A DNA stretch of 64,000 bases. Origin: Terriglobia bacterium. GTDB lineage: Bacteria; Acidobacteriota; Terriglobia; Terriglobales; Acidobacteriaceae. The notes under the pieces were generated by a model. It was not told the DNA's origin, searched no databases, and saw only the letters and a program-made list of their open reading frames with translations. Below are positions 1 through 64,000 of the stretch, piece after piece (position 1 is the first letter of the stretch; every line of letters begins with the position of its first letter). The stretch lies in the NCBI GenBank assembly GCA_032252755.1, contig JAVUPY010000024.1:62001-126000 (forward strand), read 5' to 3'. The position numbers and the translations under genes were made by a program.

Positions 1-103
1 GGCGGTGGCCAACTGCGCCGATGTGTATCGGGGGTCCCGAGGTCCGCGCTCCTCATTGCGCGCCGCGCTAAGATCCTCGTTCAACGATCCGGATCAGGCG
101 TAA
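1..103 (+). CDS. C-terminal fragment of an unidentified gene
   Basis: An open frame enters from the window edge and ends with TAA at 101-103. The visible residues finish in ...SFNDPDQA and look protein-like, but only about 33 codons can be read, so no family can be assigned. The stop lies 10 bases inside the 3' end of the convergent PIG-L gene, and this tight tail-to-tail arrangement recurs elsewhere in the window. It could equally be a chance open frame. Confidence 0.35.
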   Translation, partial: AVANCADVYRGSRGPRSSLRAALRSSFNDPDQA

Positions 104-846
104 TCGTCTGCAACGCCTTCAAACAGATCTGCCTCTCGCCTGATTTCGCTGGGGGTCGCGCGGGCAGCAAGAGCAAAGCGTTCCTGGTGTCCGCGCTTGC
201 GTGTGTGAGTATCGAATAGTTCGAACAACGGCGACTGCGTCGTGTGCTTCTTGAAAGCCTCAATTTTGCGGCTGAGGTTCGCATCTCCTATATCGATAAA
301 TGTGGATGCTGGCGGAAGTGCGACCGGTTGCCGCTCCGGCAGAATAAACTCGGAGGTCCCGTAATACAGTTTCTGAGCCCGCCACGGTTGTAGTGCTCCA
401 TTCAGTTGTTCGGGATAACGGTTCGTCCGCCCAGCCCATTGAAATGCCAGCGTCGCAAACACTCCTGCCATCCCATGATCCGTATGCGCCGTGACTGCTC
501 CCTCCGGACCAAAAGTCAACACCACGTGTGGGCGAATCTTTCGAAAGCGAAGAACGAGCTCCTCGACGACCTCGTACAGATTTTCCTGGTCGAGGTGCGC
601 ATCGCGGAAGTTTAGAACCTCGCAATTATCGACTTGGAGATGCGCGCACGAAGCGGCGAACTCCTGTCGGCGCACTGCCGCCAGCTCATCCAGCCCCTCG
701 TGCCCGCCCCGATGCGTTGCCGCCTGGCCCGCCGTCAGGCAGATCACATGCGTTTTAACTCCCCGCTCGTGATACAGCAGCAGCGTACCTCCGAAAAGTC
801 CAGCCTCATCATCGGGATGGGCAGTAACGCAGAGCAGCCGCAGCAT
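94..846 (-). CDS. PIG-L/LmbE family deacetylase
   Basis: Predicted zinc-dependent N-acetyl sugar deacetylase of the PIG-L (LmbE/MshB/BshB) superfamily, 250 residues. The N-terminal strand is followed by AHPDDEAGLFGG, the family's His-Pro-Asp-Asp metal motif, and HTDHGMAG near residue 145 supplies the later metal histidine. The start at 846 follows a purine-rich GGAAAGGGAAAG; a longer frame reaching 1011 would run into the divergent gene's 5' region and lacks such a site. The substrate cannot be told: family members act on GlcNAc-PI, GlcNAc-malate, GlcNAc-inositol and antibiotic precursors, and no bacillithiol or mycothiol gene is nearby. The gene is divergent from the secreted-protein gene at 917, with a 70-base shared promoter region. 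Confidence 0.85.
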   Translation of the reverse strand: MLRLLCVTAHPDDEAGLFGGTLLLYHERGVKTHVICLTAGQAATHRGGHEGLDELAAVRRQEFAASCAHLQVDNCEVLNFRDAHLDQENLYEVVEELVLRFRKIRPHVVLTFGPEGAVTAHTDHGMAGVFATLAFQWAGRTNRYPEQLNGALQPWRAQKLYYGTSEFILPERQPVALPPASTFIDIGDANLSRKIEAFKKHTTQSPLFELFDTHTRKRGHQERFALAARATPSEIRREADLFEGVADDYA

Positions 847-916
847 TTCTTTCCCTTTCCGGCCCGCGCGGAGCGTGCCTCCTGCATCTCTATTCGTGTA
901 CCACGGGGAGCGCTCG

Positions 917-1531
917 ATGTCATACTCCCGCATAATTCGATGCTTGCCGATGATCCTGCTTTCACTGGCATCTTCGCTGCCGCTACTAGCCCAGGCTCCA
1001 AGCAGCGACACTCGTGCCCGCGTCTTCTGGATGAAAACGCCCCTCCCTCTGGGAGCAGAACAGATTACCCTTAAACCCTCGGGAAAGAAGTTTCTTCTGC
1101 TAGGCTGTATCGAGGATCAAAGCTTCAACCGGCTCGAAATATCCCGAGTGCAAAAATCGCCCTTCGTAATCGATGCTGCCGGTGACGTCTGGAAGAACTA
1201 TCCAAAACAGGTGACTTTTCGCATTACTGCGAGCGCGATTGAGCCCGCCCTGCTGTCGGTGGACAGCTATACCATCGAAGAATCCGGCGGCATAAATTCA
1301 TTTCTACTGGGATTGCGCTTCCGCCTGAAGTCGTTCCGCGGATTACATATAACCGAGTTGCAGCCCAGTTCCGTAAAGCTGATCGGTGTGCCGGCGGATA
1401 TTCCTTACGCTGAGCGCGTCTATCGCGTTTCGTTCGACACGGGCGAGTTCCCGGTCGATGCCCGGCTGGTGATGGAAGTGCTTTCGCCGAAGGGTCAACT
1501 GCTCACTCGCTTCCATTTGGAACTGGAATAA
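917..1531 (+). CDS. secreted protein of unknown function
   Basis: A 204-residue protein with a clear signal peptide (positive start MSYSR, hydrophobic segment ILLSLASSLPLL, cleavage likely after LAQA). The rest is rich in beta-strand-like alternation and has no catalytic motif I recognise. The start at 917 has GGGGAG upstream; the GTG at 875 would put the signal peptide inside the protein. The final 29 bases overlap the 3' end of rnhB on the opposite strand, so the two transcripts are convergent and antisense at their ends. Confidence 0.7.
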   Translation: MSYSRIIRCLPMILLSLASSLPLLAQAPSSDTRARVFWMKTPLPLGAEQITLKPSGKKFLLLGCIEDQSFNRLEISRVQKSPFVIDAAGDVWKNYPKQVTFRITASAIEPALLSVDSYTIEESGGINSFLLGLRFRLKSFRGLHITELQPSSVKLIGVPADIPYAERVYRVSFDTGEFPVDARLVMEVLSPKGQLLTRFHLELE

Positions 1532-2324
1532 GCTCCTCGTCCGCGACTTCTGGATTGGCGCTCTCTTCGGCAACGATCTCCAGGTCGGCGGTCGCAACAT
1601 CTTCTTCCTGCATGAATCCCAGCAGTTCTTGCGTGGGTGAATTCGTCCACACCGGCGCAAACGACTGCCTATGCAGTGGAGACGGCCCAATCTCGCGCAG
1701 AGCCTTCAGGTGCTTCGGTGCACTATAGCCTTTGTTGCTCGCCAAACCATACTCAGGATAAATCGGGTCCCAGGCTCGGATCATCGCGTCGCGTTCGACT
1801 TTGGCCACGATGGACGCCGCAGCGATAGAAGCTGAGAGAGCATCGCCATGAATAATCTTCGTCTGTGGACACTCGTAGTCGATCCTGACGGCATCGAGTA
1901 GCAGGTGATCAGGCTGCGGCGAGAGTTGCGCAACCGCCAGCTTCATGGCCAGCAGGGACGCATGATAGATATTGATCTGGTCGATCCGCGCGACGTCAAC
2001 CGCTGCCACGGCATACGCAATAGAATGCTCGCGAATCCTCTCGTAAAGCGCGTTGCGTTCGGGTTCAGGCAGCAGTTTGGAATCACGCAGCCCACGAATC
2101 CGATAGCTTCGATCGAGAATGCACGCCCCGGCAACCACGGGTCCGAATAGAGATCCGCGCCCAACTTCGTCCACTCCCGCAACCAGCTTCGCTCCCGAAG
2201 CCCAAGCGATCTTCTCGAATTTAAGAGTGCACTTAAGTCGCTTCAGCAGCCGCAACTTGGCGGCTGCAGGCGAAAGGACTTTGCCGGTCTTGGGATCCAC
2301 GGTGAGGAGCTTACGACGACGCAC
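1503..2324 (-). CDS. rnhB: ribonuclease HII
   Basis: Cleaves RNA in RNA-DNA hybrids and removes single ribonucleotides misincorporated in DNA. The family signature GVDEVGRGSLFGPVVAGA is near residue 50 and carries the first catalytic Asp-Glu; LLLDAVRI supplies a later acidic residue and IHGDALSASIAAASIVAKV the final conserved block. At 273 residues it is longer than the usual 190-220: there is an N-terminal extension of about 48 residues and an acidic C-terminal tail of about 55. The first codon is GTG and the start is not certain. It sits directly after rplS, the usual place in the trmD-rplS-rnhB cluster, and converges with the secreted-protein gene at 917-1531. Confidence 0.93.
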   Translation of the reverse strand: MRRRKLLTVDPKTGKVLSPAAAKLRLLKRLKCTLKFEKIAWASGAKLVAGVDEVGRGSLFGPVVAGACILDRSYRIRGLRDSKLLPEPERNALYERIREHSIAYAVAAVDVARIDQINIYHASLLAMKLAVAQLSPQPDHLLLDAVRIDYECPQTKIIHGDALSASIAAASIVAKVERDAMIRAWDPIYPEYGLASNKGYSAPKHLKALREIGPSPLHRQSFAPVWTNSPTQELLGFMQEEDVATADLEIVAEESANPEVADEELIPVPNGSE

Positions 2325-2453
2325 GATGACGATAGTTTAGCGCGAACCGGGGTTGTCGAACGGAAGGGATGCTTCGCGGTTGCTCAGCATGACAAAAATG
2401 CCGGACCGACGAGATCAATCGTCAATCCGACATTCGTCCATCGTCAGTCTTCT

Positions 2454-2801
2454 TTATTCTACTTCTCGCAGACGGGCGGCCTTGCCGCGCAGGGCGCGCA
2501 GGTAGTAAAGCTTCGCGCGACGAACCTTCGCGGAGCGCACGACTTCAATCTTGTCGATAACCCGCGACTGCAGCGGGAAAATACGCTCGACCCCCTGTCC
2601 GAAGCTGATCTTACGGACGGTAAAGCTAGGCTGCGCGCCGTTAGCGCGCTTGATAACGGTGCCTTCGAAGGCCTGCAGCCGCTCCTTGTCGCCTTCCTTG
2701 ATCTTCACCTGCACGCGGACGGTGTCGCCCGGGCGAAATTCAGGAAGGTCGGTACGCTGTGCCTTGGCCAGCAACTTCGTAATGATCGGTGATGTAGCCA
2801 T
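2454..2801 (-). CDS. rplS: 50S ribosomal protein L19
   Basis: Large-subunit protein at the 30S-50S interface, 115 residues as is normal. Family sequence is evident: [26 protein letters not shown] near the N-terminus, then [18 protein letters not shown] and the basic end [10 protein letters not shown]. The start at 2801 (MATSPII) follows GAGGAAAAG; the open frame upstream to 2846 would overlap trmD and was not used. It lies 41 bases after trmD in the same transcription direction. Confidence 0.96.
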
Positions 2802-2842
2802 TTTCTTTTCCTCTTCTTGGCGCAAGGCGCCGCAATTCAAAG

Positions 2843-3670
2843 TCAATTGGAACGCCCGGCATTCAACTCTGCCAGCAGTTCCTGATCTTCTTCACTCAAC
2901 CGAACCTTTTCCAGCAGGTCCGGACGATTCCTCAATGTCTTCTCCAGCGCGCGGCGACGCCGCCATCGCCGAATTTCGTCGTGGTTCCCATTCAGCAGAA
3001 CTTCGGGAACCGGCATTCCGCGAAAATCCGCGGGACGCGTGTAATGCGGGTAATCCAGTAAGCCGCCGGAAGCGATCGTCGAATCCGGTGCCGGCTTCCC
3101 GTCCGGCTCGAAAACCGGTTCAGCCTCCGCGGTGCTGAACGACTCCGTCCATGCAGAGGCCGCGTTTCCGAGTGCTCCCGGCAGGAGCCTCGTCACCGCA
3201 TCAATGATGATCGCCGCGCCGAGTTCGCCGCCGCTCAGCACGAAGTCTCCGACAGAGACTTCGCGATCCGCGAGGTGGTCGCTTACCCGCTCATCCACTC
3301 CCTCGTAACGTCCGCACAGAAGAACGACGCGCTGCAACTTCGCCAATTCCTGCGCCATCGGCTGGCCGAACATCCTGCCCTGTGCCGAGAGCGAGATCAT
3401 CGTCTCGTTCGCTGTTCCGGCAACGCGATCGTCGCGCGGACGCAACTTCAGCACTTCCGCGCATTCGAAGATCGGTTCCGGCTTAAGCACCATGCCTTCG
3501 CCGCCGCCAAACGGGCGATCGTCAACCGTTCTGTGACGGTCATGTGTGAACGACCGGAGGTCGTGGATCGTGATTTCAATGAGCCCGGCTTCGCGCGCCC
3601 TGCGCACGATGCCGTAATCCAGAGGCCCACGAAAGAAATCCGGAAAAATGGTTACGATGTCGAACCGCAT
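2843..3670 (-). CDS. trmD: tRNA (guanine-N1)-methyltransferase
   Basis: Methylates G37 next to the anticodon using S-adenosylmethionine, preventing +1 frameshifts. The protein starts [13 protein letters not shown] and has the trefoil-knot AdoMet site: [13 protein letters not shown], then [30 protein letters not shown] is the conserved loop in the first third. The C-terminal helical domain ([22 protein letters not shown]) binds the anticodon loop. At 275 residues it is slightly longer than the common 240-255. It is placed between rimM, 11 bases upstream, and rplS, as in many bacteria. Confidence 0.97.
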
Positions 3671-3681
3671 TTCCGTGTGCC

Positions 3682-4269
3682 TCAGTCTTCCTGCTGTCCC
3701 CGGCGGGCCCGCTCCTTCTCTTCCCTGCTCAGCGGAGCGTCCAACTCCAGCATTCCCTCGGGGACGACCAGCGTGATTTCACGCCCTTTCAAATCCATCT
3801 TCTCGATGAAGCCCTCGACGAAGGGTATCAGGTATTCCTTCTTCCCCTCGCGAATCTCGAGCAGCGGGGCCTCGCCCGCGCTGAAGATCACGTCATCGAT
3901 CTTGCCCAGTGACCGGGGCGGCTCGTTGCCACTGCGCGCCGTTACGACGCACCCTTTCAGGTCGCTGATGTACACGGAGCCTTCTTCCAACTCGGCCCGT
4001 TGCGCCGCCGGAATCTGAATTTCGGATCCGATCAGCGTTTCTGCGTCTTCGATCGAATCGATTCCGGCGAACTTGAAAACCATGCGGCCCTTATGAGGCC
4101 AGAACTCTTCCAGGTCCAACTCGCGCCGCTTGCCGTCGCTGAGCAAAGCCCACAGGTGGCGGCGCTCTTCGAAGCGTTCGGGAAAATCCGTAAACAGGTC
4201 GGCGGCCACTTCGCCGCGGCGTCCCTGGGTCTTCGCAACCCGCGCCACGGTGATGAACTCTTCCGCCAC
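3682..4269 (-). CDS. rimM: ribosome maturation factor RimM
   Basis: Assists late assembly of the 30S head and binds S19. The N-terminal RimM barrel begins EEFITVARVAKTQGRRGEV and the C-terminal PRC barrel includes LIPFVEGFIEKMD. GTG at 4269 was chosen as start because it follows the khpA stop by one base and puts the conserved EEF(I)TVARV at the N-terminus; an in-frame GTG at 4308 would overlap khpA by 38 bases. With this start the protein has 195 residues, a little longer than usual owing to a charged C-terminal tail ending in RRGQQED. It is translationally coupled to khpA and followed by trmD. Confidence 0.92.
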   Translation of the reverse strand: MAEEFITVARVAKTQGRRGEVAADLFTDFPERFEERRHLWALLSDGKRRELDLEEFWPHKGRMVFKFAGIDSIEDAETLIGSEIQIPAAQRAELEEGSVYISDLKGCVVTARSGNEPPRSLGKIDDVIFSAGEAPLLEIREGKKEYLIPFVEGFIEKMDLKGREITLVVPEGMLELDAPLSREEKERARRGQQED

Positions 4270-4270
4270 G

Positions 4271-4513
4271 CTAGTCGAGAATATCCAGCGAGTAGCGCTT
4301 GTCGGCACGCTGCCCGGCGGCGTTGATGATGGTCCGTAAGCAACGCGCCGTTCGTCCCGATCGGCCGATCACGCGGCCCATGTCCTCTTCAGCGACCTCG
4401 AGTTCAATCTCGACGCCACCATCTTCTTCGTATACGTCCACGAAAACAGCATCGGGCGCTTCGACCAGGTTCTTGGCCAAGTGCTCCACCAGCATGCGAA
4501 CGTCACCGGGCAT
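4271..4513 (-). CDS. khpA: KH-domain RNA-binding protein
   Basis: An 80-residue single type II KH domain, the size and location expected of KhpA (YlqC), which partners KhpB/Jag in binding small RNAs and mRNAs. The KH signature is GRVIGRSGRTARCLRTII with the GXXG loop (GRSG). It lies between rpsP and rimM, the conserved slot in Gram-positive and many other genomes. Between it and rpsP is a copy of the dispersed palindromic repeat described at 4558. Confidence 0.9.
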   Translation of the reverse strand: MPGDVRMLVEHLAKNLVEAPDAVFVDVYEEDGGVEIELEVAEEDMGRVIGRSGRTARCLRTIINAAGQRADKRYSLDILD

Positions 4514-4557
4514 ATGGACCTCTCAACGGAATCGACCTCCCAATGGTGCCGTTCCGC

Positions 4558-4589
4558 GCCCCACATCTGCCGCAGTTAGCAGATGTCGG
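4558..4589. repeat. dispersed palindromic repeat, family A copy 1
   Basis: Arms CCACATCTGC (4561) and GCAGATG (4579 onward) surround a short loop CGCAGTTA. Near copies lie at 23616, 24174, 48904 and, inverted, at 63097. This copy fills most of the gap between rpsP and khpA inside a conserved ribosomal-protein operon, so it would be transcribed and could fold as a hairpin in the mRNA. Confidence 0.75.
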
Positions 4590-4608
4590 TCTCTTCTACA
4601 ACTTTAGA

Positions 4609-4863
4609 CTATGCGACCGACGCAGGTGCGGCCGGCACCTTCGAATAGAGCCGGTTTACAGTGTCGGACATCTTGGCGCCCTTCGAGACCCAGTAGTCGA
4701 TCCGGTCCCGCTTCAGGTCGATAGTAGCCGGGCTCGTGCGTGGGTTATACAAGCCCACCACCTCGACGGAGCGGCCATCGGTGGCGCGGTCCTTCTCGAT
4801 CACCACCACGCGGTAAACAGGCTTCTTGGGCGCGCCTCGGCGCGACAAACGAATCATCAGCAC
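4609..4863 (-). CDS. rpsP: 30S ribosomal protein S16
   Basis: Small-subunit assembly protein. The sequence begins (M)LMIRLSRRGAPKKPVYRVVV and continues with VGLYNPRTSPATIDLKRDRIDYWVSKGA, typical of S16. The GTG at 4863 is preferred because AAAGGAA lies about 9 bases upstream; an ATG two codons later (4857) is the alternative. With GTG the protein has 84 residues, normal for the family. It heads the rpsP-khpA-rimM-trmD-rplS-rnhB run. Confidence 0.93.
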   Translation of the reverse strand: MLMIRLSRRGAPKKPVYRVVVIEKDRATDGRSVEVVGLYNPRTSPATIDLKRDRIDYWVSKGAKMSDTVNRLYSKVPAAPASVA

Positions 4864-5083
4864 AGGAACAATTCCTTTCGTATTTCGGGGGCTCTCAGAG
4901 CCTAACGGATCACGAGCGCACGTCCGCCCGCTGATCTGCTTCCCAGAATTCACGGGAGTACCACAGGCTGGTCCGGACAGACGTCCGGCTGACACTGGTG
5001 GCAAACCATTATTATCCGGGAAGTTGCGGGAATTGGCAAGACGGGAGCAAAAAGCCATGAGATCGGGAGTCGGACACCGTATC

Positions 5084-5115
5084 GAGCAAAAGAAAGGACC
5101 GCCACCTGGCGGTCC
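5084..5115 (-). terminator. intrinsic terminator after the 5141-5650 gene
   Basis: A 9-bp perfect stem (GGACCGCCA / TGGCGGTCC, 5096-5115) with a two-base loop, followed in the minus direction by TTTCTTTTGC. It separates the small secreted-protein gene from the rpsP transcription unit. Confidence 0.85.
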
Positions 5116-5140
5116 CGGTTCCCACTGCATTTAGGTTCCG

Positions 5141-5650
5141 TTACTTGCTGGACGGGCTCCCGCTGGTGCTGCAGGACTTCGAGATGCGCTTCACCGACTT
5201 CACGTCGAAGTTCTGGCCGGAAGCGCTGCTGGGAGACGCGCTGCTCGCTTCGCTACCTGCCGCACCGCTGGTGGACGCTGCGGACGAGCTCGGGGTGCCC
5301 TTTACAGCGACCTGTTCGCCAACATGCGACGACAGTTTCGAGGTATCGCCTGTCAGGTTGTAGGTGGTGCCGGAAGCATCGGCTAACGTGAAGCCGTTGG
5401 CACCCTGGCTCAAACAACCTTGGATCGTCTGCTCACTGCTCGAGGAACTTCCCATGCTACTCTGCGCAGACTGATCGGATGGCTGCGCAGACTGGTCGGA
5501 CGGCATCGTCGAGGTAGGCGCAGACTGAGTGCTGGGGCTGGTTGCGCTGGGCTGCTGCTGATCCGTCGAGGACGGACTTGTTGTGGACTGGGCCATAACG
5601 AACATACTGCTCGCAAACAGGAACGCTGTGGCGAGTGCTAGCTTCTTCAT
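5141..5650 (-). CDS. secreted Ser/Thr/Gln-rich protein with a DUF5818-like domain
   Basis: 169 residues with a signal peptide (MKKLALATAFLFASSMFVMAQ). A low-complexity Ser/Thr/Gln/Pro stretch with SDQSAQ repeats covers about residues 22-75. A short folded segment beginning TIQGCLSQGANGFTLAD resembles DUF5818, a small secreted domain common in acidobacteria; a second Ser/Ala-rich linker leads to a C-terminal VKRISKSCS. GGGAGG lies just upstream of the ATG. Function is unknown; the two cysteines (in QGCL and KSCS) may form a disulfide. Confidence 0.75.
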   Translation of the reverse strand: MKKLALATAFLFASSMFVMAQSTTSPSSTDQQQPSATSPSTQSAPTSTMPSDQSAQPSDQSAQSSMGSSSSSEQTIQGCLSQGANGFTLADASGTTYNLTGDTSKLSSHVGEQVAVKGTPSSSAASTSGAAGSEASSASPSSASGQNFDVKSVKRISKSCSTSGSPSSK

Positions 5651-5846
5651 TTACTAAACCTCCCTGGGGGTTAACCACGCCTCTTCTAATGCACGAATCG
5701 TTCCCAAGCAGGTACTCCGCTAAGTCGTGCTATTTCAGCAGCGGCACTAAAGAGACGTGCTGCTGAAGCAGCAGCTACCCGGATTCTTTTCTCAGGTGAA
5801 TGACCGATTTACACCCCTAAGTGGATCGCCTGAATGGCTACGGGCC

Positions 5847-6569
5847 TTAGTACTTTTTCTTTAGTTCCAGGATCAAGAATCGGGCTTCGGCCGACCCGTC
5901 ATTGCCCACTTCGTGAATACTCCCGTCGTGCCAGAAGGCCTGCCGAGGCTGCAGCGAAAACGTTTTGTTATCCGCGTGGCCCTGAAACGACGTAAGCGCA
6001 ATGAGCAAATGCGGGCGGACATCGTCGTGCTGATGCATGTTCACCCCCGCTCCCATGCTCACCCGGTAGAGATTAGCCGTGTCCGTCTCAAAGAGTGTTC
6101 TCTGCCGATATTCGCCCGCCCCTGATTGCCCATACCGGGTCTCGGCACAATCCTTGGAACCAAGCCCACATCGAGCAGATCTTGGGAACAGGCTGCGCGC
6201 TACCTCCACCATCACTAGTTGCGCAGCATGGCTCGATTCATTCTCCAGTTTGTGCGGCCATCCGCCCTGCACGACCTGGATGTCCCCATCGCCGAACTTG
6301 AGCTCAAAATCGGTTTGGTAGCCGGTGACACGAAGGGAGTTGTTGCCGAGAGAAACAAGCAGGTAATCGTGTGTGTCCGCACTGACCGCCTCGGATCCCC
6401 CGGCGGGGATGTCGAGTTCGCGGACGGTTACCTCGGAATTATGGAACTCAACCTTGCCGGTTTGCTCAGCGACCGTGGGTTGCATTCTGGCTGGCTTGCC
6501 TGGTCTGCCCTGAGCCAGCAGAACGCTGGCCGCAGCGACAACGAAAAGAAGTACACGAAGCGTACGCAT
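5847..6569 (-). CDS. secreted cupin-like protein
   Basis: 240 residues starting MRTLRVLLFVVAAASVLLAQG, a signal peptide; the frame is open further upstream to 6644 but that extension runs through the terminator at 6592. The body appears to contain two cupin-like halves: VRELDIPAGGSEAVSADTHDYLLVSL near residue 50, and YRVSMGAGVNMHQHDDVRPHLLIAL near residue 165, whose HQH...H resembles a cupin metal motif. It ends FLILELKKKY. Likely extracytoplasmic; substrate unknown. Confidence 0.7.
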   Translation of the reverse strand: MRTLRVLLFVVAAASVLLAQGRPGKPARMQPTVAEQTGKVEFHNSEVTVRELDIPAGGSEAVSADTHDYLLVSLGNNSLRVTGYQTDFELKFGDGDIQVVQGGWPHKLENESSHAAQLVMVEVARSLFPRSARCGLGSKDCAETRYGQSGAGEYRQRTLFETDTANLYRVSMGAGVNMHQHDDVRPHLLIALTSFQGHADNKTFSLQPRQAFWHDGSIHEVGNDGSAEARFLILELKKKY

Positions 6570-6591
6570 TGGTACGTATTCTAAGAAATAA

Positions 6592-6618
6592 GCCCACCCC
6601 AACACCACTGGGGTGGGC
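6592..6618 (-). terminator. intrinsic terminator after the 6645-7082 gene
   Basis: A 9-bp perfect GC-rich stem (GCCCACCCC / GGGGTGGGC) with a nine-base loop, followed in the minus direction by TTATTTCTTAG. It lies between the stop of the 6645 gene and the start of the cupin-like gene, making them separate transcription units. Confidence 0.8.
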
Positions 6619-6644
6619 GACCGCGCGGGGGAGTTACGCGGCAA

Positions 6645-7082
6645 TTACATTCCGGCAGTCGATTTCTTGTGCATGCTCTCTGCGAGCAGGTCAGCATTGC
6701 GCACATCGCGTTTCGAATACAGGAACTCGTACCCATACTTCTCTCCCGGGAAGTACCACGCCTTCACGTGCTCCAACCCCGCCTGATCGGGTTTCGAAAC
6801 CGCTAGTTCCGTGCCGTCGGCTTGGGGACGCCATGCTGGGTACACCGGGAGGAACCCGAGGTCCTGACCTTTGGAACGGGTGATTTGCACATATGGGGGA
6901 TATGTTGATGTGTCCACGAGACGGAATACGTAATTTCCTGGCCGCAGAATGTGCCCGGGAATAGCTACCGTCTTATCAACATGCACGTCCATCACGGTCT
7001 CCTGCTGAGCTAACACGGGCAGAGCAGCGAAAAGAGTTATTGCGAACAGCACCAACACGAAAAAAACAGAAAAACGCTTCAT
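6645..7082 (-). CDS. small secreted protein of unknown function
   Basis: 145 residues with a signal peptide (MKRFSVFFVLVLFAITLFAALPVLAQ). The mature part starts ETVMDVHVDKTVAIPGHILRPGNYVFRLVD; the 'PG.vL.pG.Y.f.l' pattern recurs in small secreted acidobacterial proteins and suggests a beta-sandwich. GAGGAGAAATATCC precedes the ATG at 7082; the frame upstream to 7124 was rejected. No catalytic residues are recognisable. Confidence 0.75.
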   Translation of the reverse strand: MKRFSVFFVLVLFAITLFAALPVLAQQETVMDVHVDKTVAIPGHILRPGNYVFRLVDTSTYPPYVQITRSKGQDLGFLPVYPAWRPQADGTELAVSKPDQAGLEHVKAWYFPGEKYGYEFLYSKRDVRNADLLAESMHKKSTAGM

Positions 7083-7168
7083 GGATATTTCTCCTCTGGC
7101 GCGCACCTGTGCTGCGCCCATCAAATGTTTCAGTGGGACTGCTTTTGCTGATTAACTGAATAATTCGG

Positions 7169-7468
7169 CTACAAAAGGCGTGGCGGCGGGCGCGTTATGG
7201 GAGCGGAAAGTGGCGCGTAAAGATAACGACCGCGGCCCGCGCTTGCCGAGTGGAAGAAGCCGAGGCCCGGCAAGGCGGGAAGGACAACGCTTGCGAGTGC
7301 GAATGGGGAGAAGACTCCTCGCAAGGAGACAACGTCCGCGGTCATGGCGCGTGAACGATGCACACATGGACGTCCCTCGAGATGCCTCCCGCGGCCTGCG
7401 ACAACTCCGGAAATTAACAGCACCGCCAGGAGCGCTACCGCAACTCGAGTTTTGTTTGGCTGCACCAT
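7169..7468 (-). CDS. possible small membrane or secreted protein
   Basis: An open frame of 99 codons starting MVQPNKTRVAVALLAVLLISGVVAG, which has the shape of a signal peptide or single membrane segment, with AAGG about 10 bases upstream. The rest is rich in Arg, Pro, Leu and Ala and could be a chance reading in GC-rich DNA. If it is not a gene, 7125-7524 holds no recognisable gene. Confidence 0.3.
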   Translation of the reverse strand: MVQPNKTRVAVALLAVLLISGVVAGRGRHLEGRPCVHRSRAMTADVVSLRGVFSPFALASVVLPALPGLGFFHSASAGRGRYLYAPLSAPITRPPPRLL

Positions 7469-7519
7469 CAACGCCAACCTTAACTCTTCTAACACCCGGC
7501 TTAGGAATTCGTTGTTAAC

Positions 7520-7546
7520 ACGAAAAGGCCGCCCGAAGGCGGCCTT
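7520..7546 (-). terminator. intrinsic terminator of ffh
   Basis: A 9-bp perfect stem (AAGGCCGCC / GGCGGCCTT) closed by a stable tetraloop, read on the minus strand as TTCG, followed by TTTTCGTGTT. It lies 36 bases beyond the ffh stop. Confidence 0.9.
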
Positions 7547-7581
7547 GGTGCCATGCGACACATCTATTTACATAGATTTGT

Positions 7582-8940
7582 TTACATCCCCGGCATCTTC
7601 ATTCCCGCGAGGCGTTTCGCGAAGCTCGGCTTCGACATGCTCTTGAACATCTTGCGCATCTGCGCATACTGTCGTAGCAGGTTGTTCACTTCCTGGATCG
7701 TTGTTCCGGAGCCGCGCGCAATACGTTTGCGCCTCGATCCATTGATGCCTTCGTGATGCTCGCGTTCCCACGCTGTCATCGAGTTGATGATCGCTTCCAC
7801 GCGCACGATCTGCTTCTCGTCAACTTTGTCCGCTACCTGCTGCATGTTCGCGAAGGGCCCGATCCGCGGCATCATCCCCATGATGCTCGAGAGTGACCCG
7901 AGCTTCTTCACCTGCCGAAGTTGATCGCGAAAATCCTCAAGCGAGAAGCCGTCGCCGGACAGTGCTTTCTTCGCGAACTCTTCCGACTTTTTCTTGTCGA
8001 GTTTTTCTTCCGCTTTTTCGATCAGCGACAGGATATCGCCCATCCCAAGAATGCGTCCGACGATGCGGTCCGGATGGAAAGGTTCGAGCGCATCGTACTT
8101 TTCGCCGACACCGATGAACTTGATTGGCTGCCCCGTCACATTGCGAATCGACAGGGCCGCGCCACCGCGCGCGTCACCATCCATCTTGGTCAGCACGACA
8201 CCCGTCAGCGTGAGCTTTTTGTGGAACTCGTCTGCTGATTTCACAGCGTCCTGGCCGGTCATCGCATCGGCCACGAACAGGATTTCCTGTGGGGCGAGGA
8301 TTTTCTTAAGCGACTGCATCTCCTCCATCAACTGCTCATCGATGTGGAGACGCCCGGCGGTATCGACCACCAGCACGTCACAGCCGTTGTTCACCGCTTC
8401 CTTGCGGGCTTCCTTAACCAGGCGCTCAACGGTCGCGGTGTTCGCCTCTTCGACCTGCCCTTCATACAGATGCGCGCCCACAGCCTGTGCCACGATCTTC
8501 AACTGCTCCCGGGCCGCCGGGCGATATACGTCGACCGAAACCAGCATCGGGCGATGCCCGCCCTTTTTCAGCCAGTGCGCAATCTTGCCCGAGGTCGTCG
8601 TTTTGCCCGAACCCTGCAGGCCCGCCATGAGTATGACCGACGGCGGCTGCGAGGCGAATTTCACCTTCGCCGTATCGGTGCCGAGAATGGCGATGAGTTC
8701 GTCGCGTACGATCTTCACCACCTGCTCAGCCGGACTGAGTGAGGTCATGACCTCCTGCCCGAGCGCCTTTTCGCGAATATGGTCGATCAGTTCCTTGACC
8801 ACCTTGAAATTGACGTCGGCTTCGAGCAGCGCCATGCGGATCTCCCGCAGGGCCTCGTTCATGTTCTCCTCGGTCAGTGTGCCCTGACCACGGAGGTTCT
8901 TGAATGCGCGTTGGAGTTTTTCGGAAAGATTCTCAAACAT
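7582..8940 (-). CDS. ffh: signal recognition particle GTPase Ffh
   Basis: Binds the SRP RNA and signal sequences of nascent membrane proteins and hands them to FtsY. 452 residues: N-domain (MFENLSEKLQRAFKNLRG), G-domain with P-loop GLQGSGKTTTSGKIA, DVYRPAAREQL, DTAGRLHID and TKMDGDARGGAALS, then the Met-rich M-domain ending KRLAGMKMPGM. The start at 8940 matches the conserved MFE(N/S)LS; the open frame upstream is not conserved. In many genomes ffh is adjacent to rpsP; here small secreted-protein genes lie between them. Confidence 0.97.
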   Translation of the reverse strand: MFENLSEKLQRAFKNLRGQGTLTEENMNEALREIRMALLEADVNFKVVKELIDHIREKALGQEVMTSLSPAEQVVKIVRDELIAILGTDTAKVKFASQPPSVILMAGLQGSGKTTTSGKIAHWLKKGGHRPMLVSVDVYRPAAREQLKIVAQAVGAHLYEGQVEEANTATVERLVKEARKEAVNNGCDVLVVDTAGRLHIDEQLMEEMQSLKKILAPQEILFVADAMTGQDAVKSADEFHKKLTLTGVVLTKMDGDARGGAALSIRNVTGQPIKFIGVGEKYDALEPFHPDRIVGRILGMGDILSLIEKAEEKLDKKKSEEFAKKALSGDGFSLEDFRDQLRQVKKLGSLSSIMGMMPRIGPFANMQQVADKVDEKQIVRVEAIINSMTAWEREHHEGINGSRRKRIARGSGTTIQEVNNLLRQYAQMRKMFKSMSKPSFAKRLAGMKMPGM

Positions 8941-9044
8941 GGGGAAAATGCGGTCCTGACTACATTTTACCAGCAACCTCACGTGCAGTCCGGGAGCTAG
9001 GCGAAGGTATTCTGATTCCCCACTTTTCTGATAACTTCCGTTCT

Positions 9045-9827
9045 TCAGGCGATCGATTCTTGCCGCTCTTCGAACTCGACCATTTCTCCATCGCAAGGAA
9101 TTGCGACTCGTTCGCGCAACCGGTAATTCTTCAGTTCGCGATCCAGGTCATCCCGCCTCAGAAAGCAATGATTAATCGCCTCCATATGGACGGCGATCAC
9201 ACTTGTCTCAGTCGCGTACCCGCAAACCTTGGCCACATCGAGCGCATTCATGGTAATCGGCCCCCCGGAAGTGAATTGCGCCGCCCCCGCATTGACTACC
9301 GTTATGTCCGGCCGATGTTTTTGCAGCGCCGATTCCACCTCGGGGCAGTAGATCGTGTCGCCGGCAATATAGATGGATGGCGAACCGATCGTGCGCAGAA
9401 CGAACCCCGATACCGGGGCCATCTTTCGGCCGATCTCTCCTGTGCCGTGCTGCCCCGCGGTCCGGGCAACTGTGACTCCGTCAAACTGCAACTCGGTCGA
9501 GCAAGGGCGCACATCCGTGTAACCCCATACCCCGAACTTCGCCGCATCCTCGGGCTGGCAGATGATTGGCATTGCTTTGGGGATCGCCTCGGTCGCGGCA
9601 TCGTCCCAGTGATCGCGATGCGTGTGGGTCACCAGCACGGCTTCCACGTCCTTCAATATCTCGTTCGCCGAAAACGGCAGCGGCACCATGGGAATGCGGA
9701 GCGTATTGCTCGCATTCTGAATCGGCTCCATCGCCTCCTTCGCGCTGAACATGGGATCGATAAGAAAAGTATGGCCACCGATCGAAACGCGAAGAGTCGC
9801 ATGACGAATCAACTGAACCTGCATCAT
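9045..9827 (-). CDS. metallo-beta-lactamase-fold metal-dependent hydrolase
   Basis: 260 residues of the UlaG-like branch of the metallo-beta-lactamase superfamily. It has the HXHXDH metal motif as VLVTHTHRDHWDDAA, preceded by IRHATLRVSIGGHTFLIDPMFS, and later IYIAGDTIYCPEVE with the bridging Asp and VIAVHMEAINHCFLRRDDL with the final histidine. Likely a cytoplasmic hydrolase of a small phosphoester or lactone; the substrate cannot be read from the sequence. The start is one of two adjacent ATG codons. It is followed by an unrelated HDAC-like gene 24 bases away on the same strand. Confidence 0.85.
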   Translation of the reverse strand: MMQVQLIRHATLRVSIGGHTFLIDPMFSAKEAMEPIQNASNTLRIPMVPLPFSANEILKDVEAVLVTHTHRDHWDDAATEAIPKAMPIICQPEDAAKFGVWGYTDVRPCSTELQFDGVTVARTAGQHGTGEIGRKMAPVSGFVLRTIGSPSIYIAGDTIYCPEVESALQKHRPDITVVNAGAAQFTSGGPITMNALDVAKVCGYATETSVIAVHMEAINHCFLRRDDLDRELKNYRLRERVAIPCDGEMVEFEERQESIA

Positions 9828-9851
9828 GGATTCTAAAATCCTTGCTTGAGC

Positions 9852-10841
9852 TTATGTGAAAACCTGCTTCGCCGCGACTATTGTATTGGCGTGAATCCGA
9901 ACCGTATCCAGCAGTTGTCGCGCGTAGCCGCCGGCCAAAGTCGCCATTACTGGGATGCTGTTTTTACGGGCGAAGCGGAAGACAGTTTCATCTCGTCGCC
10001 GTAACCCATCAATCGTAAGCCCCAGCCCGCCCAGCTGATCTTCCCTGTAAGGGTCGGCTCCGGCAACGTACACCAGCAGTTCCGGTTCGTGCTGGTCGAG
10101 TGCCGAACCCAGCGCTTTATCCAGCCATTCCAGGTACTCGTCGTCATCCGTTCCATCCGGCAGATTCACATCGATCGACGACGGTGGCTTCCACACAGGG
10201 TAGTTGTTCTCCTGGTGGAGCGAGATCGTGAAAACGTCACCCGTGTGAGCCTGTTCCATGTGCGCAGGTCTTCGTGGCATCGTCAGCCCGGCCGACCACG
10301 CTGGTGGCGGCGGGAATGGCTCCTGTGCCCCCCCAAAAATGGCCGCTGTGCCGTTGCCCTGGTGAACATCGCAGTCCACCGTCATCGCGCGAGTGATCCG
10401 GCCCTCCTTCTGCATCTTGCGAATCACAATCGCCACATCGTTCAGTACGCAGAAGCCCTCGCCGTGGTCCGGAAACGCGTGGTGAAACCCGCCGCCCACG
10501 TTCACGCACACGCCATCTCGCAGTGCCAGTTCCGCGGCGAGAACAGATCCCCCGGCGTGCGTCCAGAACGCGTCTACCAGTTCCTTGCTGTATGGAACTT
10601 CCAGTTCCAGTTCTTCGCGCGCCGACAGCGTCCCGGTCTTCAACTTGTGCACATACATTGGCGTATGCACCAGCAGAACGTCTTCGTCGCTCGCCGCGTT
10701 CGGCGCAACTATATCGTCTTCCGAGATTAAGTTCTGTTCGAGAAGATACCGGCAGATCAGCTTGTACTTGGCCGATGGGAAAATGTGTGCGCCTATTGGG
10801 AGGTCGTACTTCTGGCCGTAGACCAGTTTGAAGGGAAGCAT
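9852..10841 (-). CDS. histone-deacetylase-superfamily amidohydrolase
   Basis: 329 residues of the class I HDAC/AcuC/acetylpolyamine amidohydrolase fold. The catalytic core is visible: GGGFHHAFPDHGEGFCVLNDVAI holds the His-His pair, TVDCDVHQGNGTAAIF the zinc Asp and His, and YVAGADPYREDQLGGLGLT the second zinc Asp. Bacterial members remove acetyl groups from acetyl-CoA synthetase lysines, polyamines or other small amides; I cannot tell which here. The next gene downstream on this strand is the metallo-beta-lactamase-fold gene. Confidence 0.88.
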   Translation of the reverse strand: MLPFKLVYGQKYDLPIGAHIFPSAKYKLICRYLLEQNLISEDDIVAPNAASDEDVLLVHTPMYVHKLKTGTLSAREELELEVPYSKELVDAFWTHAGGSVLAAELALRDGVCVNVGGGFHHAFPDHGEGFCVLNDVAIVIRKMQKEGRITRAMTVDCDVHQGNGTAAIFGGAQEPFPPPPAWSAGLTMPRRPAHMEQAHTGDVFTISLHQENNYPVWKPPSSIDVNLPDGTDDDEYLEWLDKALGSALDQHEPELLVYVAGADPYREDQLGGLGLTIDGLRRRDETVFRFARKNSIPVMATLAGGYARQLLDTVRIHANTIVAAKQVFT

Positions 10842-10934
10842 AGGCGATTTGCGCGCGCGGTTGAACCTTGCATTGTCAAGAAAACCTCAGATTTAAGCAA
10901 TACCTTGCAGCGCGGTGTCGGGTGCGGGAAGGGA

Positions 10935-11477
10935 CTACATCAGGCTGACCGTTCGGCTCGTCATCGAAGGATTCTGCACGCTGACCAGGTGGACCAGGCA
11001 CCGCTTCAATTCACCATAGTGCGTCACCACCGCCCCATTCCACTCCTGCTTCGCTGTCGGGAAGAACCACTGCGGCACAAAATAGAAGTAAGATCGAATT
11101 ACAAGCAGCCGCGTTCGCATGGCTGTATTCGCAAGCCTGCGGCCCGATTCTGCAACCTCCGGATCGTCGCTGTGGCCCGCCAGTTCACCCATTGCGATCA
11201 GCAGCGCAGCATTGGCCGCCAGCGCATTCAGGTAAGACAGGGTGGCTGAGATTCGCCGCCGTTGCACACGCCGAAAAGCCTTCGGCGTAAGCGACCGCGC
11301 CAGGAATCTGGCTTCTTCCGGATCGGTCAGGTTCAGGAACGCCGGAAGGTCCACCTCGTGAAGGCGCGATTCCAACTCGCCGACACTGCCGTTTTGAAGG
11401 GAAGTACCACGGAAGGCCCACAGGGCAAGCGCAATGGCCCCTAATGCAACCGCTACCAGGATTATGATCAGCAGCAT
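10935..11477 (-). CDS. membrane-anchored protein of unknown function
   Basis: 180 residues beginning MLLIIILVAVALGAIALALWAF, a single N-terminal membrane anchor. The soluble remainder is predicted mostly helical (DPEEARFLARSLTPKAFRRVQRRRISATLSYLNALAANAALLIAMGEL) and has no recognised motif. It stands alone between the HDAC-like gene and the divergent orphan gene at 11651. Confidence 0.6.
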   Translation of the reverse strand: MLLIIILVAVALGAIALALWAFRGTSLQNGSVGELESRLHEVDLPAFLNLTDPEEARFLARSLTPKAFRRVQRRRISATLSYLNALAANAALLIAMGELAGHSDDPEVAESGRRLANTAMRTRLLVIRSYFYFVPQWFFPTAKQEWNGAVVTHYGELKRCLVHLVSVQNPSMTSRTVSLM

Positions 11478-11650
11478 CGAGTAGCCCCGTTCCCAAACCG
11501 CGCTTCCGCGAAAAGACCGACGCCCCGCGCCCGCAGTGAGCGCAAGAATTCATCCAGGAGGCCCTGTTACGCCTCCTGAAGAAATGGTACTCTGCGAGAA
11601 TTGAGAGGGACAAAATAAATACTTTTTGTTCCGAATTCGTAAATCTCGAT

Positions 11651-12085
11651 ATGAAGCTACTGTCAGCATCGGAAGACCTCACCATCCGAACCCTTGAAAA
11701 TATGAAGGGAACGCTCCGTAAACTGCTCTATCTCGGGCACTTACGAGATTCAACCGGGAGCTACCGTCATTGGGGACTGTCGCAAGTCCACGGGGAAGCG
11801 GAATCGCAGACGGCGTTCCGGAACGCGCACAAATCGGTCCTTAAGGAAGTCCTGCGAAAACCTATCGGGGAATTATGGAAGGAAGCCGTTGAGATGTCGC
11901 CCGCAAGTGCGCGGGCAAATCGGCAAGCCACGCATGCCCAGTTGCACCGAGTTTTAGCGGAAGAATCCAGGTTGCTTCCCGATGGTTGTTCGCGAAGATC
12001 GGAATGCCACTTTAATTCAGTGCTGCGGGCTTTGGTCGAGTTGGAGAGCTCCCAGGCACGGGAGTCCACGCACCCAGTCGCATAG
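11651..12085 (+). CDS. small cytoplasmic protein of unknown function
   Basis: 144 residues starting MKLLSASEDLTIRTLENMKGTLRKLLYLGHLRDSTG, predicted mostly helical with no signal peptide. The sequence is non-repetitive and has ordinary amino-acid composition, so it looks genuinely coding. An AT-rich stretch precedes it (11600-11650). The last 74 bases overlap the 3' end of the convergent XRE-like gene, a long antisense overlap. I do not recognise the family. Confidence 0.6.
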   Translation: MKLLSASEDLTIRTLENMKGTLRKLLYLGHLRDSTGSYRHWGLSQVHGEAESQTAFRNAHKSVLKEVLRKPIGELWKEAVEMSPASARANRQATHAQLHRVLAEESRLLPDGCSRRSECHFNSVLRALVELESSQARESTHPVA

Positions 12086-12824
12086 CGACCCCAACCACTT
12101 GACCGAGAATCTCTGCATCCTGCCCGTGACGAACCGATCGCGGCGGAACCGGCGACAGTGGGTGCGGCTGCAGAATCAGCATCTCGTCCACACGACTGCA
12201 CCAACTGCACACGAAACCATCGCGCGTCTCCACGAAATAGATCGGGCGCTCGTATTCCGACCGCCACACCGTGCCCTCCTGTAACGTCGCCTTGGCCTCG
12301 TCAATCTGGACGAACGATCCGGGCATCACTAGCGGATACATCGTGAAGTCTTCTGTTCCGATGTAGCCGTACGTGTAATTTTCCGGAAGACATTCGGCAA
12401 GGTAAGCTACAGGGACCAACCCCCACTGCTCAATCATGCGGCTGAAATTCGTGGTGCAACAGGGATCAAATCCGGGATCCAGTGCAAGCGGTACCTTGAG
12501 AAGAGTCGCACTCTCTAGCGCATTCGCAAGGTGGGAACGCGGCGGCTCAGAAAGGTGAAGATCCGTGGCCGTGATATTCACATCGATCCCATACCACGAG
12601 AGCAGTTCTCGAAAATCGCGGCGATAAACCACGCTAAGCGTATACAACCGGTAGATGCTCGGTAAAACTCCCTTCGTCTCGATATCCGACAACCGGCTGA
12701 GAGGAATCCCAAAATCGTCAATTCCGTGTCGAGCCGCAATTTTCGCCCCTGCAGCTTCAACATCACGCATGTTGAAGCCCAATTGCTCTCGGAGGTGACG
12801 CAGTTTGTGTCCGGCCGACTTCAA
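12012..12824 (-). CDS. XRE-like helix-turn-helix transcriptional regulator
   Basis: 270 residues. The N-terminal helix-turn-helix (about residues 5-65) reads GHKLRHLREQLGFNMRDVEAAG...GIPLSRLSDIETKGVLPSIYRLYTLSVVYRRDFRELLSWYG, like XRE/Cro proteins with an insertion between the second and third helices. The C-terminal two thirds resemble a S24/peptidase-like or sensor beta domain (VMPGSFVQIDEAKATLQ, RPIYFVETRDGFVCSWC). Probably a DNA-binding regulator of unknown target. It lies about 200 bases from tRNA-Val and overlaps the convergent gene at 11651-12085. Confidence 0.7.
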   Translation of the reverse strand: MKSAGHKLRHLREQLGFNMRDVEAAGAKIAARHGIDDFGIPLSRLSDIETKGVLPSIYRLYTLSVVYRRDFRELLSWYGIDVNITATDLHLSEPPRSHLANALESATLLKVPLALDPGFDPCCTTNFSRMIEQWGLVPVAYLAECLPENYTYGYIGTEDFTMYPLVMPGSFVQIDEAKATLQEGTVWRSEYERPIYFVETRDGFVCSWCSRVDEMLILQPHPLSPVPPRSVRHGQDAEILGQVVGVAMRLGAWTPVPGSSPTRPKPAALN

Positions 12825-13030
12825 ACGGATATCCTCTGGTTGCTGGAAATCGGGATCTTGAGCAGACTACTCTACATCTTCCGGGATGGAAACCCAAATA
12901 TCCAAGGCTCACAATCACATCGCGTTGTGGCTTGGGTCACATCTGTACGTTTACCAAAGTATTTGGAGCGGAAGGCGCTTGCGCACCAAGATCAATGAGG
13001 AACTACCCCAAAAAACGAACGAAAACAACA

Positions 13031-13108
13031 TGGTAGGCCCGAATGGACTCGAACCATCGACCTCTTCCGTGTCAAGGAAGCGCTCTAACCAGACTGAGCT
13101 ACGGGCCT
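13031..13108 (-). tRNA. tRNA-Val (anticodon GAC)
   Basis: A full cloverleaf reads on the minus strand: acceptor AGGCCCG / CGGGCCT, D-arm GCTC...GAGC, anticodon stem CTTCC / GGAAG around TTGACAC, T-arm with TTCGAGT, and an encoded CCA. The anticodon GAC reads GUC and GUU valine codons. It stands alone, with no neighbouring tRNA. Confidence 0.96.
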
Positions 13109-13174
13109 ACTGGGAACCGGCAGATCGGAGCGGGCGAGAATCCTTAGCACGCTCGAAATTCGGTTCTGTCGCTT

Positions 13175-13204
13175 ATTGTAGCGGGCCTGGCACCTATGAG
13201 GCAA
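13175..13204 (-). promoter_or_regulatory. putative promoter of tRNA-Val
   Basis: On the minus strand TTGCCT (13199-13204), an 18-base spacer and TACAAT (13175-13180) resemble a sigma-70 promoter about 65 bases upstream of the mature tRNA 5' end. The region 13109-13436 shows nothing else I recognise. Confidence 0.4.
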
Positions 13205-13436
13205 ACTCGGTGGAAGTGCTCTGAAACGGCTCGTCAACAGGCGGTCTCGAAGGCGTTCCAGCAGTAACATTTCCGCGCGAAGTGGTCATGCCAAAACCGC
13301 CCTAAGTGGCTATTGCGGTTTCCACTTCTGACGGGAATACTCTCGCAGGTGATTTCGGGCGGCAGTTCAAGCTGCTTTGGTCCAGTTATGTGGCCTACCA
13401 CGACCTGCCGCCCTCCCCATTCCACCGCATTGCGAT

Positions 13437-14387
13437 ATGTGCTATCCGAGCCTCCCCACTATTGCCGGAGCAGCCGTTTTTGTGGTCAAGCCCACCATTT
13501 TCTGGCCATATTTCATGGGCACTGTAATCCTCGTCATCGGTCTCGCCGCCATTCTGCGTAACCGGCGCTGGCATGCTCCCGGCGTAGAGAAAGCTCTCGT
13601 ATTTGGCCCCTTATTTTTCGCTGCTCCCATGGCCGTCTTCGCGGGTGACCATTTCGTATTCCCCGCCCAAATTGCCAACATCGTTCCCGCCTGGATGCCG
13701 TGGCACCTGTTGTGGGTTTATTTCGTGGGTACTGCTCTACTTGCCGCCGGCCTCAGCCTCGCGCTCGGGCGATATTCCAAACTGGCAGCCCTCCTGTTGG
13801 GAACCATGCTGTTCTGCTTCGTCCTGGTGATGCACATCCCCAACCTCATCGAGAATCCTGGTGACAGGTTTGCCCTGGCCATTTTGTTGAGGGATTTGTC
13901 CTTCAGTTGCGGAGCACTGGCTTTTGCTCTTGAACAATCGCGGCCGGCCCCCGCGCGAATGCGTATCACGCTCTCCGTCTTGCGATGCACGATCGCCGCA
14001 GCCGCCATCATCTTCGGGATCGAGCATTTCTTTCATCCGGACTTCGTTCCCATCATTCCGCTCAGGCGCCAGTTACCCCCGTGGATGCCGGCTCATGCCG
14101 CGTTGTCTTTCACCACAGGAGCAATTCTTATCCTCGCCGGTTGCGCCCTCATCATGAATCGCAAGGCCCGTCGGGTGGCAACTTGGCTGGGGATTTTCGT
14201 CTTCGGCGTCGTGCTGTTGGTCTACGTCCCGATTCTCGTCGCCCAGCCATCCAGCAATGACGCCCTCAACTATGTCGCCGATACGCTCGTGTACAGCGGT
14301 GTCGCATTACTTCTGGCCGGTGCTTTGCCGAAAGAACAGCACAGGCAATCACGAACCGGCGAGCGCGCGACTACAATTGCGGCCTGA
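13437..14387 (+). CDS. DoxX-like integral membrane protein
   Basis: About 316 residues with roughly eight hydrophobic helices. The two halves look like an internal duplication: each has a motif of the type HFVFPAQIANIVPAWMPWHLLW (first half) and HFFHPDFVPIIPLRRQLPPWMPAHAALS (second half). This 'P.wmP.H' pattern is seen in DoxX/DUF4267-like membrane proteins of unknown function. The start is uncertain; ATG 13437 is preferred over 13377. It is followed 59 bases later by a MocR-type regulator on the same strand, but co-transcription is only a guess. Confidence 0.65.
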   Translation: MCYPSLPTIAGAAVFVVKPTIFWPYFMGTVILVIGLAAILRNRRWHAPGVEKALVFGPLFFAAPMAVFAGDHFVFPAQIANIVPAWMPWHLLWVYFVGTALLAAGLSLALGRYSKLAALLLGTMLFCFVLVMHIPNLIENPGDRFALAILLRDLSFSCGALAFALEQSRPAPARMRITLSVLRCTIAAAAIIFGIEHFFHPDFVPIIPLRRQLPPWMPAHAALSFTTGAILILAGCALIMNRKARRVATWLGIFVFGVVLLVYVPILVAQPSSNDALNYVADTLVYSGVALLLAGALPKEQHRQSRTGERATTIAA

Positions 14388-14446
14388 CATTGTGGCTTTT
14401 ACTCCATGCTCCGGCGAGGTGCACATCTGATGTTTGGGTTTCGGCT

Positions 14447-15937
14447 ATGAAGAAAGTTGCCAAGAGCCTCTGTCCCGTTGTTGCGATCGATCACGCGGAC
14501 GCACGCCCCTTGCACCGGCAGATTTACGATGGCTTTCGCGTCGCCATCTTGCGCAGTAATCTGAGCGCCGGCCAGCAGGTCCCCTCGAGTCGGCAGCTTG
14601 CGTCAGAGCTTGGCATCTCCCGCATCCCCGTCCTCACTGCCTATTCCCAACTCCTCGCCGAAGATTATTTCGAAACCCGCACCGGGTCGGGCACTTTTGT
14701 ATCCGCGTCTCTGGCACACCGCAGCATTGCAACAGTCCAGCCTGCCAACGGCAACGGTCACCATCCCGAAACGCGTTCCGTATCTCGCCAGGCACTCGCC
14801 GCACAGCAACTCTATGCCGGTCCCTGGCCCTTCGGGTGGGGAGCCTTTGGCGTCGGACAGGTTGCGCTTGATCACTTCCCTTTCGCGACCTGGTCGCGCC
14901 TCCTCGCCCGCCACTCACAGCGAGTCCACGCTCGCGCTCTTCACTACAGCGATCCCAAGGGATCGCCGGAATTCCGAAACGAAATCGCCACCTATCTGCG
15001 GACTGCTCGTGCCCTCAATTGTGATGCCGAGCAGGTCGTGATTGTTAGCGGCACCCAGCAGGCGCTCGAAATAACCGCTCGTGTCCTTGCCGACCCGGGC
15101 GACCACGTCTGGATGGAGGAACCAGGGTACTGGTCCATCCGGCGGGTTCTGTCGATGAATGGCTGTTGCCTCGTTCCAGTCCCCGTCGACGATGAAGGCA
15201 TCAATGTTGCCGCAGGAATCCGCGCCTGCCGCAAAGCTCGCGCCGCATTTGTCACGCCCTCACACCAGTTCCCGCTTGGCGCAACCATGAGCGCCGCTCG
15301 CCGCATTCAACTCCTGGAATGGGCCGAAGAAACCGGCGCCTGGATCGTCGAAGATGATTACGACAGCGAGTATCGGTACGAAGCCATGCCAATCGCATCG
15401 CTGCAAGGTCTCGATCGCAATTCCCGTGTCATCTACATCGGGACCTTTAGCAAGACCCTGTTCCCATCGCTGCGCGTCGGCTACCTCGTGGTCCCTCGCG
15501 ATCTCGTCTCACGGTTCATCGCTGTTCGCGTCGCGAGTGACCTCTACCCGCCGCATCTCTACCAGGCCGCGCTGGCCGATTTCATGGCCCAGGGACACTT
15601 CGCTCGCCACATCCGCCGCACCCGCCAGCTTTATCGCGAACGCCGCAGCGCCCTCGTGGACGCACTCCGCCAGGAATTCGGCCCTTCCCTCGAGATTCTC
15701 GGCGCCGAAGCCGGTCTTCACGTCGTCATCAAGTTGCCGCACGGAGTCAATGATGTCCAACTGTCCGCCCGAGCCGTCCAGCAAAAGCTCTGGCTCTGGC
15801 CTCTTTCCTGCACCTACATCGGACCGCCGGCCCAAGGCGTAATCCTCGGATTTGGAAGCACCCCAACCCGCGAAATTCCAAATGCAGTTCGTAAACTTCG
15901 CGAACTCATCTGTGAAGCTTCGAGGTCAACTGCTTGA
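14447..15937 (+). CDS. MocR/PdxR-family regulator (GntR domain fused to aminotransferase fold)
   Basis: 496 residues. A GntR winged helix covers about residues 20-85 (PLHRQIYDGFRVAILRSNLSAGQQVPSSRQLASELGISRIPV) and a class I aminotransferase-like domain about residues 130-490. The latter has the PLP-binding lysine in YIGTFSKTLFPSLRVGYLV and the DDYDSEYRY aspartate. Such proteins sense PLP or its adducts and regulate vitamin B6, GABA, taurine or transport genes. No PLP biosynthesis gene is nearby, so the target is unknown; the DoxX-like gene upstream on the same strand is one candidate. Confidence 0.88.
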   Translation: MKKVAKSLCPVVAIDHADARPLHRQIYDGFRVAILRSNLSAGQQVPSSRQLASELGISRIPVLTAYSQLLAEDYFETRTGSGTFVSASLAHRSIATVQPANGNGHHPETRSVSRQALAAQQLYAGPWPFGWGAFGVGQVALDHFPFATWSRLLARHSQRVHARALHYSDPKGSPEFRNEIATYLRTARALNCDAEQVVIVSGTQQALEITARVLADPGDHVWMEEPGYWSIRRVLSMNGCCLVPVPVDDEGINVAAGIRACRKARAAFVTPSHQFPLGATMSAARRIQLLEWAEETGAWIVEDDYDSEYRYEAMPIASLQGLDRNSRVIYIGTFSKTLFPSLRVGYLVVPRDLVSRFIAVRVASDLYPPHLYQAALADFMAQGHFARHIRRTRQLYRERRSALVDALRQEFGPSLEILGAEAGLHVVIKLPHGVNDVQLSARAVQQKLWLWPLSCTYIGPPAQGVILGFGSTPTREIPNAVRKLRELICEASRSTA

Positions 15938-15982
15938 ATTATTGTGTAAACGCGGGCAAACGGCCTTGAAATTTGAGAGGCG

Positions 15983-17476
15983 CTAATTCAGTTGCAGTTG
16001 CAACTGCGTGTGGTCCTTCTCCGCCGTAATCCGCAACTTCTGATCGTTCGTCTTGGAAAAATTCGCCGCCACGCTTCCGCTCGCCTCGTACTTCTCGTCG
16101 ACACTCGAAACCTCAACCCGCACCGAATGGTCCCCAACCGGCATCTGGACCATTGTCAGGTACTCGGCCGGCGTCGTCCCTAGGTGCAGGAAACGTGCCT
16201 TCTTTTCACCGCGAATCCGATTCTTATACGTCAACTTCTTATCCACCCAGATCGACATCAGGCATTCGCGAAATGGTTGCCGTAATTCGATCGGCACCGC
16301 AACCAGCTCACCTTTAGTTGGAGGGATTGCGCCCCTGCTTTCTTGGGCTTTCGCCATCCCACTCACCGCAACCAGATGTGGTTCATCCGTCTTCGGCTCG
16401 GTTTTTCGCTGTGCGACGCTCTCGTGCTTCTCACTTGCCAGCACCGGCACCTCTAAATGCACCGAAACCGCCGGAGCAGGCGGTGTCGCCCGAATCAGCG
16501 GCTTGAACACCGCCAAGCTCGCGATGGCAATGCAGGCCCCGACGAGCGATGCGCCAAGGCGCCAAAATCTTGCACTCTTCGTTATCTCCGGCTTCTTCCT
16601 ATCGGATGCACGTCCGGTCCCGGGAAACCCCAGGCTCTCCATCAATGCCAGATGTGCATCCACTGGCTCGTCTGCGCACGGCGCCGCCACTCCTAAATTC
16701 TTAGCCTTTTGAATCGCAACGATGTCGCGCCGCGCTTCCTCGGCAGTCTGGTAACGCTCATCGGGAATCTTCGCCATCAGACGCCCGACCACAAGGTCCA
16801 GCTCCGGCGTCAGCTTCATATCCATAACCGCCACCGGGACCGGATGCTGATGCACCAGCTTGAATCCTATCGTGGCATCCGTATTCCCCTGGAACGGCCG
16901 GAATCCACTCAGCATGAGATAGAGGATCACGCCCACCGAGAACAAATCGCTCCGCTCGTCGCCACTGCTCTTCAGTCGTTCCGGCGCCATGAATGTTGTC
17001 ACCCCGCTACGCCGGATATCGCCGAAGTCTGTGATTTTTAAGTGTCCATCTCTTGTGAGTATGAGGTTCGAGGGCTTCAGGTTGTGATGACACATACGCC
17101 TCTCATGCGCATAAGAGAGCGCGTCCAGCAGCTCCACCGTGAGCGCCAGCGCTTCTGACTCCGGGAGCTTACCCTTCGCCAGCACTGCCTCCAGCGTCTC
17201 ACCCTCCACGTATTCCATCACCAGGTAGGGATCGCCAGCGGGCTCCGTGTACCCTAGGTCGAAAATTCTCGCGATCCCAACGTGCGCCAACTCGCTCACC
17301 GAGCGCACCCGCGCCACCAGTTCTTCCTGGTTAAGTGTGCCCTTCCCTAGCAGCTTGATCACGACTCGTCGCTCAAGCTCCGGGTCTTGCGCAAGATAAG
17401 CCGTGCTGTTCAGACCTCGGCCCAGCTCCAGAAGAAGCTCGAATCGTCCGAGACGGAAATCCGCGCAGCTCTGCAT
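15983..17476 (-). CDS. membrane-anchored Ser/Thr kinase homologue, probable pseudokinase
   Basis: About 497 residues from the ATG at 17476; the frame is open to GTG 17770 with weaker codon bias, so the start is uncertain. The kinase domain spans about residues 9-265: glycine loop LGRGLNS, Lys in RRVVIKLL, DFG in KITDFGDI and APE in TFMAPERL are present. The catalytic loop reads CHHNLKPSN instead of HRDLKPXN, so the proton-accepting Asp is Asn, and the activation segment is very short. A membrane helix follows (LGASLVGACIAIASLAVF), then a 150-residue external domain with beta-rich sequence ending HTQLQLQLN. It may act as a scaffold or sensor rather than an enzyme. Confidence 0.85.
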   Translation of the reverse strand: MQSCADFRLGRFELLLELGRGLNSTAYLAQDPELERRVVIKLLGKGTLNQEELVARVRSVSELAHVGIARIFDLGYTEPAGDPYLVMEYVEGETLEAVLAKGKLPESEALALTVELLDALSYAHERRMCHHNLKPSNLILTRDGHLKITDFGDIRRSGVTTFMAPERLKSSGDERSDLFSVGVILYLMLSGFRPFQGNTDATIGFKLVHQHPVPVAVMDMKLTPELDLVVGRLMAKIPDERYQTAEEARRDIVAIQKAKNLGVAAPCADEPVDAHLALMESLGFPGTGRASDRKKPEITKSARFWRLGASLVGACIAIASLAVFKPLIRATPPAPAVSVHLEVPVLASEKHESVAQRKTEPKTDEPHLVAVSGMAKAQESRGAIPPTKGELVAVPIELRQPFRECLMSIWVDKKLTYKNRIRGEKKARFLHLGTTPAEYLTMVQMPVGDHSVRVEVSSVDEKYEASGSVAANFSKTNDQKLRITAEKDHTQLQLQLN

Positions 17477-17806
17477 GAAAATAGAAGTCCGATCTAGCTG
17501 GAAGGCTCCATCATTCTTCGCCCGGAACTTTCCATCAAGGTGACTGAAGTAACCAATCCCTATTGGCGCACCGAATATCGTAGCCGCGGGGTTGGATTTG
17601 GAGGTGGAATACGCCTGGGATGTCTTACCCTGGCGGATTTTGCCTTGGTCTGAGTACCAGGCGGTCCCAAGCACATCAATCGCTGCTGAGAAATGAATTA
17701 GATCACCCGTTCGATCGAATGCGTCGGTGACGGGTTTGAGTTGCGGGCAAGAAACGTCCGGTCTCCACACTTGTCTGGAATGAACTGATTAGCGCTCTTT
17801 TGCACA

Positions 17807-19516
17807 CTACAACAACTCAACTTCTACCTTCTTCGCCTCGCGGTCCAGCTTAGTGATCCGAAAACTGCGAATCTGCCCGGCCCTCAGCGGCTCCGGCTTC
17901 GCAGGCCCGCTCGCTGCTCCCTTCCACTTCGACTGCAGCATCGAACTGAGTGACGAAAGATCGGCCTTACCCACCGTGGATTCGGCCGCAGCAGCGGCCT
18001 CGCCCTGCGCTGAAACCTTGCAGCCGGCCTGAATCCCTTCTCCAAGTTCCACCTGTGCCCGCTCGCCCGCAAGGTCCACAACGCGACCCGTCACAACATC
18101 CCCTTGCTTGTGCTCTGCGATGTACTCATCCAGGTCCGTCGGAGCCAGTTGCTTGATCCCCAGTTTGATCTGCCGCTTCTCACGGTCGAACGCCAGCACC
18201 TGCGCCTTCACCATCTCGCTGACCTTGAGCACATCCTGGGGATGATTGATTCTCTTTTCGGCGCTGATGTCGCTGACGTGAATCATGCCTTCCACGCCCT
18301 CACGCAGTTGCACGAATGCTCCGAACTTCGTCAGGTTCGTTACCGGCCCCTGCACGACCGAACCGATCGGAAATTTCTGCGCCGCGTCCTCCCACGGGTC
18401 GCCCAGCGCCTGCTTCAGCCCCAGCGAGATTCTCTTCTCTTCCAGGTTCACGCCAAGGATGACCACTTCCACCGTGTCGCCCGGTTTCACCATGTCGCTC
18501 GCCCTGCGAACCTTCCGGCCCCACGACATCTCCGAGATGTGAATCAATCCCTCGACGCCCGGCTCCAGTTCGACGAACGCGCCGAACTCCATCACACGCG
18601 TCACCGTCCCGCGCACCTTCTCGCCGATCTTGTACGTCCCCGCAACCGCCGTCCACGGGTCAACCTGCAGCTGCTTCATCCCAATCGAAATCCGCCGCTT
18701 GTCGCCCTCGGTTGAAATCTTCAGGATCTTCGCTTCAACCTGCTGGCCGACGGTCAGCACGTCTGTAGGCTTATTCACCCGGCCCCATCCAATGTCGCTC
18801 ACGTGCAGCAGCGCATCCACTCCGCCGAGATCGACGAACGCCCCGTAGTCCATCAGGCTCCGCACCGTCCCGGTCACCACCGCGCCCTCGCGCAACTCGC
18901 CGAAGCGCCGCTCGTGCGCCGCACGCTCTTCTTCCTCCACCAGCGCGCGCCGATCCACCACGACATCTTCATCCGCGACATCCAGCTTGATAATCCGGCA
19001 GCGGATCTGCTGATCGACCAATCCCGCCAACTCCGCCGCATCCCGAGTCGCGCTCCGCGACGCCGGCATGAACGCCCTCACCCCCACATCGACGCTCACT
19101 CCGCCTTTCACCACGCCGGTTACCGTCCCGACGATCGTCGCCTTCTCCGCGAAAGCCTTCTCCAGCGCCGGCCAATCCGTCGGCGTCGCAACTTTCGTCC
19201 GCGACAGCTCGTAATAGCCCTCTTCGTTGCGCCCCGTAACCGACACCGGGAACTTGTCTCCCGGCTTCACCGTCTGCCCCGCGGCTTCGAAAACGGTCAG
19301 CGGGATCACGCCTTCCGACTTCCGGCCAATATCGACATAAACGCAGTCCGCCGACACGGAAATCACCGTACCCTCAAGCTGCTGCCCGCCGTCTTCTTTC
19401 TTCTTGCGGGCGTGAGCCTGTTCGTATTCGGCAAGTAGATCTTTGAAAGACTCGGTGCTTTCGTTCGAGGTGGCTTCAGGGGTGTCGTTGAGTTCAGGAT
19501 TGTTTGGATTCGGCAT
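17807..19516 (-). CDS. rpsA: 30S ribosomal protein S1
   Basis: 569 residues with an acidic N-terminus and six S1 RNA-binding repeats. The first two bind the ribosome (GTVISVSADCVYVDIGRKSEGVIPL; GTVTGVVKGGVSVDVGVRAFMPAS). The next three are well conserved (GAFVDLGGVDALLHVSDIGWG; GAFVELEPGVEGLIHISEMSWG; GAFVQLREGVEGMIHVSD) and the last is divergent (GRVVDLAGERAQVELG). It recruits mRNA with weak or structured leaders to the 30S subunit. It stands as a single gene, downstream of the amidohydrolase on the same strand. Confidence 0.95.
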   Translation of the reverse strand: MPNPNNPELNDTPEATSNESTESFKDLLAEYEQAHARKKKEDGGQQLEGTVISVSADCVYVDIGRKSEGVIPLTVFEAAGQTVKPGDKFPVSVTGRNEEGYYELSRTKVATPTDWPALEKAFAEKATIVGTVTGVVKGGVSVDVGVRAFMPASRSATRDAAELAGLVDQQIRCRIIKLDVADEDVVVDRRALVEEEERAAHERRFGELREGAVVTGTVRSLMDYGAFVDLGGVDALLHVSDIGWGRVNKPTDVLTVGQQVEAKILKISTEGDKRRISIGMKQLQVDPWTAVAGTYKIGEKVRGTVTRVMEFGAFVELEPGVEGLIHISEMSWGRKVRRASDMVKPGDTVEVVILGVNLEEKRISLGLKQALGDPWEDAAQKFPIGSVVQGPVTNLTKFGAFVQLREGVEGMIHVSDISAEKRINHPQDVLKVSEMVKAQVLAFDREKRQIKLGIKQLAPTDLDEYIAEHKQGDVVTGRVVDLAGERAQVELGEGIQAGCKVSAQGEAAAAAESTVGKADLSSLSSMLQSKWKGAASGPAKPEPLRAGQIRSFRITKLDREAKKVEVELL

Positions 19517-19574
19517 GGATGGATTGATGCTCGCTGGTGTAACCCTTACGATAACACCAGCGCCAACGTCAGTG

Positions 19575-20870
19575 CTATTTCCGGTACACCACTCCGCCCT
19601 TCATCACGAAAGCCACATGCGCAACCCCGCTGATGTCCTTCGTCGGATCGCCTGGCACGGCGATCACATCAGCGAAATATCCGGGCTTCAACTCTCCTAA
19701 CTTTCCCTGCCATCCCAACAGCTTCGCGCCATTCAGCAGGTCTGCCTGCAACACCGCCACCGGATTCATCCCGTACCGGACCATCAACTCCAACTCGCGT
19801 GCCTGTGTCCCATGCGGAAACGGTCCCACGTCCGATCCCACCGCCATCGGAACTCCGGCCGCCAGTTGCTTCCTGAATTCCCTTTCATGCAATTCCTGCA
19901 ATTGCCGCTCAAACTGCGCCGCCTGTGGATTTGCCGCGTGCTCAGCAAAATACTCGCCGATCGCGAACGTCGGCACGGCCGGAATCCCCTTCTCCTTCAT
20001 CAGCCGCATTGTTTCGTCGCTGAGCTGATATCCGTGATCGATCGACTCCACCCCGGCCTCGACCGCATACAGCGCTCCCGGATCCCCCATCGCATGCACC
20101 CCAACCCGTTTCCCTGTTCGCGCCGCCTCAGCCACCGCTGCCGCCAACTGTGCTTCGGTGTACTGATAAGGCGTCACCAGCCGCCCGTTCACGATGCGAT
20201 CGTGGCCGGTCTGGTAGACCTTGATGAAGTCGGCGCCTTCCTTCACTTGCTTGCGAATCACTTCCATCAGTTGTTCAGCGTCATTCGCATACGTCGCATT
20301 TCCCGGCACATGCAAGGCCGGGTTGAAATGAATCGCGTCTTCATGCCCGCCCAGGATGCTGATCGCGTTTGCACAGACCCGCAGTCGTGGTCCGGGAATC
20401 AGCCCTTCATTAATGGCGTTGCGTACGGCGGTAGAAGCCGGGCCCGCGCCCTCCGTCCCCATATCGCGCTCAGCCGTGAACCCCGCCATCAGGTCGGCCT
20501 TCGCCGCCAGCGTCGCCAGGATGGTCCTTTCCGGCACCGACTCCACCACTGTCTGCATGTCTTCCGCTCCGGGATGCAGGAACAGATGCACATGCGCATC
20601 GATCATCCCCGGCATCAGCGTCATGTCGCCGAGATCGATTGTCTGCGCGCCAGCAGGATGCGTGACGCTCGTCCCGGCTTCGACAATCTTGTCGCCCCGA
20701 ACCAGCACCTCGCCGGGACTGACGACTCGCCCGCTCTCGACCTCGAGCAATCGCGCCGCATGCAGCACGATCGGCTTCGACGAATTTTCATCTACTTGTG
20801 TCTGTGCGTTGGCAGATGGAAGAAGGAAAAGGCTGCAAACAAGGACTGCGACGTATCGGAGGGACTTCAT
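19575..20870 (-). CDS. secreted amidohydrolase (imidazolonepropionase/prolidase-like)
   Basis: 431 residues with a signal peptide (MKSLRYVAVLVCSLFLLPSANAQ), hence periplasmic or exported. Metal-binding motifs of the amidohydrolase superfamily are visible: MIDAHVHLFLHPG near residue 90, a carboxylate-lysine candidate in DFIKVYQTG, GVHAMG, SIDHGYQ and the final Asp in MAVGSDVGPFPHGT. It ends with the small beta domain GYFADVIAVPGDP. Related enzymes hydrolyse dipeptides with C-terminal proline or arginine, but the substrate here is not determined. The alternative ATG at 20891 would extend the signal peptide. Confidence 0.85.
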   Translation of the reverse strand: MKSLRYVAVLVCSLFLLPSANAQTQVDENSSKPIVLHAARLLEVESGRVVSPGEVLVRGDKIVEAGTSVTHPAGAQTIDLGDMTLMPGMIDAHVHLFLHPGAEDMQTVVESVPERTILATLAAKADLMAGFTAERDMGTEGAGPASTAVRNAINEGLIPGPRLRVCANAISILGGHEDAIHFNPALHVPGNATYANDAEQLMEVIRKQVKEGADFIKVYQTGHDRIVNGRLVTPYQYTEAQLAAAVAEAARTGKRVGVHAMGDPGALYAVEAGVESIDHGYQLSDETMRLMKEKGIPAVPTFAIGEYFAEHAANPQAAQFERQLQELHEREFRKQLAAGVPMAVGSDVGPFPHGTQARELELMVRYGMNPVAVLQADLLNGAKLLGWQGKLGELKPGYFADVIAVPGDPTKDISGVAHVAFVMKGGVVYRK

Positions 20871-21006
20871 GGCGGCTACGAATAGTACCAAAATTCAAGG
20901 GCGCGACCCCGTCGATCGCGCCCCGCAGTTGCTTTTTCGATCCACGATTTACAATCCACTGGTCACGTATGTCGCGTTGCTTCATGTGCCTTCGTGTCCT
21001 TTGTGG

Positions 21007-21801
21007 TTAATTCTCCTTGCTGGCGCTTTCCGCCGCCGCCACTTTCGTCCCATCCGGGGCGATCGTCACCGTATTCAGAATGCTGTTTAAGCGCGACATC
21101 ACCTGTTCCGGATTCACTTCGCGCGCGAGGCCCTTGTCGTTCAGCGTCTTCAATCCGGTTTCGAGTTCATAACAGTTGCCACTCGTAAATGCCACGTAGT
21201 TGCGTACCTTCGCCGCGCTGCCGCGGCCGCCGCTATTCGACTCAACCCAGCGGAAATCGACGCCGTTGATGCTCGCCGTCTGCAGTTTGTCTTTGTCCTG
21301 CCCAAGCGTCGCATAGCACTCATCTTCACCGAGATCCTGGTTCAGGCTCAGCATGAAGTACGCACTGTCGAAATTCGTGTCCGGGTAGTAGCCCTTGGGA
21401 ATCTCAACCCGCGCGAGCGTGAACTGCGCATCACTTCCATCCGCCTTCGGTTTGAGCGAGTCATCGCCCGTGGCAACCGTCTTCGCATTCAAGTACGCAT
21501 ACTGCCACGGGTACTGGAACGAAACGCCATAGTCGCGGCTCTTGAAGGTGAGCAACTCCGACCTCGGCCGCTCGACCGAAACCTTCTTATCTACCGCAGC
21601 CGCTGCCACTGCCTCTATTTTCGGAGCCGCTGGCGCAAGCGATTGTGAGATCGGTTGAGCACTTTCCGCACTCCGTTTTGACGACGCCTTCGCCGTCTTC
21701 GGTCCATCGTTGCAGGCGACCGTCGCCGCCAATAGCGCGCCGAACAGGATCACAGCGCAGGTCTTGCCGATCTTTTGCAAGTTGTTGTTGGCTGACTTCA
21801 T
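21007..21801 (-). CDS. lipoprotein of unknown function
   Basis: 264 residues. The start at 21801 has a perfect AAGGAGGTG upstream. The N-terminal segment CAVILFGALLAATVACND contains a lipobox (LAATVAC), so it should be lipidated and anchored. The mature part has an unstructured Ser/Lys/Ala linker, then a folded domain beginning FKSRDYGVSFQYPWQYAYL that resembles PsbP-like/'FxYP' lipoproteins. Only the cysteines of the lipobox, DECYATL and GNCYELE are present, the last two perhaps disulfide-bonded. Function unknown. Confidence 0.75.
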   Translation of the reverse strand: MKSANNNLQKIGKTCAVILFGALLAATVACNDGPKTAKASSKRSAESAQPISQSLAPAAPKIEAVAAAAVDKKVSVERPRSELLTFKSRDYGVSFQYPWQYAYLNAKTVATGDDSLKPKADGSDAQFTLARVEIPKGYYPDTNFDSAYFMLSLNQDLGEDECYATLGQDKDKLQTASINGVDFRWVESNSGGRGSAAKVRNYVAFTSGNCYELETGLKTLNDKGLAREVNPEQVMSRLNSILNTVTIAPDGTKVAAAESASKEN

Positions 21802-22022
21802 ATGGCACCTCCTTGGGGCGCACCCGCAGAAGTGCACGGAACGTGCCAACGCAACTGTGTTGATTTTCTTGGATTTACGCGACCAACGTGATCATGAGAA
21901 CGTGGCAGTGCTGACACGCCGTGGACGCCGAAACACGGTGGAAAGCTCCCGCGGTTCTCAGTTGCTTACTGCCTTCGCGTTGCTTTGTGACCTTCGTGGT
22001 TCCATTCGTTTTTCCGTTCAGT

Positions 22023-23045
22023 TCACCCCGCCGCCTTCTTCAATCGATCCTGTATCGCCACTCCCAACCCTTCTGCGGAGGGCATTGGACAAATTGTGAT
22101 CTCCACTCCCTGTTCATCGAGCCATCGCAGGCCCGCGTACAGTCTTTGTGCCAGGGTGTCGAGATCATTCCACTTCCCCCAGTCGAACACCACCGCCTCC
22201 GACTGCATTCCGTGTAACCAGTCCGACGGCAGCATCAGCCCTATTTTCTGCCCGTGCTGTAACACCCTCATTGCAACATCCGAAAGTTCGTCTTCGCTCT
22301 CCACCAGCACCAGCTTGGATTTCGGCGCGTAATGCCTGATTCCCAACCCCGGCGATTCCAAACTGGTCGGCTCTTCCTCGCCAATCGAATGCTCGACCAT
22401 GTGCACTGGCCCAATCACTTCTTCGATTTGCTCGCGCGTCACCCCACCCGGCCTGTAGATCGCGGGGTAATCTTGCGTGGGATCTATCACCGTCGACTCC
22501 ACCCCAACATCCGCCGGACCCGCATCGAGCACGGCATCGATTCGCCCATCCAGGTCATCCAGTACGTGCGCCGCTGTCGTAGGGCTCGTTCCCCCGAACA
22601 GGTTCGCGCTCGGCGCTGCAATCGGCGTCTGCGCCGCATCAATCAGCGCGCGCGCGACCGGATGCGACGGAATCCGCACGCCCACCTTGTCGCGGCCAGC
22701 CGTGCACACCGAAGGAATGACATCCCGCTTGGGTAGAAGCAAAGTCAGCGGCCCCGGCATAAACTTCTGCGCAAGTGCCTCGGCCTTCTCCGGCCACACT
22801 CGCACCAGGTTGCGCAGCATGCCGAGGTTCGACGCGTGGACAATGATCGGGTCCCACGTTGGACGTTTCTTTGCTTCAAAGATTCTGAGGATGGCGGCGC
22901 GATCCAGGGCATTTGCGCCCAGCCCGTAGACAGTCTCAGTGGGGAAGGCGACGAGTCCGCCGAGCCGTATGATCAGCGCGGCCTGCCACAACGTGCGATC
23001 GCCTTTTCCGGCGTCGCGCCGGACCTGCAGAACTTGGGTTTTCAT
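22023..23045 (-). CDS. tsaC: threonylcarbamoyl-AMP synthase (Sua5 type)
   Basis: Makes threonylcarbamoyl-AMP for t6A37 modification of ANN-decoding tRNAs. 340 residues, the long Sua5 form: an N-terminal YrdC domain (GGLVAFPTETVYGLGANA...VGVRIPSHPVARALI...APSANLFGGTSPTTAAHV...VESTVID) joined by SPGLGIRHYAPKSKLVLVE to the C-terminal Sua5 domain. The start is one base after the dcd stop, so the two genes are probably co-translated. TsaC2/Sua5 are alternative names for this form. Confidence 0.92.
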   Translation of the reverse strand: MKTQVLQVRRDAGKGDRTLWQAALIIRLGGLVAFPTETVYGLGANALDRAAILRIFEAKKRPTWDPIIVHASNLGMLRNLVRVWPEKAEALAQKFMPGPLTLLLPKRDVIPSVCTAGRDKVGVRIPSHPVARALIDAAQTPIAAPSANLFGGTSPTTAAHVLDDLDGRIDAVLDAGPADVGVESTVIDPTQDYPAIYRPGGVTREQIEEVIGPVHMVEHSIGEEEPTSLESPGLGIRHYAPKSKLVLVESEDELSDVAMRVLQHGQKIGLMLPSDWLHGMQSEAVVFDWGKWNDLDTLAQRLYAGLRWLDEQGVEITICPMPSAEGLGVAIQDRLKKAAG

Positions 23046-23046
23046 C

Positions 23047-23601
23047 TCACAGCTTGGGCAAAACGATTCCGTGCTGTGCCTGGTACTTCCCTTTCTTATC
23101 CGCGTAGCTGGTTTCGCAGGGCTCGTCGCCCTGGAAGAACAGGATTTGGCAAAGCCCCTCGTTGGCGTAAATCTTCGCCGGCAGCGGCGTCGTGTTTGAA
23201 ATCTCTAGCGTCACGAAACCTTCCCACTCCGGCTCGAACGGCGTCACGTTCACAATGATCCCGCACCGCGCATACGTGGATTTACCCACGCAGATCGTCA
23301 ATACATCCCTCGGAATCTTGAAGTATTCCACCGACCGCGCCAGCGCAAACGAGTTCGGCGGCACGATGCACACTTCGGCCTGGATGGTAACGAACGACTT
23401 TTCGTCGAACTTCTTGGGATCGACGATGGCGGACATCACGTTGGTGAAGATTTTGAACTCGTCGGCCACGCGCAAGTCGTACCCATACGACGACAGCCCG
23501 TAAGACACCACCCCCTGCCGCACCTGCTTCTCGCAGAACGGGTTGATCATGTCGTGCTCGAGTGCCATCTTCCGAATCCAACGGTCGCTCTTGATTGCCA
23601 T
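23047..23601 (-). CDS. dcd: dCTP deaminase
   Basis: Converts dCTP to dUTP for thymidylate synthesis. 184 residues, family length. Conserved blocks are [89 protein letters not shown] and the tail [19 protein letters not shown]. The catalytic Glu lies in FVTLEISN. It is followed with a one-base gap by the Sua5 gene. Downstream bifunctional dCTP deaminase/dUTPase forms exist and cannot be excluded from sequence alone. Confidence 0.94.
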
Positions 23602-23615
23602 TGCTCTCCCTTATC

Positions 23616-23650
23616 GGTGCCCCACATCTGCCGTTTTTAGCAGTTGTGGG
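23616..23650. repeat. dispersed palindromic repeat, family A copy 2
   Basis: GGTGCCCCACATCTGC followed after CGTTTTTA by GCAGTTGTGGG; the arms match with one mismatch. It lies 15 bases upstream of the dcd start, in the shared 290-base region between dcd and the HU gene. Confidence 0.75.
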
Positions 23651-23674
23651 TCTTGGAACGCCCTGCTTTGAAGG

Positions 23675-23694
23675 GGCACGGCTTCAGCCGTGCC
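23675..23694. repeat. perfect short palindrome
   Basis: An 8-bp perfect stem GGCACGGC / GCCGTGCC with loop TTCA, 25 bases from family A copy 2. It has no T-run, so it is more likely a dispersed repeat than a terminator. Confidence 0.6.
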
Positions 23695-23782
23695 GTCGAA
23701 AGTCCACCTGGTCCAGAAAGGGAATTCATCCCCGAAGGTGAGTTTGAGCAGGTCCATTCATATTAGGGGGCCAATAGCAAAA

Positions 23783-23824
23783 TTGACAATGGGCGCTTGC
23801 GTTTTCTACGATTCGCCTTATAGT
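23783..23824 (+). promoter_or_regulatory. putative promoter of the HU gene
   Basis: Two overlapping sigma-70-like pairs are visible: TTGACA (23783) with TACGAT after 18 bases, and TTGCGT (23797) with TATAGT after 16 bases. Either would give a leader of 60-75 bases before the GTG start. Confidence 0.5.
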
Positions 23825-23890
23825 CTTATTTTGCAATGTCTTAGGACGGCCACCCGTCCGGGACACATCCTAGTCGATGGGAGCGGCTGC

Positions 23891-24160
23891 GTGATCAAGC
23901 TCGATATTATCAACGAAGTCGTGAGCCGGACCGGCGTCACCAAGACGAAGGCCGAGCGCGCGGTGGAAATCGTCTTCGAGACGATGAAACAGGCACTTGC
24001 GAAGGGCGATCGCATCGAGCTTCGCGGTTTCGGCGTCTTCAACGTCCGTCCGCGCAAGACCGGCATCGGCCGCAATCCGCGTACCGGCGCCGAAGTCAAC
24101 ATTCCACCGGGCAAGGCCGTCCGCTTCAAGCCCGGCAAGGAGTTGCACTCCATCGACTAA
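23891..24160 (+). CDS. HU/IHF-family DNA-binding protein
   Basis: An 89-residue nucleoid protein that bends DNA. The family signature GRNPRTGAEVNIPPGKAVRFKPGKEL is complete and contains the DNA-intercalating proline region; the dimer helices are KLDIINEVVSRTGVTKTKAERAVEIVFETMKQAL. The start is the GTG at 23891, preceded by GGGAG; the frame is open further upstream to 23690 but that part covers the promoter. The N-terminus and FNVRPRKTGIGRNPRTG do not separate HU from IHF-beta clearly. Confidence 0.93.
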   Translation: MIKLDIINEVVSRTGVTKTKAERAVEIVFETMKQALAKGDRIELRGFGVFNVRPRKTGIGRNPRTGAEVNIPPGKAVRFKPGKELHSID

Positions 24161-24173
24161 CAAGGAAGATACC

Positions 24174-24208
24174 GGTGCCCCACATCTCCCGCAGTCAGCA
24201 GATGTGGG
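24174..24208. repeat. dispersed palindromic repeat, family A copy 3
   Basis: GGTGCCCCACATCTCC followed by CGCAGTCAGCAGATGTGGG, starting 13 bases after the HU stop codon. It could fold in the 3' end of the HU transcript. Confidence 0.75.
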
Positions 24209-24286
24209 TTCATCAGCCGCGGCGGACTCGAAGTTCCACACTTCCCCCGCCGACATCTAAAGCGAGAAGCATTAGCGAAGGCTTTT

Positions 24287-24307
24287 GCTAATGGCTAATT
24301 GCTAATG
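24287..24307. repeat. tandem heptamer repeat
   Basis: Three consecutive seven-base units GCTAATG, GCTAATT, GCTAATG, then GCTT, 28 bases before the site-2 protease start. Confidence 0.7.
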
Positions 24308-24335
24308 GCTTATAAGAAAGTGGTTCCTGTTCTCG

Positions 24336-25370
24336 ATGTCTGAATCTGGTATCCCAGTCTCACCGCCGGAAATCCATGAGTTTCGACAATACCCCGTCTA
24401 CGTCGTCCAACCCTCGCGTCCGCGCTATTGGCTCCACCTCTTACTGCTCCTGCTCACGCTGCTGACCACCACCATAGTCGGCGCCCAACTTCAGGCCAAT
24501 TTCGACCACAACGTTCCCGTACTCCGTCCAGGCGACACCTATCTTCCGCTCTTTCCCTTCGAATGGCTGGTGCGCGACCCTCACGCGATTCTGCGCGGCA
24601 TACCATTCTCCCTGACCCTGATGCTCATTCTTTTCGCGCACGAGATGGGACACTACATCTGCGCCCGCCGATACCACGTCTCCGCGACCCTGCCGTTCTT
24701 CATTCCCGCACCGACGCTCATCGGAACGCTCGGCGCTTTTATCCGTATCAAGTCCTACATTCCCACCCGCGAAGCACTCTTCGATATCGGCATCGCCGGC
24801 CCCATAGCCGGATTTATCTTCGCCGTTCCTGCAATGTTCGCCGGACTCCTGCTCTCACGCCCCGGCGTGCACCTGGTAGGCGACGACATCGCGCTGGGAT
24901 ATCCCGCGATTTTCCATCTCGGACGCCTCGCACTCCCGCACGCGGCCGCGGCATTTACTCATCCGCTCAGTTCGCTCAATCCTCATCCAATCGCGATTGC
25001 CGCCTGGGTCGGAATGTTCGCCACCGCTCTCAACCTGCTCCCCGGCGGTCAACTCGACGGCGGACACATCATCTACGCCGCTTTCCCCCGTGCCCACAAG
25101 TGGGTGTCCATGCTCACGATCGTCGCCCTTATCCCACTCTCATTCTTCGGATGGCTGGGATGGCTCTTGTGGGCGGCCATCCTCGGCGTCACCGGACTCC
25201 GCCACCCCAACGTACCCTCGCATCCCGGCCTCTCCGCCGGACGCCGCGCACTCGCCCTCTTCGCCATCTTCATGCTCTGCCTGACGCTCGTCCCGTCGCC
25301 CTTTCCCGGCAACTCCCTCCGCGAACTCATGGGCATCAAGACCGTCCATGTGCCTTTCCTTCCGCGGTAG
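24336..25370 (+). CDS. site-2 protease family membrane metalloprotease (M50)
   Basis: 344 residues with about seven hydrophobic helices. The zinc motif HEXXH is in LILFAHEMGHYICARRYH near residue 105, and the third ligand region is ALNLLPGGQLDGGHIIYA near residue 230. A further conserved segment is TLIGTLGAFIRIKS. This matches intramembrane metalloproteases of the S2P/EGY1 type, which cleave membrane-bound regulators; there is no PDZ domain. The substrate is unknown. The first 45 residues are cytoplasmic and proline-rich. Confidence 0.88.
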   Translation: MSESGIPVSPPEIHEFRQYPVYVVQPSRPRYWLHLLLLLLTLLTTTIVGAQLQANFDHNVPVLRPGDTYLPLFPFEWLVRDPHAILRGIPFSLTLMLILFAHEMGHYICARRYHVSATLPFFIPAPTLIGTLGAFIRIKSYIPTREALFDIGIAGPIAGFIFAVPAMFAGLLLSRPGVHLVGDDIALGYPAIFHLGRLALPHAAAAFTHPLSSLNPHPIAIAAWVGMFATALNLLPGGQLDGGHIIYAAFPRAHKWVSMLTIVALIPLSFFGWLGWLLWAAILGVTGLRHPNVPSHPGLSAGRRALALFAIFMLCLTLVPSPFPGNSLRELMGIKTVHVPFLPR

Positions 25371-25471
25371 ACCTTTTTCACCACCAGTCATTTCGTCATT
25401 CGTCGTTGCGGTTCTCAATCCTCAATTCACTCGCATGACTCCCGGCCATTCCTGTTCTGTTACCGAGCCTC

Positions 25472-25518
25472 TTATGACCTCAATCACCCCCACCCGTGAG
25501 CCTTCTCACGGAATTCTC
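25472..25518 (+). promoter_or_regulatory. conserved 47-base upstream element, copy 1 (first Sel1 gene)
   Basis: This block matches 28894-28940 at 44 of 47 positions, and both lie about 100 bases upstream of Sel1-repeat genes. Its core is a perfect hairpin CCGTGAG-CCTT-CTCACGG (25494-25511). Conservation higher than in the paralogous coding regions suggests a regulatory role, for example a regulator-binding site or leader RNA structure. Confidence 0.55.
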
Positions 25519-25605
25519 TCTTCTGTCGGCACATAAAGTGCTATTCCCGATCGCCGCCGCATGCGAATCCCCATGCATCGTCGCCGGTTGGACGGATGCA
25601 ATACG

Positions 25606-26691
25606 ATGCAGTTACCTCCTGCTTGCTGCTTACTGCTCTGTGTTGGCTGCCTCCTCGGAAAAGCCGGTTCCCAATCTCAGCAGCTATTACCTCCGCCAAC
25701 CGCGCCATTAACCGCCGTCACCGAGGCAATCGTTGACGCCCAGATTCGAACGCTCAATTTGGAAGATGTTGCCTTACTGACCGAAAAAGCCGCTCACGAT
25801 GACGTCCAGGCTCAGTGCATCCTTGGAGTGGCCTACGCCGACGGATTGAAGCTCCCGCACGACGACCGCGAGGGACTCCGATGGCTCCTCCGCGCCGCGG
25901 ATCACGGCATTACATGGGTGCAGAACCGCATCGGCCTCATGTACCGCCTGGGGGAGGGGACGACACCAGATGATAAAGAAGCGGTGAAATGGTTTCGCAC
26001 CGCCGCCGAGCAACTGGAACCGCACGCTGCAACCAATCTTGCTTACATGTACTTCAATGGCTACGGAGCGTCGCAGGACTTCAAACTGGCGGCGAAATGG
26101 TTCCGCGTCGCTGCTGATCAGGGCTACGCCAGTGCCCAGAACAATCTTGGAGCCCTCTATCAATTTGGGCTCGGCGTTCATCGTGACTATGCGCAAGCCA
26201 TGCACTGGTATGTAGCCGCCGCGGAAAACGGCCTCCCGGCAGCCGCCGACAATGTCGGTGCTCTCTACGCTTCCGGATTGGGCGTGAGCAAGAATTACGC
26301 CGAAGCTGTCCGCTGGTTCCTGCTATCCGCTGCGCAAGGCGACCCCGTCGGCCAGGAGCAATTGGCGATCATGTATGACGAAGGCAAAGGCGTTCCCCGT
26401 GACCGTCGCGTTGCCGCCGACTGGTACCTCAAGTCCGCCATGCAGGGCTACGCCTCCTCGCAATTTCGCTTGGGTGAAATGTACGCTGCCGGACTCGGAG
26501 TTCCCCTCGATTACGCTGCTGCTTACTTCTGGTTCATGCTGGCTTCGAGTGGCGGATATGCAAAGGCCAAAGGATCTGCCCAGGATTTGTCGCGCATCAT
26601 GACCCCCAGCCAGCGACAGGCTGCGGAAACTCGCCTCGCCTCGCCTCGGAAACCCAGCTCATCCGCCAGACCAGCCGGGTTTTTGCATTGA
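25606..26691 (+). CDS. secreted Sel1-repeat (TPR-like) protein
   Basis: 361 residues. A signal peptide (MQLPPACCLLLCVGCLLGKAGS) is followed by about eight Sel1 repeats of 36 residues, recognisable as 'A...LG.mY..G.GV..D...A..Wf..AA..G'. Examples are AQNNLGALYQFGLGVHRDYAQAMHWYVAAAENG and AADNVGALYASGLGVSKNYAEAVRWFLLSAAQG. Sel1 solenoids serve as protein-binding scaffolds in periplasmic signalling and envelope assembly. The start at 25606 is supported by alignment with the paralogue at 29043; upstream in-frame ATG codons exist at 25561 and 25573. A paralogue lies 2.3 kb downstream beyond an antiporter gene. Confidence 0.82.
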   Translation: MQLPPACCLLLCVGCLLGKAGSQSQQLLPPPTAPLTAVTEAIVDAQIRTLNLEDVALLTEKAAHDDVQAQCILGVAYADGLKLPHDDREGLRWLLRAADHGITWVQNRIGLMYRLGEGTTPDDKEAVKWFRTAAEQLEPHAATNLAYMYFNGYGASQDFKLAAKWFRVAADQGYASAQNNLGALYQFGLGVHRDYAQAMHWYVAAAENGLPAAADNVGALYASGLGVSKNYAEAVRWFLLSAAQGDPVGQEQLAIMYDEGKGVPRDRRVAADWYLKSAMQGYASSQFRLGEMYAAGLGVPLDYAAAYFWFMLASSGGYAKAKGSAQDLSRIMTPSQRQAAETRLASPRKPSSSARPAGFLH

Positions 26692-26773
26692 AAGGTCAGG
26701 CCAAAGGTCTGCTCGCAACTGAAAGATTGCCCGACTGAGAACGCCCACCCAGCATCACTGCTAAAATTCATCG

Positions 26774-27118
26774 GTGGCTCGTTTCCAGCAACAATGGCCT
26801 GCAGTCTCCCTCCTCTGCCTGACCTTCCTTCTGGCGGGGATTGCCCCTGCTGGAGGGCATACTTCTTCCATTACACCGCCGCACCCTGCGGTCGTAATTT
26901 CATTCGACACCGCAATCCTCCCTGCCGCAACCGTACATCGCGGCGTCACCGCCCTGGGTACTACTCTCAAGCGCCTCATTGCTGCGTTTCCGACCTGCTG
27001 CTATTCAGGTGGACTTCCCACTGCAAGAAGTTATCGCGAGCTAAACACGTTCAGGAAGTCTTATCTCGCGGCACGCGTTGCTCGGTGTCGCGCCCCGCCT
27101 TCACCTCCCTCCGTGTAG
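26774..27118 (+). CDS. possible small exported protein
   Basis: A 114-codon frame from GTG 26774 starts MARFQQQWPAVSLLCLTFLLAGIAPAGG, which could be a signal peptide, but the rest is rich in Arg, Pro, Ser and Cys and has no recognisable fold. No clear ribosome binding site is seen. If it is not a gene, 26692-27183 is a 490-base gap with nothing I recognise. Confidence 0.25.
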   Translation: MARFQQQWPAVSLLCLTFLLAGIAPAGGHTSSITPPHPAVVISFDTAILPAATVHRGVTALGTTLKRLIAAFPTCCYSGGLPTARSYRELNTFRKSYLAARVARCRAPPSPPSV

Positions 27119-27183
27119 TTGAAGCGAAAACAATCGGGACCTTTGCGTCCCCGCATTCACACGCACAAAATTCGAGGTGATTT

Positions 27184-27315
27184 ATGGAACCCAGCAGTAT
27201 CGTGGTGCTCGTGCTTACGCTTGCAGCTGTCGCGGGCCTGGTCTATGCCGAAATCAACTCTCGGCGAAACACCAAGACCCATAAGCAGCAACCCGGACAA
27301 CCCGAACCGAAATAG
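27184..27315 (+). CDS. 43-residue single-helix membrane peptide
   Basis: A short gene with good start signals: GAGGTGA lies 6 bases upstream of ATG. The product begins MEPSSIVVLVLTLAAVAGLVYAEINS, a single membrane helix, and ends in a hydrophilic tail rich in Lys, Gln and Pro (HKQQPGQPEPK). It lies 66 bases upstream of the CPA1-type antiporter gene on the same strand and could be its small regulatory partner, as with KdpF- or AcrZ-like peptides; that is inference. Confidence 0.6.
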   Translation: MEPSSIVVLVLTLAAVAGLVYAEINSRRNTKTHKQQPGQPEPK

Positions 27316-27381
27316 TCGATCGCAACCACCCGGCCCGGGCGGACTATCCTCTTCTCGGGCCGGCAACCTCGCTGGAGCACC

Positions 27382-28836
27382 GTGCCAAGCGTCGAGACCG
27401 TTCTCCTCATTGCCGCTTCTTTGTTCGTTGTCAGTATCCTGGCGAGCAAAGCCTCGGCACGTCTTGGCGTGCCCTCTCTTTTGCTGTTCGTCGGAATCGG
27501 AATGCTCGCGGGCTCCGACGGTCCCGGCGGCATTTACTTTGACTTTCCCTGGGTCACCCAGTTCGTAGGCGTCACCGCTCTTGCACTCATCCTTTTCGCT
27601 GCCGGCTTCGACACTCGCCTCAAAGTCGTTCGGCCGGTAATCGCTCCCGCCATCAGTCTCGCCACTATAGGAGTTCTCATCAGCACCGCGCTGGTAGGTC
27701 TCTTCATGGCATGGGTCTGGCAACTCCCACCGCTCCACGGCCTCCTCGTCGGCGCCATCATCTCTTCCACCGACGCAGCCGCGGTCATCTCCTTGCTTCG
27801 TTCCAGGAACTTATCTCTTCGCTCCGGTCTTCAGGAGGTCATCGAGTTTGAATCAGGTAGCAACGACCCTATGGCCGTTCTGCTCACCATTGTTCTGCTC
27901 CACCTCGTCACTTACGAAACCGCGAGCACGTGGCAAGTCGCATCGCTTCTGGTGCGACAAATCGTCATCGGACTGGCGGGCGGATTTGCACTTGGTCATG
28001 TCGGCGCAAAAATCATCAATCGCATCCGACTTGAATCCGAAGGCTTGTATCCCGTCCTCTCTGTGACTATCGCCCTGCTCTCATATTCCATCCCGGCCTC
28101 ACTCAGTGGCAGCGGCTTTCTCTCCGTCTACGTCGCCGGTCTAATCATCGGGAACAACAATCTCATCCATCGCAACAGTGTCCGCGTCTTCAACGATGGC
28201 ATCTCCTGGCTCATGCAGATAACGATGTTCCTCGTCCTTGGCCTGCAAGTATTCCCATCTCGGCTTCCTTCCGTAGCCGCCCCCGGCCTGCTCATCGCGA
28301 GCTTTTTAATGTTCGTCGCACGCCCCGTCAGCGTCTTCGCCGCCCTTCCCACTCGACGCTTTTCGTGGCGCGAAAGACTCTTCATCTCCTGGGCCGGACT
28401 TCGCGGCGCCGTCCCCGTCGTCCTCGCCACATTCCCTCTGCTCGCTGGAATGCGGGAGGCCGGAACCATTTTCAACGTCGTCTTTTTTGTCGCACTCACC
28501 TCGCTGCTCATCCAGGGAACCACGCTGCCGCTCGCCGCTCGCTTCCTTCATGTCGGCTCAACCCTCCTCACGAGACCATCCTTCCCCATCCAATTCAATC
28601 CAACCGAGTTCACCGACAAAGAACTCGTCGAGCTAACGATTCGCGCGGGAGCCCCAGCCGACGGCAAACGCATCATGGATCTCGGCCTCCCTGCCCGTAC
28701 GCTCGTTGTCCTTGTGGGACGCTCCAATCAGTTCGTGGCTCCCGAAGGCGGTACCGTTCTTCGCCAAGGAGACATCGCTTCCGTCCTCACCACGCGCGAA
28801 CATCTTTCAACCGTTCGCACCATCCTCGAAGGCTGA
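27382..28836 (+). CDS. CPA1-family cation/proton antiporter (NhaP2/CvrA-like)
   Basis: 484 residues: about 12-13 membrane helices (residues 5-385), then a cytoplasmic TrkA_C/RCK-C-like domain (residues 400-484: VELTIRAGAPADGKRIMDLGLPARTLVVLVGRSNQFVAPEGGTVLRQGD). Conserved motifs are LLFVGIGMLAGSDGPGG, ISSTDAAAVISLL, EFESGSNDPMAVLLT with the ND pair of the CPA1 transport site, and WAGLRGAVPVVLAT. NhaP2-type proteins with this tail exchange K+ or Na+ for protons. The GTG start is preceded by TGGAGCACC. Confidence 0.9.
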   Translation: MPSVETVLLIAASLFVVSILASKASARLGVPSLLLFVGIGMLAGSDGPGGIYFDFPWVTQFVGVTALALILFAAGFDTRLKVVRPVIAPAISLATIGVLISTALVGLFMAWVWQLPPLHGLLVGAIISSTDAAAVISLLRSRNLSLRSGLQEVIEFESGSNDPMAVLLTIVLLHLVTYETASTWQVASLLVRQIVIGLAGGFALGHVGAKIINRIRLESEGLYPVLSVTIALLSYSIPASLSGSGFLSVYVAGLIIGNNNLIHRNSVRVFNDGISWLMQITMFLVLGLQVFPSRLPSVAAPGLLIASFLMFVARPVSVFAALPTRRFSWRERLFISWAGLRGAVPVVLATFPLLAGMREAGTIFNVVFFVALTSLLIQGTTLPLAARFLHVGSTLLTRPSFPIQFNPTEFTDKELVELTIRAGAPADGKRIMDLGLPARTLVVLVGRSNQFVAPEGGTVLRQGDIASVLTTREHLSTVRTILEG

Positions 28837-28893
28837 TCACCGCCGGGCATAGTGGTGGGCCCACGTTCACCGCTCTTTGACTGACCAACACCT

Positions 28894-28940
28894 TTATGAC
28901 CCCAATCACCACCACCCGTGAGCCTTCTCACGGATTTCTC
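28894..28940 (+). promoter_or_regulatory. conserved 47-base upstream element, copy 2 (second Sel1 gene)
   Basis: Counterpart of 25472-25518, differing at three positions, with the identical hairpin CCGTGAG-CCTT-CTCACGG at 28916-28933. A shorter similarity (CCCGATCGCCG, then CGCCGGTT) continues down to both start codons, so the leader was duplicated together with the gene and the hairpin block has been kept nearly unchanged. Confidence 0.55.
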
Positions 28941-29042
28941 CACGGCGCGGCGTAATCTAGGCTCGTTAGGTTCTAATACTCCCGGTCGTCGTAGTACACG
29001 CAGCCCGATCGCCGTACCCTCGCCGGTTAGATGGATTCGCGC

Positions 29043-30170
29043 ATGGCGTTGCACCGCGGCCTCGTTCTCGGCTTTATTTCTCTTCTCTTGGCCGTTTCAT
29101 CGCAAGCTAAGCCGCTTTCTCCCGTCGAGCCTGCCGCCGTTTCCGAACAAAGCATCGATCAGCTTTTGCGCAATCTAAGCCCGCAAGACGTGCCCTCGCT
29201 CGCACAAAGAGCGGCTGCGGACGACATCGACGCGCAGTGCGTTTTAGGGGTTGCTTACTCCGACGGCCTAAGACTCCCGCACAATGACGGCGAAGGTCTG
29301 AAGTGGCTGCGTCTCGCCGCCGGCCACGGCCTGACTTGGGTGCAGAATCGCATCGGCTCCATGTATCACCGTGGCGAGGGCGTGCCTCGCGACGACAAGC
29401 AAGCAGTGAAGTGGTTCCGTATCGCCGCAGAACAGCACGATGCGCGCGCAGCCGCCAATCTCGCCTACATGTATCTCCAGGGCTACGGCGTCTCACAGGA
29501 TTACAAGGCGGCCGTGCGATGGTTCCGCATCGGTGCCGAACTCGGCTATGTCGCCGCTCAAAACAATCTCGGCGCTATGTATCACTATGGCCTCGGCGTG
29601 CGTCGCGACTACCCCGAGGCTCTCAAGTGGTATCGCGCGGCCGCGCAGCAGGGCTCGCCCACAGCCGCCGACGGCCTCGGCGTCATGTACGAACAGGGAT
29701 TGGGTGTAACGCAGGACTACGCCACCGCCATGCAATGGTTCCACCAGTCCGCCGCCGCGGGTGACGCCATAGCCATGGCTCAAATCGGGCAGCTATACGA
29801 CAAAGGCCTCGGCGTGCCCCGCGACTATCACCTCGCCTCCCACTGGTATCTCAAATCCGCCACACTCGGCTATGCCATGGCGCAATACCGCGTCGGCCAG
29901 ATGTACGCCAATGGCCTCGGCGTCCCTCTCGATTATGTATCCGCCTACGTCTGGTTCACCTCGGCCTTCCGCGGCGGTCTCGAGCCCGGACGCCGATCGG
30001 CCGCCGAGGTCGCCCAGATCATGACTCCCTCGCAGCGCCAGGAAGCCGAGGCCCGCCTCGCCACCGATGCTCCCATCTCCAATCCTACCGCCGCGATTCT
30101 CGAGATGAAGGGCAAGGCCAGGGGCCTTATCGCCAAGGAAAAGCTGCCAGATTCAACTTCCGCCCACTGA
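29043..30170 (+). CDS. secreted Sel1-repeat (TPR-like) protein, paralogue
   Basis: 375 residues. A signal peptide (MALHRGLVLGFISLLLAVSSQA) is followed by about eight Sel1 repeats clearly homologous, repeat for repeat, to the protein at 25606: for example AQNNLGAMYHYGLGVRRDYPEALKWYRAAAQQG. The C-terminal tail TPSQRQEAEARLA and KGKARGLIAKEKLP are also shared or matched by remnants after the first gene. ATG 29031 (MDSRMA) is an alternative start. Predicted periplasmic scaffold; partner unknown. Confidence 0.83.
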   Translation: MALHRGLVLGFISLLLAVSSQAKPLSPVEPAAVSEQSIDQLLRNLSPQDVPSLAQRAAADDIDAQCVLGVAYSDGLRLPHNDGEGLKWLRLAAGHGLTWVQNRIGSMYHRGEGVPRDDKQAVKWFRIAAEQHDARAAANLAYMYLQGYGVSQDYKAAVRWFRIGAELGYVAAQNNLGAMYHYGLGVRRDYPEALKWYRAAAQQGSPTAADGLGVMYEQGLGVTQDYATAMQWFHQSAAAGDAIAMAQIGQLYDKGLGVPRDYHLASHWYLKSATLGYAMAQYRVGQMYANGLGVPLDYVSAYVWFTSAFRGGLEPGRRSAAEVAQIMTPSQRQEAEARLATDAPISNPTAAILEMKGKARGLIAKEKLPDSTSAH

Positions 30171-30365
30171 GACAGAGCGGGAATGGGTTTCCATCCTGTG
30201 ATGAAATCGTTGAAACAGACTAGCGCGGGCAGGCCCCTTTTCGCTCAGGGCTAAAGTCCTCGCTATGCGGAGGACTGCGAGCTTCTCCAAGGGTACCTTC
30301 AACTTGCCGAATCCAAGCTCACCCTGCAAGTCACCTCTGCGCTACGACAGATGATTCGAACGTTT

Positions 30366-32231
30366 TCACTTCAAGTGGTCGTGATCCCTGCCGTGGCAAG
30401 TCAACGTGCAGGATCCCCTGACGTAAGAAACCGTACCCTTGAAAGGTCCCACCACAGTCATATCGAAATTTATCAATCTCTCGCCCGTGAAGTTCGCGTT
30501 GCCGGACGGCACTCCGTGCGCGGAGTGACAAACCGAACAGGAAAATCCATCCTGCAGGTGGTTCGAGTGATGAGCGAAAGATTGATCGCTCATGATGCTG
30601 TTGAGGTTGTGGCATTTTGCGCAAAGTTCGAATGGACCATTACTTCCAGGTTGCAGGCGAGCATCACCGGGTTGCAGGTTCGTAACGAGATTGATAATGT
30701 CCGTGCCAGGCGCCGCGCTGGGTGCGACCTGGCTGATCAGGTAAGGACGCTCGAGAATATGGTCATAGGTCGACCCGTGAGGCCCGTTCGGTCCGTTCCC
30801 GCCAAATTCCCGGTTATTGTCACTGTTGTGACAGTCGCTGCAGAACAAGCGCGACCCCATCACCCTGGCTTGTGTACTGCCGCCGATGGACAGAATCCCT
30901 GTGCGGAGGCTTGGCTGGTTAGCCAATTTGGCATCCGTCATAACGGGATGTTTCGAAAGCGCCGTAGTACCGAACTGGTAGATCAAATTGAGTTGATCCG
31001 CTCCGGTGGCACCCCGGAGTGGAAGGTAGCCATAGACCGATGAAAGTATCTGCTTGCCGGTGCTGTAACCGTGACAGCGGAGGCAGATTTCGTATTGGTT
31101 TGCCGCAGACCCCGGAAGAAGAGTCCCGTCGGCAGCGACACCGGACACTCCATTTTGCGAGGGCCTCACACCCGGAGGCACATTGAAAGTTGTTGTAGGC
31201 TGCGCAGCGTGTCCGTTGTGACAATCAGCGCAACTCGCGTGACGATTCTGATCCGGTACGACGGACTCTCCCCCAGTGTGCGGATTTGTGTCAGTAGCAT
31301 ACGGATGGCCCTTTGTGCCCATCACGTCGACGACATTCAGGAGCGGCTGTAACAACACGGTTCCACCACCGTGGCACGTTGCACAGTTTTGGCTTACCGG
31401 ATCAAGGTTAGGAAGCAGTGTCGTACTGGTCCGCAGAAGACCCTTTTCCGCACCGGCGTTGTGCGGAACGTGGCACGCGATACAGGCAAATTCCGCAACT
31501 GTGTTGTATCCGCCCCAGCCGGCAGACGAATTCACCACAGCATTGCTTCTCGCGTGCGCGTTATTTGTCCACTGCGCCAGCGGATTGTTGATCGTATTGA
31601 CCGTCCTCGCGTTCACCGTGTGACAGGCAAGGCAGAGGCTTCCGTTGCTATTGTCCTTCACGAGGAAATTCGTGGAACGCTTATCGATTCGCTGATTGTG
31701 AGGTTCATGGCAACTGCCGCATTCGAGATTGCCCTTGATGAGCTTCACTGTCTGTGTCGCGTCGGCGGTCATTCCCGAAGAAGCCAGGCTCGGAACGAGG
31801 TTGGCGGCATCCTTCAGGGGGAGTTTCAGGCTGAACGGATGTGAGGCGGCAAGATTCGGAACCAAACCAGTCGACATTGTTTTCGACATCTGGATGCTTC
31901 CGTACGGTACTGTCTGTCCGGGTGCAACGGTTCCATCATGGCAGCTGAGGCAAAGAGAACTGTCCGCTCCGACCGCAGGCTGGACTTGCGTGTTCTGCAT
32001 TGTGTCGCTTTGGTACAGCTGCGGATACACTTCAGTTGAGAGTTGTTGACTCCACAGAGGCCCCTTGCTGACACCCGAATGCGGCGCATGGCAATAAAGA
32101 CATGCCGCCGACAAATTCCCTCGCAATTGCGACGAACCGTTCGAGAGGTCATGTGCACCAAGGACATCACTCGATTGCGAATATGCGAACGAAGCCATGC
32201 CCAAAATCAAGGCGAAGACAATGCCCTTCAC
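30366..32231 (-). CDS. exported multiheme cytochrome c (11 CXXCH plus one CX3CH)
   Basis: 621 residues with a signal peptide (MKGIVFALILGMASFAYSQ). Eleven CXXCH heme sites are visible (CLYCH, CLSCH, CGSCH, CLACH, CIACH, CATCH, CADCH, CLRCH, CSDCH, CAKCH, CSVCH) and the C-terminus has CTLTCH (residues 608-613), a possible CX3CH twelfth site. Several are followed by PH (CHAPHSG, CHEPHN, CHVPHN), typical of bis-His doubled-CXXCH cytochromes. The N-terminal 180 residues follow the layout of the tetraheme protein at 36272 (GAH...CHAPHSG...LW...CLSCHDG...HP). It is last in the locus, and its ATG overlaps the stop of the NHL gene. Likely periplasmic or extracellular electron carrier. Confidence 0.92.
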   Translation of the reverse strand: MKGIVFALILGMASFAYSQSSDVLGAHDLSNGSSQLRGNLSAACLYCHAPHSGVSKGPLWSQQLSTEVYPQLYQSDTMQNTQVQPAVGADSSLCLSCHDGTVAPGQTVPYGSIQMSKTMSTGLVPNLAASHPFSLKLPLKDAANLVPSLASSGMTADATQTVKLIKGNLECGSCHEPHNQRIDKRSTNFLVKDNSNGSLCLACHTVNARTVNTINNPLAQWTNNAHARSNAVVNSSAGWGGYNTVAEFACIACHVPHNAGAEKGLLRTSTTLLPNLDPVSQNCATCHGGGTVLLQPLLNVVDVMGTKGHPYATDTNPHTGGESVVPDQNRHASCADCHNGHAAQPTTTFNVPPGVRPSQNGVSGVAADGTLLPGSAANQYEICLRCHGYSTGKQILSSVYGYLPLRGATGADQLNLIYQFGTTALSKHPVMTDAKLANQPSLRTGILSIGGSTQARVMGSRLFCSDCHNSDNNREFGGNGPNGPHGSTYDHILERPYLISQVAPSAAPGTDIINLVTNLQPGDARLQPGSNGPFELCAKCHNLNSIMSDQSFAHHSNHLQDGFSCSVCHSAHGVPSGNANFTGERLINFDMTVVGPFKGTVSYVRGSCTLTCHGRDHDHLK

Positions 32232-33328
32232 TTCCGCGCTCCCTCCGCCCTTGTCCGGGGTCCAGAGTACTGGAACACCTGGATTCGGCGGTTATACGAA
32301 TCCACCACATAGACTCGGTCGCTGCCGTCAATAAACAAGCCGGCGGGCAGTTGGAACCGCCCCAACTGCGTGCCCTTGCCACCGAAGTCATAAAGCAGCA
32401 CACCCTGCCGATCAAAAACCTGAACATTACCCCTGAGTCCTTCGACCAGGTAAATGTGATCTTCTGAATCGATTGCTATGCCCTTGGGACGAAAGATCGT
32501 CCCTTCTGAATCGCCTATCGATCCGATCGCGCTTTGGAAATTGCCACTGCGATCGAAAATCTGCACACGGAAGTTCATCGCGTCCACGACTGCGATCATT
32601 CCGTTCCGGATCAACACCTCGGTTGGAAAATTGAATTCGCCATTGCCGGGGCCGCGCTTCCCGATCGTCCGCAAGACCTGCCCGGTCGGGTCCATCACGA
32701 ATACGCGATCCCGGAGCGTATCGGTGACGTAAATCTGCTCAGTTTCGTTATCTACCGCGATTCCGGTGGGACGCTTGAAGAATCCCTCGCCCTTAATGCT
32801 GCCTAGCACTCGCCGATACTTCCCGTTGGCATCGAAGACGAAAATCTTGCCGGCCTTGGAGTCGGTGACGTAAATGTTGTCTTTGCCATCGACAGCTACG
32901 CACTGCGGCTCGAGCATGCTGTCCTTGCCCTTTCCCTTGCGCTCGAGCAGTTTGTACTTGTGCTGTGCGGGATCCAGCAGGTGAACTCCTCCGATGCCCG
33001 GGTCCGTGACGATCATGCGTCCCCGCGAATCGACTGCTATGCTGTATGGCCTCAGCATCCTCTTGAAATCCGGTTCACCGGCAATCACATCCACCAGTTT
33101 GGTCCAGAAACCAGGCTTGGAGCGGACGTCGCGCTCCGAACTGAAGGTGCTCTGAAAACTCAGTTTCCGGCCGCCCTCCAGCAACAGATCGGGCGGGCGC
33201 GGCGCGGCCTTGGGCTTTTCACGACGGCCCGCTAAACAGGGCGCCTGCGCAAGCACGACTAGCACAACGGCCAGCGCTGCGTTTCGAGTCTTCGAATTCA
33301 GTAAGCCAATCAAAATACGTTGAACCAT
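32228..33328 (-). CDS. NHL-repeat six-bladed beta-propeller protein (copy 3 of the locus)
   Basis: 366 residues with a signal peptide (up to QAPCLA). NHL repeats cover about residues 90-355, each of the type 'P.gIAVD..g.iYV.D....rV.vFd..G' (for example RPTGIAVDNETEQIYVTDTLRDRVFVMDPTG). It overlaps the porin gene by 19 bases upstream and the cytochrome gene by 4 bases (ATGA) downstream, so it is translated as part of one operon. NHL propellers are common partners of extracellular cytochrome clusters and probably act as scaffolds or export helpers. Confidence 0.88.
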   Translation of the reverse strand: MVQRILIGLLNSKTRNAALAVVLVVLAQAPCLAGRREKPKAAPRPPDLLLEGGRKLSFQSTFSSERDVRSKPGFWTKLVDVIAGEPDFKRMLRPYSIAVDSRGRMIVTDPGIGGVHLLDPAQHKYKLLERKGKGKDSMLEPQCVAVDGKDNIYVTDSKAGKIFVFDANGKYRRVLGSIKGEGFFKRPTGIAVDNETEQIYVTDTLRDRVFVMDPTGQVLRTIGKRGPGNGEFNFPTEVLIRNGMIAVVDAMNFRVQIFDRSGNFQSAIGSIGDSEGTIFRPKGIAIDSEDHIYLVEGLRGNVQVFDRQGVLLYDFGGKGTQLGRFQLPAGLFIDGSDRVYVVDSYNRRIQVFQYSGPRTRAEGARK

Positions 33329-35154
33329 CGCGAGACCGTGAATGAATACGAATTGACTGTGACTCCGTTGGGGTTCGCAGCGGTAATCACCTGTGTTGTT
33401 CGGTTGTAGTTTCCGATCAGCGACATTTTTCGAACCCGGTACTCTATCCGGGCGGCATAACGGTCGCCGTTGTTCATCGAATTTACAAGGTTCAGCAGTG
33501 ACGACGTGTTGCTCTTCACCTTGGAGTAGTACCCGGTCAGAGTCATTCTCGACACGGGGTATGCGCTCCCGCTGATCGTATAGCTGCGCCCGTCGACCGT
33601 GACGATATCGTTGGTAAACACTCCACCGATCGGGGTTGGAACAAGGTCTCCGGAGTACGTCAGAACCGCGGTGCCATGTGCCTGCGAGTACGCTCCCGAC
33701 ACGCTGTACCGGTGCCAGCCGATGCCGCTAGAGAACGTTTCGGATCTGTTGCCTTCGCCTTCGCGCTGCGTTAGCGCACTGTGAGAGATACGGGCCGAAG
33801 CATTCCAGTAGCTGTCCGGTGAGAGTTTGCGGCGGACATACCCGCCATAGCTGTAATTGCTCGTCGAGTACATCGCAACCAGCGTTTGCACATTTTGCGA
33901 GTAGGAGAAATCGGCGGCTGTGTCCCAATGACCGAACTTGCGGGTCATGCCTACGTTGCCCACAAATCCAAGACTGCTGTTGCCTTCTTTGTTGGCTGTA
34001 TCGACCAGGCTGAAGCTGAATCGCAATGTTCCGAATAGCGGACGAGCGTATCGCAGGTTGACTGTCCCCCCATACTGCGTATCCGCGTACTGCCGGTTGT
34101 CGTACCACTGTTCACGGTGTGTGAGGTTCCCGACCAATGAAATCTGGTTGGTTACTCTGAAGTACCCCATGTTGGTGGACACAAGCGACTTCGCATCCTG
34201 TGAGTGCATGACAATGGGAGCGCCATTATCGGGGTTAACAACATCGCGTGCCACATATTCGAGAAGGTTGCCGTTGTATCGGAGATCACTCGAAAAGGTG
34301 AACCTGCTCCACGGCGTGATGGATCCACCGACGGACGCGGTATTGCTGCTTGTCGTTCCGGACCTGTGCATACCGTCGGTGTAATTCGTGTGGGTAAACG
34401 ATGACCAGAAAGACCCCGACAGCGGTATGTTGCGAGTCGCGGTCACGCCGTAGGTATTGGTTCCGACCTTGTCGTAACTGGCGCCGCCTAGAAAATCGGG
34501 GAAACTGGCGGTCGTATTCAGGTGCGCGAAGTAAGCGCCCATCAGGAAGCCCCAGCGGGTGTAGGAAGAATTGAGATCGAAATCCCGGTTCAGGGATTTC
34601 GATTCGCCGGGTGCTCCAATGATGGACTGCTGGTTCGAACGCGAAGAATAACTGGCGGTCAGTGTTGGCAAGTCTGAAAACAGAGCGCTCCAGGTGATCC
34701 CATATCCCTGCGACGAACCATCACTGCTGAGCGAGCCAAAACCCGGCAAGCCATAGTTCCCGTTGCTGCTGATGTCCTTGGAATAGAAGACCGTACCCGG
34801 GAAATGGCTACCAGTGAAAAAACTCGCAGAACTCGAAAACCCGGAGGCATTCGCAATCGACTGCATGTCGCTATTGGTCTGCGCGCGGTTGTAGTACGGC
34901 ATCAACGTGAAGGAAAGAAAGTTCGGGTGATAGTAGTACCCGGTGAGGGTACCCGTTCCCGCAAAACTCGTGGAATGACTCGACCCTATATCGCCCCCTG
35001 AAACACCCGCGTAGCCGAATCCGACATTTCCCGAAAGATTGATCTTCGTGTTTTCTCCAACTTCAAGTTGCGCAAAAGCAGGCACGCCCGGAACGATCAC
35101 GAGTACCAGCAGAAGAGCCAGGCTAGCCAGTTGCGATTTTCGACGTCGACTCAT
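33310..35154 (-). CDS. outer-membrane beta-barrel protein, candidate electron conduit porin
   Basis: 614 residues with a signal peptide (up to VPAFAQ). The whole mature region alternates hydrophobic and polar residues with frequent Tyr, Ser, Thr, Asn and Gly turns, and ends in SRWFNVF, the aromatic terminal residue used by the BAM complex. By length and composition it would form a barrel of 20 or more strands. It has no CXXCH. Placed between the prolyl isomerase (12-base gap) and an NHL gene followed by a multiheme cytochrome, it matches the porin part of porin-cytochrome conduits such as MtrB/OmbB, although I see no specific sequence similarity and rely on context. Confidence 0.75.
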   Translation of the reverse strand: MSRRRKSQLASLALLLVLVIVPGVPAFAQLEVGENTKINLSGNVGFGYAGVSGGDIGSSHSTSFAGTGTLTGYYYHPNFLSFTLMPYYNRAQTNSDMQSIANASGFSSSASFFTGSHFPGTVFYSKDISSNGNYGLPGFGSLSSDGSSQGYGITWSALFSDLPTLTASYSSRSNQQSIIGAPGESKSLNRDFDLNSSYTRWGFLMGAYFAHLNTTASFPDFLGGASYDKVGTNTYGVTATRNIPLSGSFWSSFTHTNYTDGMHRSGTTSSNTASVGGSITPWSRFTFSSDLRYNGNLLEYVARDVVNPDNGAPIVMHSQDAKSLVSTNMGYFRVTNQISLVGNLTHREQWYDNRQYADTQYGGTVNLRYARPLFGTLRFSFSLVDTANKEGNSSLGFVGNVGMTRKFGHWDTAADFSYSQNVQTLVAMYSTSNYSYGGYVRRKLSPDSYWNASARISHSALTQREGEGNRSETFSSGIGWHRYSVSGAYSQAHGTAVLTYSGDLVPTPIGGVFTNDIVTVDGRSYTISGSAYPVSRMTLTGYYSKVKSNTSSLLNLVNSMNNGDRYAARIEYRVRKMSLIGNYNRTTQVITAANPNGVTVNSYSFTVSRWFNVF

Positions 35155-35166
35155 GAGGATTTCCCG

Positions 35167-36195
35167 CTACAAGATCTGGATCTTCGCCTTGCTTCGTAGT
35201 TTCTTGCCTAACGCTGATCGAAGTTGTTCGAGCTTTTCGTTCTCCATGCTCGCTTTCAGCTTGTCTTTCACCTCCGCGAACGGAACCGTTCCCGATGGAA
35301 TGTGTTCTTCCAGCCTGACGATCGTGAATGCGTTTCCAAGCTGGATGAGGTCGCTGACGTCTCCGGGTTTCATGGCCGCCACGACCTTTACGACCGGTGG
35401 AGGCAGTTGGCTTGCCGGAACTTTCTTGTGATCGCCCATGTTGACCCGGTAGTCGTCCTCGGAAATCTTTTCGGCCAGTAATCCGAAATCCCGGTAGGTC
35501 TTGGCCAATTTCGCCTGCTTTACTGCTTCATCCGCTCTCTTTCGCGCTTCTTTCAGCGTCGCCGGGCTTTCGTTGGGCGGAAGGATCGAGATGCTCTGAA
35601 AGTGAATGGTCTCGGCTCGCTGAAAAAGAAGCGGATTCTTGTCGTAGTAGGCCTTGACCTGTACCGGGGTCACCTTTGCCTTGTTGGTGATCTCCGCTTT
35701 CATGATTGCGTCGATCAGGAACGAGCGGCGAATCTTCTCGCGCAATTCCGCCACCGAACCGTGCGCTTCTTCTTTCAAAAATGCTTTGTAGGCCGATTCG
35801 TCTGCGAACGTCTTTCGGAATTCTCGCTCCGCTTTTCTAAGACGCTCCGCAGGAATAACCATCTTGCGCCCCTTCGCTTCCTGGTAGAGCAACTCTTCGA
35901 AAACGATCATCTGCAGTGCGCCCTGCCGAATCTCGGGCTCCAGGTTCTTTGGAATCTTTCCATTGTGCTGTTGCGCGTATGGGAACATCGCGAACATTTC
36001 GCGGACCAGGTCACGATCCGTCAGCAATGTGCCGTTGACGCTTACGACTGGTTTCCCGGCAGCGCTCAAGGTCATCTCGGCCATGGGAGCAGCAGAAGCA
36101 TTTGGCTTGAGGTTTGTGGGGGCGTGCGAAGCAACCTGTGCCGAGGCAAACAACGAGTTCAGGATTAATAGGGTAAGTGCGCAGTGTTTGTACAT
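35167..36195 (-). CDS. periplasmic SurA/PrsA-like peptidyl-prolyl isomerase
   Basis: 342 residues with a signal peptide (MYKHCALTLLILNSLFASAQ). A SurA_N-like helical chaperone domain covers about residues 50-190 (VSVNGTLLTDRDLVREMF...EELLYQEAKGRKM...REKIRRSFLIDAIM), then a parvulin-like domain (residues 200-300; VPASQLPPPVVKVVAAMKPGDVSDLIQLGNAFTIVRLEE). AGAGGAACG precedes the ATG. Its position between the tetraheme cytochrome and the outer-membrane barrel suggests it folds or escorts one of these. Confidence 0.85.
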   Translation of the reverse strand: MYKHCALTLLILNSLFASAQVASHAPTNLKPNASAAPMAEMTLSAAGKPVVSVNGTLLTDRDLVREMFAMFPYAQQHNGKIPKNLEPEIRQGALQMIVFEELLYQEAKGRKMVIPAERLRKAEREFRKTFADESAYKAFLKEEAHGSVAELREKIRRSFLIDAIMKAEITNKAKVTPVQVKAYYDKNPLLFQRAETIHFQSISILPPNESPATLKEARKRADEAVKQAKLAKTYRDFGLLAEKISEDDYRVNMGDHKKVPASQLPPPVVKVVAAMKPGDVSDLIQLGNAFTIVRLEEHIPSGTVPFAEVKDKLKASMENEKLEQLRSALGKKLRSKAKIQIL

Positions 36196-36224
36196 CGTTC
36201 CTCTTAACTGACTGAAAGTCGTGT

Positions 36225-36261
36225 CAAAATCCTTGGGGGAGGGAACCTCTCCTCCCCCAAG
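36225..36261 (-). terminator. strong hairpin and T-run after the tetraheme cytochrome gene
   Basis: An 11-bp perfect stem (CTTGGGGGAGG / CCTCCCCCAAG, 36232-36261) with an eight-base loop, followed in the minus direction by ATTTTGAC. It lies 10 bases past the tetraheme stop and upstream of the prolyl isomerase gene. It can act as a partial terminator or 3' stabiliser, giving more tetraheme mRNA than downstream mRNA. Confidence 0.8.
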
Positions 36262-36271
36262 CCGAGACCAA

Positions 36272-37306
36272 CTAGAACTGCGTGGTCACCGTCATGATTC
36301 CGGACCCTTCGTTCGAACCACCCGCGCCGGTGAAATGGCACTGGCGGCAGAACTGGGTGGCGGACGAAGCCGTGGTCGGATTCGTGACCGGAGCACCCGG
36401 GTTATACGGAGCCGTAATGAAGAAGTAAGTCGGATACGTACCCTTTACGCCCGCTGCCGTTCCGCTGAACGGATACATCGAGTGCGGAGTGTGGCAGGTG
36501 GTGCAAACGAGATAGGCAGTCGTGGCATCCGCTGCGCCGGTCGGGATCACAACCCCGGTGGTGCGGCCGCCCGATGGGTACTTCGTGGTCGACTGCGTGA
36601 TGTTGAACGCACCGTAGTGGGCATAGAAAGCCAGGAACGCTGTATCGCCATCCTTCGGCTGCAGGCAGTCAACATTCGTGCCGTGGCTGCTGCAGGTTCC
36701 GGTGGATGCCGCAAAGAGCGTGAGGTGGCTCGCCACTCCTACTGCGCCGAGGGTTGCCTTCGGGCCGATTGGGTGGTCGTTGTTGTAGTTGCCGGCTGCG
36801 GTTCCGTCGGCGCCAAGCAGCGTCGGAATCGGCAGGCTGCCATAGGTGGCAGGCAGTAATCCCGTTGACTGCTCGTACGACTGGTTGGTCATCATCGCGC
36901 CTTTTGCGATGTTGCCGTCGTGGCAACTCAGGCACATCATGACGCCGGTGATCACGGCTTCCTGCTCCGGATCGGTCGTCAACATGCTCCCAGGCAACGT
37001 GATGTCATAAGCACCCTCTGCGCCAAAGTTAAAGGTCTTGGTGTAAAGGGGACCGAGGTCCTCACCCCAGAGAGCGAGGTCACCGGTGTTGGGGTCGGTT
37101 ACGGCACCGCCTGTTGCAGCAGCGTTTCCGCCATTGCCACGAGCACCGCTGTGGGGGGCATGGCAGCCAACGCAACCGCGACCGCCGTTCTGGTGCGCGC
37201 CGAGTTTATCCACCCCGACGATACCAGTGCCCGATGTATAAGTTTGCGCAACCGCGAGACCTGCGAAAAGCAAAATGCAGAGCGCAACGATTGTCAGTTT
37301 CTTCAC
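36272..37306 (-). CDS. tetraheme c-type cytochrome, OmcE-like candidate nanowire subunit
   Basis: 344 residues from GTG 37306, which has AGGAGG nine bases upstream; a TTG at 37336 is less likely. Signal peptide cleavage after LAVAQ gives a mature protein of about 320 residues. Four heme sites: CVGCH (45-49), CLSCH (125-129), CTTCH (268-272) and CRQCH (320-324). Other histidines available as second axial ligands include H38 (LGAHQNGG), H52 (CHAPHSG), H178 (NDHPIGPK) and H275 (CHTPHS). The order GTGI...AH...CHxPH...LW...CLSCHDG...HP agrees with OmcE-type cytochromes, which polymerise into extracellular filaments. Filament formation is inference. Confidence 0.9.
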   Translation of the reverse strand: MKKLTIVALCILLFAGLAVAQTYTSGTGIVGVDKLGAHQNGGRGCVGCHAPHSGARGNGGNAAATGGAVTDPNTGDLALWGEDLGPLYTKTFNFGAEGAYDITLPGSMLTTDPEQEAVITGVMMCLSCHDGNIAKGAMMTNQSYEQSTGLLPATYGSLPIPTLLGADGTAAGNYNNDHPIGPKATLGAVGVASHLTLFAASTGTCSSHGTNVDCLQPKDGDTAFLAFYAHYGAFNITQSTTKYPSGGRTTGVVIPTGAADATTAYLVCTTCHTPHSMYPFSGTAAGVKGTYPTYFFITAPYNPGAPVTNPTTASSATQFCRQCHFTGAGGSNEGSGIMTVTTQF

Positions 37307-37401
37307 TGTATTAATCCTCCTGATGTTTCTTGCCAACTACTCGAAGCCCTGAGGTGTCTGGACCCCGCTTTGACTGACATCAACCAGCCAAAATCTATCC
37401 A

Positions 37402-38727
37402 CTACGGTTCCCTCGGTTGCGGCGATGCCACCGCCGGAGTTCCATGTCCTGTCTCCGGATTTGCCTTAGGGCTTGCGGCCTTCTGCAGGGGTTTACTCTG
37501 CTCTTCGCCATCCCTGCGTAGCTTTTCGGCCCTTGCTTCCTCGTCCGTCGTGTATCGGAAAATCTGCACTCGCCCGGGATACTGCTCGGACGTAAAAACT
37601 CGATTGTTCTTGTCGATCGCCAGGCCCGCCAGCGCGCTGAACTGACCGGGCAACAGGCCATTGCCGCCCATGTAAAGCAACAAGCGTCCTTGCTGGGTGA
37701 AGACCTGGAGACGATCTTGGACCCCGTCGGCTACCCAGACGTGTCCATCGCTATCGATGGCGATTCCCTTGGGGCGCGCGAAATATCCGGGACCGTCACC
37801 CGGCTTGCCCCAGGTTCGGATGAAGTTGCCGTCAGCATCAAAGATTTCGACCCGGTCGTTCAGAGTGTCGGAAACGTAAAGGTTCCCGTCGCTGTCGACG
37901 GCCACATTGCTTGGCTTGGCAAAGTCCCCTGGGGTTGTCAGCGTGTGCTGCTTTCCGCCTGTCCCTATCTTGCGAATCAGCTTGTAAGGAGGATCGGCGT
38001 CGAAAACGAAAACCTGGTCCAGTTCCGCGTCGGGAACATAGAGAAACCGATTCTCGTTGTCTATCGCCAAACCGCCTGGATCTGCCAGGCCACTGCTGAA
38101 ACTGCCTTCAACCTTGAAGTCTGGGGTGAAAACGATAATGCGATGATTGGTACTGTCAGAAACAAACAACCGGTCTGAGTCATCAATCGCCAGTCCGATG
38201 ATCGTTCCAAATCGCGCGTGAACCCCGTTCTTGATCATCTCGAACTCGCCGGTTTCAGGGTTGACGACGAAAATGGCCGACACCTTCCGGTCCGCTATGT
38301 ACAGGCGGTTCTTCGAATCAACCGCCATTCCGTACGGCATGATTAACTGGAAACGAGGTTTTTCCGCTGCAGATGTGTTGCCGACCGATATCCCTGCCAG
38401 TCGGTCCATCCACGATGCCTTTTGCGCCGGCTTATTTTGTGTCGTCTCTTTGAATCTCTCGCCGGAGAAATAGTTGATGTAACGGACACGGGTTATCGCC
38501 GGTGGATTTGGCCAGACGATCTTCGAATAGTCCAGCACGTCAAGGAAGGTCTTGTGCTGTTCGGCGGCCTGTTGTTTTTGTTTCTTTTTGTCTTTCTTGT
38601 CTTTCTTTTCGCCGTAAAGCTGGGGCGGTGTCGCTAAGAGGAGAACGAATATCGATATGACCGCCGCCAGGATTGCAATGAAACGCCCGACCTTCTGCAC
38701 ACTGCTGGACATCGTCAAGTCTCCCAT
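37402..38727 (-). CDS. NHL-repeat beta-propeller protein (copy 2 of the locus)
   Basis: 441 residues; an N-terminal hydrophobic segment (FIAILAAVISIFVLLLATPP) is followed by a highly charged stretch (KKDKKDKKKQKQQ) and NHL repeats from about residue 130 to 390, for example PSNVAVDSDGNLYVSDTLNDRVEIFDADGNFIRTWG. The C-terminal 50 residues are Lys/Glu/Pro-rich. ATG 38727 overlaps the cytochrome TAA by one base (TAATG); an alternative ATG at 38712 has GGGAG upstream. It may be anchored in the inner membrane by the N-terminal helix. Confidence 0.88.
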   Translation of the reverse strand: MGDLTMSSSVQKVGRFIAILAAVISIFVLLLATPPQLYGEKKDKKDKKKQKQQAAEQHKTFLDVLDYSKIVWPNPPAITRVRYINYFSGERFKETTQNKPAQKASWMDRLAGISVGNTSAAEKPRFQLIMPYGMAVDSKNRLYIADRKVSAIFVVNPETGEFEMIKNGVHARFGTIIGLAIDDSDRLFVSDSTNHRIIVFTPDFKVEGSFSSGLADPGGLAIDNENRFLYVPDAELDQVFVFDADPPYKLIRKIGTGGKQHTLTTPGDFAKPSNVAVDSDGNLYVSDTLNDRVEIFDADGNFIRTWGKPGDGPGYFARPKGIAIDSDGHVWVADGVQDRLQVFTQQGRLLLYMGGNGLLPGQFSALAGLAIDKNNRVFTSEQYPGRVQIFRYTTDEEARAEKLRRDGEEQSKPLQKAASPKANPETGHGTPAVASPQPREP

Positions 38728-40139
38728 TACTGCCCCCCCAGGTTTTTATGGCAGCTCGCACAGAACGCCATATTGTTGGCCTGGTCTTTCACAAGCAGCC
38801 CAGGTTGTGCTGAGGAATGCGGCTGATGGCAGGTTAGGCAATTGATTGGAACTCGAACTTTGGACACATCGTTCGGGTCCATCTGGTCAACTACGGGGTG
38901 ACGGTCCACCGGATGGCCCACTCCGTACCTGAGAGGTAGCCGCGCTACCTTTGTGAAGTAATCGTCCGGCAACTTAACCTGACCGTTGAAAATCGTCACC
39001 AGGTGTTCATTCTCGATGCGCATCGGTTTTGCATCGGGACCGTGGCATTCAAGGCACAGCGCGTTCGGCGTTGCTGCCCGCAGCAGGTGCGCATTGTCTC
39101 CGCCGTGCGGTGTGTGACAGGTTGCGCATCCCTGTTCGAACGCGGGCTGGTGCAGATATTTCTTCTTGTGCTGTTCCGCCTGGTCAGCGTGGCATGCGAG
39201 ACAAGCATTCACCGGATCCGGCTGCAGGAAGCCCGGAGTCTTACCGGCGTGCGGGTTGTGACACGCAGTGCACTCGCCCAGCGCTCCCGGATGCTGCACC
39301 TTCGCTTTTTCAATCTGTTCCTGCTTATCGCTGTGGCAGGTTAAGCAGATGGACTTCGCGTCCTCGGCCGTCAGTACCACTTTTCCGTCCTTCGCCGGCG
39401 AGTGGCACGTGTCGCACGACTTGTCCGCAAACGGCTGGTGTGTGAACTTCTGCATCAGCTTCGGGCGATCCGACTGGTGCGGGTTATGACACTGAATGCA
39501 GTTTGCGGTTCCGAACGGCTGCCCCTGGTGCGCCTTCACGAGGTTGGAATCGCTTACGTCATGACAGTCGAGGCAGAGGGCCGGAGTGGCTTTTGTGAGG
39601 TGGTAATCAAATTCCTGCTTGCCCGCTTCACCTGTTTTGTGAATAACGTGGCAGGTTTCGCATCCGCTGTCGAGTGCAGCGTGGCGGCTACCCTTTTCCG
39701 GGACGTTCTCGCCCTGGGTGTGACACGCGAGGCACAGATTCGCCTGCTTATCCCCAGAAGTTAGTTTGAGTAACTGGTTCTTGTTTGCGGATGTGTGTGG
39801 ATCGTGACACTTGAGGCAGTCGCGGACGGCCGGAGGATGGATGCGCCCCTTCAATTCGGTGGGGTTCTTGTCTGCGTGGCACGAAAAACAGAGCGCCTGC
39901 GGAGTCGTGGTCGTTAGTTTGATACGGGTTACATCGCGGTTAACGCGGATCTCATGACAGCTGGTACAACCGGTCTGTACGGCGGAGTGCACGAATGCCG
40001 CTTTGGCTTTGTCGGCGTGGCACTCTATGCATTTCGCGGAATCGGTATTCTTATCGAGAGGAACAGGATGCTTCCCAGCAAAAAGCAGAACACTCCCGAA
40101 GATAACCGCCACAAAGACCAATGAATGCAAGACCTTCAC
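38727..40139 (-). CDS. 16-heme c-type cytochrome
   Basis: 470 residues, signal peptide (VKVLHSLVFVAVIFGSVLLFAG). Sixteen CXXCH sites occur at a spacing of about 25-30 residues, many in doubled-CXXCH layout with CHxPH (CHDPHT, CHNPHQ, CHNPHA, CHTPHG, CHQPHS), which indicates bis-His low-potential hemes stacked along an elongated protein. The start is GTG 40139, preceded by GAGGAG. It is co-translated with the NHL gene downstream. A likely periplasmic or outer-surface electron wire feeding the locus's other cytochromes. Confidence 0.93.
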   Translation of the reverse strand: MKVLHSLVFVAVIFGSVLLFAGKHPVPLDKNTDSAKCIECHADKAKAAFVHSAVQTGCTSCHEIRVNRDVTRIKLTTTTPQALCFSCHADKNPTELKGRIHPPAVRDCLKCHDPHTSANKNQLLKLTSGDKQANLCLACHTQGENVPEKGSRHAALDSGCETCHVIHKTGEAGKQEFDYHLTKATPALCLDCHDVSDSNLVKAHQGQPFGTANCIQCHNPHQSDRPKLMQKFTHQPFADKSCDTCHSPAKDGKVVLTAEDAKSICLTCHSDKQEQIEKAKVQHPGALGECTACHNPHAGKTPGFLQPDPVNACLACHADQAEQHKKKYLHQPAFEQGCATCHTPHGGDNAHLLRAATPNALCLECHGPDAKPMRIENEHLVTIFNGQVKLPDDYFTKVARLPLRYGVGHPVDRHPVVDQMDPNDVSKVRVPINCLTCHQPHSSAQPGLLVKDQANNMAFCASCHKNLGGQ

Positions 40140-40297
40140 TGCAAATGCTCCTCAACACCAAAGTGCCAGAACCCACAGGTAAATGCATTCGCATGGCCCT
40201 TCAAAAGGCAAGCTTTATAAATCCAGCTAAGTATTTGATTTCATTGGATAAAGCTCGGGACAGTCACATAATGGACAAAGAGAGAAGCGTCACAATG

Positions 40298-40397
40298 GTG
40301 GGGGATTTGAAACAGTGCCGCAAATGGGAATTAGCCAAATCCCCCACTAAAGATTTGTCCCTGAAATGGTGCATTTCGGCCATCAGAGCAGCCGAAA
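40298..40397 (-). promoter_or_regulatory. structured intergenic segment upstream of the 16-heme cytochrome
   Basis: Inside the 303-base gap between the TPR stop and the cytochrome start are a 12-bp perfect inverted repeat (GTGGGGGATTTG at 40298 and CAAATCCCCCAC at 40336) and two smaller hairpins. These are GAAATG-GTG-CATTTC (40363-40377) and TTTCGGC...GCCGAAA (40374-40397), which share bases and so exclude each other. No T-run follows on the minus strand. A regulator site or a leader RNA switch are possible. Confidence 0.45.
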
Positions 40398-40442
40398 GTC
40401 CCCCATCCTCTGGGGAATGCGGACCAATGGGGTGGCTTGGTC

Positions 40443-41075
40443 TTATTTCGCGGCCAATTGCTGTTTGGCTGCCTCAATGAGGTGAGTGACCTGATCTTTG
40501 TGCTCGAAATTCGGGTTCAGTTTGAGGAGTTCCTCCCACGCGGCCAGGGCCCCGGCAACATCATCCTTCCCTTTCCACTTGATGATGCCGATGTTCAGGA
40601 GCGTGCCCGCGTGTTTCGGATCGTATTTCAGGTTCTGCTGAAGTTCCGCCAGAGCGCCGTCGGGATCGCCACCGTAAAACAGGCAAGAGGCTAGATTGGC
40701 GCGCACGACATAGTTCTTAGGGTCAAATTCGAGGGCCTTCCTGAAGTATCCGGCAGCTTCTTCGAACTGGTGAGTTCTCATGTAGATGCTGCCTGTCTGG
40801 ATGAGCAGTTGAGAGTCGTTGGGCTTCTGTTTCAGCTTGGCGACAAGCGGTTCAGCCTGTTTGTCCGCCATATGCTTCATCTGCTCAAGGGTAGGCATAG
40901 CCCGGTCGGGTACGGCTTGTGCCGGTTGAACAATGGGGGCTGCGGCAACAGAAGGGGGCTTTGACCCGCGAATCATGTATCCGAGGGGAAGGCCTGCCAG
41001 GAGGCAGATCGCTGCCAATCCATACGCCTGTGCCGGGCCCCAACCGGTGTTTGAACTGTCAATGTCTCTGGCCAT
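40443..41075 (-). CDS. membrane-anchored TPR protein
   Basis: 210 residues with an N-terminal membrane helix (YGLAAICLLAGLPLGYMI) and three to four TPR units from about residue 85 (NDSQLLIQTGSIYMRTHQFEEAAGYFRKALEFDPKNYVVRANLASCLFYGGDPDGALAELQQNLKYDPKH). The layout resembles the C-terminal TPR part of CcmH/NrfG, which helps load apocytochrome c for heme attachment, and this fits its place in a locus encoding about 31 CXXCH sites. There is no heme-lyase motif, so the role stays inference. Confidence 0.82.
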   Translation of the reverse strand: MARDIDSSNTGWGPAQAYGLAAICLLAGLPLGYMIRGSKPPSVAAAPIVQPAQAVPDRAMPTLEQMKHMADKQAEPLVAKLKQKPNDSQLLIQTGSIYMRTHQFEEAAGYFRKALEFDPKNYVVRANLASCLFYGGDPDGALAELQQNLKYDPKHAGTLLNIGIIKWKGKDDVAGALAAWEELLKLNPNFEHKDQVTHLIEAAKQQLAAK

Positions 41076-41325
41076 TGCCTCTTACGACTCCCTGCCGTCA
41101 TCTGGTCGCACTGCTGCAGCAAAGGAAAGAAGCATTCCAGCTACCAAAGCCCAATCAAGGATCGGTTTGATAACTCTATCGAAATAGACAACTTACAATG
41201 AAAGACAAAGAAAAATGGAAATCGATTGTGCAGAATGACGGGGCATTCGACTCAGCGGGAGGGTCGTTTCACGCTGCAGGGGGAGGATGTCCGCGTTACA
41301 CCTGTTCGGGGAGCGGCTCTGGAGC

Positions 41326-42579
41326 CTACGAACCGGACTCCAGAGAACTCAACTTGAACATCTGCACACGCCGATTCAGCGTATCGGCGACGTACAAGCG
41401 CCCGGCCGAATCGATGCATAGGCCGGCTGGACTGCTGAAATCTCCTGCGTTGATACCTGCCTGCCCAAGAATTCCCAGGGGCTTTCCGTCCGATGTCAGT
41501 ATCTCTACCCGAGAGCCAACAGGATTGCTGAGGTAGATGTTGCCGGCAGCGTCCAATGCGATCGCAGTGGCGTGCACCTGCGGCGAATTTTCCTGGTTGG
41601 GAATGGGGAAACCGCCGAGGACATCGCCGTCAGGACTGAACACCAGAATGCGCGACCCAGAATTTTCGAGCACAAAAAAACGATTTTCGCCAACTGCGAT
41701 CTGAAGTGGGTTGACGAACCGGCTGTTTTTGTCACGGAGTCCGCCGATGCGTCGAATCAGGCGACCGGACAGATCAAGAATGACGAGTTCGTGCATGGGT
41801 GCGTCGAGCACATAAATACGTTTGAGTTTCCGGTCGACCGCGATAGCTTCCGGATACTGAAACATGCTCTCGTCGGCAATCATGCCAATACTGCGCACGT
41901 AGTAACCCTGCGGATCGAATACCAGCACTAGACCCTTCTGGCTGTCGGCGACGTAAATATTATCCTCAGCGTCCACCGCCACGCTCGAGGGAGCGCGGAG
42001 ACGAAGTTGCGGACCGCCGGCGATCCGAAACGAGCTACGCCCCTTCGGTTCCAGCACGTGGACCGCATGTTGCTGCGGATCGGCAATGATGAGCCTGCCC
42101 CGCGAGTCCGTTGTCACCATCGTGGGCGATCTCAGAACCCACTCACGGCCATAAGCGAGGGTAACGAGGTCGTCCCTGAGATTGCCGAAGAAGGTGTGTG
42201 CTCTTAAGCGTCGACTGGCATGTCCGGGCGGCTCGAAGTTTTCGACGACATCCTCGATCGAGTGCAGATCCATGAATTCCGGAGCAGGTCGCTTGTTCGA
42301 GGCATACGGTGAAATGAACCCAGGGGACGCGCCGCTGTTGCGTCCGAGAGTCCTTCGCGCTTTTCTAAAGGTACCGTCTGGCGCATAGAGGCCAGCAAAA
42401 ACTGGAAGCTTGAACCTTGGTGTGATTACAGAGCCATCCGCAGGTGCTGGCGAGGAAGTCGCCGCGGCAACAGTTGAGAATGCGTGATCGGCCAATTGCT
42501 GAGAAGCAGAATCCTCTATACAGAACAGAATGCTGAAAACACAACACACACCGACACGGCAAAATGATCGAAGCATCAC
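41326..42579 (-). CDS. NHL-repeat beta-propeller protein (copy 1, first gene of the locus)
   Basis: 417 residues with a signal peptide (MMLRSFCRVGVCCVFSILFCIEDSAS), an unstructured segment to about residue 110 and NHL repeats to the end, for example PSSVAVDAEDNIYVADSQKGLVLVFDPQG and FSSPAGLCIDSAGRLYVADTLNRRVQMF. GGAGG lies upstream of the start (GTG at 42579 or ATG at 42576). A 250-base gap without a recognised gene separates it from the TPR gene. It is paralogous to the propellers at 37402 and 32228. Confidence 0.87.
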   Translation of the reverse strand: MMLRSFCRVGVCCVFSILFCIEDSASQQLADHAFSTVAAATSSPAPADGSVITPRFKLPVFAGLYAPDGTFRKARRTLGRNSGASPGFISPYASNKRPAPEFMDLHSIEDVVENFEPPGHASRRLRAHTFFGNLRDDLVTLAYGREWVLRSPTMVTTDSRGRLIIADPQQHAVHVLEPKGRSSFRIAGGPQLRLRAPSSVAVDAEDNIYVADSQKGLVLVFDPQGYYVRSIGMIADESMFQYPEAIAVDRKLKRIYVLDAPMHELVILDLSGRLIRRIGGLRDKNSRFVNPLQIAVGENRFFVLENSGSRILVFSPDGDVLGGFPIPNQENSPQVHATAIALDAAGNIYLSNPVGSRVEILTSDGKPLGILGQAGINAGDFSSPAGLCIDSAGRLYVADTLNRRVQMFKLSSLESGS

Positions 42580-43044
42580 GGTCCTCCCCCGAGTGACGTG
42601 GCTTCGTCCCGTTTCAAAGACGAAAGAATGAATTTTGACGACTTAAGACATCAGCAAGTAAGCCACTGTTTTGAGCAGGTTGCAAGAGTACTTTGGAATT
42701 CGATGTTGGAAAATTTCTGATCTTGAGTCATTGCTCTGGATTCTCGAAACGGCCCCGACCATCGATTACCATCCAGAGCCCTGCCATCCCTTCGGCCTTG
42801 CGCCAGGATGCAAGCACGGTTGCGAGCGCCTTCGCGCCATGTCAGTCTCGCGGAATTGTCCCGCGCGCCGCGGGCTGCGGCACACGGCTCCACACGTCAG
42901 ATCCCGTTTGACACGGCCGTTCGACCGCCCTAAACTCCATTCTTGATGACTGTCCTTCTCTAATTCGCTCCCATTGCGCGCCATCACCTTCCTGGGAACT
43001 ACTGCGCGCGCATGATCGAGACCCTAACTTAAGGGAGATTAGAG
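42580..43044. other. intergenic region between the cytochrome locus and rsgA
   Basis: 465 bases between two divergent transcription units. It must hold the promoters for both the NHL-cytochrome locus (minus) and rsgA (plus). The part near 42600-42720 is AT-richer. I see no convincing promoter, tRNA or riboswitch. Confidence 0.6.
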
Positions 43045-44115
43045 ATGCAGCTTTCTCTGCTGGGCTGGAGCCCAAGGTTCGCAGCCGCCTTCGCCGCTCA
43101 CGCTTCCGCCGGACTCGTTCCCGGCCGCGTCGTTCAACAGTTCAACCACATCTACACCGTCGCCACCGAGGCCGGAGAGATCCGCGCCCAACTCTCCGGA
43201 CGCCTGCGCTACCACTCCGCGGCGCACGAACTGCCCGTCACCGGCGACTGGGTCGCCCTGCGCGTTCCGCCCGACCAGGGCGCGGCGCAGGTCCTCGCCG
43301 TCCTGCCGCGACTCACTCGCTTCTCCCGTCGCGCCGCCGGAAAAGGCCAGCACGAGCAGGTGCTCGCCGCCAACCTCGACTACGCATTCCTCGTCTCCGG
43401 CCTCGACAATGACTTCAGCCCGCGCCGCATCGAGCGCTACCTCACCGCAGCGTGGGACAGCGGCTCGACTCCCGTCGTCATCCTGAACAAGGTCGATCTC
43501 TGCGACGATCCCGCTTCACGCGTCCGCGCCGTCGAGCAGGTCGCGGCCGGCGTCGCCATCCACGTCGTCAGCGCTTTGCGTGGAGATGGCCTGGGGGAAC
43601 TCGCTCGATACTGCCTGCCCGGACAGACCATCGCTCTTCTCGGCTCCTCCGGCGTCGGCAAATCGACTCTCATCAATCGACTTCTCGGAAACGATTTGCA
43701 GACCACGCAGCCCGTGCTCCCGGATGGCCGCGGTCGTCACACCACCACGCGCCGTGAACTCCTGTTCTGTGCCGGAGGCGGAATGGTCATCGACACGCCA
43801 GGAATGCGCGAACTCCAACTGTGGGACGACAGCGAGGGTCTGCAGACGACCTTCGACGAAATCGAGACCCTGGCTCGCAACTGCCGCTACCGCGACTGCC
43901 GTCACGAATCCGAGCCCGGCTGCGCAGTGCTGGAAGCCGTTACTGCCGGCACTCTCAGCGCCGAAAGATTGTCGAGCCTTCACAAACTCCAGCGGGAAAT
44001 CGCTTTCCTCGACCGTCGCGACGATCCCATGGCCGACCTCGCCGAAAGGCGCCGCTGGAAGGCCATCCACAAATCAGCCAAACGCTTCATGAACGAGTCG
44101 CCGAAATACAAGTGA
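43045..44115 (+). CDS. rsgA: ribosome small subunit-dependent GTPase A
   Basis: Circularly permuted GTPase that checks 30S maturation. 356 residues: an N-terminal OB-fold (GRVVQQFNHIYTVATEAGEIRAQLSGRLR), then motifs in the permuted order G4 NKVDL, G5 VSALRG, G1 GSSGVGKSTLIN, G2 region GRGRHTTTRREL, G3 DTPGMREL, and a zinc finger CRYRDCRHESEPGC. AGGGAGATTAGAG precedes the ATG. It is monocistronic and divergent from the cytochrome locus. Confidence 0.96.
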   Translation: MQLSLLGWSPRFAAAFAAHASAGLVPGRVVQQFNHIYTVATEAGEIRAQLSGRLRYHSAAHELPVTGDWVALRVPPDQGAAQVLAVLPRLTRFSRRAAGKGQHEQVLAANLDYAFLVSGLDNDFSPRRIERYLTAAWDSGSTPVVILNKVDLCDDPASRVRAVEQVAAGVAIHVVSALRGDGLGELARYCLPGQTIALLGSSGVGKSTLINRLLGNDLQTTQPVLPDGRGRHTTTRRELLFCAGGGMVIDTPGMRELQLWDDSEGLQTTFDEIETLARNCRYRDCRHESEPGCAVLEAVTAGTLSAERLSSLHKLQREIAFLDRRDDPMADLAERRRWKAIHKSAKRFMNESPKYK

Positions 44116-44343
44116 CGATTGCTTCAGGAACACACATTCTCACCATGGAATTCATCGCTGCCTCGTCCCGGCTTTGCTGCGGCAGGGGCGGTCCCCCCAA
44201 GGACAATTTAGATCTCTTATGTTCCATTTTCGGAACAAAAAAATAATCTCGTTTGAACTTTCCGGAGTTCTACTAAAGTGGCCACCGTTTAACAATCTCT
44301 GATTCCCAAAAAGGCTGCGACTTTTTCGAGACGGAGTAATTCG

Positions 44344-47300
44344 ATGTGGCAAATATCCCGCTTTTCTCTTCTGGGCATTCTCCTCATATCGCTCACAGGA
44401 ACCCTTTTCGCCGCAGTACCCACTATAAGCAGCCTATCGGTGACTTCGGGCACCGTTGGAACCTCGGTCACGATCAATGGTTCCAATTTCGGAAATTCGC
44501 AGGGCTCAAGCACGGTGACTTTTAACGGCGTTGCCGCAATTCCGACCAGTTGGAATAAAACCAAGATTGTCACGACTGTTCCACCTGATGCCACCACTGG
44601 CTTGGTAAAGGTGACAGTCAGCGGTACCGCCAGCAATGGCCTGAATTTCACGGTTGTACCCCACATCACTAGCCTCTCACCATCCTCTGGGCACACGGGA
44701 GATGCTTTGACGATCAGTGGGTCCGGTTTTGGACCTGTGCGCAACGCAAGTACGGTTGCGTTCGGCAGTGCGGGTGCCACCGTAAACAGTTGGGCTTCGG
44801 GAAGTATCGTCGTGGTCGTCCCGCAACAGCCGGGCTCCTCAGTGGTGGTCACAGTAAACGGAACAGCAAGCAACAGCACACAATTCACGCTCCTGCCCGG
44901 GCCTTCCATTACTGGACTGTCACTCACATCAGGTCCGGTGGGCACACCCCTGACGGTTTCGGGAGCGAACTTCGGAGGAACGCCGGGTTCGATAACGTTC
45001 AACGGAATGGCGGCCACGCCAACCTCTTGGAGTGACAGCAGCATCGGGGTAGCTGTTCCAGCGGGGGCAACTACTGGCAATGTTGTCGTCACCGCTTATG
45101 GGGCGCAGAGTAATGGCGTTCAATTCACGGTGACACCTTACATCGGGAGCCTTTCACCTATTTCGGGAACAGTGGGCACACCCGTGACCATAATGGGTAC
45201 TAGCTTCGGTGTAGCCCAAGGAAGCAGCACAGTATCGTTCAACGGAACCCTCGCAATACCCACGTCCTGGGGCGATAACAGCATCACGACTCCTGTCCCA
45301 ACGGGAGCGACCGCAGGAAACGTTGTGGTGACGGTCGGCGGTGTTCAGAGCAATGGGATTGCATTCACGGTAACTCAGGTAGCTCCGAATATCTCAACGG
45401 TGAGTCCGACAATGGCTCGCGTGAACGATGGCGTTTTGATTACGGGAACAAACTTCGGAGCCACGCAAGGATCAAGCACCGTCACATTCAATGGGACTTC
45501 AGCTCCCATTACAGATTGGGAGGATACCTCTATCACAGTAGGTGTTCCGAGCGGAGCGACGACAGGAAATATCGTCATCACAGTAAACGGGCAAAATAGT
45601 AACGGCATTTCTTTCACAGTGATGTCGGACTCCGCACCTTATATCGCCAGCATTTCTCCTGATTTTGGCGGTAAGGGGACTCCAGTAACAATCATTGGAC
45701 TCAACTTTGGAGCAACTAAGGGATCGAGTTCTGTCACATTTAATAGTATGACCGCCAACACTCTAAGCTGGAGTGATACGGCTGTAACCGCCGCCGTCCC
45801 GGCGGGGGCGACTGCTGGAGATATTCTCATCAACGTAAATGGGGTTCAGAGCAACGGGATGGGGTTTAATCCTAACCAGTTGCAGGATGACACTGTCATT
45901 ACCCCTGTTTACCAGCCGATTGCATCGACTGGAACAGACTCTTATATCCAAAAGAAGATGGCTGTTGGAATCGACGGATTCACGAGGTTCGTGACTGGAG
46001 ACAGCACTTCTTCTGGCTACGATGATCAAATTGCGTACGTTCGCTGCCTCGATGCCGATTGCACCACGTTCCACACCGCCAAATTCACCATAGGGCAGTG
46101 GACCGATGCCTATGCGATTGCTCTCGGCCCCGATGGCTTTGCTCGTATCGCATATAAGAATTTTGGAAACGAGCCCCCAGCGGGTGCTGATTCAACTGTG
46201 GGACTGATCCAATGCGCAGATGACGACTGCACGTCTTACACAAACACGACCGTCGACGGCGCCAGTAATAATCAGATGTTGTCCATCGCTGTCGGGAGTG
46301 ATGGCACTTCGAACATCCTGTATGACTACGGCAGAGACTATTGTGACTATTATCCTTTCCAGACTTACCAAGGAGTGGGGTTGGCGTCCTGTTCGCAAGG
46401 TGGTGGTTGTAGCTTGACACAAATTACCCCCGTTCACTGCTCATCTTCTATGGCTGGAACAATCACGATGGGTTCTGGCGGGAGTCCCGCATTCGCTTAT
46501 GTCATTGAGGGAGTCTGGAACTACGGTGGTCAATACTGGGTTGTCCCGAATTCACTTCATTATTACTCCGATGGCAGCGACACCACGTTGGGAACCGCCG
46601 ATTTGGCTTATGGGATTGTGGATATTGCGATGGGACCGGACGGTTTTGGTCGAATCGGGTCCTTTGCTGTCAGCGATATGTCGGGTAATCCGAGCAGATG
46701 GGTTGACTATATTCAATGCACGAATTCATCTTGCGGTGCGTACACAACTCAGCGGGTTAGTTCAACCTCGTTGGAGAGTCTGTCACTCACAGTACCGGAT
46801 GACAATCAAGCTATCCTCGCTGCTGGCTCAAATGCATACGGTGAGGCGGACCTTCACTATATTCAGTGCTCGAGTGCTGACTGTTCGACCTACGACGATA
46901 ATCCAATCCAAAACGACTGGTCCACAGGCGTGGGAGTCTCGATGATCGCAGGGCAGGACTCACAGTCTCGCATCGTGGCAACAGACTCCCAATTGCGGGT
47001 TAATCATGTACGTAAGACCGTTTCTGTGAAGATTACGCTCAGAAGCGGCAGTTCTCTCAACGCCTCGAATGATGATTTCGCTATAGGTACATACCTGACA
47101 GATTTTGGCACTACGCAATTGGGGAAATTTATATTTACTCGAGGTACTCAAATAGCAGGCTGTTTGAATGGAATTGAAGCAGTGGGGAAGCTGAGTTCTT
47201 CGTCATATCAAGGCAAGATAAAAATCCGCAGGCGTTACCTGGATGGGGCGTTGTGGGTTGATGGTCTGCCACAGAACCAATCACTGAGGAGTAATAGTGG

Positions 47301-47664
47301 TGATACTTCTCTTAATGCCTTCCGCGATGATGACCCGTACTCCGGAGGCTCGCAGGGTGTCGTGTATGACTTGGATGCACCGGGTCCTATTTCGCTGTTT
47401 GGTCCAATCATTAAGCGATCTAGGCAGAATTTTGTAGTGTGGGCGGAAATTCCAAATACCAGTGGTATACCGAACAACGATGAGACGCTAGATCATGGCG
47501 GCCCTTATGGTACTCGGGTCTCTCCAATGTACTATTTCTATGTCAGAGGGTCGTGCAGCTTTGCGCCGAATCTCGCGGCTCCCCCTCAATGGGACACTAC
47601 TGTACCCGGTGACAACGAGTTTTGGCTCGGGAGAACTAACGTGAGTTCAGACCTAGTTCATTGA
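44344..47664 (+). CDS. large secreted protein with six IPT/TIG domains
   Basis: 1106 residues with a signal peptide (up to GTLFAA). Six IPT/TIG immunoglobulin-like domains cover residues 22 to about 510, each starting like PYIGSLSPISGTVGTPVTIMGTSFG and ending NGVQFTVT. The second half (510-960) has repeats with paired cysteines, VRCLDADCTTF, IQCADDDCTSY, IQCTNSSCGAY and IQCSSADCSTY, alternating with 'iaLGPDGFaRIay' units that look propeller-like. Lower GC than the surrounding genes suggests transfer. Probably a surface adhesin or polysaccharide-binding protein; the function is not established. Confidence 0.85.
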   Translation: MWQISRFSLLGILLISLTGTLFAAVPTISSLSVTSGTVGTSVTINGSNFGNSQGSSTVTFNGVAAIPTSWNKTKIVTTVPPDATTGLVKVTVSGTASNGLNFTVVPHITSLSPSSGHTGDALTISGSGFGPVRNASTVAFGSAGATVNSWASGSIVVVVPQQPGSSVVVTVNGTASNSTQFTLLPGPSITGLSLTSGPVGTPLTVSGANFGGTPGSITFNGMAATPTSWSDSSIGVAVPAGATTGNVVVTAYGAQSNGVQFTVTPYIGSLSPISGTVGTPVTIMGTSFGVAQGSSTVSFNGTLAIPTSWGDNSITTPVPTGATAGNVVVTVGGVQSNGIAFTVTQVAPNISTVSPTMARVNDGVLITGTNFGATQGSSTVTFNGTSAPITDWEDTSITVGVPSGATTGNIVITVNGQNSNGISFTVMSDSAPYIASISPDFGGKGTPVTIIGLNFGATKGSSSVTFNSMTANTLSWSDTAVTAAVPAGATAGDILINVNGVQSNGMGFNPNQLQDDTVITPVYQPIASTGTDSYIQKKMAVGIDGFTRFVTGDSTSSGYDDQIAYVRCLDADCTTFHTAKFTIGQWTDAYAIALGPDGFARIAYKNFGNEPPAGADSTVGLIQCADDDCTSYTNTTVDGASNNQMLSIAVGSDGTSNILYDYGRDYCDYYPFQTYQGVGLASCSQGGGCSLTQITPVHCSSSMAGTITMGSGGSPAFAYVIEGVWNYGGQYWVVPNSLHYYSDGSDTTLGTADLAYGIVDIAMGPDGFGRIGSFAVSDMSGNPSRWVDYIQCTNSSCGAYTTQRVSSTSLESLSLTVPDDNQAILAAGSNAYGEADLHYIQCSSADCSTYDDNPIQNDWSTGVGVSMIAGQDSQSRIVATDSQLRVNHVRKTVSVKITLRSGSSLNASNDDFAIGTYLTDFGTTQLGKFIFTRGTQIAGCLNGIEAVGKLSSSSYQGKIKIRRRYLDGALWVDGLPQNQSLRSNSGDTSLNAFRDDDPYSGGSQGVVYDLDAPGPISLFGPIIKRSRQNFVVWAEIPNTSGIPNNDETLDHGGPYGTRVSPMYYFYVRGSCSFAPNLAAPPQWDTTVPGDNEFWLGRTNVSSDLVH

Positions 47665-47675
47665 GGAAGAGCGTT

Positions 47676-48281
47676 ATGATCAAAATCATTTGCGCAGTTT
47701 TGGTGTACTCACTGTTTCTGGTTTGCGCTCCTCTGTCTCGGGCGCAACAATGCAAACAGCTAGATAGTGCTACTCCCGACGAATGGCTTTCTTACTTGAA
47801 TCGAGTAACGCGAGACGACCAAAGCAGGGAATGCATTTACTTTGCTCTCCGAGGACTCGATAGGATGCGCTGGGAGCCAGCGATAGGCACCCTAGTCAAG
47901 TTCTTAGATTTTCAACGACCTCTGAACCACTGGGAAAAAGTAGGAGAATCACATCCAGAAGGTCCCTACCCGGCGGTAGATGCGTTGACATCGCTTCGCC
48001 AGAAGGCACTACCAGCTGTGTTGACCGTCATGCAGTCTGATTCCGCGTCCGAGCTGGCAAGGCACAATGCCATGGTTGTCTGGATACAAGTGTATTGGGG
48101 CGAATTAGGCGATCTACCCAAGGCGGTCGCAATGTTGGCACAAGAGGTAGAAAAAGCTCCAACAGAAAGAGCTAAGCAACGTCTCAGAGAAGCACTTGCC
48201 GACGCAGTGAAGTACTGTCCTCCTGACGATAAGGCCAGATGCAAAGCGGCAAGTGAAACTGGAAAGGACACAGCACAATGA
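47676..48281 (+). CDS. small secreted helical-repeat protein, paralogue 1
   Basis: 201 residues with a signal peptide (MIKIICAVLVYSLFLVCAPLSRAQ). The rest is alpha-helical and HEAT-like: MRWEPAIGTLVKFLDFQRP and ALPAVLTVMQSDSASELARHNAMVVWIQVYWG. Cysteines are regularly placed near both ends (QQCKQL, RECIYF, KYCPPDDKARCKAA). ATG 47676 has GAGGAAGAG upstream; a TTG at 47661 overlaps the TIG gene's stop. It is a close relative of the next gene and overlaps it by 4 bases. Confidence 0.78.
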   Translation: MIKIICAVLVYSLFLVCAPLSRAQQCKQLDSATPDEWLSYLNRVTRDDQSRECIYFALRGLDRMRWEPAIGTLVKFLDFQRPLNHWEKVGESHPEGPYPAVDALTSLRQKALPAVLTVMQSDSASELARHNAMVVWIQVYWGELGDLPKAVAMLAQEVEKAPTERAKQRLREALADAVKYCPPDDKARCKAASETGKDTAQ

Positions 48282-48886
48282 CACGACGAGTCCTTCTAAT
48301 TATTTCCGGAATCCTTCTCTCTTTTACTGCCCTTGCGCTGGGTCAAAACTGCGAAAAAATGCAGGGGTCTTCTGCGGACTCAGTTTCATATCTCACCAAA
48401 GCCAAGCCGGGACAGGAAGACGGTAATTGTGTGGCTGCGGCGATTAACAAACTCGGTGAGCAGCACGATGAGTCAGCAATTCCCGTGTTAGTAAAGTTCC
48501 TCGGTTTTCAGTACCCCGCTGGACCTCTGGGCAAGCGGAATCTCGAAGCTCGCAAGCACGGATTCGGTCCCACCTTCCCAGCAGAACTTGCACTTGAGAA
48601 GTTTGGCAATAGAGCACTTCCAGCGGTTCTGGAGCTTATTAAGAGCACATCGGCTTCCAGAGAAGCGAGGGAAAGCGCAGTTGCAGTGTGGATGAATTTC
48701 TATAAGGACAACGCCCCCACTGGAGTTGCTTTACTCAAGCAAGAGGCGGACAAAACTAAAGACCCATTTGCTCGTCAGAACTTGGGATACGCAGCTTTCC
48801 TGGCACAGTTGAACTGGTGCAGTCCTGAACAAAAAGCCCAGTGCAAAGCAGCGGCATTAGCGCATTATTCAAGCCCTCTGCAATGA
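48278..48886 (+). CDS. small secreted helical-repeat protein, paralogue 2
   Basis: 202 residues, signal peptide MTRRVLLIISGILLSFTALALGQ. It shares the layout of its upstream neighbour: ESAIPVLVKFLGFQYP, RALPAVLELIKSTSASREARESAVAVWMNFY and a final NWCSPEQKAQCKAAA. Start and stop overlap as ATGA. The two proteins look like tandem duplicates, and with the TIG gene they form a three-gene transcription unit of unknown role. Confidence 0.78.
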   Translation: MTRRVLLIISGILLSFTALALGQNCEKMQGSSADSVSYLTKAKPGQEDGNCVAAAINKLGEQHDESAIPVLVKFLGFQYPAGPLGKRNLEARKHGFGPTFPAELALEKFGNRALPAVLELIKSTSASREARESAVAVWMNFYKDNAPTGVALLKQEADKTKDPFARQNLGYAAFLAQLNWCSPEQKAQCKAAALAHYSSPLQ

Positions 48887-48903
48887 CCTAACGCTTTGTC
48901 TGT

Positions 48904-48940
48904 GCCCCATCTCTGCAGCGTTTCTTCGCAGATGTGGGGC
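48904..48940. repeat. dispersed palindromic repeat, family A copy 4
   Basis: GCCCCATCTCTGC and GCAGATGTGGGGC around loop AGCGTTTCTTC, with two or three mismatches between arms. It starts about 18 bases after the stop of the preceding gene. Confidence 0.65.
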
Positions 48941-49051
48941 CGTTCCCTGATTCGCCCTGTCAAGCGACCCACATCACAATCCCCCATAAAATATTCAGCG
49001 CACTCGGAATATAGTTCCAACCAAAACCTCAGAACTCATCCCTTGATTTGA

Positions 49052-49101
49052 TATAATGTATTCGGACAGAGTCCATCAAGCGGCGCCCCTAGTGGGCGCC
49101 G
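49052..49101 (+). ncRNA. possible short transcript: TATAAT box followed by a terminator-like hairpin
   Basis: A perfect TATAAT at 49052 is followed 24 bases later by CGGCGCCC-CTAGT-GGGCGCCG (49081-49101) and TCGCTATTT. No good -35 box is seen. It could be a small RNA or only a repeat element. Confidence 0.25.
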
Positions 49102-49131
49102 TCGCTATTTGGTATCCCATTCGTTTGGGTG

Positions 49132-49164
49132 CCCCATTCAAGCCCTCCTTTGGCTTGAGTGGGG
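49132..49164. repeat. dispersed palindromic repeat, family B copy 1
   Basis: CCCCATTCAAGCC and GGCTTGAGTGGGG, a 13-base pairing with one G-T pair, loop CTCCTTT. A related hairpin lies at 52011. Confidence 0.65.
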
Positions 49165-49278
49165 TAGTCGATCTTTCTCAACCCGCGCACCGTCGATGTC
49201 AGCTCCTGGCTTGGTTCCTTTTGGTATTGCACTCACCACGGCCAAGTCGTTCCAGCATTTTTCGTGTGGGTTCGCTCT

Positions 49279-49474
49279 AACGAAGAACGAAGAACGAACC
49301 ACGAACAACCAACTGAGAACTGAGAACCGCGAACTGAGAACTGGAGGAAGATGTGCGCCTTCCACTTCCCAGGATTGAAATCCTGGGCTACAACCAGTCG
49401 TCGCACGGACTCGCTCGCGTCGTTGATTTTGGTTTTGGTTTTTAACTGAGAACTGAGAACTGAGAACGGAGAAC
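49279..49474. repeat. heptamer-rich simple repeats and a short palindrome
   Basis: Units of AACTGAG occur in tandem at 49311-49327 and 49444-49464, with related AACGAAG and AACGGAG units around them. Between them, 49368-49387 is a perfect palindrome CCCAGGATT-GA-AATCCTGGG. The 885-base gap 48887-49771 contains these repeats and no gene I can support. Confidence 0.7.
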
Positions 49475-49771
49475 CCGGTCTTTTACGTCCGATAACTCGC
49501 AGTGGAAATCACATTTTTCGCGCGCAAAATCCTGAAAACAAACGCTCTCAGGATGTTTTTAGATTTAAGACCTTCCGGCTCAGCAGCTTACGGCGAAAAT
49601 TTCCGCAAAATATTGAAAACAAAAAAGAGCAAAACCGGGGGTGGGTAATTCGAATTCAGGAAGCAAGTCACCGACGTAATGCCAAGCCATCACTCATTCA
49701 TTGAGTCCCCAGTCGAGCAATGCTAAAAGCTTCACAGGCACTCAAGAACGCATTCTGCAGCGAGGGAAACC

Positions 49772-50053
49772 GTGAAACGTGACATGAAGCTTTGCACGCA
49801 GATTTTGGCAGTCGTCGAGAAGCAGCCCAGCCTCGAACCCACTCCGGTCGGAGTGGAAGGCCGCGAGCCGCAGGAGGTGAACTACCACCTGATGCTGCTC
49901 AACGAAGCCGGACTGATCGAGGCCGAAATGGTCGAGCACGCCAACAACGGCCAGTCCCGCTGGCTCGCCCGCCGGCTCACCTGGGCCGGATACGACTTCC
50001 TGGAGAACCAGCGCGCCATCGAGCGCCGAACTGGCGGCGGACTAAGGTGCTAG
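49772..50053 (+). CDS. DUF2513-like protein
   Basis: 93 residues. The sequence VKRDMKLCTQILAVVEKQPS...VNYHLMLLNEAGLIEAEMVEH...RRLTWAGYDFLENQRA fits DUF2513, a small family found in bacteria and prophages that looks like a winged helix. The GTG start has GAGGGAAAC upstream. A clear terminator follows. The role is unknown; it may be a phage or plasmid remnant, but no other phage gene is nearby. Confidence 0.75.
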   Translation: MKRDMKLCTQILAVVEKQPSLEPTPVGVEGREPQEVNYHLMLLNEAGLIEAEMVEHANNGQSRWLARRLTWAGYDFLENQRAIERRTGGGLRC

Positions 50054-50084
50054 GCTCCTGTTGGCCCGGCAGTATCCGCGAAAC

Positions 50085-50113
50085 ACAAAACCCGCCAAAA
50101 GAGCGGGTTTTGT
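50085..50113 (+). terminator. intrinsic terminator of the DUF2513-like gene
   Basis: An 11-bp stem ACAAAACCCGC / GCGGGTTTTGT with a seven-base loop, 32 bases after the stop; the 3' arm contains TTTT. Confidence 0.85.
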
Positions 50114-50538
50114 ATGGGAAAGCCTCTCCCCCGAAAGACTCCCCGGAACGCGATATTTATATTAGCCGAAATCCCTTGCCAGAAGCGGATTTTCGGCAAA
50201 AATAATTTCTACTTAGCTCTTCCGGGCGCTTACCGCTCGCTTCACCACCGAACACCGGAATAAAGGCTTTGAAGCCAAGTCGCACGACAGGAGTTCTGGT
50301 TCGTGATTTCCATTCGCCAGACCAGTTGCGGATGAGGCTGATTGGTCAGTTCCTGCACCAGCCCATGATTGCCGTTTGCAATCGCCGCTGCGTCGAATTC
50401 GATATTGCCATTCGGCACCCGCGTCGTATTTCCGGAGGAACAGTCTCCTGATCCCGGCACGCAGGAACTTGCAGCAGAGTTGCAATGGGAAGGTAAAAAC
50501 CTGGCGAGATGGAGCGGCGAGTTAACGGCTACAAGTGC
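50114..50538. other. intergenic region, possible gene remnant
   Basis: 425 bases without a gene I can support. A minus-strand frame at 50242-50460 (72 codons, with SGDCSSGNTTRVPNGNIEFDAAAIA) has a secreted-protein flavour and may be the remnant of a lost gene. Confidence 0.4.
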
Positions 50539-51930
50539 TCAGATGACATCGATGATGACGAGCGTGATGTCGTCCTGCTGGGTTGCGGATTGGGGCTGCC
50601 AGTTGCGTACCTCGGCGAGAAGGCGATCGGAGACTTCGACGGCAGTATGCGCCCGGGTGGTGCGAAGAACCTCCTCGAGTCGCGCATCCCCGAAAGCAGT
50701 ACCGGCCGAGTTCTCGGCCTCGATGACGCCATCGGTATAGAGGATCAGGCGATCTCCGCTGGTGAGCGCGATGTCGGCTTCGGGGTACTCAGTGTCAGGC
50801 AGTACACCGAACAGGAGCCCATTGCTCTCGATTTGCCTGAGTTCATTCGATGCCGCGTGCCAATAAAGCAGTGGCGGATGCCCGGCAGCGGAGTAACGGG
50901 CTGCGTTCCGCTCGGTGTCGATCCAGAGATAAGCCGCGGTGACGAACTGGCCGCGCAGTTGCCCGGTGAGTACGCGGTTGAGGCCGCGCATTACGTCCCC
51001 GGGTTTATCGGCGACCGCGAGTACCGATTGCATCGCGACTTTCACCATGGAAGCGATCAGTGCCGCCGGAACTCCGTGACCGGAAACATCGGCGACCAGG
51101 AAACCCGCGCGGTGATGATCCACAACTACGAATTCATAAAAGTCTCCGGCGACGGAAGCCATGGGTTTGTATGCGGCAGCGATGCGGGCGCGCTCCAATT
51201 CAGGAACTGCGGCCGGAAGGATCGAGTTCTGGATTCCGCGCGCGATCTCAAGTTCGTTTTCGATGGATACGAGGCGTCGCTCGTTCGCGAATACTTTTTC
51301 GGCGGTAACGTAGCCGAGTGACAGCACAAAAATAGCGAAGGATGGCGGTTCAAGCTCATCGACAGGAGATCGTCCGAGGAGATGATCCACGTTGATGTAC
51401 AGTGCCACGGCGGCAAAGATCAGCGTGCCGAAGGCCAAGACCCTGCCGGGCACGACCAGGTAACGGCGGGAAAGCGCTGGAACAGCCGAAACCGTCAGCA
51501 AAACCACGACAACGCAGACAGCCAGAGCATTGTTCCAACTCATGAACATCAAGGGCGATTTGCCCAGGGCGATTGCAGCAACTCCCGCAACTGCAATGAA
51601 CACCGCTGGGATCATGGCGAGTTCATTAAACTGCCGGAGTTTGCCTTTGCTCAGTTCCCACCAGAAGAGAAGCGCGGCGACCAGCACAAGATATGAAGAG
51701 GTGTCGTTCGCGTTATCGAGGATGCGCCTGACGTGTGGGGATAATGCTGCGCCGCCCAGGGTTGCGCGCAGGAGCATGCGTGTTCCGTAAATTCCGCTGA
51801 AAAGCCCGAACCAGACGAGAATCCTGTCTTCCTTCCGCCGGCGAATGAGCGCAATAGCGAAGCCGCAGAGGCCGATGAAGACGAGAACAGAACCGAGTGC
51901 GATGTCGAGTTGGTCGCGTAGAACGAGCAT
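50539..51930 (-). CDS. membrane-bound PP2C-type phosphatase (RsbU/SpoIIE-like)
   Basis: 463 residues. About seven hydrophobic helices cover residues 10-220, then a short helical linker (RRLVSIENELEIARGIQNSILP, the usual phosphatase switch helix) leads to a SpoIIE/PP2C domain. Metal-binding motifs are AGDFYEFVVVDHHRAGFLVADVSGHGVPAALIASMVK, YSAAGHPPLLY, ILYTDGVIEAEN and the final QQDDITLVII. Such enzymes dephosphorylate anti-sigma-factor antagonists. The ligand for the membrane domain is unknown, and no STAS or anti-sigma gene is adjacent. Confidence 0.9.
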   Translation of the reverse strand: MLVLRDQLDIALGSVLVFIGLCGFAIALIRRRKEDRILVWFGLFSGIYGTRMLLRATLGGAALSPHVRRILDNANDTSSYLVLVAALLFWWELSKGKLRQFNELAMIPAVFIAVAGVAAIALGKSPLMFMSWNNALAVCVVVVLLTVSAVPALSRRYLVVPGRVLAFGTLIFAAVALYINVDHLLGRSPVDELEPPSFAIFVLSLGYVTAEKVFANERRLVSIENELEIARGIQNSILPAAVPELERARIAAAYKPMASVAGDFYEFVVVDHHRAGFLVADVSGHGVPAALIASMVKVAMQSVLAVADKPGDVMRGLNRVLTGQLRGQFVTAAYLWIDTERNAARYSAAGHPPLLYWHAASNELRQIESNGLLFGVLPDTEYPEADIALTSGDRLILYTDGVIEAENSAGTAFGDARLEEVLRTTRAHTAVEVSDRLLAEVRNWQPQSATQQDDITLVIIDVI

Positions 51931-52010
51931 GGAAACGGCGAGGCAGGCTGCAGAGCCAACATATCAGAAACCAGCGGAAGAATAGAAGATCGGGGAAATA
52001 CGAAGAGAAG

Positions 52011-52043
52011 CCCCATCCAAGCCAACAACAGGCCTGAATGGGG
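52011..52043. repeat. dispersed palindromic repeat, family B copy 2
   Basis: CCCCATCCAAGCC and GGCCTGAATGGGG (two mismatches), close to the element at 49132. It lies 15 bases past the M16 gene's stop and may help end that transcript. Confidence 0.5.
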
Positions 52044-52058
52044 CACGCGAATTCCGAT

Positions 52059-53447
52059 TTACTGCGAAACGGTTTCGTAGGGAGTGAGTTGGTCAGCGAT
52101 TTTGGATTTGTCGCCGACGACTACGATCGTCATCTTGCCGGGAACGAGGTATTTCGCGGCGATTTCCTGCACCTGCTGGGGCGTAACAGCATGCACCTTC
52201 TGTACGTACGTCGCCAGGTAATCTTCGCCGAGCCCGTTGAGATCGACGTAGTTCAATTGGCCGACGATGCCCCGCCGCGAGGAATTCCGAAGAACGAAGA
52301 CCCCAGCGAGATAATTCTTGATGCCGGTCAGTTCCTCCGCGCTCGGCGGCTCCTTGGACAGGCGGTCAATCTCATAGAAGATCTCCTTCAGCGATGGTCC
52401 CGTCACCGCCGTGGTAACGTCGGCACTCTCAGCCCAATAAGCGGCGTGGTAATGCGAAGCCACCATGCTGTAGGGCGAGTACGTGTATCCCTTCGCCTCG
52501 CGGATGTTAGCGGTGATGCGCGACCCGAAGGAACCGCCGAGAAGAGAATCCATTACCTGCAGCGGGATGTAGTCGGGATTGGTGGGATCAGTGACCGGTA
52601 GCCCCATGATGATGGTGGACTGCGCCGCGCCTGGACGATCAACTACATCGACGACGCGCTTGCTCTCAGGCTTCGGCGCGAGCAGGAGTGGCTCCGGTCC
52701 CTTCGCCCACTTCCCGAACGCATCGGTGATCGCTTTCTTCACCGCCGCGGAATCGAACATCCCTGCGACGTAGATGTGCGTGCGCGCGGCGCCGAAGTTG
52801 TCACCGTAGAACTTGCGAACATCGGCGATGGTGTACTTGGACAGCATTTCGGAGGTGGGGTAGAGCCGCCCGTAAGGATGGTTGGGATAGATCAGCTTTG
52901 CGAACTGGTTTTGCGCGATCGAGCCCGGCTGAGACATGGCGATGCTCAGGGTCCGTTCCATGTCGTTCTTGACGCGAGCCAGTTCGGACTCGGGCAGCAG
53001 CGGGCTCTGCAGAACGTCTGCGATGAGCGCGACGGCCTTCGGTCCGAATTCGGAGAGGACGTCGGTCCGCGCGAAGGTCTGGTCGGCCATGGCGCCGAGT
53101 TCGAGTGAGCCGCCCATGCTGGCAAATTCACCGGCGACGTCCTGCGCCGAACGCGTCTTGGTGCCCTCCTTCAGCAGGTTGGTTGTGAGATCCGCGAGCC
53201 AGACCTGGTCGGCGCCTTCGTCGATGTTTCCGGCGCGCACCATAGCCGCTACAAATACTTTCGGCGTGGTGCCGTAAGGAACGAGCGTGACCTGCATTCC
53301 GTTGGGAAGCGCGAAAGTTTCATGTGCTGGAACTTTGAATGGTTTCGGTGGACCACCGGCCGGGGGCGTCTGTTTTTGTGCCAGCCCGGAGATGGTGCAG
53401 CCAAGGACGAAGAGCAGCAGAGCGAGATAAATTTTGAATGTCTTCAT
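52059..53447 (-). CDS. M16-family peptidase, inactive subunit
   Basis: About 462 residues with a signal peptide (up to ISGLAQ). The M16 fold is present (FALPNGMQVTLVPYG... and GGSFGSRITANIREAKGYTYSPYS, which holds the Arg and Tyr of the second half). The zinc motif HXXEH is absent: the expected segment reads WLADLTTNLLKEGT. In bacterial M16B pairs one subunit supplies the zinc site and the other the R/Y pair, so this protein should form a heterodimer with the product of the gene upstream (9-base separation). The third of three adjacent ATGs fits best with GGAGG. Confidence 0.88.
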   Translation of the reverse strand: MKTFKIYLALLLFVLGCTISGLAQKQTPPAGGPPKPFKVPAHETFALPNGMQVTLVPYGTTPKVFVAAMVRAGNIDEGADQVWLADLTTNLLKEGTKTRSAQDVAGEFASMGGSLELGAMADQTFARTDVLSEFGPKAVALIADVLQSPLLPESELARVKNDMERTLSIAMSQPGSIAQNQFAKLIYPNHPYGRLYPTSEMLSKYTIADVRKFYGDNFGAARTHIYVAGMFDSAAVKKAITDAFGKWAKGPEPLLLAPKPESKRVVDVVDRPGAAQSTIIMGLPVTDPTNPDYIPLQVMDSLLGGSFGSRITANIREAKGYTYSPYSMVASHYHAAYWAESADVTTAVTGPSLKEIFYEIDRLSKEPPSAEELTGIKNYLAGVFVLRNSSRRGIVGQLNYVDLNGLGEDYLATYVQKVHAVTPQQVQEIAAKYLVPGKMTIVVVGDKSKIADQLTPYETVSQ

Positions 53448-53462
53448 CATCATCCTCCGGGA

Positions 53463-54878
53463 TCAATTGCCGGCCGCGGCAGGCGCGGCGGGTTTCACTT
53501 CGACGCTCAATATGGTGCGGTTCGTAGGCCGCAGGTACTCCTGCGCAGTCTTCATCAGCAGCGCCGGGGTGACCTTCTGGAATTGCTCCTCGAGCGTGTT
53601 GATCCGCGCGGGATTGTCGTCGAACAGGGCGAAGCTGCAGAGGAGATCGGCCTTGCCGAAACCGCTGAACTGGTCGATCTGGTCATAGAGATCCGAGCGC
53701 ATCTTTACCAATGCGCGATCCAGCGTCTTCTGGTCAACCGGTTTTGTGCGTAATTGCTCCATGACGCCATCCACGGCCGCCATGATCTCTTCGGGCTTGG
53801 TGTTGTTGTCGTGGAAGAGGTCGACGGTAAACAGCATCGGTCCGTTGTAGTTGAACATGTTGCCCAGCATGTTGATGCCGCCGCCTACATTACCGGTGTA
53901 GCCGTGCTTCTTGACGAGTTCCTGGTAGAGCAGGCTGTCTTCGCCTTCAATCAGTATCTGGTCCAGCAATCCCATGGCGTAATACTCAGGGGTATTGCGT
54001 GGCGGCATGTGGTATGCGAAAGCCAAGGCAGGGCGTTTCGCGAGAGGATCCACCTTCGACACCTTCTTCTCTTTTTCCTGGCGCGGCTCGGTGAGGTCCA
54101 CCGGTGCCGGCTGCTTTTCAGGCTTGATCGGGCCGAAATACTTCGCGATCCATGCTTTCGCTTCCGCGGCGTCAAAATCGCCGACGACGGCGAGCGCCGC
54201 ATTATTCGGCGCGTAGTACGTCTTGAAGAAATCCTGAACATCTTGCAGGGTGGCAGCGTTAATGTCCTTCAGATCGCCGTAGAAGTTGTGCGCGTTATAC
54301 CAGTTGGTATTTGCGTACTGCGGCATGTCAAGCCACGGGAACCCGCCGTACGGCTGGTTGATCACGTTGACCTTGACTTCGTTGCTGACGACGCCCTGCT
54401 GATTCTTCAGATTGTCATCGTTGATCGCGAGGCCGCTCATGCGGTCGGACTCGGCCCAGAGCGCAGTCTGGAGCTTGTTCGAGGGCAGGACTTCAAAATA
54501 GTTCGTGAAATCGAAACGTGTCGAGCCGTTCAGGATTCCGCCGTTCTGCTGCACGAGCTTGATGAATTTCATCTTGCCGAGATTGCGCGAACCCTGGAAC
54601 ATCATGTGTTCGAACAGGTGGGCAAACCCGGTACGGCTCTTCGGCTCAATACGAAAGCCGATGCGGTAGTAAACGGCGACCGTAACCGTCGGGGCTGTAT
54701 GGTCCTGCGAGAGAATGACGCGAAGCCCGTTGGGGAGTTTGTAATACTCCACCGGAACATGGAACTGGGCGACGCTGGTTTTGGGGGACTTGTTCGCGGC
54801 GGTTGCGGGCATGGTCGTCGCGAGCGCGACAACGCTGAGCAGCACGGATACGAACACAATCCGAGCGCTAATTCTCAT
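53463..54878 (-). CDS. M16-family zinc peptidase, active subunit
   Basis: 471 residues. Signal peptide MRISARIVFVSVLLSVVALATTMPATAA. The catalytic motif is intact: RTGFAHLFEHMMFQGSRNLG (HXXEH), with the downstream glutamate expected in the following helix region. AGGAGG lies just before ATG 54878; the frame upstream to 55061 is not conserved. The C-terminus is rich in Ala and Pro (EVKPAAPAAAGN). It probably degrades short peptides in the periplasm together with the 52059 product. Confidence 0.9.
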   Translation of the reverse strand: MRISARIVFVSVLLSVVALATTMPATAANKSPKTSVAQFHVPVEYYKLPNGLRVILSQDHTAPTVTVAVYYRIGFRIEPKSRTGFAHLFEHMMFQGSRNLGKMKFIKLVQQNGGILNGSTRFDFTNYFEVLPSNKLQTALWAESDRMSGLAINDDNLKNQQGVVSNEVKVNVINQPYGGFPWLDMPQYANTNWYNAHNFYGDLKDINAATLQDVQDFFKTYYAPNNAALAVVGDFDAAEAKAWIAKYFGPIKPEKQPAPVDLTEPRQEKEKKVSKVDPLAKRPALAFAYHMPPRNTPEYYAMGLLDQILIEGEDSLLYQELVKKHGYTGNVGGGINMLGNMFNYNGPMLFTVDLFHDNNTKPEEIMAAVDGVMEQLRTKPVDQKTLDRALVKMRSDLYDQIDQFSGFGKADLLCSFALFDDNPARINTLEEQFQKVTPALLMKTAQEYLRPTNRTILSVEVKPAAPAAAGN

Positions 54879-55156
54879 AATTCCTCCTGGGTCGTAAAAG
54901 AGAAAACGGTGAGCATGGTAGGGACGACAACCATTGTTACGGGTAGCGGGAGATGAAAGTTCCCGCTGCAACATTGGACGAGCCTGAGTAGCGGAAGTCA
55001 ACGGTTTGTTCCCGGTTGTCAGTTCCCGGTTCCCGGTGCCGAACTCAGACCCATTACGCATCTTGGCGCGAGCCCCAGGTCTCGAAGAGGGGCAGGTTGG
55101 GACTCAGCAATGTGGAGCATGGCCACGCCCTGGTCGATTCAAGCATCTTTCTCCGT

Positions 55157-55405
55157 ATGGCAACGGACAGCCAGCACTTATTTCAGCGATCCACTCCTTC
55201 TGTGCAGAAGGGCGCACAATGCCCCAGTTGCTTCACCTTCAATCTGCTGCATCACCTTCCCGAGAACCGCAAGCGCCTGAGTTCACTCGGGGTCGAGGTT
55301 ACCTGCGCATTGTGTGGGACTCGCTACCCGGTCGAGAGACTCGCGCCCGACGACTCGGATTCACCTCTGCCTATTCAGGAAAAGGGCCGCCTAACCACCG
55401 GCTAA
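55157..55405 (+). CDS. small zinc-ribbon-like protein
   Basis: 82 codons starting MATDSQHLFQ. Two Cys pairs, CPSC (near residue 25) and CALC (near residue 53), are spaced as in zinc ribbons of the type in transcription or tRNA-related proteins. No strong ribosome binding site is visible. It faces the M16 gene and converges with the TonB receptor gene; the stop lies within the receptor's terminator hairpin. Confidence 0.5.
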   Translation: MATDSQHLFQRSTPSVQKGAQCPSCFTFNLLHHLPENRKRLSSLGVEVTCALCGTRYPVERLAPDDSDSPLPIQEKGRLTTG

Positions 55406-55412
55406 GCGGCCC
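55377..55412 (-). terminator. intrinsic terminator of the TonB receptor gene
   Basis: GGGCCGC (55384-55390) and GCGGCCC (55406-55412) with a 15-base loop; on the minus strand TTTTCC follows. It is shared with the stop region of the convergent small gene at 55157. Confidence 0.75.
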
Positions 55413-55438
55413 CAAGTCATTGCCAGGAGTTGCGAAGG

Positions 55439-58400
55439 TTAGAAGATGAACTTCATCGCAAACTGGATCTGACGCGACGATCCGGAGTCACCGGTCGGAC
55501 CACGGGTCGACTGAATCACACCGAAAGAGGAACTGGGGACTTGCGCCGTGGTTCCAGGGTTGCCGAAGTTCGGATGGTTAAACAGATCGAAGGCCTCGAC
55601 GCGAAACTCGTTACTTAGCCGCTCGGTGATCTTCGTCGTCTTGGTCACTGAGAAGTCGAGGTTTGCAAAGCCGGGCCCAAGAAGGGCATTGCGTCCCAAA
55701 CTCCCGAAGTGGAAGACGTTGTTGCCATTGACGACCTCCACCGGGATGGTGAAGGCAGCGCCTGCTCCGCATCCGGTTCCGGTGGTCGGGTCGCAGACAA
55801 TGCCGGACGGGAACCACTGAACGAGCCCGTTAACGATATGCTTGCCGACGGAAGGCAGCGACCCTGTCAAGTCAGGACGGATTCCGGTGAATCCGGTGAA
55901 GCCACCAATGCCGGTGCCCAAGCCGGGGTTGCCGGAAATGACGTTCAGCGGGTTGCCACTCTGAAGAGTGAGAATGCTTCCCAACTGCCAGCCACCTGTT
56001 GCGCGGTTGCCTTTAAAGGGCAGTTGATACACGGCACTGAAACTGAGATGGTGACGCGCATCGTAGTCAGAGGGACCGTAGTCGAGCCCCGGGTTCAGCG
56101 CGTCGGTGACAAGCAAGCCGTTGCGCGATGTGTTGTCAAACGCATGTGACCAGGTGTAATTGCCGCCGAACTGCAAGCCCTGGCTCAATCGCTTCGTAAC
56201 CGTGATCCACATGGCGTTGTAATTCGACGAGCCATTGCTGACCTGCTCCGTGATGTTGCCCAGATTAGGCAGGCCGGCGGGCGGCTGTATGGGGCTATCC
56301 GCGGCAAGGGTCGGGAACGGACGAACATAAGTACCGGGACTCGTCGGATCCGGTACCAACTGGTTCACGTTGATCAGCGTGTTGAGATTGCGGCCCTGAT
56401 TGCCGATGTAGCCCAACATCATGCCGAGCGTCGGAGTGAACTGATGCTCGATGTTGAGGTTGTAGGAATAAACGTGGTCGTCCTTGTAGTTGGGGTCGAC
56501 GGTGCCGATACCGAAGCCGCTGCCTTTCGCATCATTGAAGAGATTTGCATAGGTCGTATTCTGCTGGGTCGGGGTCGAAAGGAAAGACAGGGAGAGGTTA
56601 TAGGGCCAGTTGCCCGCAAAGGTGATCGGGTTGGGCTGGTCATACATGATGCCGAACCCGCCGCGCAGGACGGTCTTTCCGTCGTGGAAAAGATCCCACG
56701 CAAAACCAACACGCGGCTGGAACAGGGCGGCATTCTGGTTATAGATGTTGTTCCTGCCATTGGTGCCAACCTGTACCAACCAGTCCTTCTCGGGCAAGAA
56801 CAGCGACGTGCGATCCATGGCCTCGGTTGGAGACATGTTCCAATCCCAGCGCAATCCAAGTTCAAGGGTCAGGTAAGACGTAACCTTGAAGCTGTCCTGG
56901 CCGAAGAAGCCGATTGCATTCTCAAAAACGCGGGCCGGGCGGGAACTGGAATTGATTGAAAACCCCTTAGCCAGGCCCTCCTGGAATGCCGCGATATTGC
57001 TGAAATTGAGGGTACCGGCATCATTGGCAAAGCTGTTGCCGTTGTAACGCCGAATTTCGGTTCCGAACCTGACGTTATGGCGTCCGTGAAGCCAACTCAC
57101 GGTGTCAGCTATAACGCCGGTGTAATCGCCGCGCCCCTGCGGGAAATTGCCTATTCCGCCAAATCTCAGGTTCGTACCACCGATCGAGATCTGAGGTATA
57201 CCGACCGGTCCTGATTTCCCGTCCATGATACCGAGGCTCGAGGGATCAGCATTGTTGTCGGCGACGAACGTGATGTGGATGCGGTTGATTCCCGCGCGGA
57301 AGTTATTGACGAGCGTTGGTGAAACCACATGGGTTTCTTCGAGGGTTAGGATCTGACGGTGCGCGGCGCGGGTGTCACCTGCGCCCGGAACGGTGCCACC
57401 CTGCAGCGTCGGCTCCTGACGAAGGTCCTTCTGGAAGACGTAGAAGCCGTGCAGGCTATCGTTCTGATTGAAGTTGTGGCGTACATCGCCCGTCCACTGG
57501 TCGAGATTCACGGGCGCGGAGAGACCCTGAATGTACCTCGTTCCAGTTGAATCGTTAGCTTTCGGAATGAAGTCGAGCAGCTTTTGGCTGACTGGATCCG
57601 TGACTGCCAAGCGGTCTGTGTCGCTCAGCACGGTCGTGTTGACGGTCACTCCCTGGCGTTGACGCAGACCTTCGTAACTCAGAAAGAAGAAGGTGTGGTC
57701 CTTCCAGATTGGACCGCCTACCGCAAATCCAAAATCGTTTCTCTTGAACTTGGCTTTCGGGCTTGGAGCCTGGTTAAAGAAGTTGCGGGCGTCCAAAGCT
57801 TCGTTGCGGAAGAAGTCGAAAACTTCTCCGTGCCACTGGTTGGTGCCGGAGCGGGTGGCGACGTTGATCACGCCACCGGCGTTGCGACCGTACTCGGCGC
57901 TGGGCGTCGAGTTGTCCATCTTGAACTCGGAGACGGTGTTGATGGACGGCTGGAAGGTGATCTGGCCGTTGCCCATGTCGATGAGGTTAATGCCGTTGAC
58001 CATGAAATTCGTGGTGCCCTCGCGAGTGCCGGCGGTGTTCACGCCGAGCGAACCCTGGCCACGAATCGCGCCCGTCAGGAATCCGGTCGCAGGCGGAACT
58101 ACAGTGCCAGCAACCGTGCCGGATAACTCAAGAAGGTGACGGCCATTCAGCGGGAGTTGCTGCACCTTGTCGGTGTTTACAACTTCGCCGACGGTCATCG
58201 TGGTGCTTTCGATGACCGGGGCTTCGCCGGTAATCTCCACGGTTTCCGCAACCGAGGCAGGCTTTAGCTTGAAGTTCTGCGCTACGGTACGGCCGGCATC
58301 GACCTGCAGGCCCACCACCGTCTGCTTGCCCATACCATTAACCTGGACGACGATGTTGTATTTTCCGTAAGGCAACGAAGCGAGCAGGTAGTTTCCTGTG

Positions 58401-58612
58401 CTGTCCGTCTTCGTAACGCGGGTTATATTGGTTGCGGTGTTAATCGCGGTCACCTGTGCGCCCGGAATGACGGCGCCAGTTTGGTCTGTGACCGTACCCT
58501 GAATCGTCACGCTAGTCGACTGTGCCAGCAGCAGACTTGTCGTCAGCAGCGTGGCCACCAGAGCGCAGGTCACGATCCCAAATCGCAATACTGAACCTAT
58601 ACCTCTCCTCAT
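55439..58612 (-). CDS. Oar-like TonB-dependent outer-membrane receptor
   Basis: 1057 residues. After a signal peptide (up to SLLLAQ) comes a carboxypeptidase-regulatory domain (about 32-115, VTIQGTVTDQTGAVIPGAQVTAI), a TonB plug (about 130-250, VVNTDKVQQLPLNGRHLLEL...INLIDMGNGQITFQ) and a large barrel ending MKFIF. The pattern 'QLPLNGR', 'RSGTNQWHGEVFDFFRNEALDARNFFN' and 'LFNHPNFGNPGT' is characteristic of the Oar-like proteins expanded in acidobacteria. The ligand is unknown; roles in uptake or cell adhesion are reported for relatives. GAGGAGGGAAGAG precedes the ATG. Confidence 0.92.
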   Translation of the reverse strand: MRRGIGSVLRFGIVTCALVATLLTTSLLLAQSTSVTIQGTVTDQTGAVIPGAQVTAINTATNITRVTKTDSTGNYLLASLPYGKYNIVVQVNGMGKQTVVGLQVDAGRTVAQNFKLKPASVAETVEITGEAPVIESTTMTVGEVVNTDKVQQLPLNGRHLLELSGTVAGTVVPPATGFLTGAIRGQGSLGVNTAGTREGTTNFMVNGINLIDMGNGQITFQPSINTVSEFKMDNSTPSAEYGRNAGGVINVATRSGTNQWHGEVFDFFRNEALDARNFFNQAPSPKAKFKRNDFGFAVGGPIWKDHTFFFLSYEGLRQRQGVTVNTTVLSDTDRLAVTDPVSQKLLDFIPKANDSTGTRYIQGLSAPVNLDQWTGDVRHNFNQNDSLHGFYVFQKDLRQEPTLQGGTVPGAGDTRAAHRQILTLEETHVVSPTLVNNFRAGINRIHITFVADNNADPSSLGIMDGKSGPVGIPQISIGGTNLRFGGIGNFPQGRGDYTGVIADTVSWLHGRHNVRFGTEIRRYNGNSFANDAGTLNFSNIAAFQEGLAKGFSINSSSRPARVFENAIGFFGQDSFKVTSYLTLELGLRWDWNMSPTEAMDRTSLFLPEKDWLVQVGTNGRNNIYNQNAALFQPRVGFAWDLFHDGKTVLRGGFGIMYDQPNPITFAGNWPYNLSLSFLSTPTQQNTTYANLFNDAKGSGFGIGTVDPNYKDDHVYSYNLNIEHQFTPTLGMMLGYIGNQGRNLNTLINVNQLVPDPTSPGTYVRPFPTLAADSPIQPPAGLPNLGNITEQVSNGSSNYNAMWITVTKRLSQGLQFGGNYTWSHAFDNTSRNGLLVTDALNPGLDYGPSDYDARHHLSFSAVYQLPFKGNRATGGWQLGSILTLQSGNPLNVISGNPGLGTGIGGFTGFTGIRPDLTGSLPSVGKHIVNGLVQWFPSGIVCDPTTGTGCGAGAAFTIPVEVVNGNNVFHFGSLGRNALLGPGFANLDFSVTKTTKITERLSNEFRVEAFDLFNHPNFGNPGTTAQVPSSSFGVIQSTRGPTGDSGSSRQIQFAMKFIF

Positions 58613-59002
58613 CTCTTCCCTCCTCGTAGATAGAAAAAGAGCATAAAAACACCGCGACCTGTGCTCGCCTGAACAGTTCGATCAATCGAATGGGGTCTCT
58701 GCTACGGGTGTGGGGGGGAGCAGCAGAGGAGGAAGAGTTTGCCTCAAGTGCATAACACTTGTAAACAGGTTCTTTGCAATTTTTTTGTCTCCGACAGGCG
58801 TCCTCCTGTCGACCTTGCGTCCTGCCTGCCAGAAAAGGAGCGAAGCCCCCGCGCTGACCGGGCTCGCAACAATTCCATCCCATGTCCTTGATTCCTCCCC
58901 GGCGAAAGGCTCAAGATTTCCCCGTTTCGGGCCAGCCTTATTCTGAGCGTTCCTCCACCGGGGGATCGCAGATTCCATCAATTTCATCAAGAGGAGCACA
59001 GA
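58613..59002. other. intergenic region between TonB receptor and secreted-protein gene
   Basis: 390 bases between divergent genes. It should carry both promoters. I see no RNA gene and no repeat; the several short open frames have shadow-like composition. Confidence 0.6.
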
Positions 59003-59908
59003 ATGAAACGAGCCATTGTGGTTGTTGTTATCGTGATGTGCTTAGTCAGTCTGGTCGCGTTCGCCGAGGATGCCACCAAAGTGCCGAAGTACATCTGGGT
59101 TCAGAACGTGACGGTTGCGGGCGACAAGGCGGAATCGTACCGGGGGTTGGTAGGCCAATATCGACGCGCTGTTGACACGGTAAAATCCGATTCGTATTGG
59201 ATCACCGCGAGTTCCCTCACCGGAGACCTTCGCCAGCTCACATTCGTCAGTTTCTACAACAGCATGGCGGCAGCAGAAAAGGATTTCGCGGACCCTGCGA
59301 TCTCCGCCGAAGTGAAGCGTGTGAATCCCAACTTCTGGACAGAAACCGGAGCTGCGGAGTTAGAACCCCGGGGAAGCGTCGCCGTCTATCGCGAAGATCT
59401 CTCGTTCCAGCCTGGCAAGGTCCCGCCACCGGAAGTTAAGTGGTGGCGTATCAAAACCATTCACGTTAAGCCGGGATATAGGACTGCATTTGCCGACCTG
59501 ATGAAGGAAGAAATTGAACTCCTCAACAATGCAAAAGTCGATGAGCATTTCGCGGTCTACGAGGTCATTGCGGGGGTGCCGACAACCGGGCAGGTCTATT
59601 ACATCGTGACCCAAATGAAATCACTGGGCGAGATGGATGCTGATTATTCGGAGCAAATGAAGCCGTTCGTCACGCCCGTCATTCGGGAACACCTGGAAGC
59701 CGTGGTGCAGAAGATCGTAACGAGGGTCGAAGACAACCTGTTGATGGTGCGCCCAGACCTGAGCCGGGCACCCCAAGCCTTCCTGGCTGCGAACCCGGTT
59801 TTCTGGACGATCAAAGAACCGGAGACAGTAGCCGCGAAGGGCAAGGCGAAGGCCAAAAAGCCGGCGAAGGAGGCGGAGAGCATTCCACCCAAACTGGACA
59901 AGAATTAG
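59003..59908 (+). CDS. secreted protein with two ABM/dimeric-barrel-like domains
   Basis: 301 residues, signal peptide MKRAIVVVVIVMCLVSLVAFA, strong ribosome site AGAGGAG. Two similar halves, WVQNVTVAGDKAESYRGLVGQYRRAV...FYNSMAAAEKDF and IKTIHVKPGYRTAFADLMKEEIELL...MKSLGEMDADYSEQMKPFV, look like ferredoxin-fold alpha/beta barrel (ABM/NIPSNAP-type) domains. The tail is Lys/Ala-rich. The function is unknown; the fold often binds small molecules or heme. Confidence 0.7.
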   Translation: MKRAIVVVVIVMCLVSLVAFAEDATKVPKYIWVQNVTVAGDKAESYRGLVGQYRRAVDTVKSDSYWITASSLTGDLRQLTFVSFYNSMAAAEKDFADPAISAEVKRVNPNFWTETGAAELEPRGSVAVYREDLSFQPGKVPPPEVKWWRIKTIHVKPGYRTAFADLMKEEIELLNNAKVDEHFAVYEVIAGVPTTGQVYYIVTQMKSLGEMDADYSEQMKPFVTPVIREHLEAVVQKIVTRVEDNLLMVRPDLSRAPQAFLAANPVFWTIKEPETVAAKGKAKAKKPAKEAESIPPKLDKN

Positions 59909-59925
59909 TCTCTTGCCGAGCAGGC

Positions 59926-59952
59926 AAAGCCCGATCCTCGCGACCGGGCTTT
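59926..59952. terminator. bidirectional terminator
   Basis: AAAGCCCG / CGGGCTTT stem (8 bp), loop of 11 bases, with T-rich sequence on the plus side (TTTGTTATGTC). It lies between the stop of the 59003 gene and the stop of the convergent LysR gene, so it can serve both. Confidence 0.8.
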
Positions 59953-59966
59953 GTTATGTCTTATTG

Positions 59967-60842
59967 CTATTTCAACTTCAGCAGCGTGGCCACTGCGGGA
60001 ATCTTCGGTTTCCGCTCGGTGGTAATGGCGTAGACCTTCTGCTTCACATCGGCGCGGCCCAGGGCTACCGTCCCGTAACGCCTGTTGAGTTCGTCAGCGA
60101 GCGGTGTCGGCGCTGCGAAGGCTGCGTCGATTCCCGCTGCCAGAGCGGCCATGAGGCTTGCGTCATCACATTCGGTGGTTCGCTGCGGACGCGCGTTCTT
60201 GTCGTCGAGCCATGCTTCGAGGTCGCGGCGCATTGCGGCATTGGCTGCGGGAAGAAACAGGTGAGATTTCGAAAGGGACTTTGGGAAGCCCTGTTTCAAG
60301 GTTCGGGCCGCTTTCGCTGTCGTAAACATCGTGGTGCCGCTCTCAAACAGGAGATGCGACCAAAGATTGAGCTTGGGGTTAGCCGCGGGAGCGTCGGTGA
60401 GAACGACGTCCAGAGAACGAACCGCGAGTTGGCCGAGCAACTCGGCAAGCGTCGCCGTGTGGACGACGATCTTCAGTTGCTGGGGAATCGAGGTAATGGG
60501 GTGCAGAATTCGCTCAGCGACGAGATCTGCGACAGGGGGCGCGATGCCGACGTGCAGGCGGCGCGCGATCACCTGCTGGCGCCCTTTCACTTCGGCCTGC
60601 AAGGCTTCGCCGAGCGTGAAAATCTCTTCGGCATAGCGATAGACGAGTTTGCCGGCATCGGTCATCACCAGGCTTCGGCCGGCGCGCTTGAACAATTTCT
60701 GGCCGAGGGACTCTTCGAGCAGATTGATCTGGCCGCTGACTGTTGGCGCCGAGAGCTGCAGTATCTCCGCGGCTGCTGTCACGGAACCCTCACGAGCCGC
60801 AAGCCAGAAATAGAGCAGGTGGTGGTAGTTCATCCATTCCAT
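59967..60842 (-). CDS. LysR-family transcriptional regulator, NhaR-like
   Basis: 291 residues. Helix-turn-helix residues 1-65: MNYHHLLYFWLAAREGSVTAAAEILQLSAPTVSGQINLLEESLGQKLFKRAG, which follows NhaR closely (start MNYHHL.YFW). The substrate-binding part follows to residue 290. NhaR controls Na+/H+ antiporter and biofilm genes in enterics; the gene target here is unknown, and the antiporter of this window is 31 kb away. Confidence 0.87.
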   Translation of the reverse strand: MEWMNYHHLLYFWLAAREGSVTAAAEILQLSAPTVSGQINLLEESLGQKLFKRAGRSLVMTDAGKLVYRYAEEIFTLGEALQAEVKGRQQVIARRLHVGIAPPVADLVAERILHPITSIPQQLKIVVHTATLAELLGQLAVRSLDVVLTDAPAANPKLNLWSHLLFESGTTMFTTAKAARTLKQGFPKSLSKSHLFLPAANAAMRRDLEAWLDDKNARPQRTTECDDASLMAALAAGIDAAFAAPTPLADELNRRYGTVALGRADVKQKVYAITTERKPKIPAVATLLKLK

Positions 60843-61078
60843 GGCGGACCCTCACGTTGGAATTTCCGAAATGTACGGCGGCTAAGTATCTATTTTGCGC
60901 GAACCCAAGTCCAGAGAAGTTTGAGGCATAAGCAGGCAATTCTGATTCAGGAGCTCTGCATTTAGATCACGCCCCGGTTCTCACCTGTTTGCCCCATGCA
61001 CAAATTACGATTTCCCTCCTGGCACCGTTGTGCTCCTTCTTCGCATCTTCTTCATAGTCACTGTTTTCCGGTCCTGCG

Positions 61079-62359
61079 ATGGAGCATCACACCCTTTTTG
61101 TCGTCCTCGCGAGTATCGCGATTTGTAGCGAAGGCTTTCTCCTCTTTCTTGCGCTGTTCGCTCCGGGTTTGCGCTACAAAATCTCGTCTCCCGGAACACA
61201 ATCGCTGGACTCGGACAACTTCTGCCGTGCCCTCGAAGCAAGCACAGACGCGAAAATGCGGCCCCAGACGCAGTTCGAGGTGCTCACAAATGGCGAGAAT
61301 TTTTACGAAGCCATGCTGCTTGGTATTCGCCAGGCGCAGCGCAGCGTGAACCTGGAGTGCTACATATTTCAACGGGGCAAAATAGCACAGCGCTTCATCG
61401 AAGCACTGGCCGAACGTGCGAGAGCAGGGGTCAAGGTTAACCTCCTTCTTGATGGGCTCGGAAGCCTTGGCACAACAGATTCGTACCTCAGACCGGTTAC
61501 CGACGCGGGCGGCAAAGTCGCCTGGTATCACCCGCTACGCTGGAACACCTGGCCGGGCTACAACAACCGGACCCATCGCGAGTTGCTGGTGGTCGACGGC
61601 AAGCAAGGGTTCATCGGAGGCGCCGGCATTGCCGACCACTGGTACACAGGCAACGAGAGGCATCCACGCTGGCGCGATACCGTCCTGCGCCTCGAAGGCG
61701 AATGCGTACTCGGGTTACAAGGAACCTTTGCGGAGAACTGGCTCGAATCCCGCGGCGAGATTTTGATGGGCGAAGACTATTTCCCCGATCACCGAGTGCC
61801 CGGGAATGAGCCGGCGCTGGTGATCAACAGCGCGCCGTCACCCGGCGGATCCAGCCGCGCACGCGTGCTGTTCCAGACGCTGGTTGCTTCAGCACAGAAA
61901 AGCATTCACATCACCACACCCTACTTCCTTCCCGACGAAAGCCTCAGCCGTGAATTGGTGCGAGCCGTGCAACGGGGGGCTGAGGTCATCATTCTCACCC
62001 CGGGGCGCAAGAGCGATCACGCTCTGACGAGGAATTCCAGCCGCAGATTGTATGGGGAACTTCTGCGGGCGGGCGCTCGCGTGTTCGAGTACCAGCCGGC
62101 GATGATTCACGCGAAGGTGCTCATCCTCGATTCGATGTGGATCGTGGCGGGTTCCACGAATTGCGACAACCGCTCATTCGGCATCAACGACGAAGTAAAC
62201 CTTGCCGTCGCGTCGCGCGACCTCGCTCTGCGGCTGGAAGAAGACTTCCGGACCGACCTTTCCAACAGTCGCGAAATTTCGTTACATCAATGGTCGCATC
62301 GTCCCGTGTACGAGCGCGTTGGCGAAACTCTCGGCTGGATTTTCCAGCGTCAGCAATGA
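61079..62359 (+). CDS. phospholipase D family, cardiolipin-synthase-like
   Basis: 426 residues. One N-terminal membrane helix (TLFVVLASIAICSEGFLLFLALFAPG), then two PLD repeats. The second HKD motif is intact (IHAKVLILDSMWIVAGSTNCDNRSF). The first reads THRELLVVDGKQGFIGGAG, with Glu where the catalytic Lys of HxKxxxxD is expected. Substrate handling in Cls-type enzymes (transferring phosphatidyl groups between phosphatidylglycerols) needs both motifs, so activity is uncertain. It overlaps the next gene as ATGA. Confidence 0.85.
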   Translation: MEHHTLFVVLASIAICSEGFLLFLALFAPGLRYKISSPGTQSLDSDNFCRALEASTDAKMRPQTQFEVLTNGENFYEAMLLGIRQAQRSVNLECYIFQRGKIAQRFIEALAERARAGVKVNLLLDGLGSLGTTDSYLRPVTDAGGKVAWYHPLRWNTWPGYNNRTHRELLVVDGKQGFIGGAGIADHWYTGNERHPRWRDTVLRLEGECVLGLQGTFAENWLESRGEILMGEDYFPDHRVPGNEPALVINSAPSPGGSSRARVLFQTLVASAQKSIHITTPYFLPDESLSRELVRAVQRGAEVIILTPGRKSDHALTRNSSRRLYGELLRAGARVFEYQPAMIHAKVLILDSMWIVAGSTNCDNRSFGINDEVNLAVASRDLALRLEEDFRTDLSNSREISLHQWSHRPVYERVGETLGWIFQRQQ

Positions 62360-63093
62360 CTGCGCTCCGAATCGCGACCTACAACATTCATAAGTGCCGG
62401 GGAATGGATCGTAGAGTTCTGCCCGAACGCATCGCCGGCGTAATCCGCGAATTGAAGGTGGACGTGGTTGCACTGCAGGAGGTTCTGCGCGAAGAAGGGC
62501 GCGACCAGTTCAGAATTCTTGCCGAATCAACCGGCTTCAAGTTCGCCTGCTTCGGAGAGAACCGAAAGCATCGCGGCGCAGCGTATGGTAATGCGCTGCT
62601 CAGTCGATTTCCGATAGAGCATTGGAAGAACTACGACATCACTGCGGGCCACCGGGAGCCTCGCGGACTGCTACGCGCCGACCTTCACCTGCCGGGGAGA
62701 ATGCGCTTGCATGTGCTGAATATCCACATGGGAACCGGGCTGCTGGAAAGGTGCCGCCAGGCGCGCCGACTACTGAACCAAGAAGTGCTGCTTTCGACCG
62801 ACTTCTCTGCCCCGCGAATTCTCCTCGGCGACTTCAACGAGTGGACTCGCGGACTGCCAACCCGAATGCTGAGCGAACACTTTCGCAGTGCCGAATGGAC
62901 GGAGAAGCCATCCAGGCGTGGCGCCCGAAGGCGAACCTATCCCGGCGTGCTGCCCCTGCTGCACCTTGACCATATCTATTACGACGATGCGCTGAAGCTG
63001 AAGACCTTCCGCCTGCACCGAACGCGAACCACACTGGTCGCGTCGGATCATCTGCCCTTGGTTGCGTGTTTCGAAGTTAATTCCAGTGAGTGA
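62356..63093 (+). CDS. endonuclease/exonuclease/phosphatase family protein
   Basis: 245 residues of the EEP fold. Active-site motifs are TYNIHKCRG, DVVALQEVL with the catalytic Glu, GNALLSRFPIEHW, LNIHMG, LGDFNEW with the Asp-Asn pair, and LDHIYY...VASDHLPLVA with the final Asp-His. It is most like the metal-dependent hydrolases paired with cardiolipin-synthase-like genes, probably a phosphodiesterase. ATG 62356 overlaps the PLD stop; the longer frame to 62137 lies inside that gene and was rejected. Confidence 0.9.
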   Translation: MTALRIATYNIHKCRGMDRRVLPERIAGVIRELKVDVVALQEVLREEGRDQFRILAESTGFKFACFGENRKHRGAAYGNALLSRFPIEHWKNYDITAGHREPRGLLRADLHLPGRMRLHVLNIHMGTGLLERCRQARRLLNQEVLLSTDFSAPRILLGDFNEWTRGLPTRMLSEHFRSAEWTEKPSRRGARRRTYPGVLPLLHLDHIYYDDALKLKTFRLHRTRTTLVASDHLPLVACFEVNSSE

Positions 63094-63096
63094 ATC

Positions 63097-63128
63097 CGCG
63101 TCTGCTAACTGTGGCAGACGTGGGGCAC
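63097..63128. repeat. dispersed palindromic repeat, family A copy 5 (inverted)
   Basis: On the minus strand it reads GTGCCCCACGTCTGCC, then ACAGTTAGCAGACGCGG, close to copy 1. It starts 4 bases after the EEP stop codon and runs into the butyrate kinase coding region, supplying that gene's last codons and stop. Confidence 0.75.
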
Positions 63129-64000
63129 GGAGGTATCACCGAACTCGTGCGCGGCTTCCTCGCCGCGCAGCACTCGCAATGCGCCTTCGGCAAGTGCCTG
63201 CAATTCGTCTTCTCCGGGATAGACGTGTAGCGGAGCAATCCAGTAGATATGCGATCGCAGGTTCGCGACAAGTTTCTTCGAATGAGCCATGCCGCCGGTG
63301 AGCAGAATGGCATCGACTCGGCCGCGAAGGGCCGCTGCCATTGCGCCGACTTCTTTCGCGATCTGATAGATCATCGCGTCGTACACCAGCGCCGCGTGCT
63401 TGTCGCCGCCAGCAATCCGCGACTCGATCTCTTCCAAATCCTTGGTGCCGAGATAAGAGAAGAGTCCACCCTCGCGGAACAGCAGGGCCTCGACCTGCTG
63501 CCGTGTGTACTTTCCGCTGAAGCAGAGGTCCACGAGTTTCATACACGGCACGGTTCCGGCGCGCTCAGTGGAAAAGGCGCCTTCTTCGCGCGAGTTGGTG
63601 ACGTCGATCATGCGTCCGCGCTCGTGGGCCGAAACCGAGATGCCGCTGCCGACGTGCGCGACGATGAGGTGCAGGTGATCGTACGGACGCCCGTTCTCGC
63701 GTGCGAATCGTTTGGCGACGGCCTTGGAGTTCAGCGCGTGCGACAGACATGAACGATCCAGCAACGCGCTGCCCGAGAGACGCGCCTTCTCCGGCCACTC
63801 GTCGACGCTGACCGGATCGACGATGAACGCTGGAACGCCAGCCTCATCGGCGATCGCCTTCGCCAGGAAAGCCCCGAGATTCGAAGCATGCTCACCGCGT
63901 TCAGCGCGGCGCAACTCATCGAGCATTTCATCGTTCACGCGATAGGTACCGCTCGCGACGGGACGCAGCAGCCCGCCGCGTCCGACGACAGCGCTCAATT
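63105..64000 (-). CDS. buk: butyrate kinase, 3' part
   Basis: About 298 residues of an acetokinase-family protein; the N-terminus lies beyond the window. Family sequence: AVVGRGGLLRPVASGTYRVND, then HALNSKAVAKRFAR, LIVAHVGSGISVSAHERGRMIDVTN, and LLTGGMAHSKKLVANL near the C-terminus. The order and motifs fit butyrate kinase, which makes ATP from butyryl phosphate, rather than acetate kinase. The last residues (VPHVCHS and stop) come from a palindromic repeat. Phosphate butyryltransferase would be expected next to it, outside the window. Confidence 0.9.
   Translation of the reverse strand, partial: LSAVVGRGGLLRPVASGTYRVNDEMLDELRRAERGEHASNLGAFLAKAIADEAGVPAFIVDPVSVDEWPEKARLSGSALLDRSCLSHALNSKAVAKRFARENGRPYDHLHLIVAHVGSGISVSAHERGRMIDVTNSREEGAFSTERAGTVPCMKLVDLCFSGKYTRQQVEALLFREGGLFSYLGTKDLEEIESRIAGGDKHAALVYDAMIYQIAKEVGAMAAALRGRVDAILLTGGMAHSKKLVANLRSHIYWIAPLHVYPGEDELQALAEGALRVLRGEEAAHEFGDTSVPHVCHS

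Follow-up and report, generated by a model that had tools for sequence, protein, structure and literature searches.

We wanted to understand why a Terriglobia bacterium (GCA_032252755.1) carries three multiheme cytochromes side by side with a large barrel protein, a prolyl isomerase and several NHL propellers, and whether these genes could together form a route for electrons across the cell envelope. The locus lies on contig JAVUPY010000024.1, in a stretch of 64,000 nucleotides that was analyzed as a whole and is referred to here as the window. The first-pass annotation had described nine genes on one strand, and all nine reading frames are indeed open on the minus strand, at the following positions.

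30366..32231, minus strand: A11/12, a 621-aa cytochrome with an OmcE-like N-domain and a C-part; candidate conduit-filament adaptor.
32228..33328, minus strand: NHL366, an exported NHL propeller (Pfam NHL 3.1e-25) whose gene overlaps the barrel and A11 genes.
33310..35154, minus strand: OMB614, a predicted 28-strand outer-membrane β-barrel with an MtrB-like fold (AlphaFold2, Foldseek) and a C-terminal F.
35167..36195, minus strand: PPI342, a SurA/PrsA-like parvulin prolyl isomerase (Rotamase_2 5.8e-17, SurA_N_3 3.1e-9).
36272..37336, minus strand: D4, a 354-aa tetraheme cytochrome (4 CXXCH) of the OmcE family, divergent; candidate filament subunit.
37402..38727, minus strand: NHL441, an exported six-bladed NHL propeller (Pfam NHL 2.4e-29) that adjoins C16 in most loci.
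38727..40139, minus strand: C16, a 470-aa 16-heme cytochrome (16 CXXCH, MtrA profile match); candidate periplasmic wire.
40443..41075, minus strand: TPR210, a membrane-anchored, CcmH/NrfG-like TPR protein (PF23914); frequent neighbor.
41326..42579, minus strand: NHL417, a third NHL protein (Pfam NHL 1.5e-22), outside the conserved module.

The gene overlaps at 32228/32231 and 33310/33328 were confirmed, and position 38727 is a single base common to two genes. Counting the CXXCH motifs of the three cytochromes gave 11 in the 621-aa, 4 in the 354-aa and 16 in the 470-aa protein, which accounts for the 31 reported at first pass. Further, Pfam returned the families that had been assigned at first pass, namely NHL, TPR, PPIC-type rotamase with a SurA-like N-domain and multiheme cytochrome, with the TPR210 match (PF23914, TPR_CcmH_CycH, 1.6e-9) lying below the cut-off. 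The 614-residue protein, which had been called a barrel, is predicted by AlphaFold2 to be a β-barrel of 28 strands. Assignment of the cluster to an exosortase/EPS system was considered and rejected: the EpsD and PrsT hits were weak and far below their cut-offs, and the neighboring genes encode cytochromes. Promoter and terminator scans of the locus yielded sites no richer than those in shuffled sequence, and operon limits are therefore not claimed from them.

To define which of the nine genes belong together, we used a GTDB scan that returned 80 named loci, all from Acidobacteriota and with titles mostly of Terriglobia or Acidobacteriaceae; synteny was counted in the 45 of these that had enough flanking sequence to be fully covered. 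The core of D4, PPIase, barrel, NHL and A11 is contiguous in 45/45 loci, C16 lies nearby in 42, and all seven genes (16-heme, NHL, 4-heme, PPIase, barrel, NHL and 11-heme; 30366-40139) form a single run in 35. Because the median identity of the five core proteins and C16 across these loci is 33-65%, recurrence of the same core order in 45 independent loci is not due to chance. NHL366 is 53-60% identical to its homologues. The number of hemes hardly varies: 49/49 C16 homologues have 16, 72/73 D4 homologues have 4 and 79/80 A11 homologues have 11 CXXCH. Six further loci, which had been the first to be recovered in the phylum, share the gene set and order apart from moves or gaps affecting C16-NHL441 or D4, and one of the six is a second complete copy in the genome of the window itself (contig C51). 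The genes are thus tightly linked in homologues across acidobacteria; unlinked homologues would have spoken against the first-pass reading. With regard to the two remaining genes of the proposed nine-gene locus, a TPR210 homologue occurs near the module in 29/45 loci and is a frequent neighbor, and NHL417 is not conserved, never being the best-matching family for any gene at the related loci. The claim of a nine-gene unit is thus retained for a seven-gene module and withdrawn for NHL417. Of 399 sampled genomes of the class, a profile search detected the barrel in 48; carriers include many soil and peat Terriglobia, and the record of Occallatibacter savannae AB23 (L079) contains the five-gene core.

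We then asked what the conserved proteins resemble, beginning with the two that could span the periplasm and the outer membrane. A profile built from C16 homologues matched PDB chain 6r2q_A with an E-value of 3.5e-25. This chain, which we take to be MtrA, is mislabelled in the PDB sequence table, and the Foldseek listing identifies entry 6r2q as the Mtr complex. C16 also scored 182.2 bits against TIGR03508 (DmsE family), just short of the cut-off of 192.2, and only 49 bits against TIGR03507 (MtrC/OmcA decaheme; cut-off 209), to which A11 and D4 gave no match. At the level of sequence profiles, C16 resembles MtrA. The barrel had no match in Pfam or NCBIfam, and its profile had none among the PDB sequences. 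The AlphaFold2 model (76 homologues, mean pLDDT 78, pTM 0.67) has 28 strands, and a Foldseek search of the PDB placed MtrB (6r2q_B) first with an E-value of 1.5e-10; the next matches were TonB-dependent receptors, the best of them at 4e-9. The first-pass annotation had pointed out that a match to a transporter family unrelated to cytochromes would undo its reading; among PDB entries, MtrB matches the fold best, with other large barrels within about 30-fold of it in E-value. VIA-align gave MtrB a Z-score of 14.0 (rmsd 9.9 over 390 residues), tied first with other barrels, and the likeness of the model to TonB-dependent receptors and LptD counts against the conduit reading. The predicted model thus supports a wide outer-membrane barrel that would be able to hold a cytochrome, the fold alone being no proof of kinship with MtrB.

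The tetraheme D4, which has a signal-like N terminus ending in AxAQ, was compared with OmcE, the filament cytochrome of Geobacter sulfurreducens (PDB 7TFS), and with the OmcE-like entry 9yuq. When the D4 profile was run against all PDB sequences, chain 9yuq_N matched over most of the length of D4 (E=4e-8), and nothing other than the OmcE-like 9yuq fell under 0.02. Profile-profile alignment by hhalign paired D4 with OmcE-like tetrahemes at 99.2% (E=1.9e-19) and with the N-domain of A11 at 99.6%. As CXXCH motifs alone can yield matches, the 16-heme family, which is equally rich in them, served as the control and reached only 25-34%. The direct match between D4 and OmcE is weak (E about 1), so that the kinship rests on intermediates, a point that counts against the filament reading. 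In a single alignment, the four CXXCH motif histidines and the four distal histidines of OmcE occur in the same order and are kept in every D4 row, with the distal histidines in columns 90, 117, 267 and 374 of OmcE, 9yuq and all D4 rows; the A11 N-domains keep the same columns, with the exception of one truncated row. Among 17 aligned D4 sequences, one, the L072 paralogue, is without the second distal histidine. By these profiles and alignments, D4 is a divergent OmcE-family tetraheme, and by gene position it is what fills the OmcE slot in Terriglobia. It differs from OmcE in being 300-350 aa long, some 100 residues more, with long insertions and a tail past heme 4, whereas canonical homologues of about 200-240 aa stop at heme 4. 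The AlphaFold2 model of D4 (17 sequences) was poor (pLDDT 48) and its fold search gave no match, and we therefore make no structural claim for this protein.

These differences bear on whether D4 polymerizes. In one alternative there is a conduit but no wire: electrons would cross the outer membrane by way of the barrel, C16 and A11, and D4, staying monomeric, would reduce acceptors at the surface or store electrons. The insertions and tail of D4 would fit such a protein, and sequence cannot reveal whether a filament forms. On the other hand, the interfacial heme of OmcE takes a histidine ligand from the adjacent subunit (PMC12954529), and, because D4 keeps the four distal histidines of OmcE, among them the one that the inter-subunit heme requires, the set of ligands for polymerization is retained. 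As D4 also sits in the slot that OmcE homologues occupy elsewhere, we regard a conduit without a wire as rather unlikely. A filament built of D4 is the reading that we prefer, with the filament here being a candidate.

A further likeness to OmcE was found in A11. A profile of 25 A11 proteins matched OmcE (7tfs_A) with an E-value of 4e-26 and 9yuq with 3e-21, both matches spanning roughly profile positions 7-212, i.e. the first four hemes. A11 therefore consists of an OmcE-like N-domain (hemes 1-4) followed by a C-terminal part with seven CXXCH motifs and one CX3CH. The C-terminal CX3CH is invariant in all A11 proteins compared, from the family of the window and at least 12 other acidobacterial families; C608, C612, H613 and H617 are invariant in the 25-row alignment, and the compared rows that lack the motif are 21-heme proteins from the C16 slot rather than A11. 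The heme number of A11 is thus probably 12, not 11. This agrees with the UetJ cluster, for which a published account lists “11 and 12” motifs once CX3CH and CX4CH are counted (PMC10734462). A tblastn search of plasmids with A11 gave no match. In the alignment, OmcE stops at its fourth CXXCH, the point from which A11 goes on with its 8-heme part. In an OmcE filament, the next subunit would dock at the fourth-CXXCH end of the preceding one. As A11 continues where OmcE ends, a chain could start at A11 rather than pass through it. We tentatively suggest, as an idea that is possible but that we rate below an even chance, that A11 is a built-in anchor of OmcE-type nanowires, with its N-domain as the first link and its 8-heme C-part in or on the MtrB-like barrel.

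The arrangement extends beyond the Terriglobia loci. In other acidobacterial families, the A11 profile finds full-length 11-heme proteins together with stand-alone tetrahemes of about 200-250 aa (matching profile positions 6-215), the two being co-located, and canonical OmcE homologues fill the D4 slot. The gene order 9-heme, NHL, OmcE-like (4e-25), PPIase, barrel, NHL and 11-heme in L193 is that of the window. In L192 and L198 the C16 slot is taken by a 21-heme protein; L185, L186 and L195 have the order OmcE-like, NHL, 5-heme, barrel, NHL, 11-heme and 13-heme; and in L191 a 42-heme protein lies near the OmcE-like gene. Across these loci, the heme number in the slot of the periplasmic wire thus varies between 5 and 42; the OmcE slot is retained, and A11 is common. 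The first-pass statement that filament clusters often carry NHL and prolyl isomerase genes holds within Acidobacteriota (e.g. L193 and L192).

Taken together, the linkage in 45/45 loci, the first rank of MtrB and the matches to OmcE and MtrA give strong inferential support to the first-pass proposal, in which a porin-cytochrome conduit is joined to a filament cluster of the OmcE type, and we think it fairly likely that the seven genes encode one extracellular electron transfer machine leading from a conduit to an OmcE-type filament. The locations of the components, formation of the complex and of the filament, and outward flow are what we infer. In such a machine, the quinol pool of the inner membrane would be oxidized and electrons would pass to C16 in the periplasm; the MtrB-like 28-strand barrel, holding a cytochrome, would be the route across the outer membrane; and A11/12 would be the outer adaptor, whose OmcE-like N-domain docks onto a filament with D4 as its repeating unit. 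The filament would touch a mineral, humic matter or a second cell. Folding or export of the barrel and of the cytochromes may be aided by the PPIase, and scaffolding or surface binding may fall to the NHL propellers. Two further points count against this reading: the cluster encodes no inner-membrane quinol oxidase, and even in Geobacter there is disagreement over what OmcE filaments do physiologically (PMC11077965). The three NHL proteins, the chaperone and the want of a dedicated quinol oxidase in the cluster would also suit an envelope system of cytochromes and propellers that binds metals, deals with redox stress or mediates adhesion, and in which the cytochromes buffer electrons and do not respire. 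MtrA- and MtrB-like parts and OmcE homologues in a fixed order are hard to explain without electron flow across the membrane, and we consider a non-respiratory role very improbable.

Among described systems, the closest in composition are the Uet clusters, which are listed with an 11-heme and a 4-heme cytochrome, a PPIase, a barrel and NHL proteins (PMC10734462) and which are reported in Ca. Tenderia, some Gallionellaceae and Leptothrix relatives (PMC10734462, PMC13386937). Compared by that published part list rather than by sequence, the module and the Uet clusters of Ca. Tenderia electrophaga and Gallionella have in common the extracellular tetraheme, the PPIase, the barrel, two NHL proteins and the 11(-12)-heme cytochrome, whereas the three listed periplasmic trihemes UetDEG are absent from the module and one 16-heme MtrA-like cytochrome is in their place. 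Uet is regarded as a pathway of electron uptake rather than export, which counts against outward flow. With the MtrCAB/Mto/DmsE conduits, the module shares an MtrA-related periplasmic cytochrome, and the predicted fold of its barrel is closest to MtrB; the module differs in having 16 hemes rather than 10, 28 predicted strands rather than 26 and no MtrC, and it adds NHL, PPIase and OmcE-type parts. Membership in Mtr/Mto was rejected, as C16 is under the DmsE cut-off and MtrC is absent. PCC3 of Sideroxydans/Gallionella is, like the module, a porin with two large multiheme cytochromes; in its description, the periplasmic cytochrome has 21-27 hemes and the outer one 10-35, an inner-membrane protein is included and, in contrast to the module, no NHL protein, PPIase or tetraheme is named (PMC10734462). 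Related reports describe MtrCAB in Acidobacteriia of the Bryobacterales type (PMC8805035), porin-cytochrome complexes in Holophaga (PMC7399161) and undecaheme-centered complexes in cave MAGs (PMC13264449); in Geoalkalibacter, an OmcE homologue is noted next to NHL and MtoA-like genes (PMC12016550). The literature covered, which excluded the primary Uet and OmcE reports, gave no description of the Terriglobia cluster, of a Uet-OmcE link or of an adaptor with an OmcE domain, and we make no claim of priority. New here are the Terriglobia variant, the invariant C-terminal CX3CH of the “undecaheme”, which is a likely twelfth heme site, and the fused OmcE-like domain, a candidate filament anchor. 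The fusion of an OmcE-like domain to an 8-heme C-part sets A11 apart from OmcE itself.

The direction of electron flow was considered from the rest of the genome. The same machine could run inward, with Fe(II), Mn(II) or another cell as the electron donor to the respiratory chain, as the occurrence of Uet in cathode-oxidizing Ca. Tenderia and in iron-oxidizing Gallionellaceae would suggest (PMC10734462, PMC5371394). The heme-copper oxidases that the genome encodes would serve such a chain. Conversely, a genome search found no RuBisCO large subunit, and the cluster is spread over many soil and peat Terriglobia, which are generally heterotrophs. The genome also contains two more conduit-type clusters with DmsE-family decahemes above the cut-off, large barrels and NapC-like cytochromes. 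The lack of RuBisCO, the heme-copper oxidases and the two DmsE-type clusters fit a heterotroph that disposes of electrons, and the host is most likely a facultative heterotroph with outward electron flow; inward flow we consider unlikely, more so than a conduit without a wire. Conduits can be reversible, and inward flow is thus not exclusive of the outward-flowing machine. As for assembly of the cytochromes, family scans show that the second copy on C51 is bordered by ResB and CcsB (system II cytochrome c biogenesis), and related loci have ResB-like neighbors in 29 cases and CcsA/CcsB-like neighbors in 20.

A 2025 review lists as open how cytochrome nanowires are anchored in the outer membrane and how electrical contact with it is made, and also notes that evidence tying porin-cytochrome complexes to nanowires is lacking (PMC12307469). 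The module brings together, in adjacent genes of conserved order, a barrel of conduit type, an MtrA-like wire, a tetraheme of the OmcE family and a protein in which an OmcE-like domain is fused to an 8-heme part, and specific proteins and residues are thereby available for testing nanowire anchoring. If the anchor reading of A11 is true, the cluster would be a complete inside-to-outside wire kit that is widespread in soil Terriglobia. Soil acidobacteria are usually regarded as aerobic heterotrophs; the cluster predicts extracellular respiration in these bacteria, which would have consequences for the turnover of iron and carbon in soil and peat.

In the genome from which the window derives, all seven genes of the module occur a second time, at locus L017 (G000:C51:138501-158500, 4128-13921), where the genes for ResB, CcsB and a TPR protein border them. 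The 11-CXXCH cytochromes (A11) of the window and of L017 share 45% identity, and the L017 copy is therefore an old duplication or a separate acquisition. We note that, at several loci, a second paralogue of the tetraheme cytochrome D4 is found directly past A11. Further, genomes of family f23, in which OmcE-like genes also occur, encode relatives of the 16-heme cytochrome C16, and the window's genome has additional conduit-type clusters, as follows.

L020 8187-9083; also L046, L053, L065, L079, L084 and L095; opposite orientation: extra D4 paralogue after A11
L191 11457-14501: C16-related 42-CXXCH protein, ~1000 aa
L199 1123-4401: C16-related 42-CXXCH protein, ~1000 aa
L147 (G000:C27:10001-29000) 3438-14038: DmsE-family decaheme, barrel, NapC/NrfH-like protein
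L148 (G000:C52:68001-84000) 4272-9013: DmsE-family decaheme, barrel, NapC/NrfH-like protein

The decahemes of L147 and L148 were assigned by TIGR03508 (above cut-off), the barrels (858 or 735 aa) are weakly related to GSU2204, and the NapC/NrfH-like protein has 6 hemes in both; L147 additionally encodes 11-heme and 19-heme proteins.

Elsewhere in the window, at 25561-30170, a Na+/H+ antiporter-type transporter with a TrkA_C domain has a Sel1-repeat protein on either side, apparently duplicated around the transporter, and the gene for an exported 1106-aa protein with six IPT/TIG domains (44344-47664) adjoins that for the RsgA GTPase.

Finally, consecutive Rieske-like, cytochrome b-like and 9-heme cytochrome genes at L149 (G000:C4:3001-17000, 5984-8776) possibly represent a bc-complex variant carrying a multiheme subunit; a comparable trio adjoins the A11 cluster at L193, a locus from another acidobacterial family.
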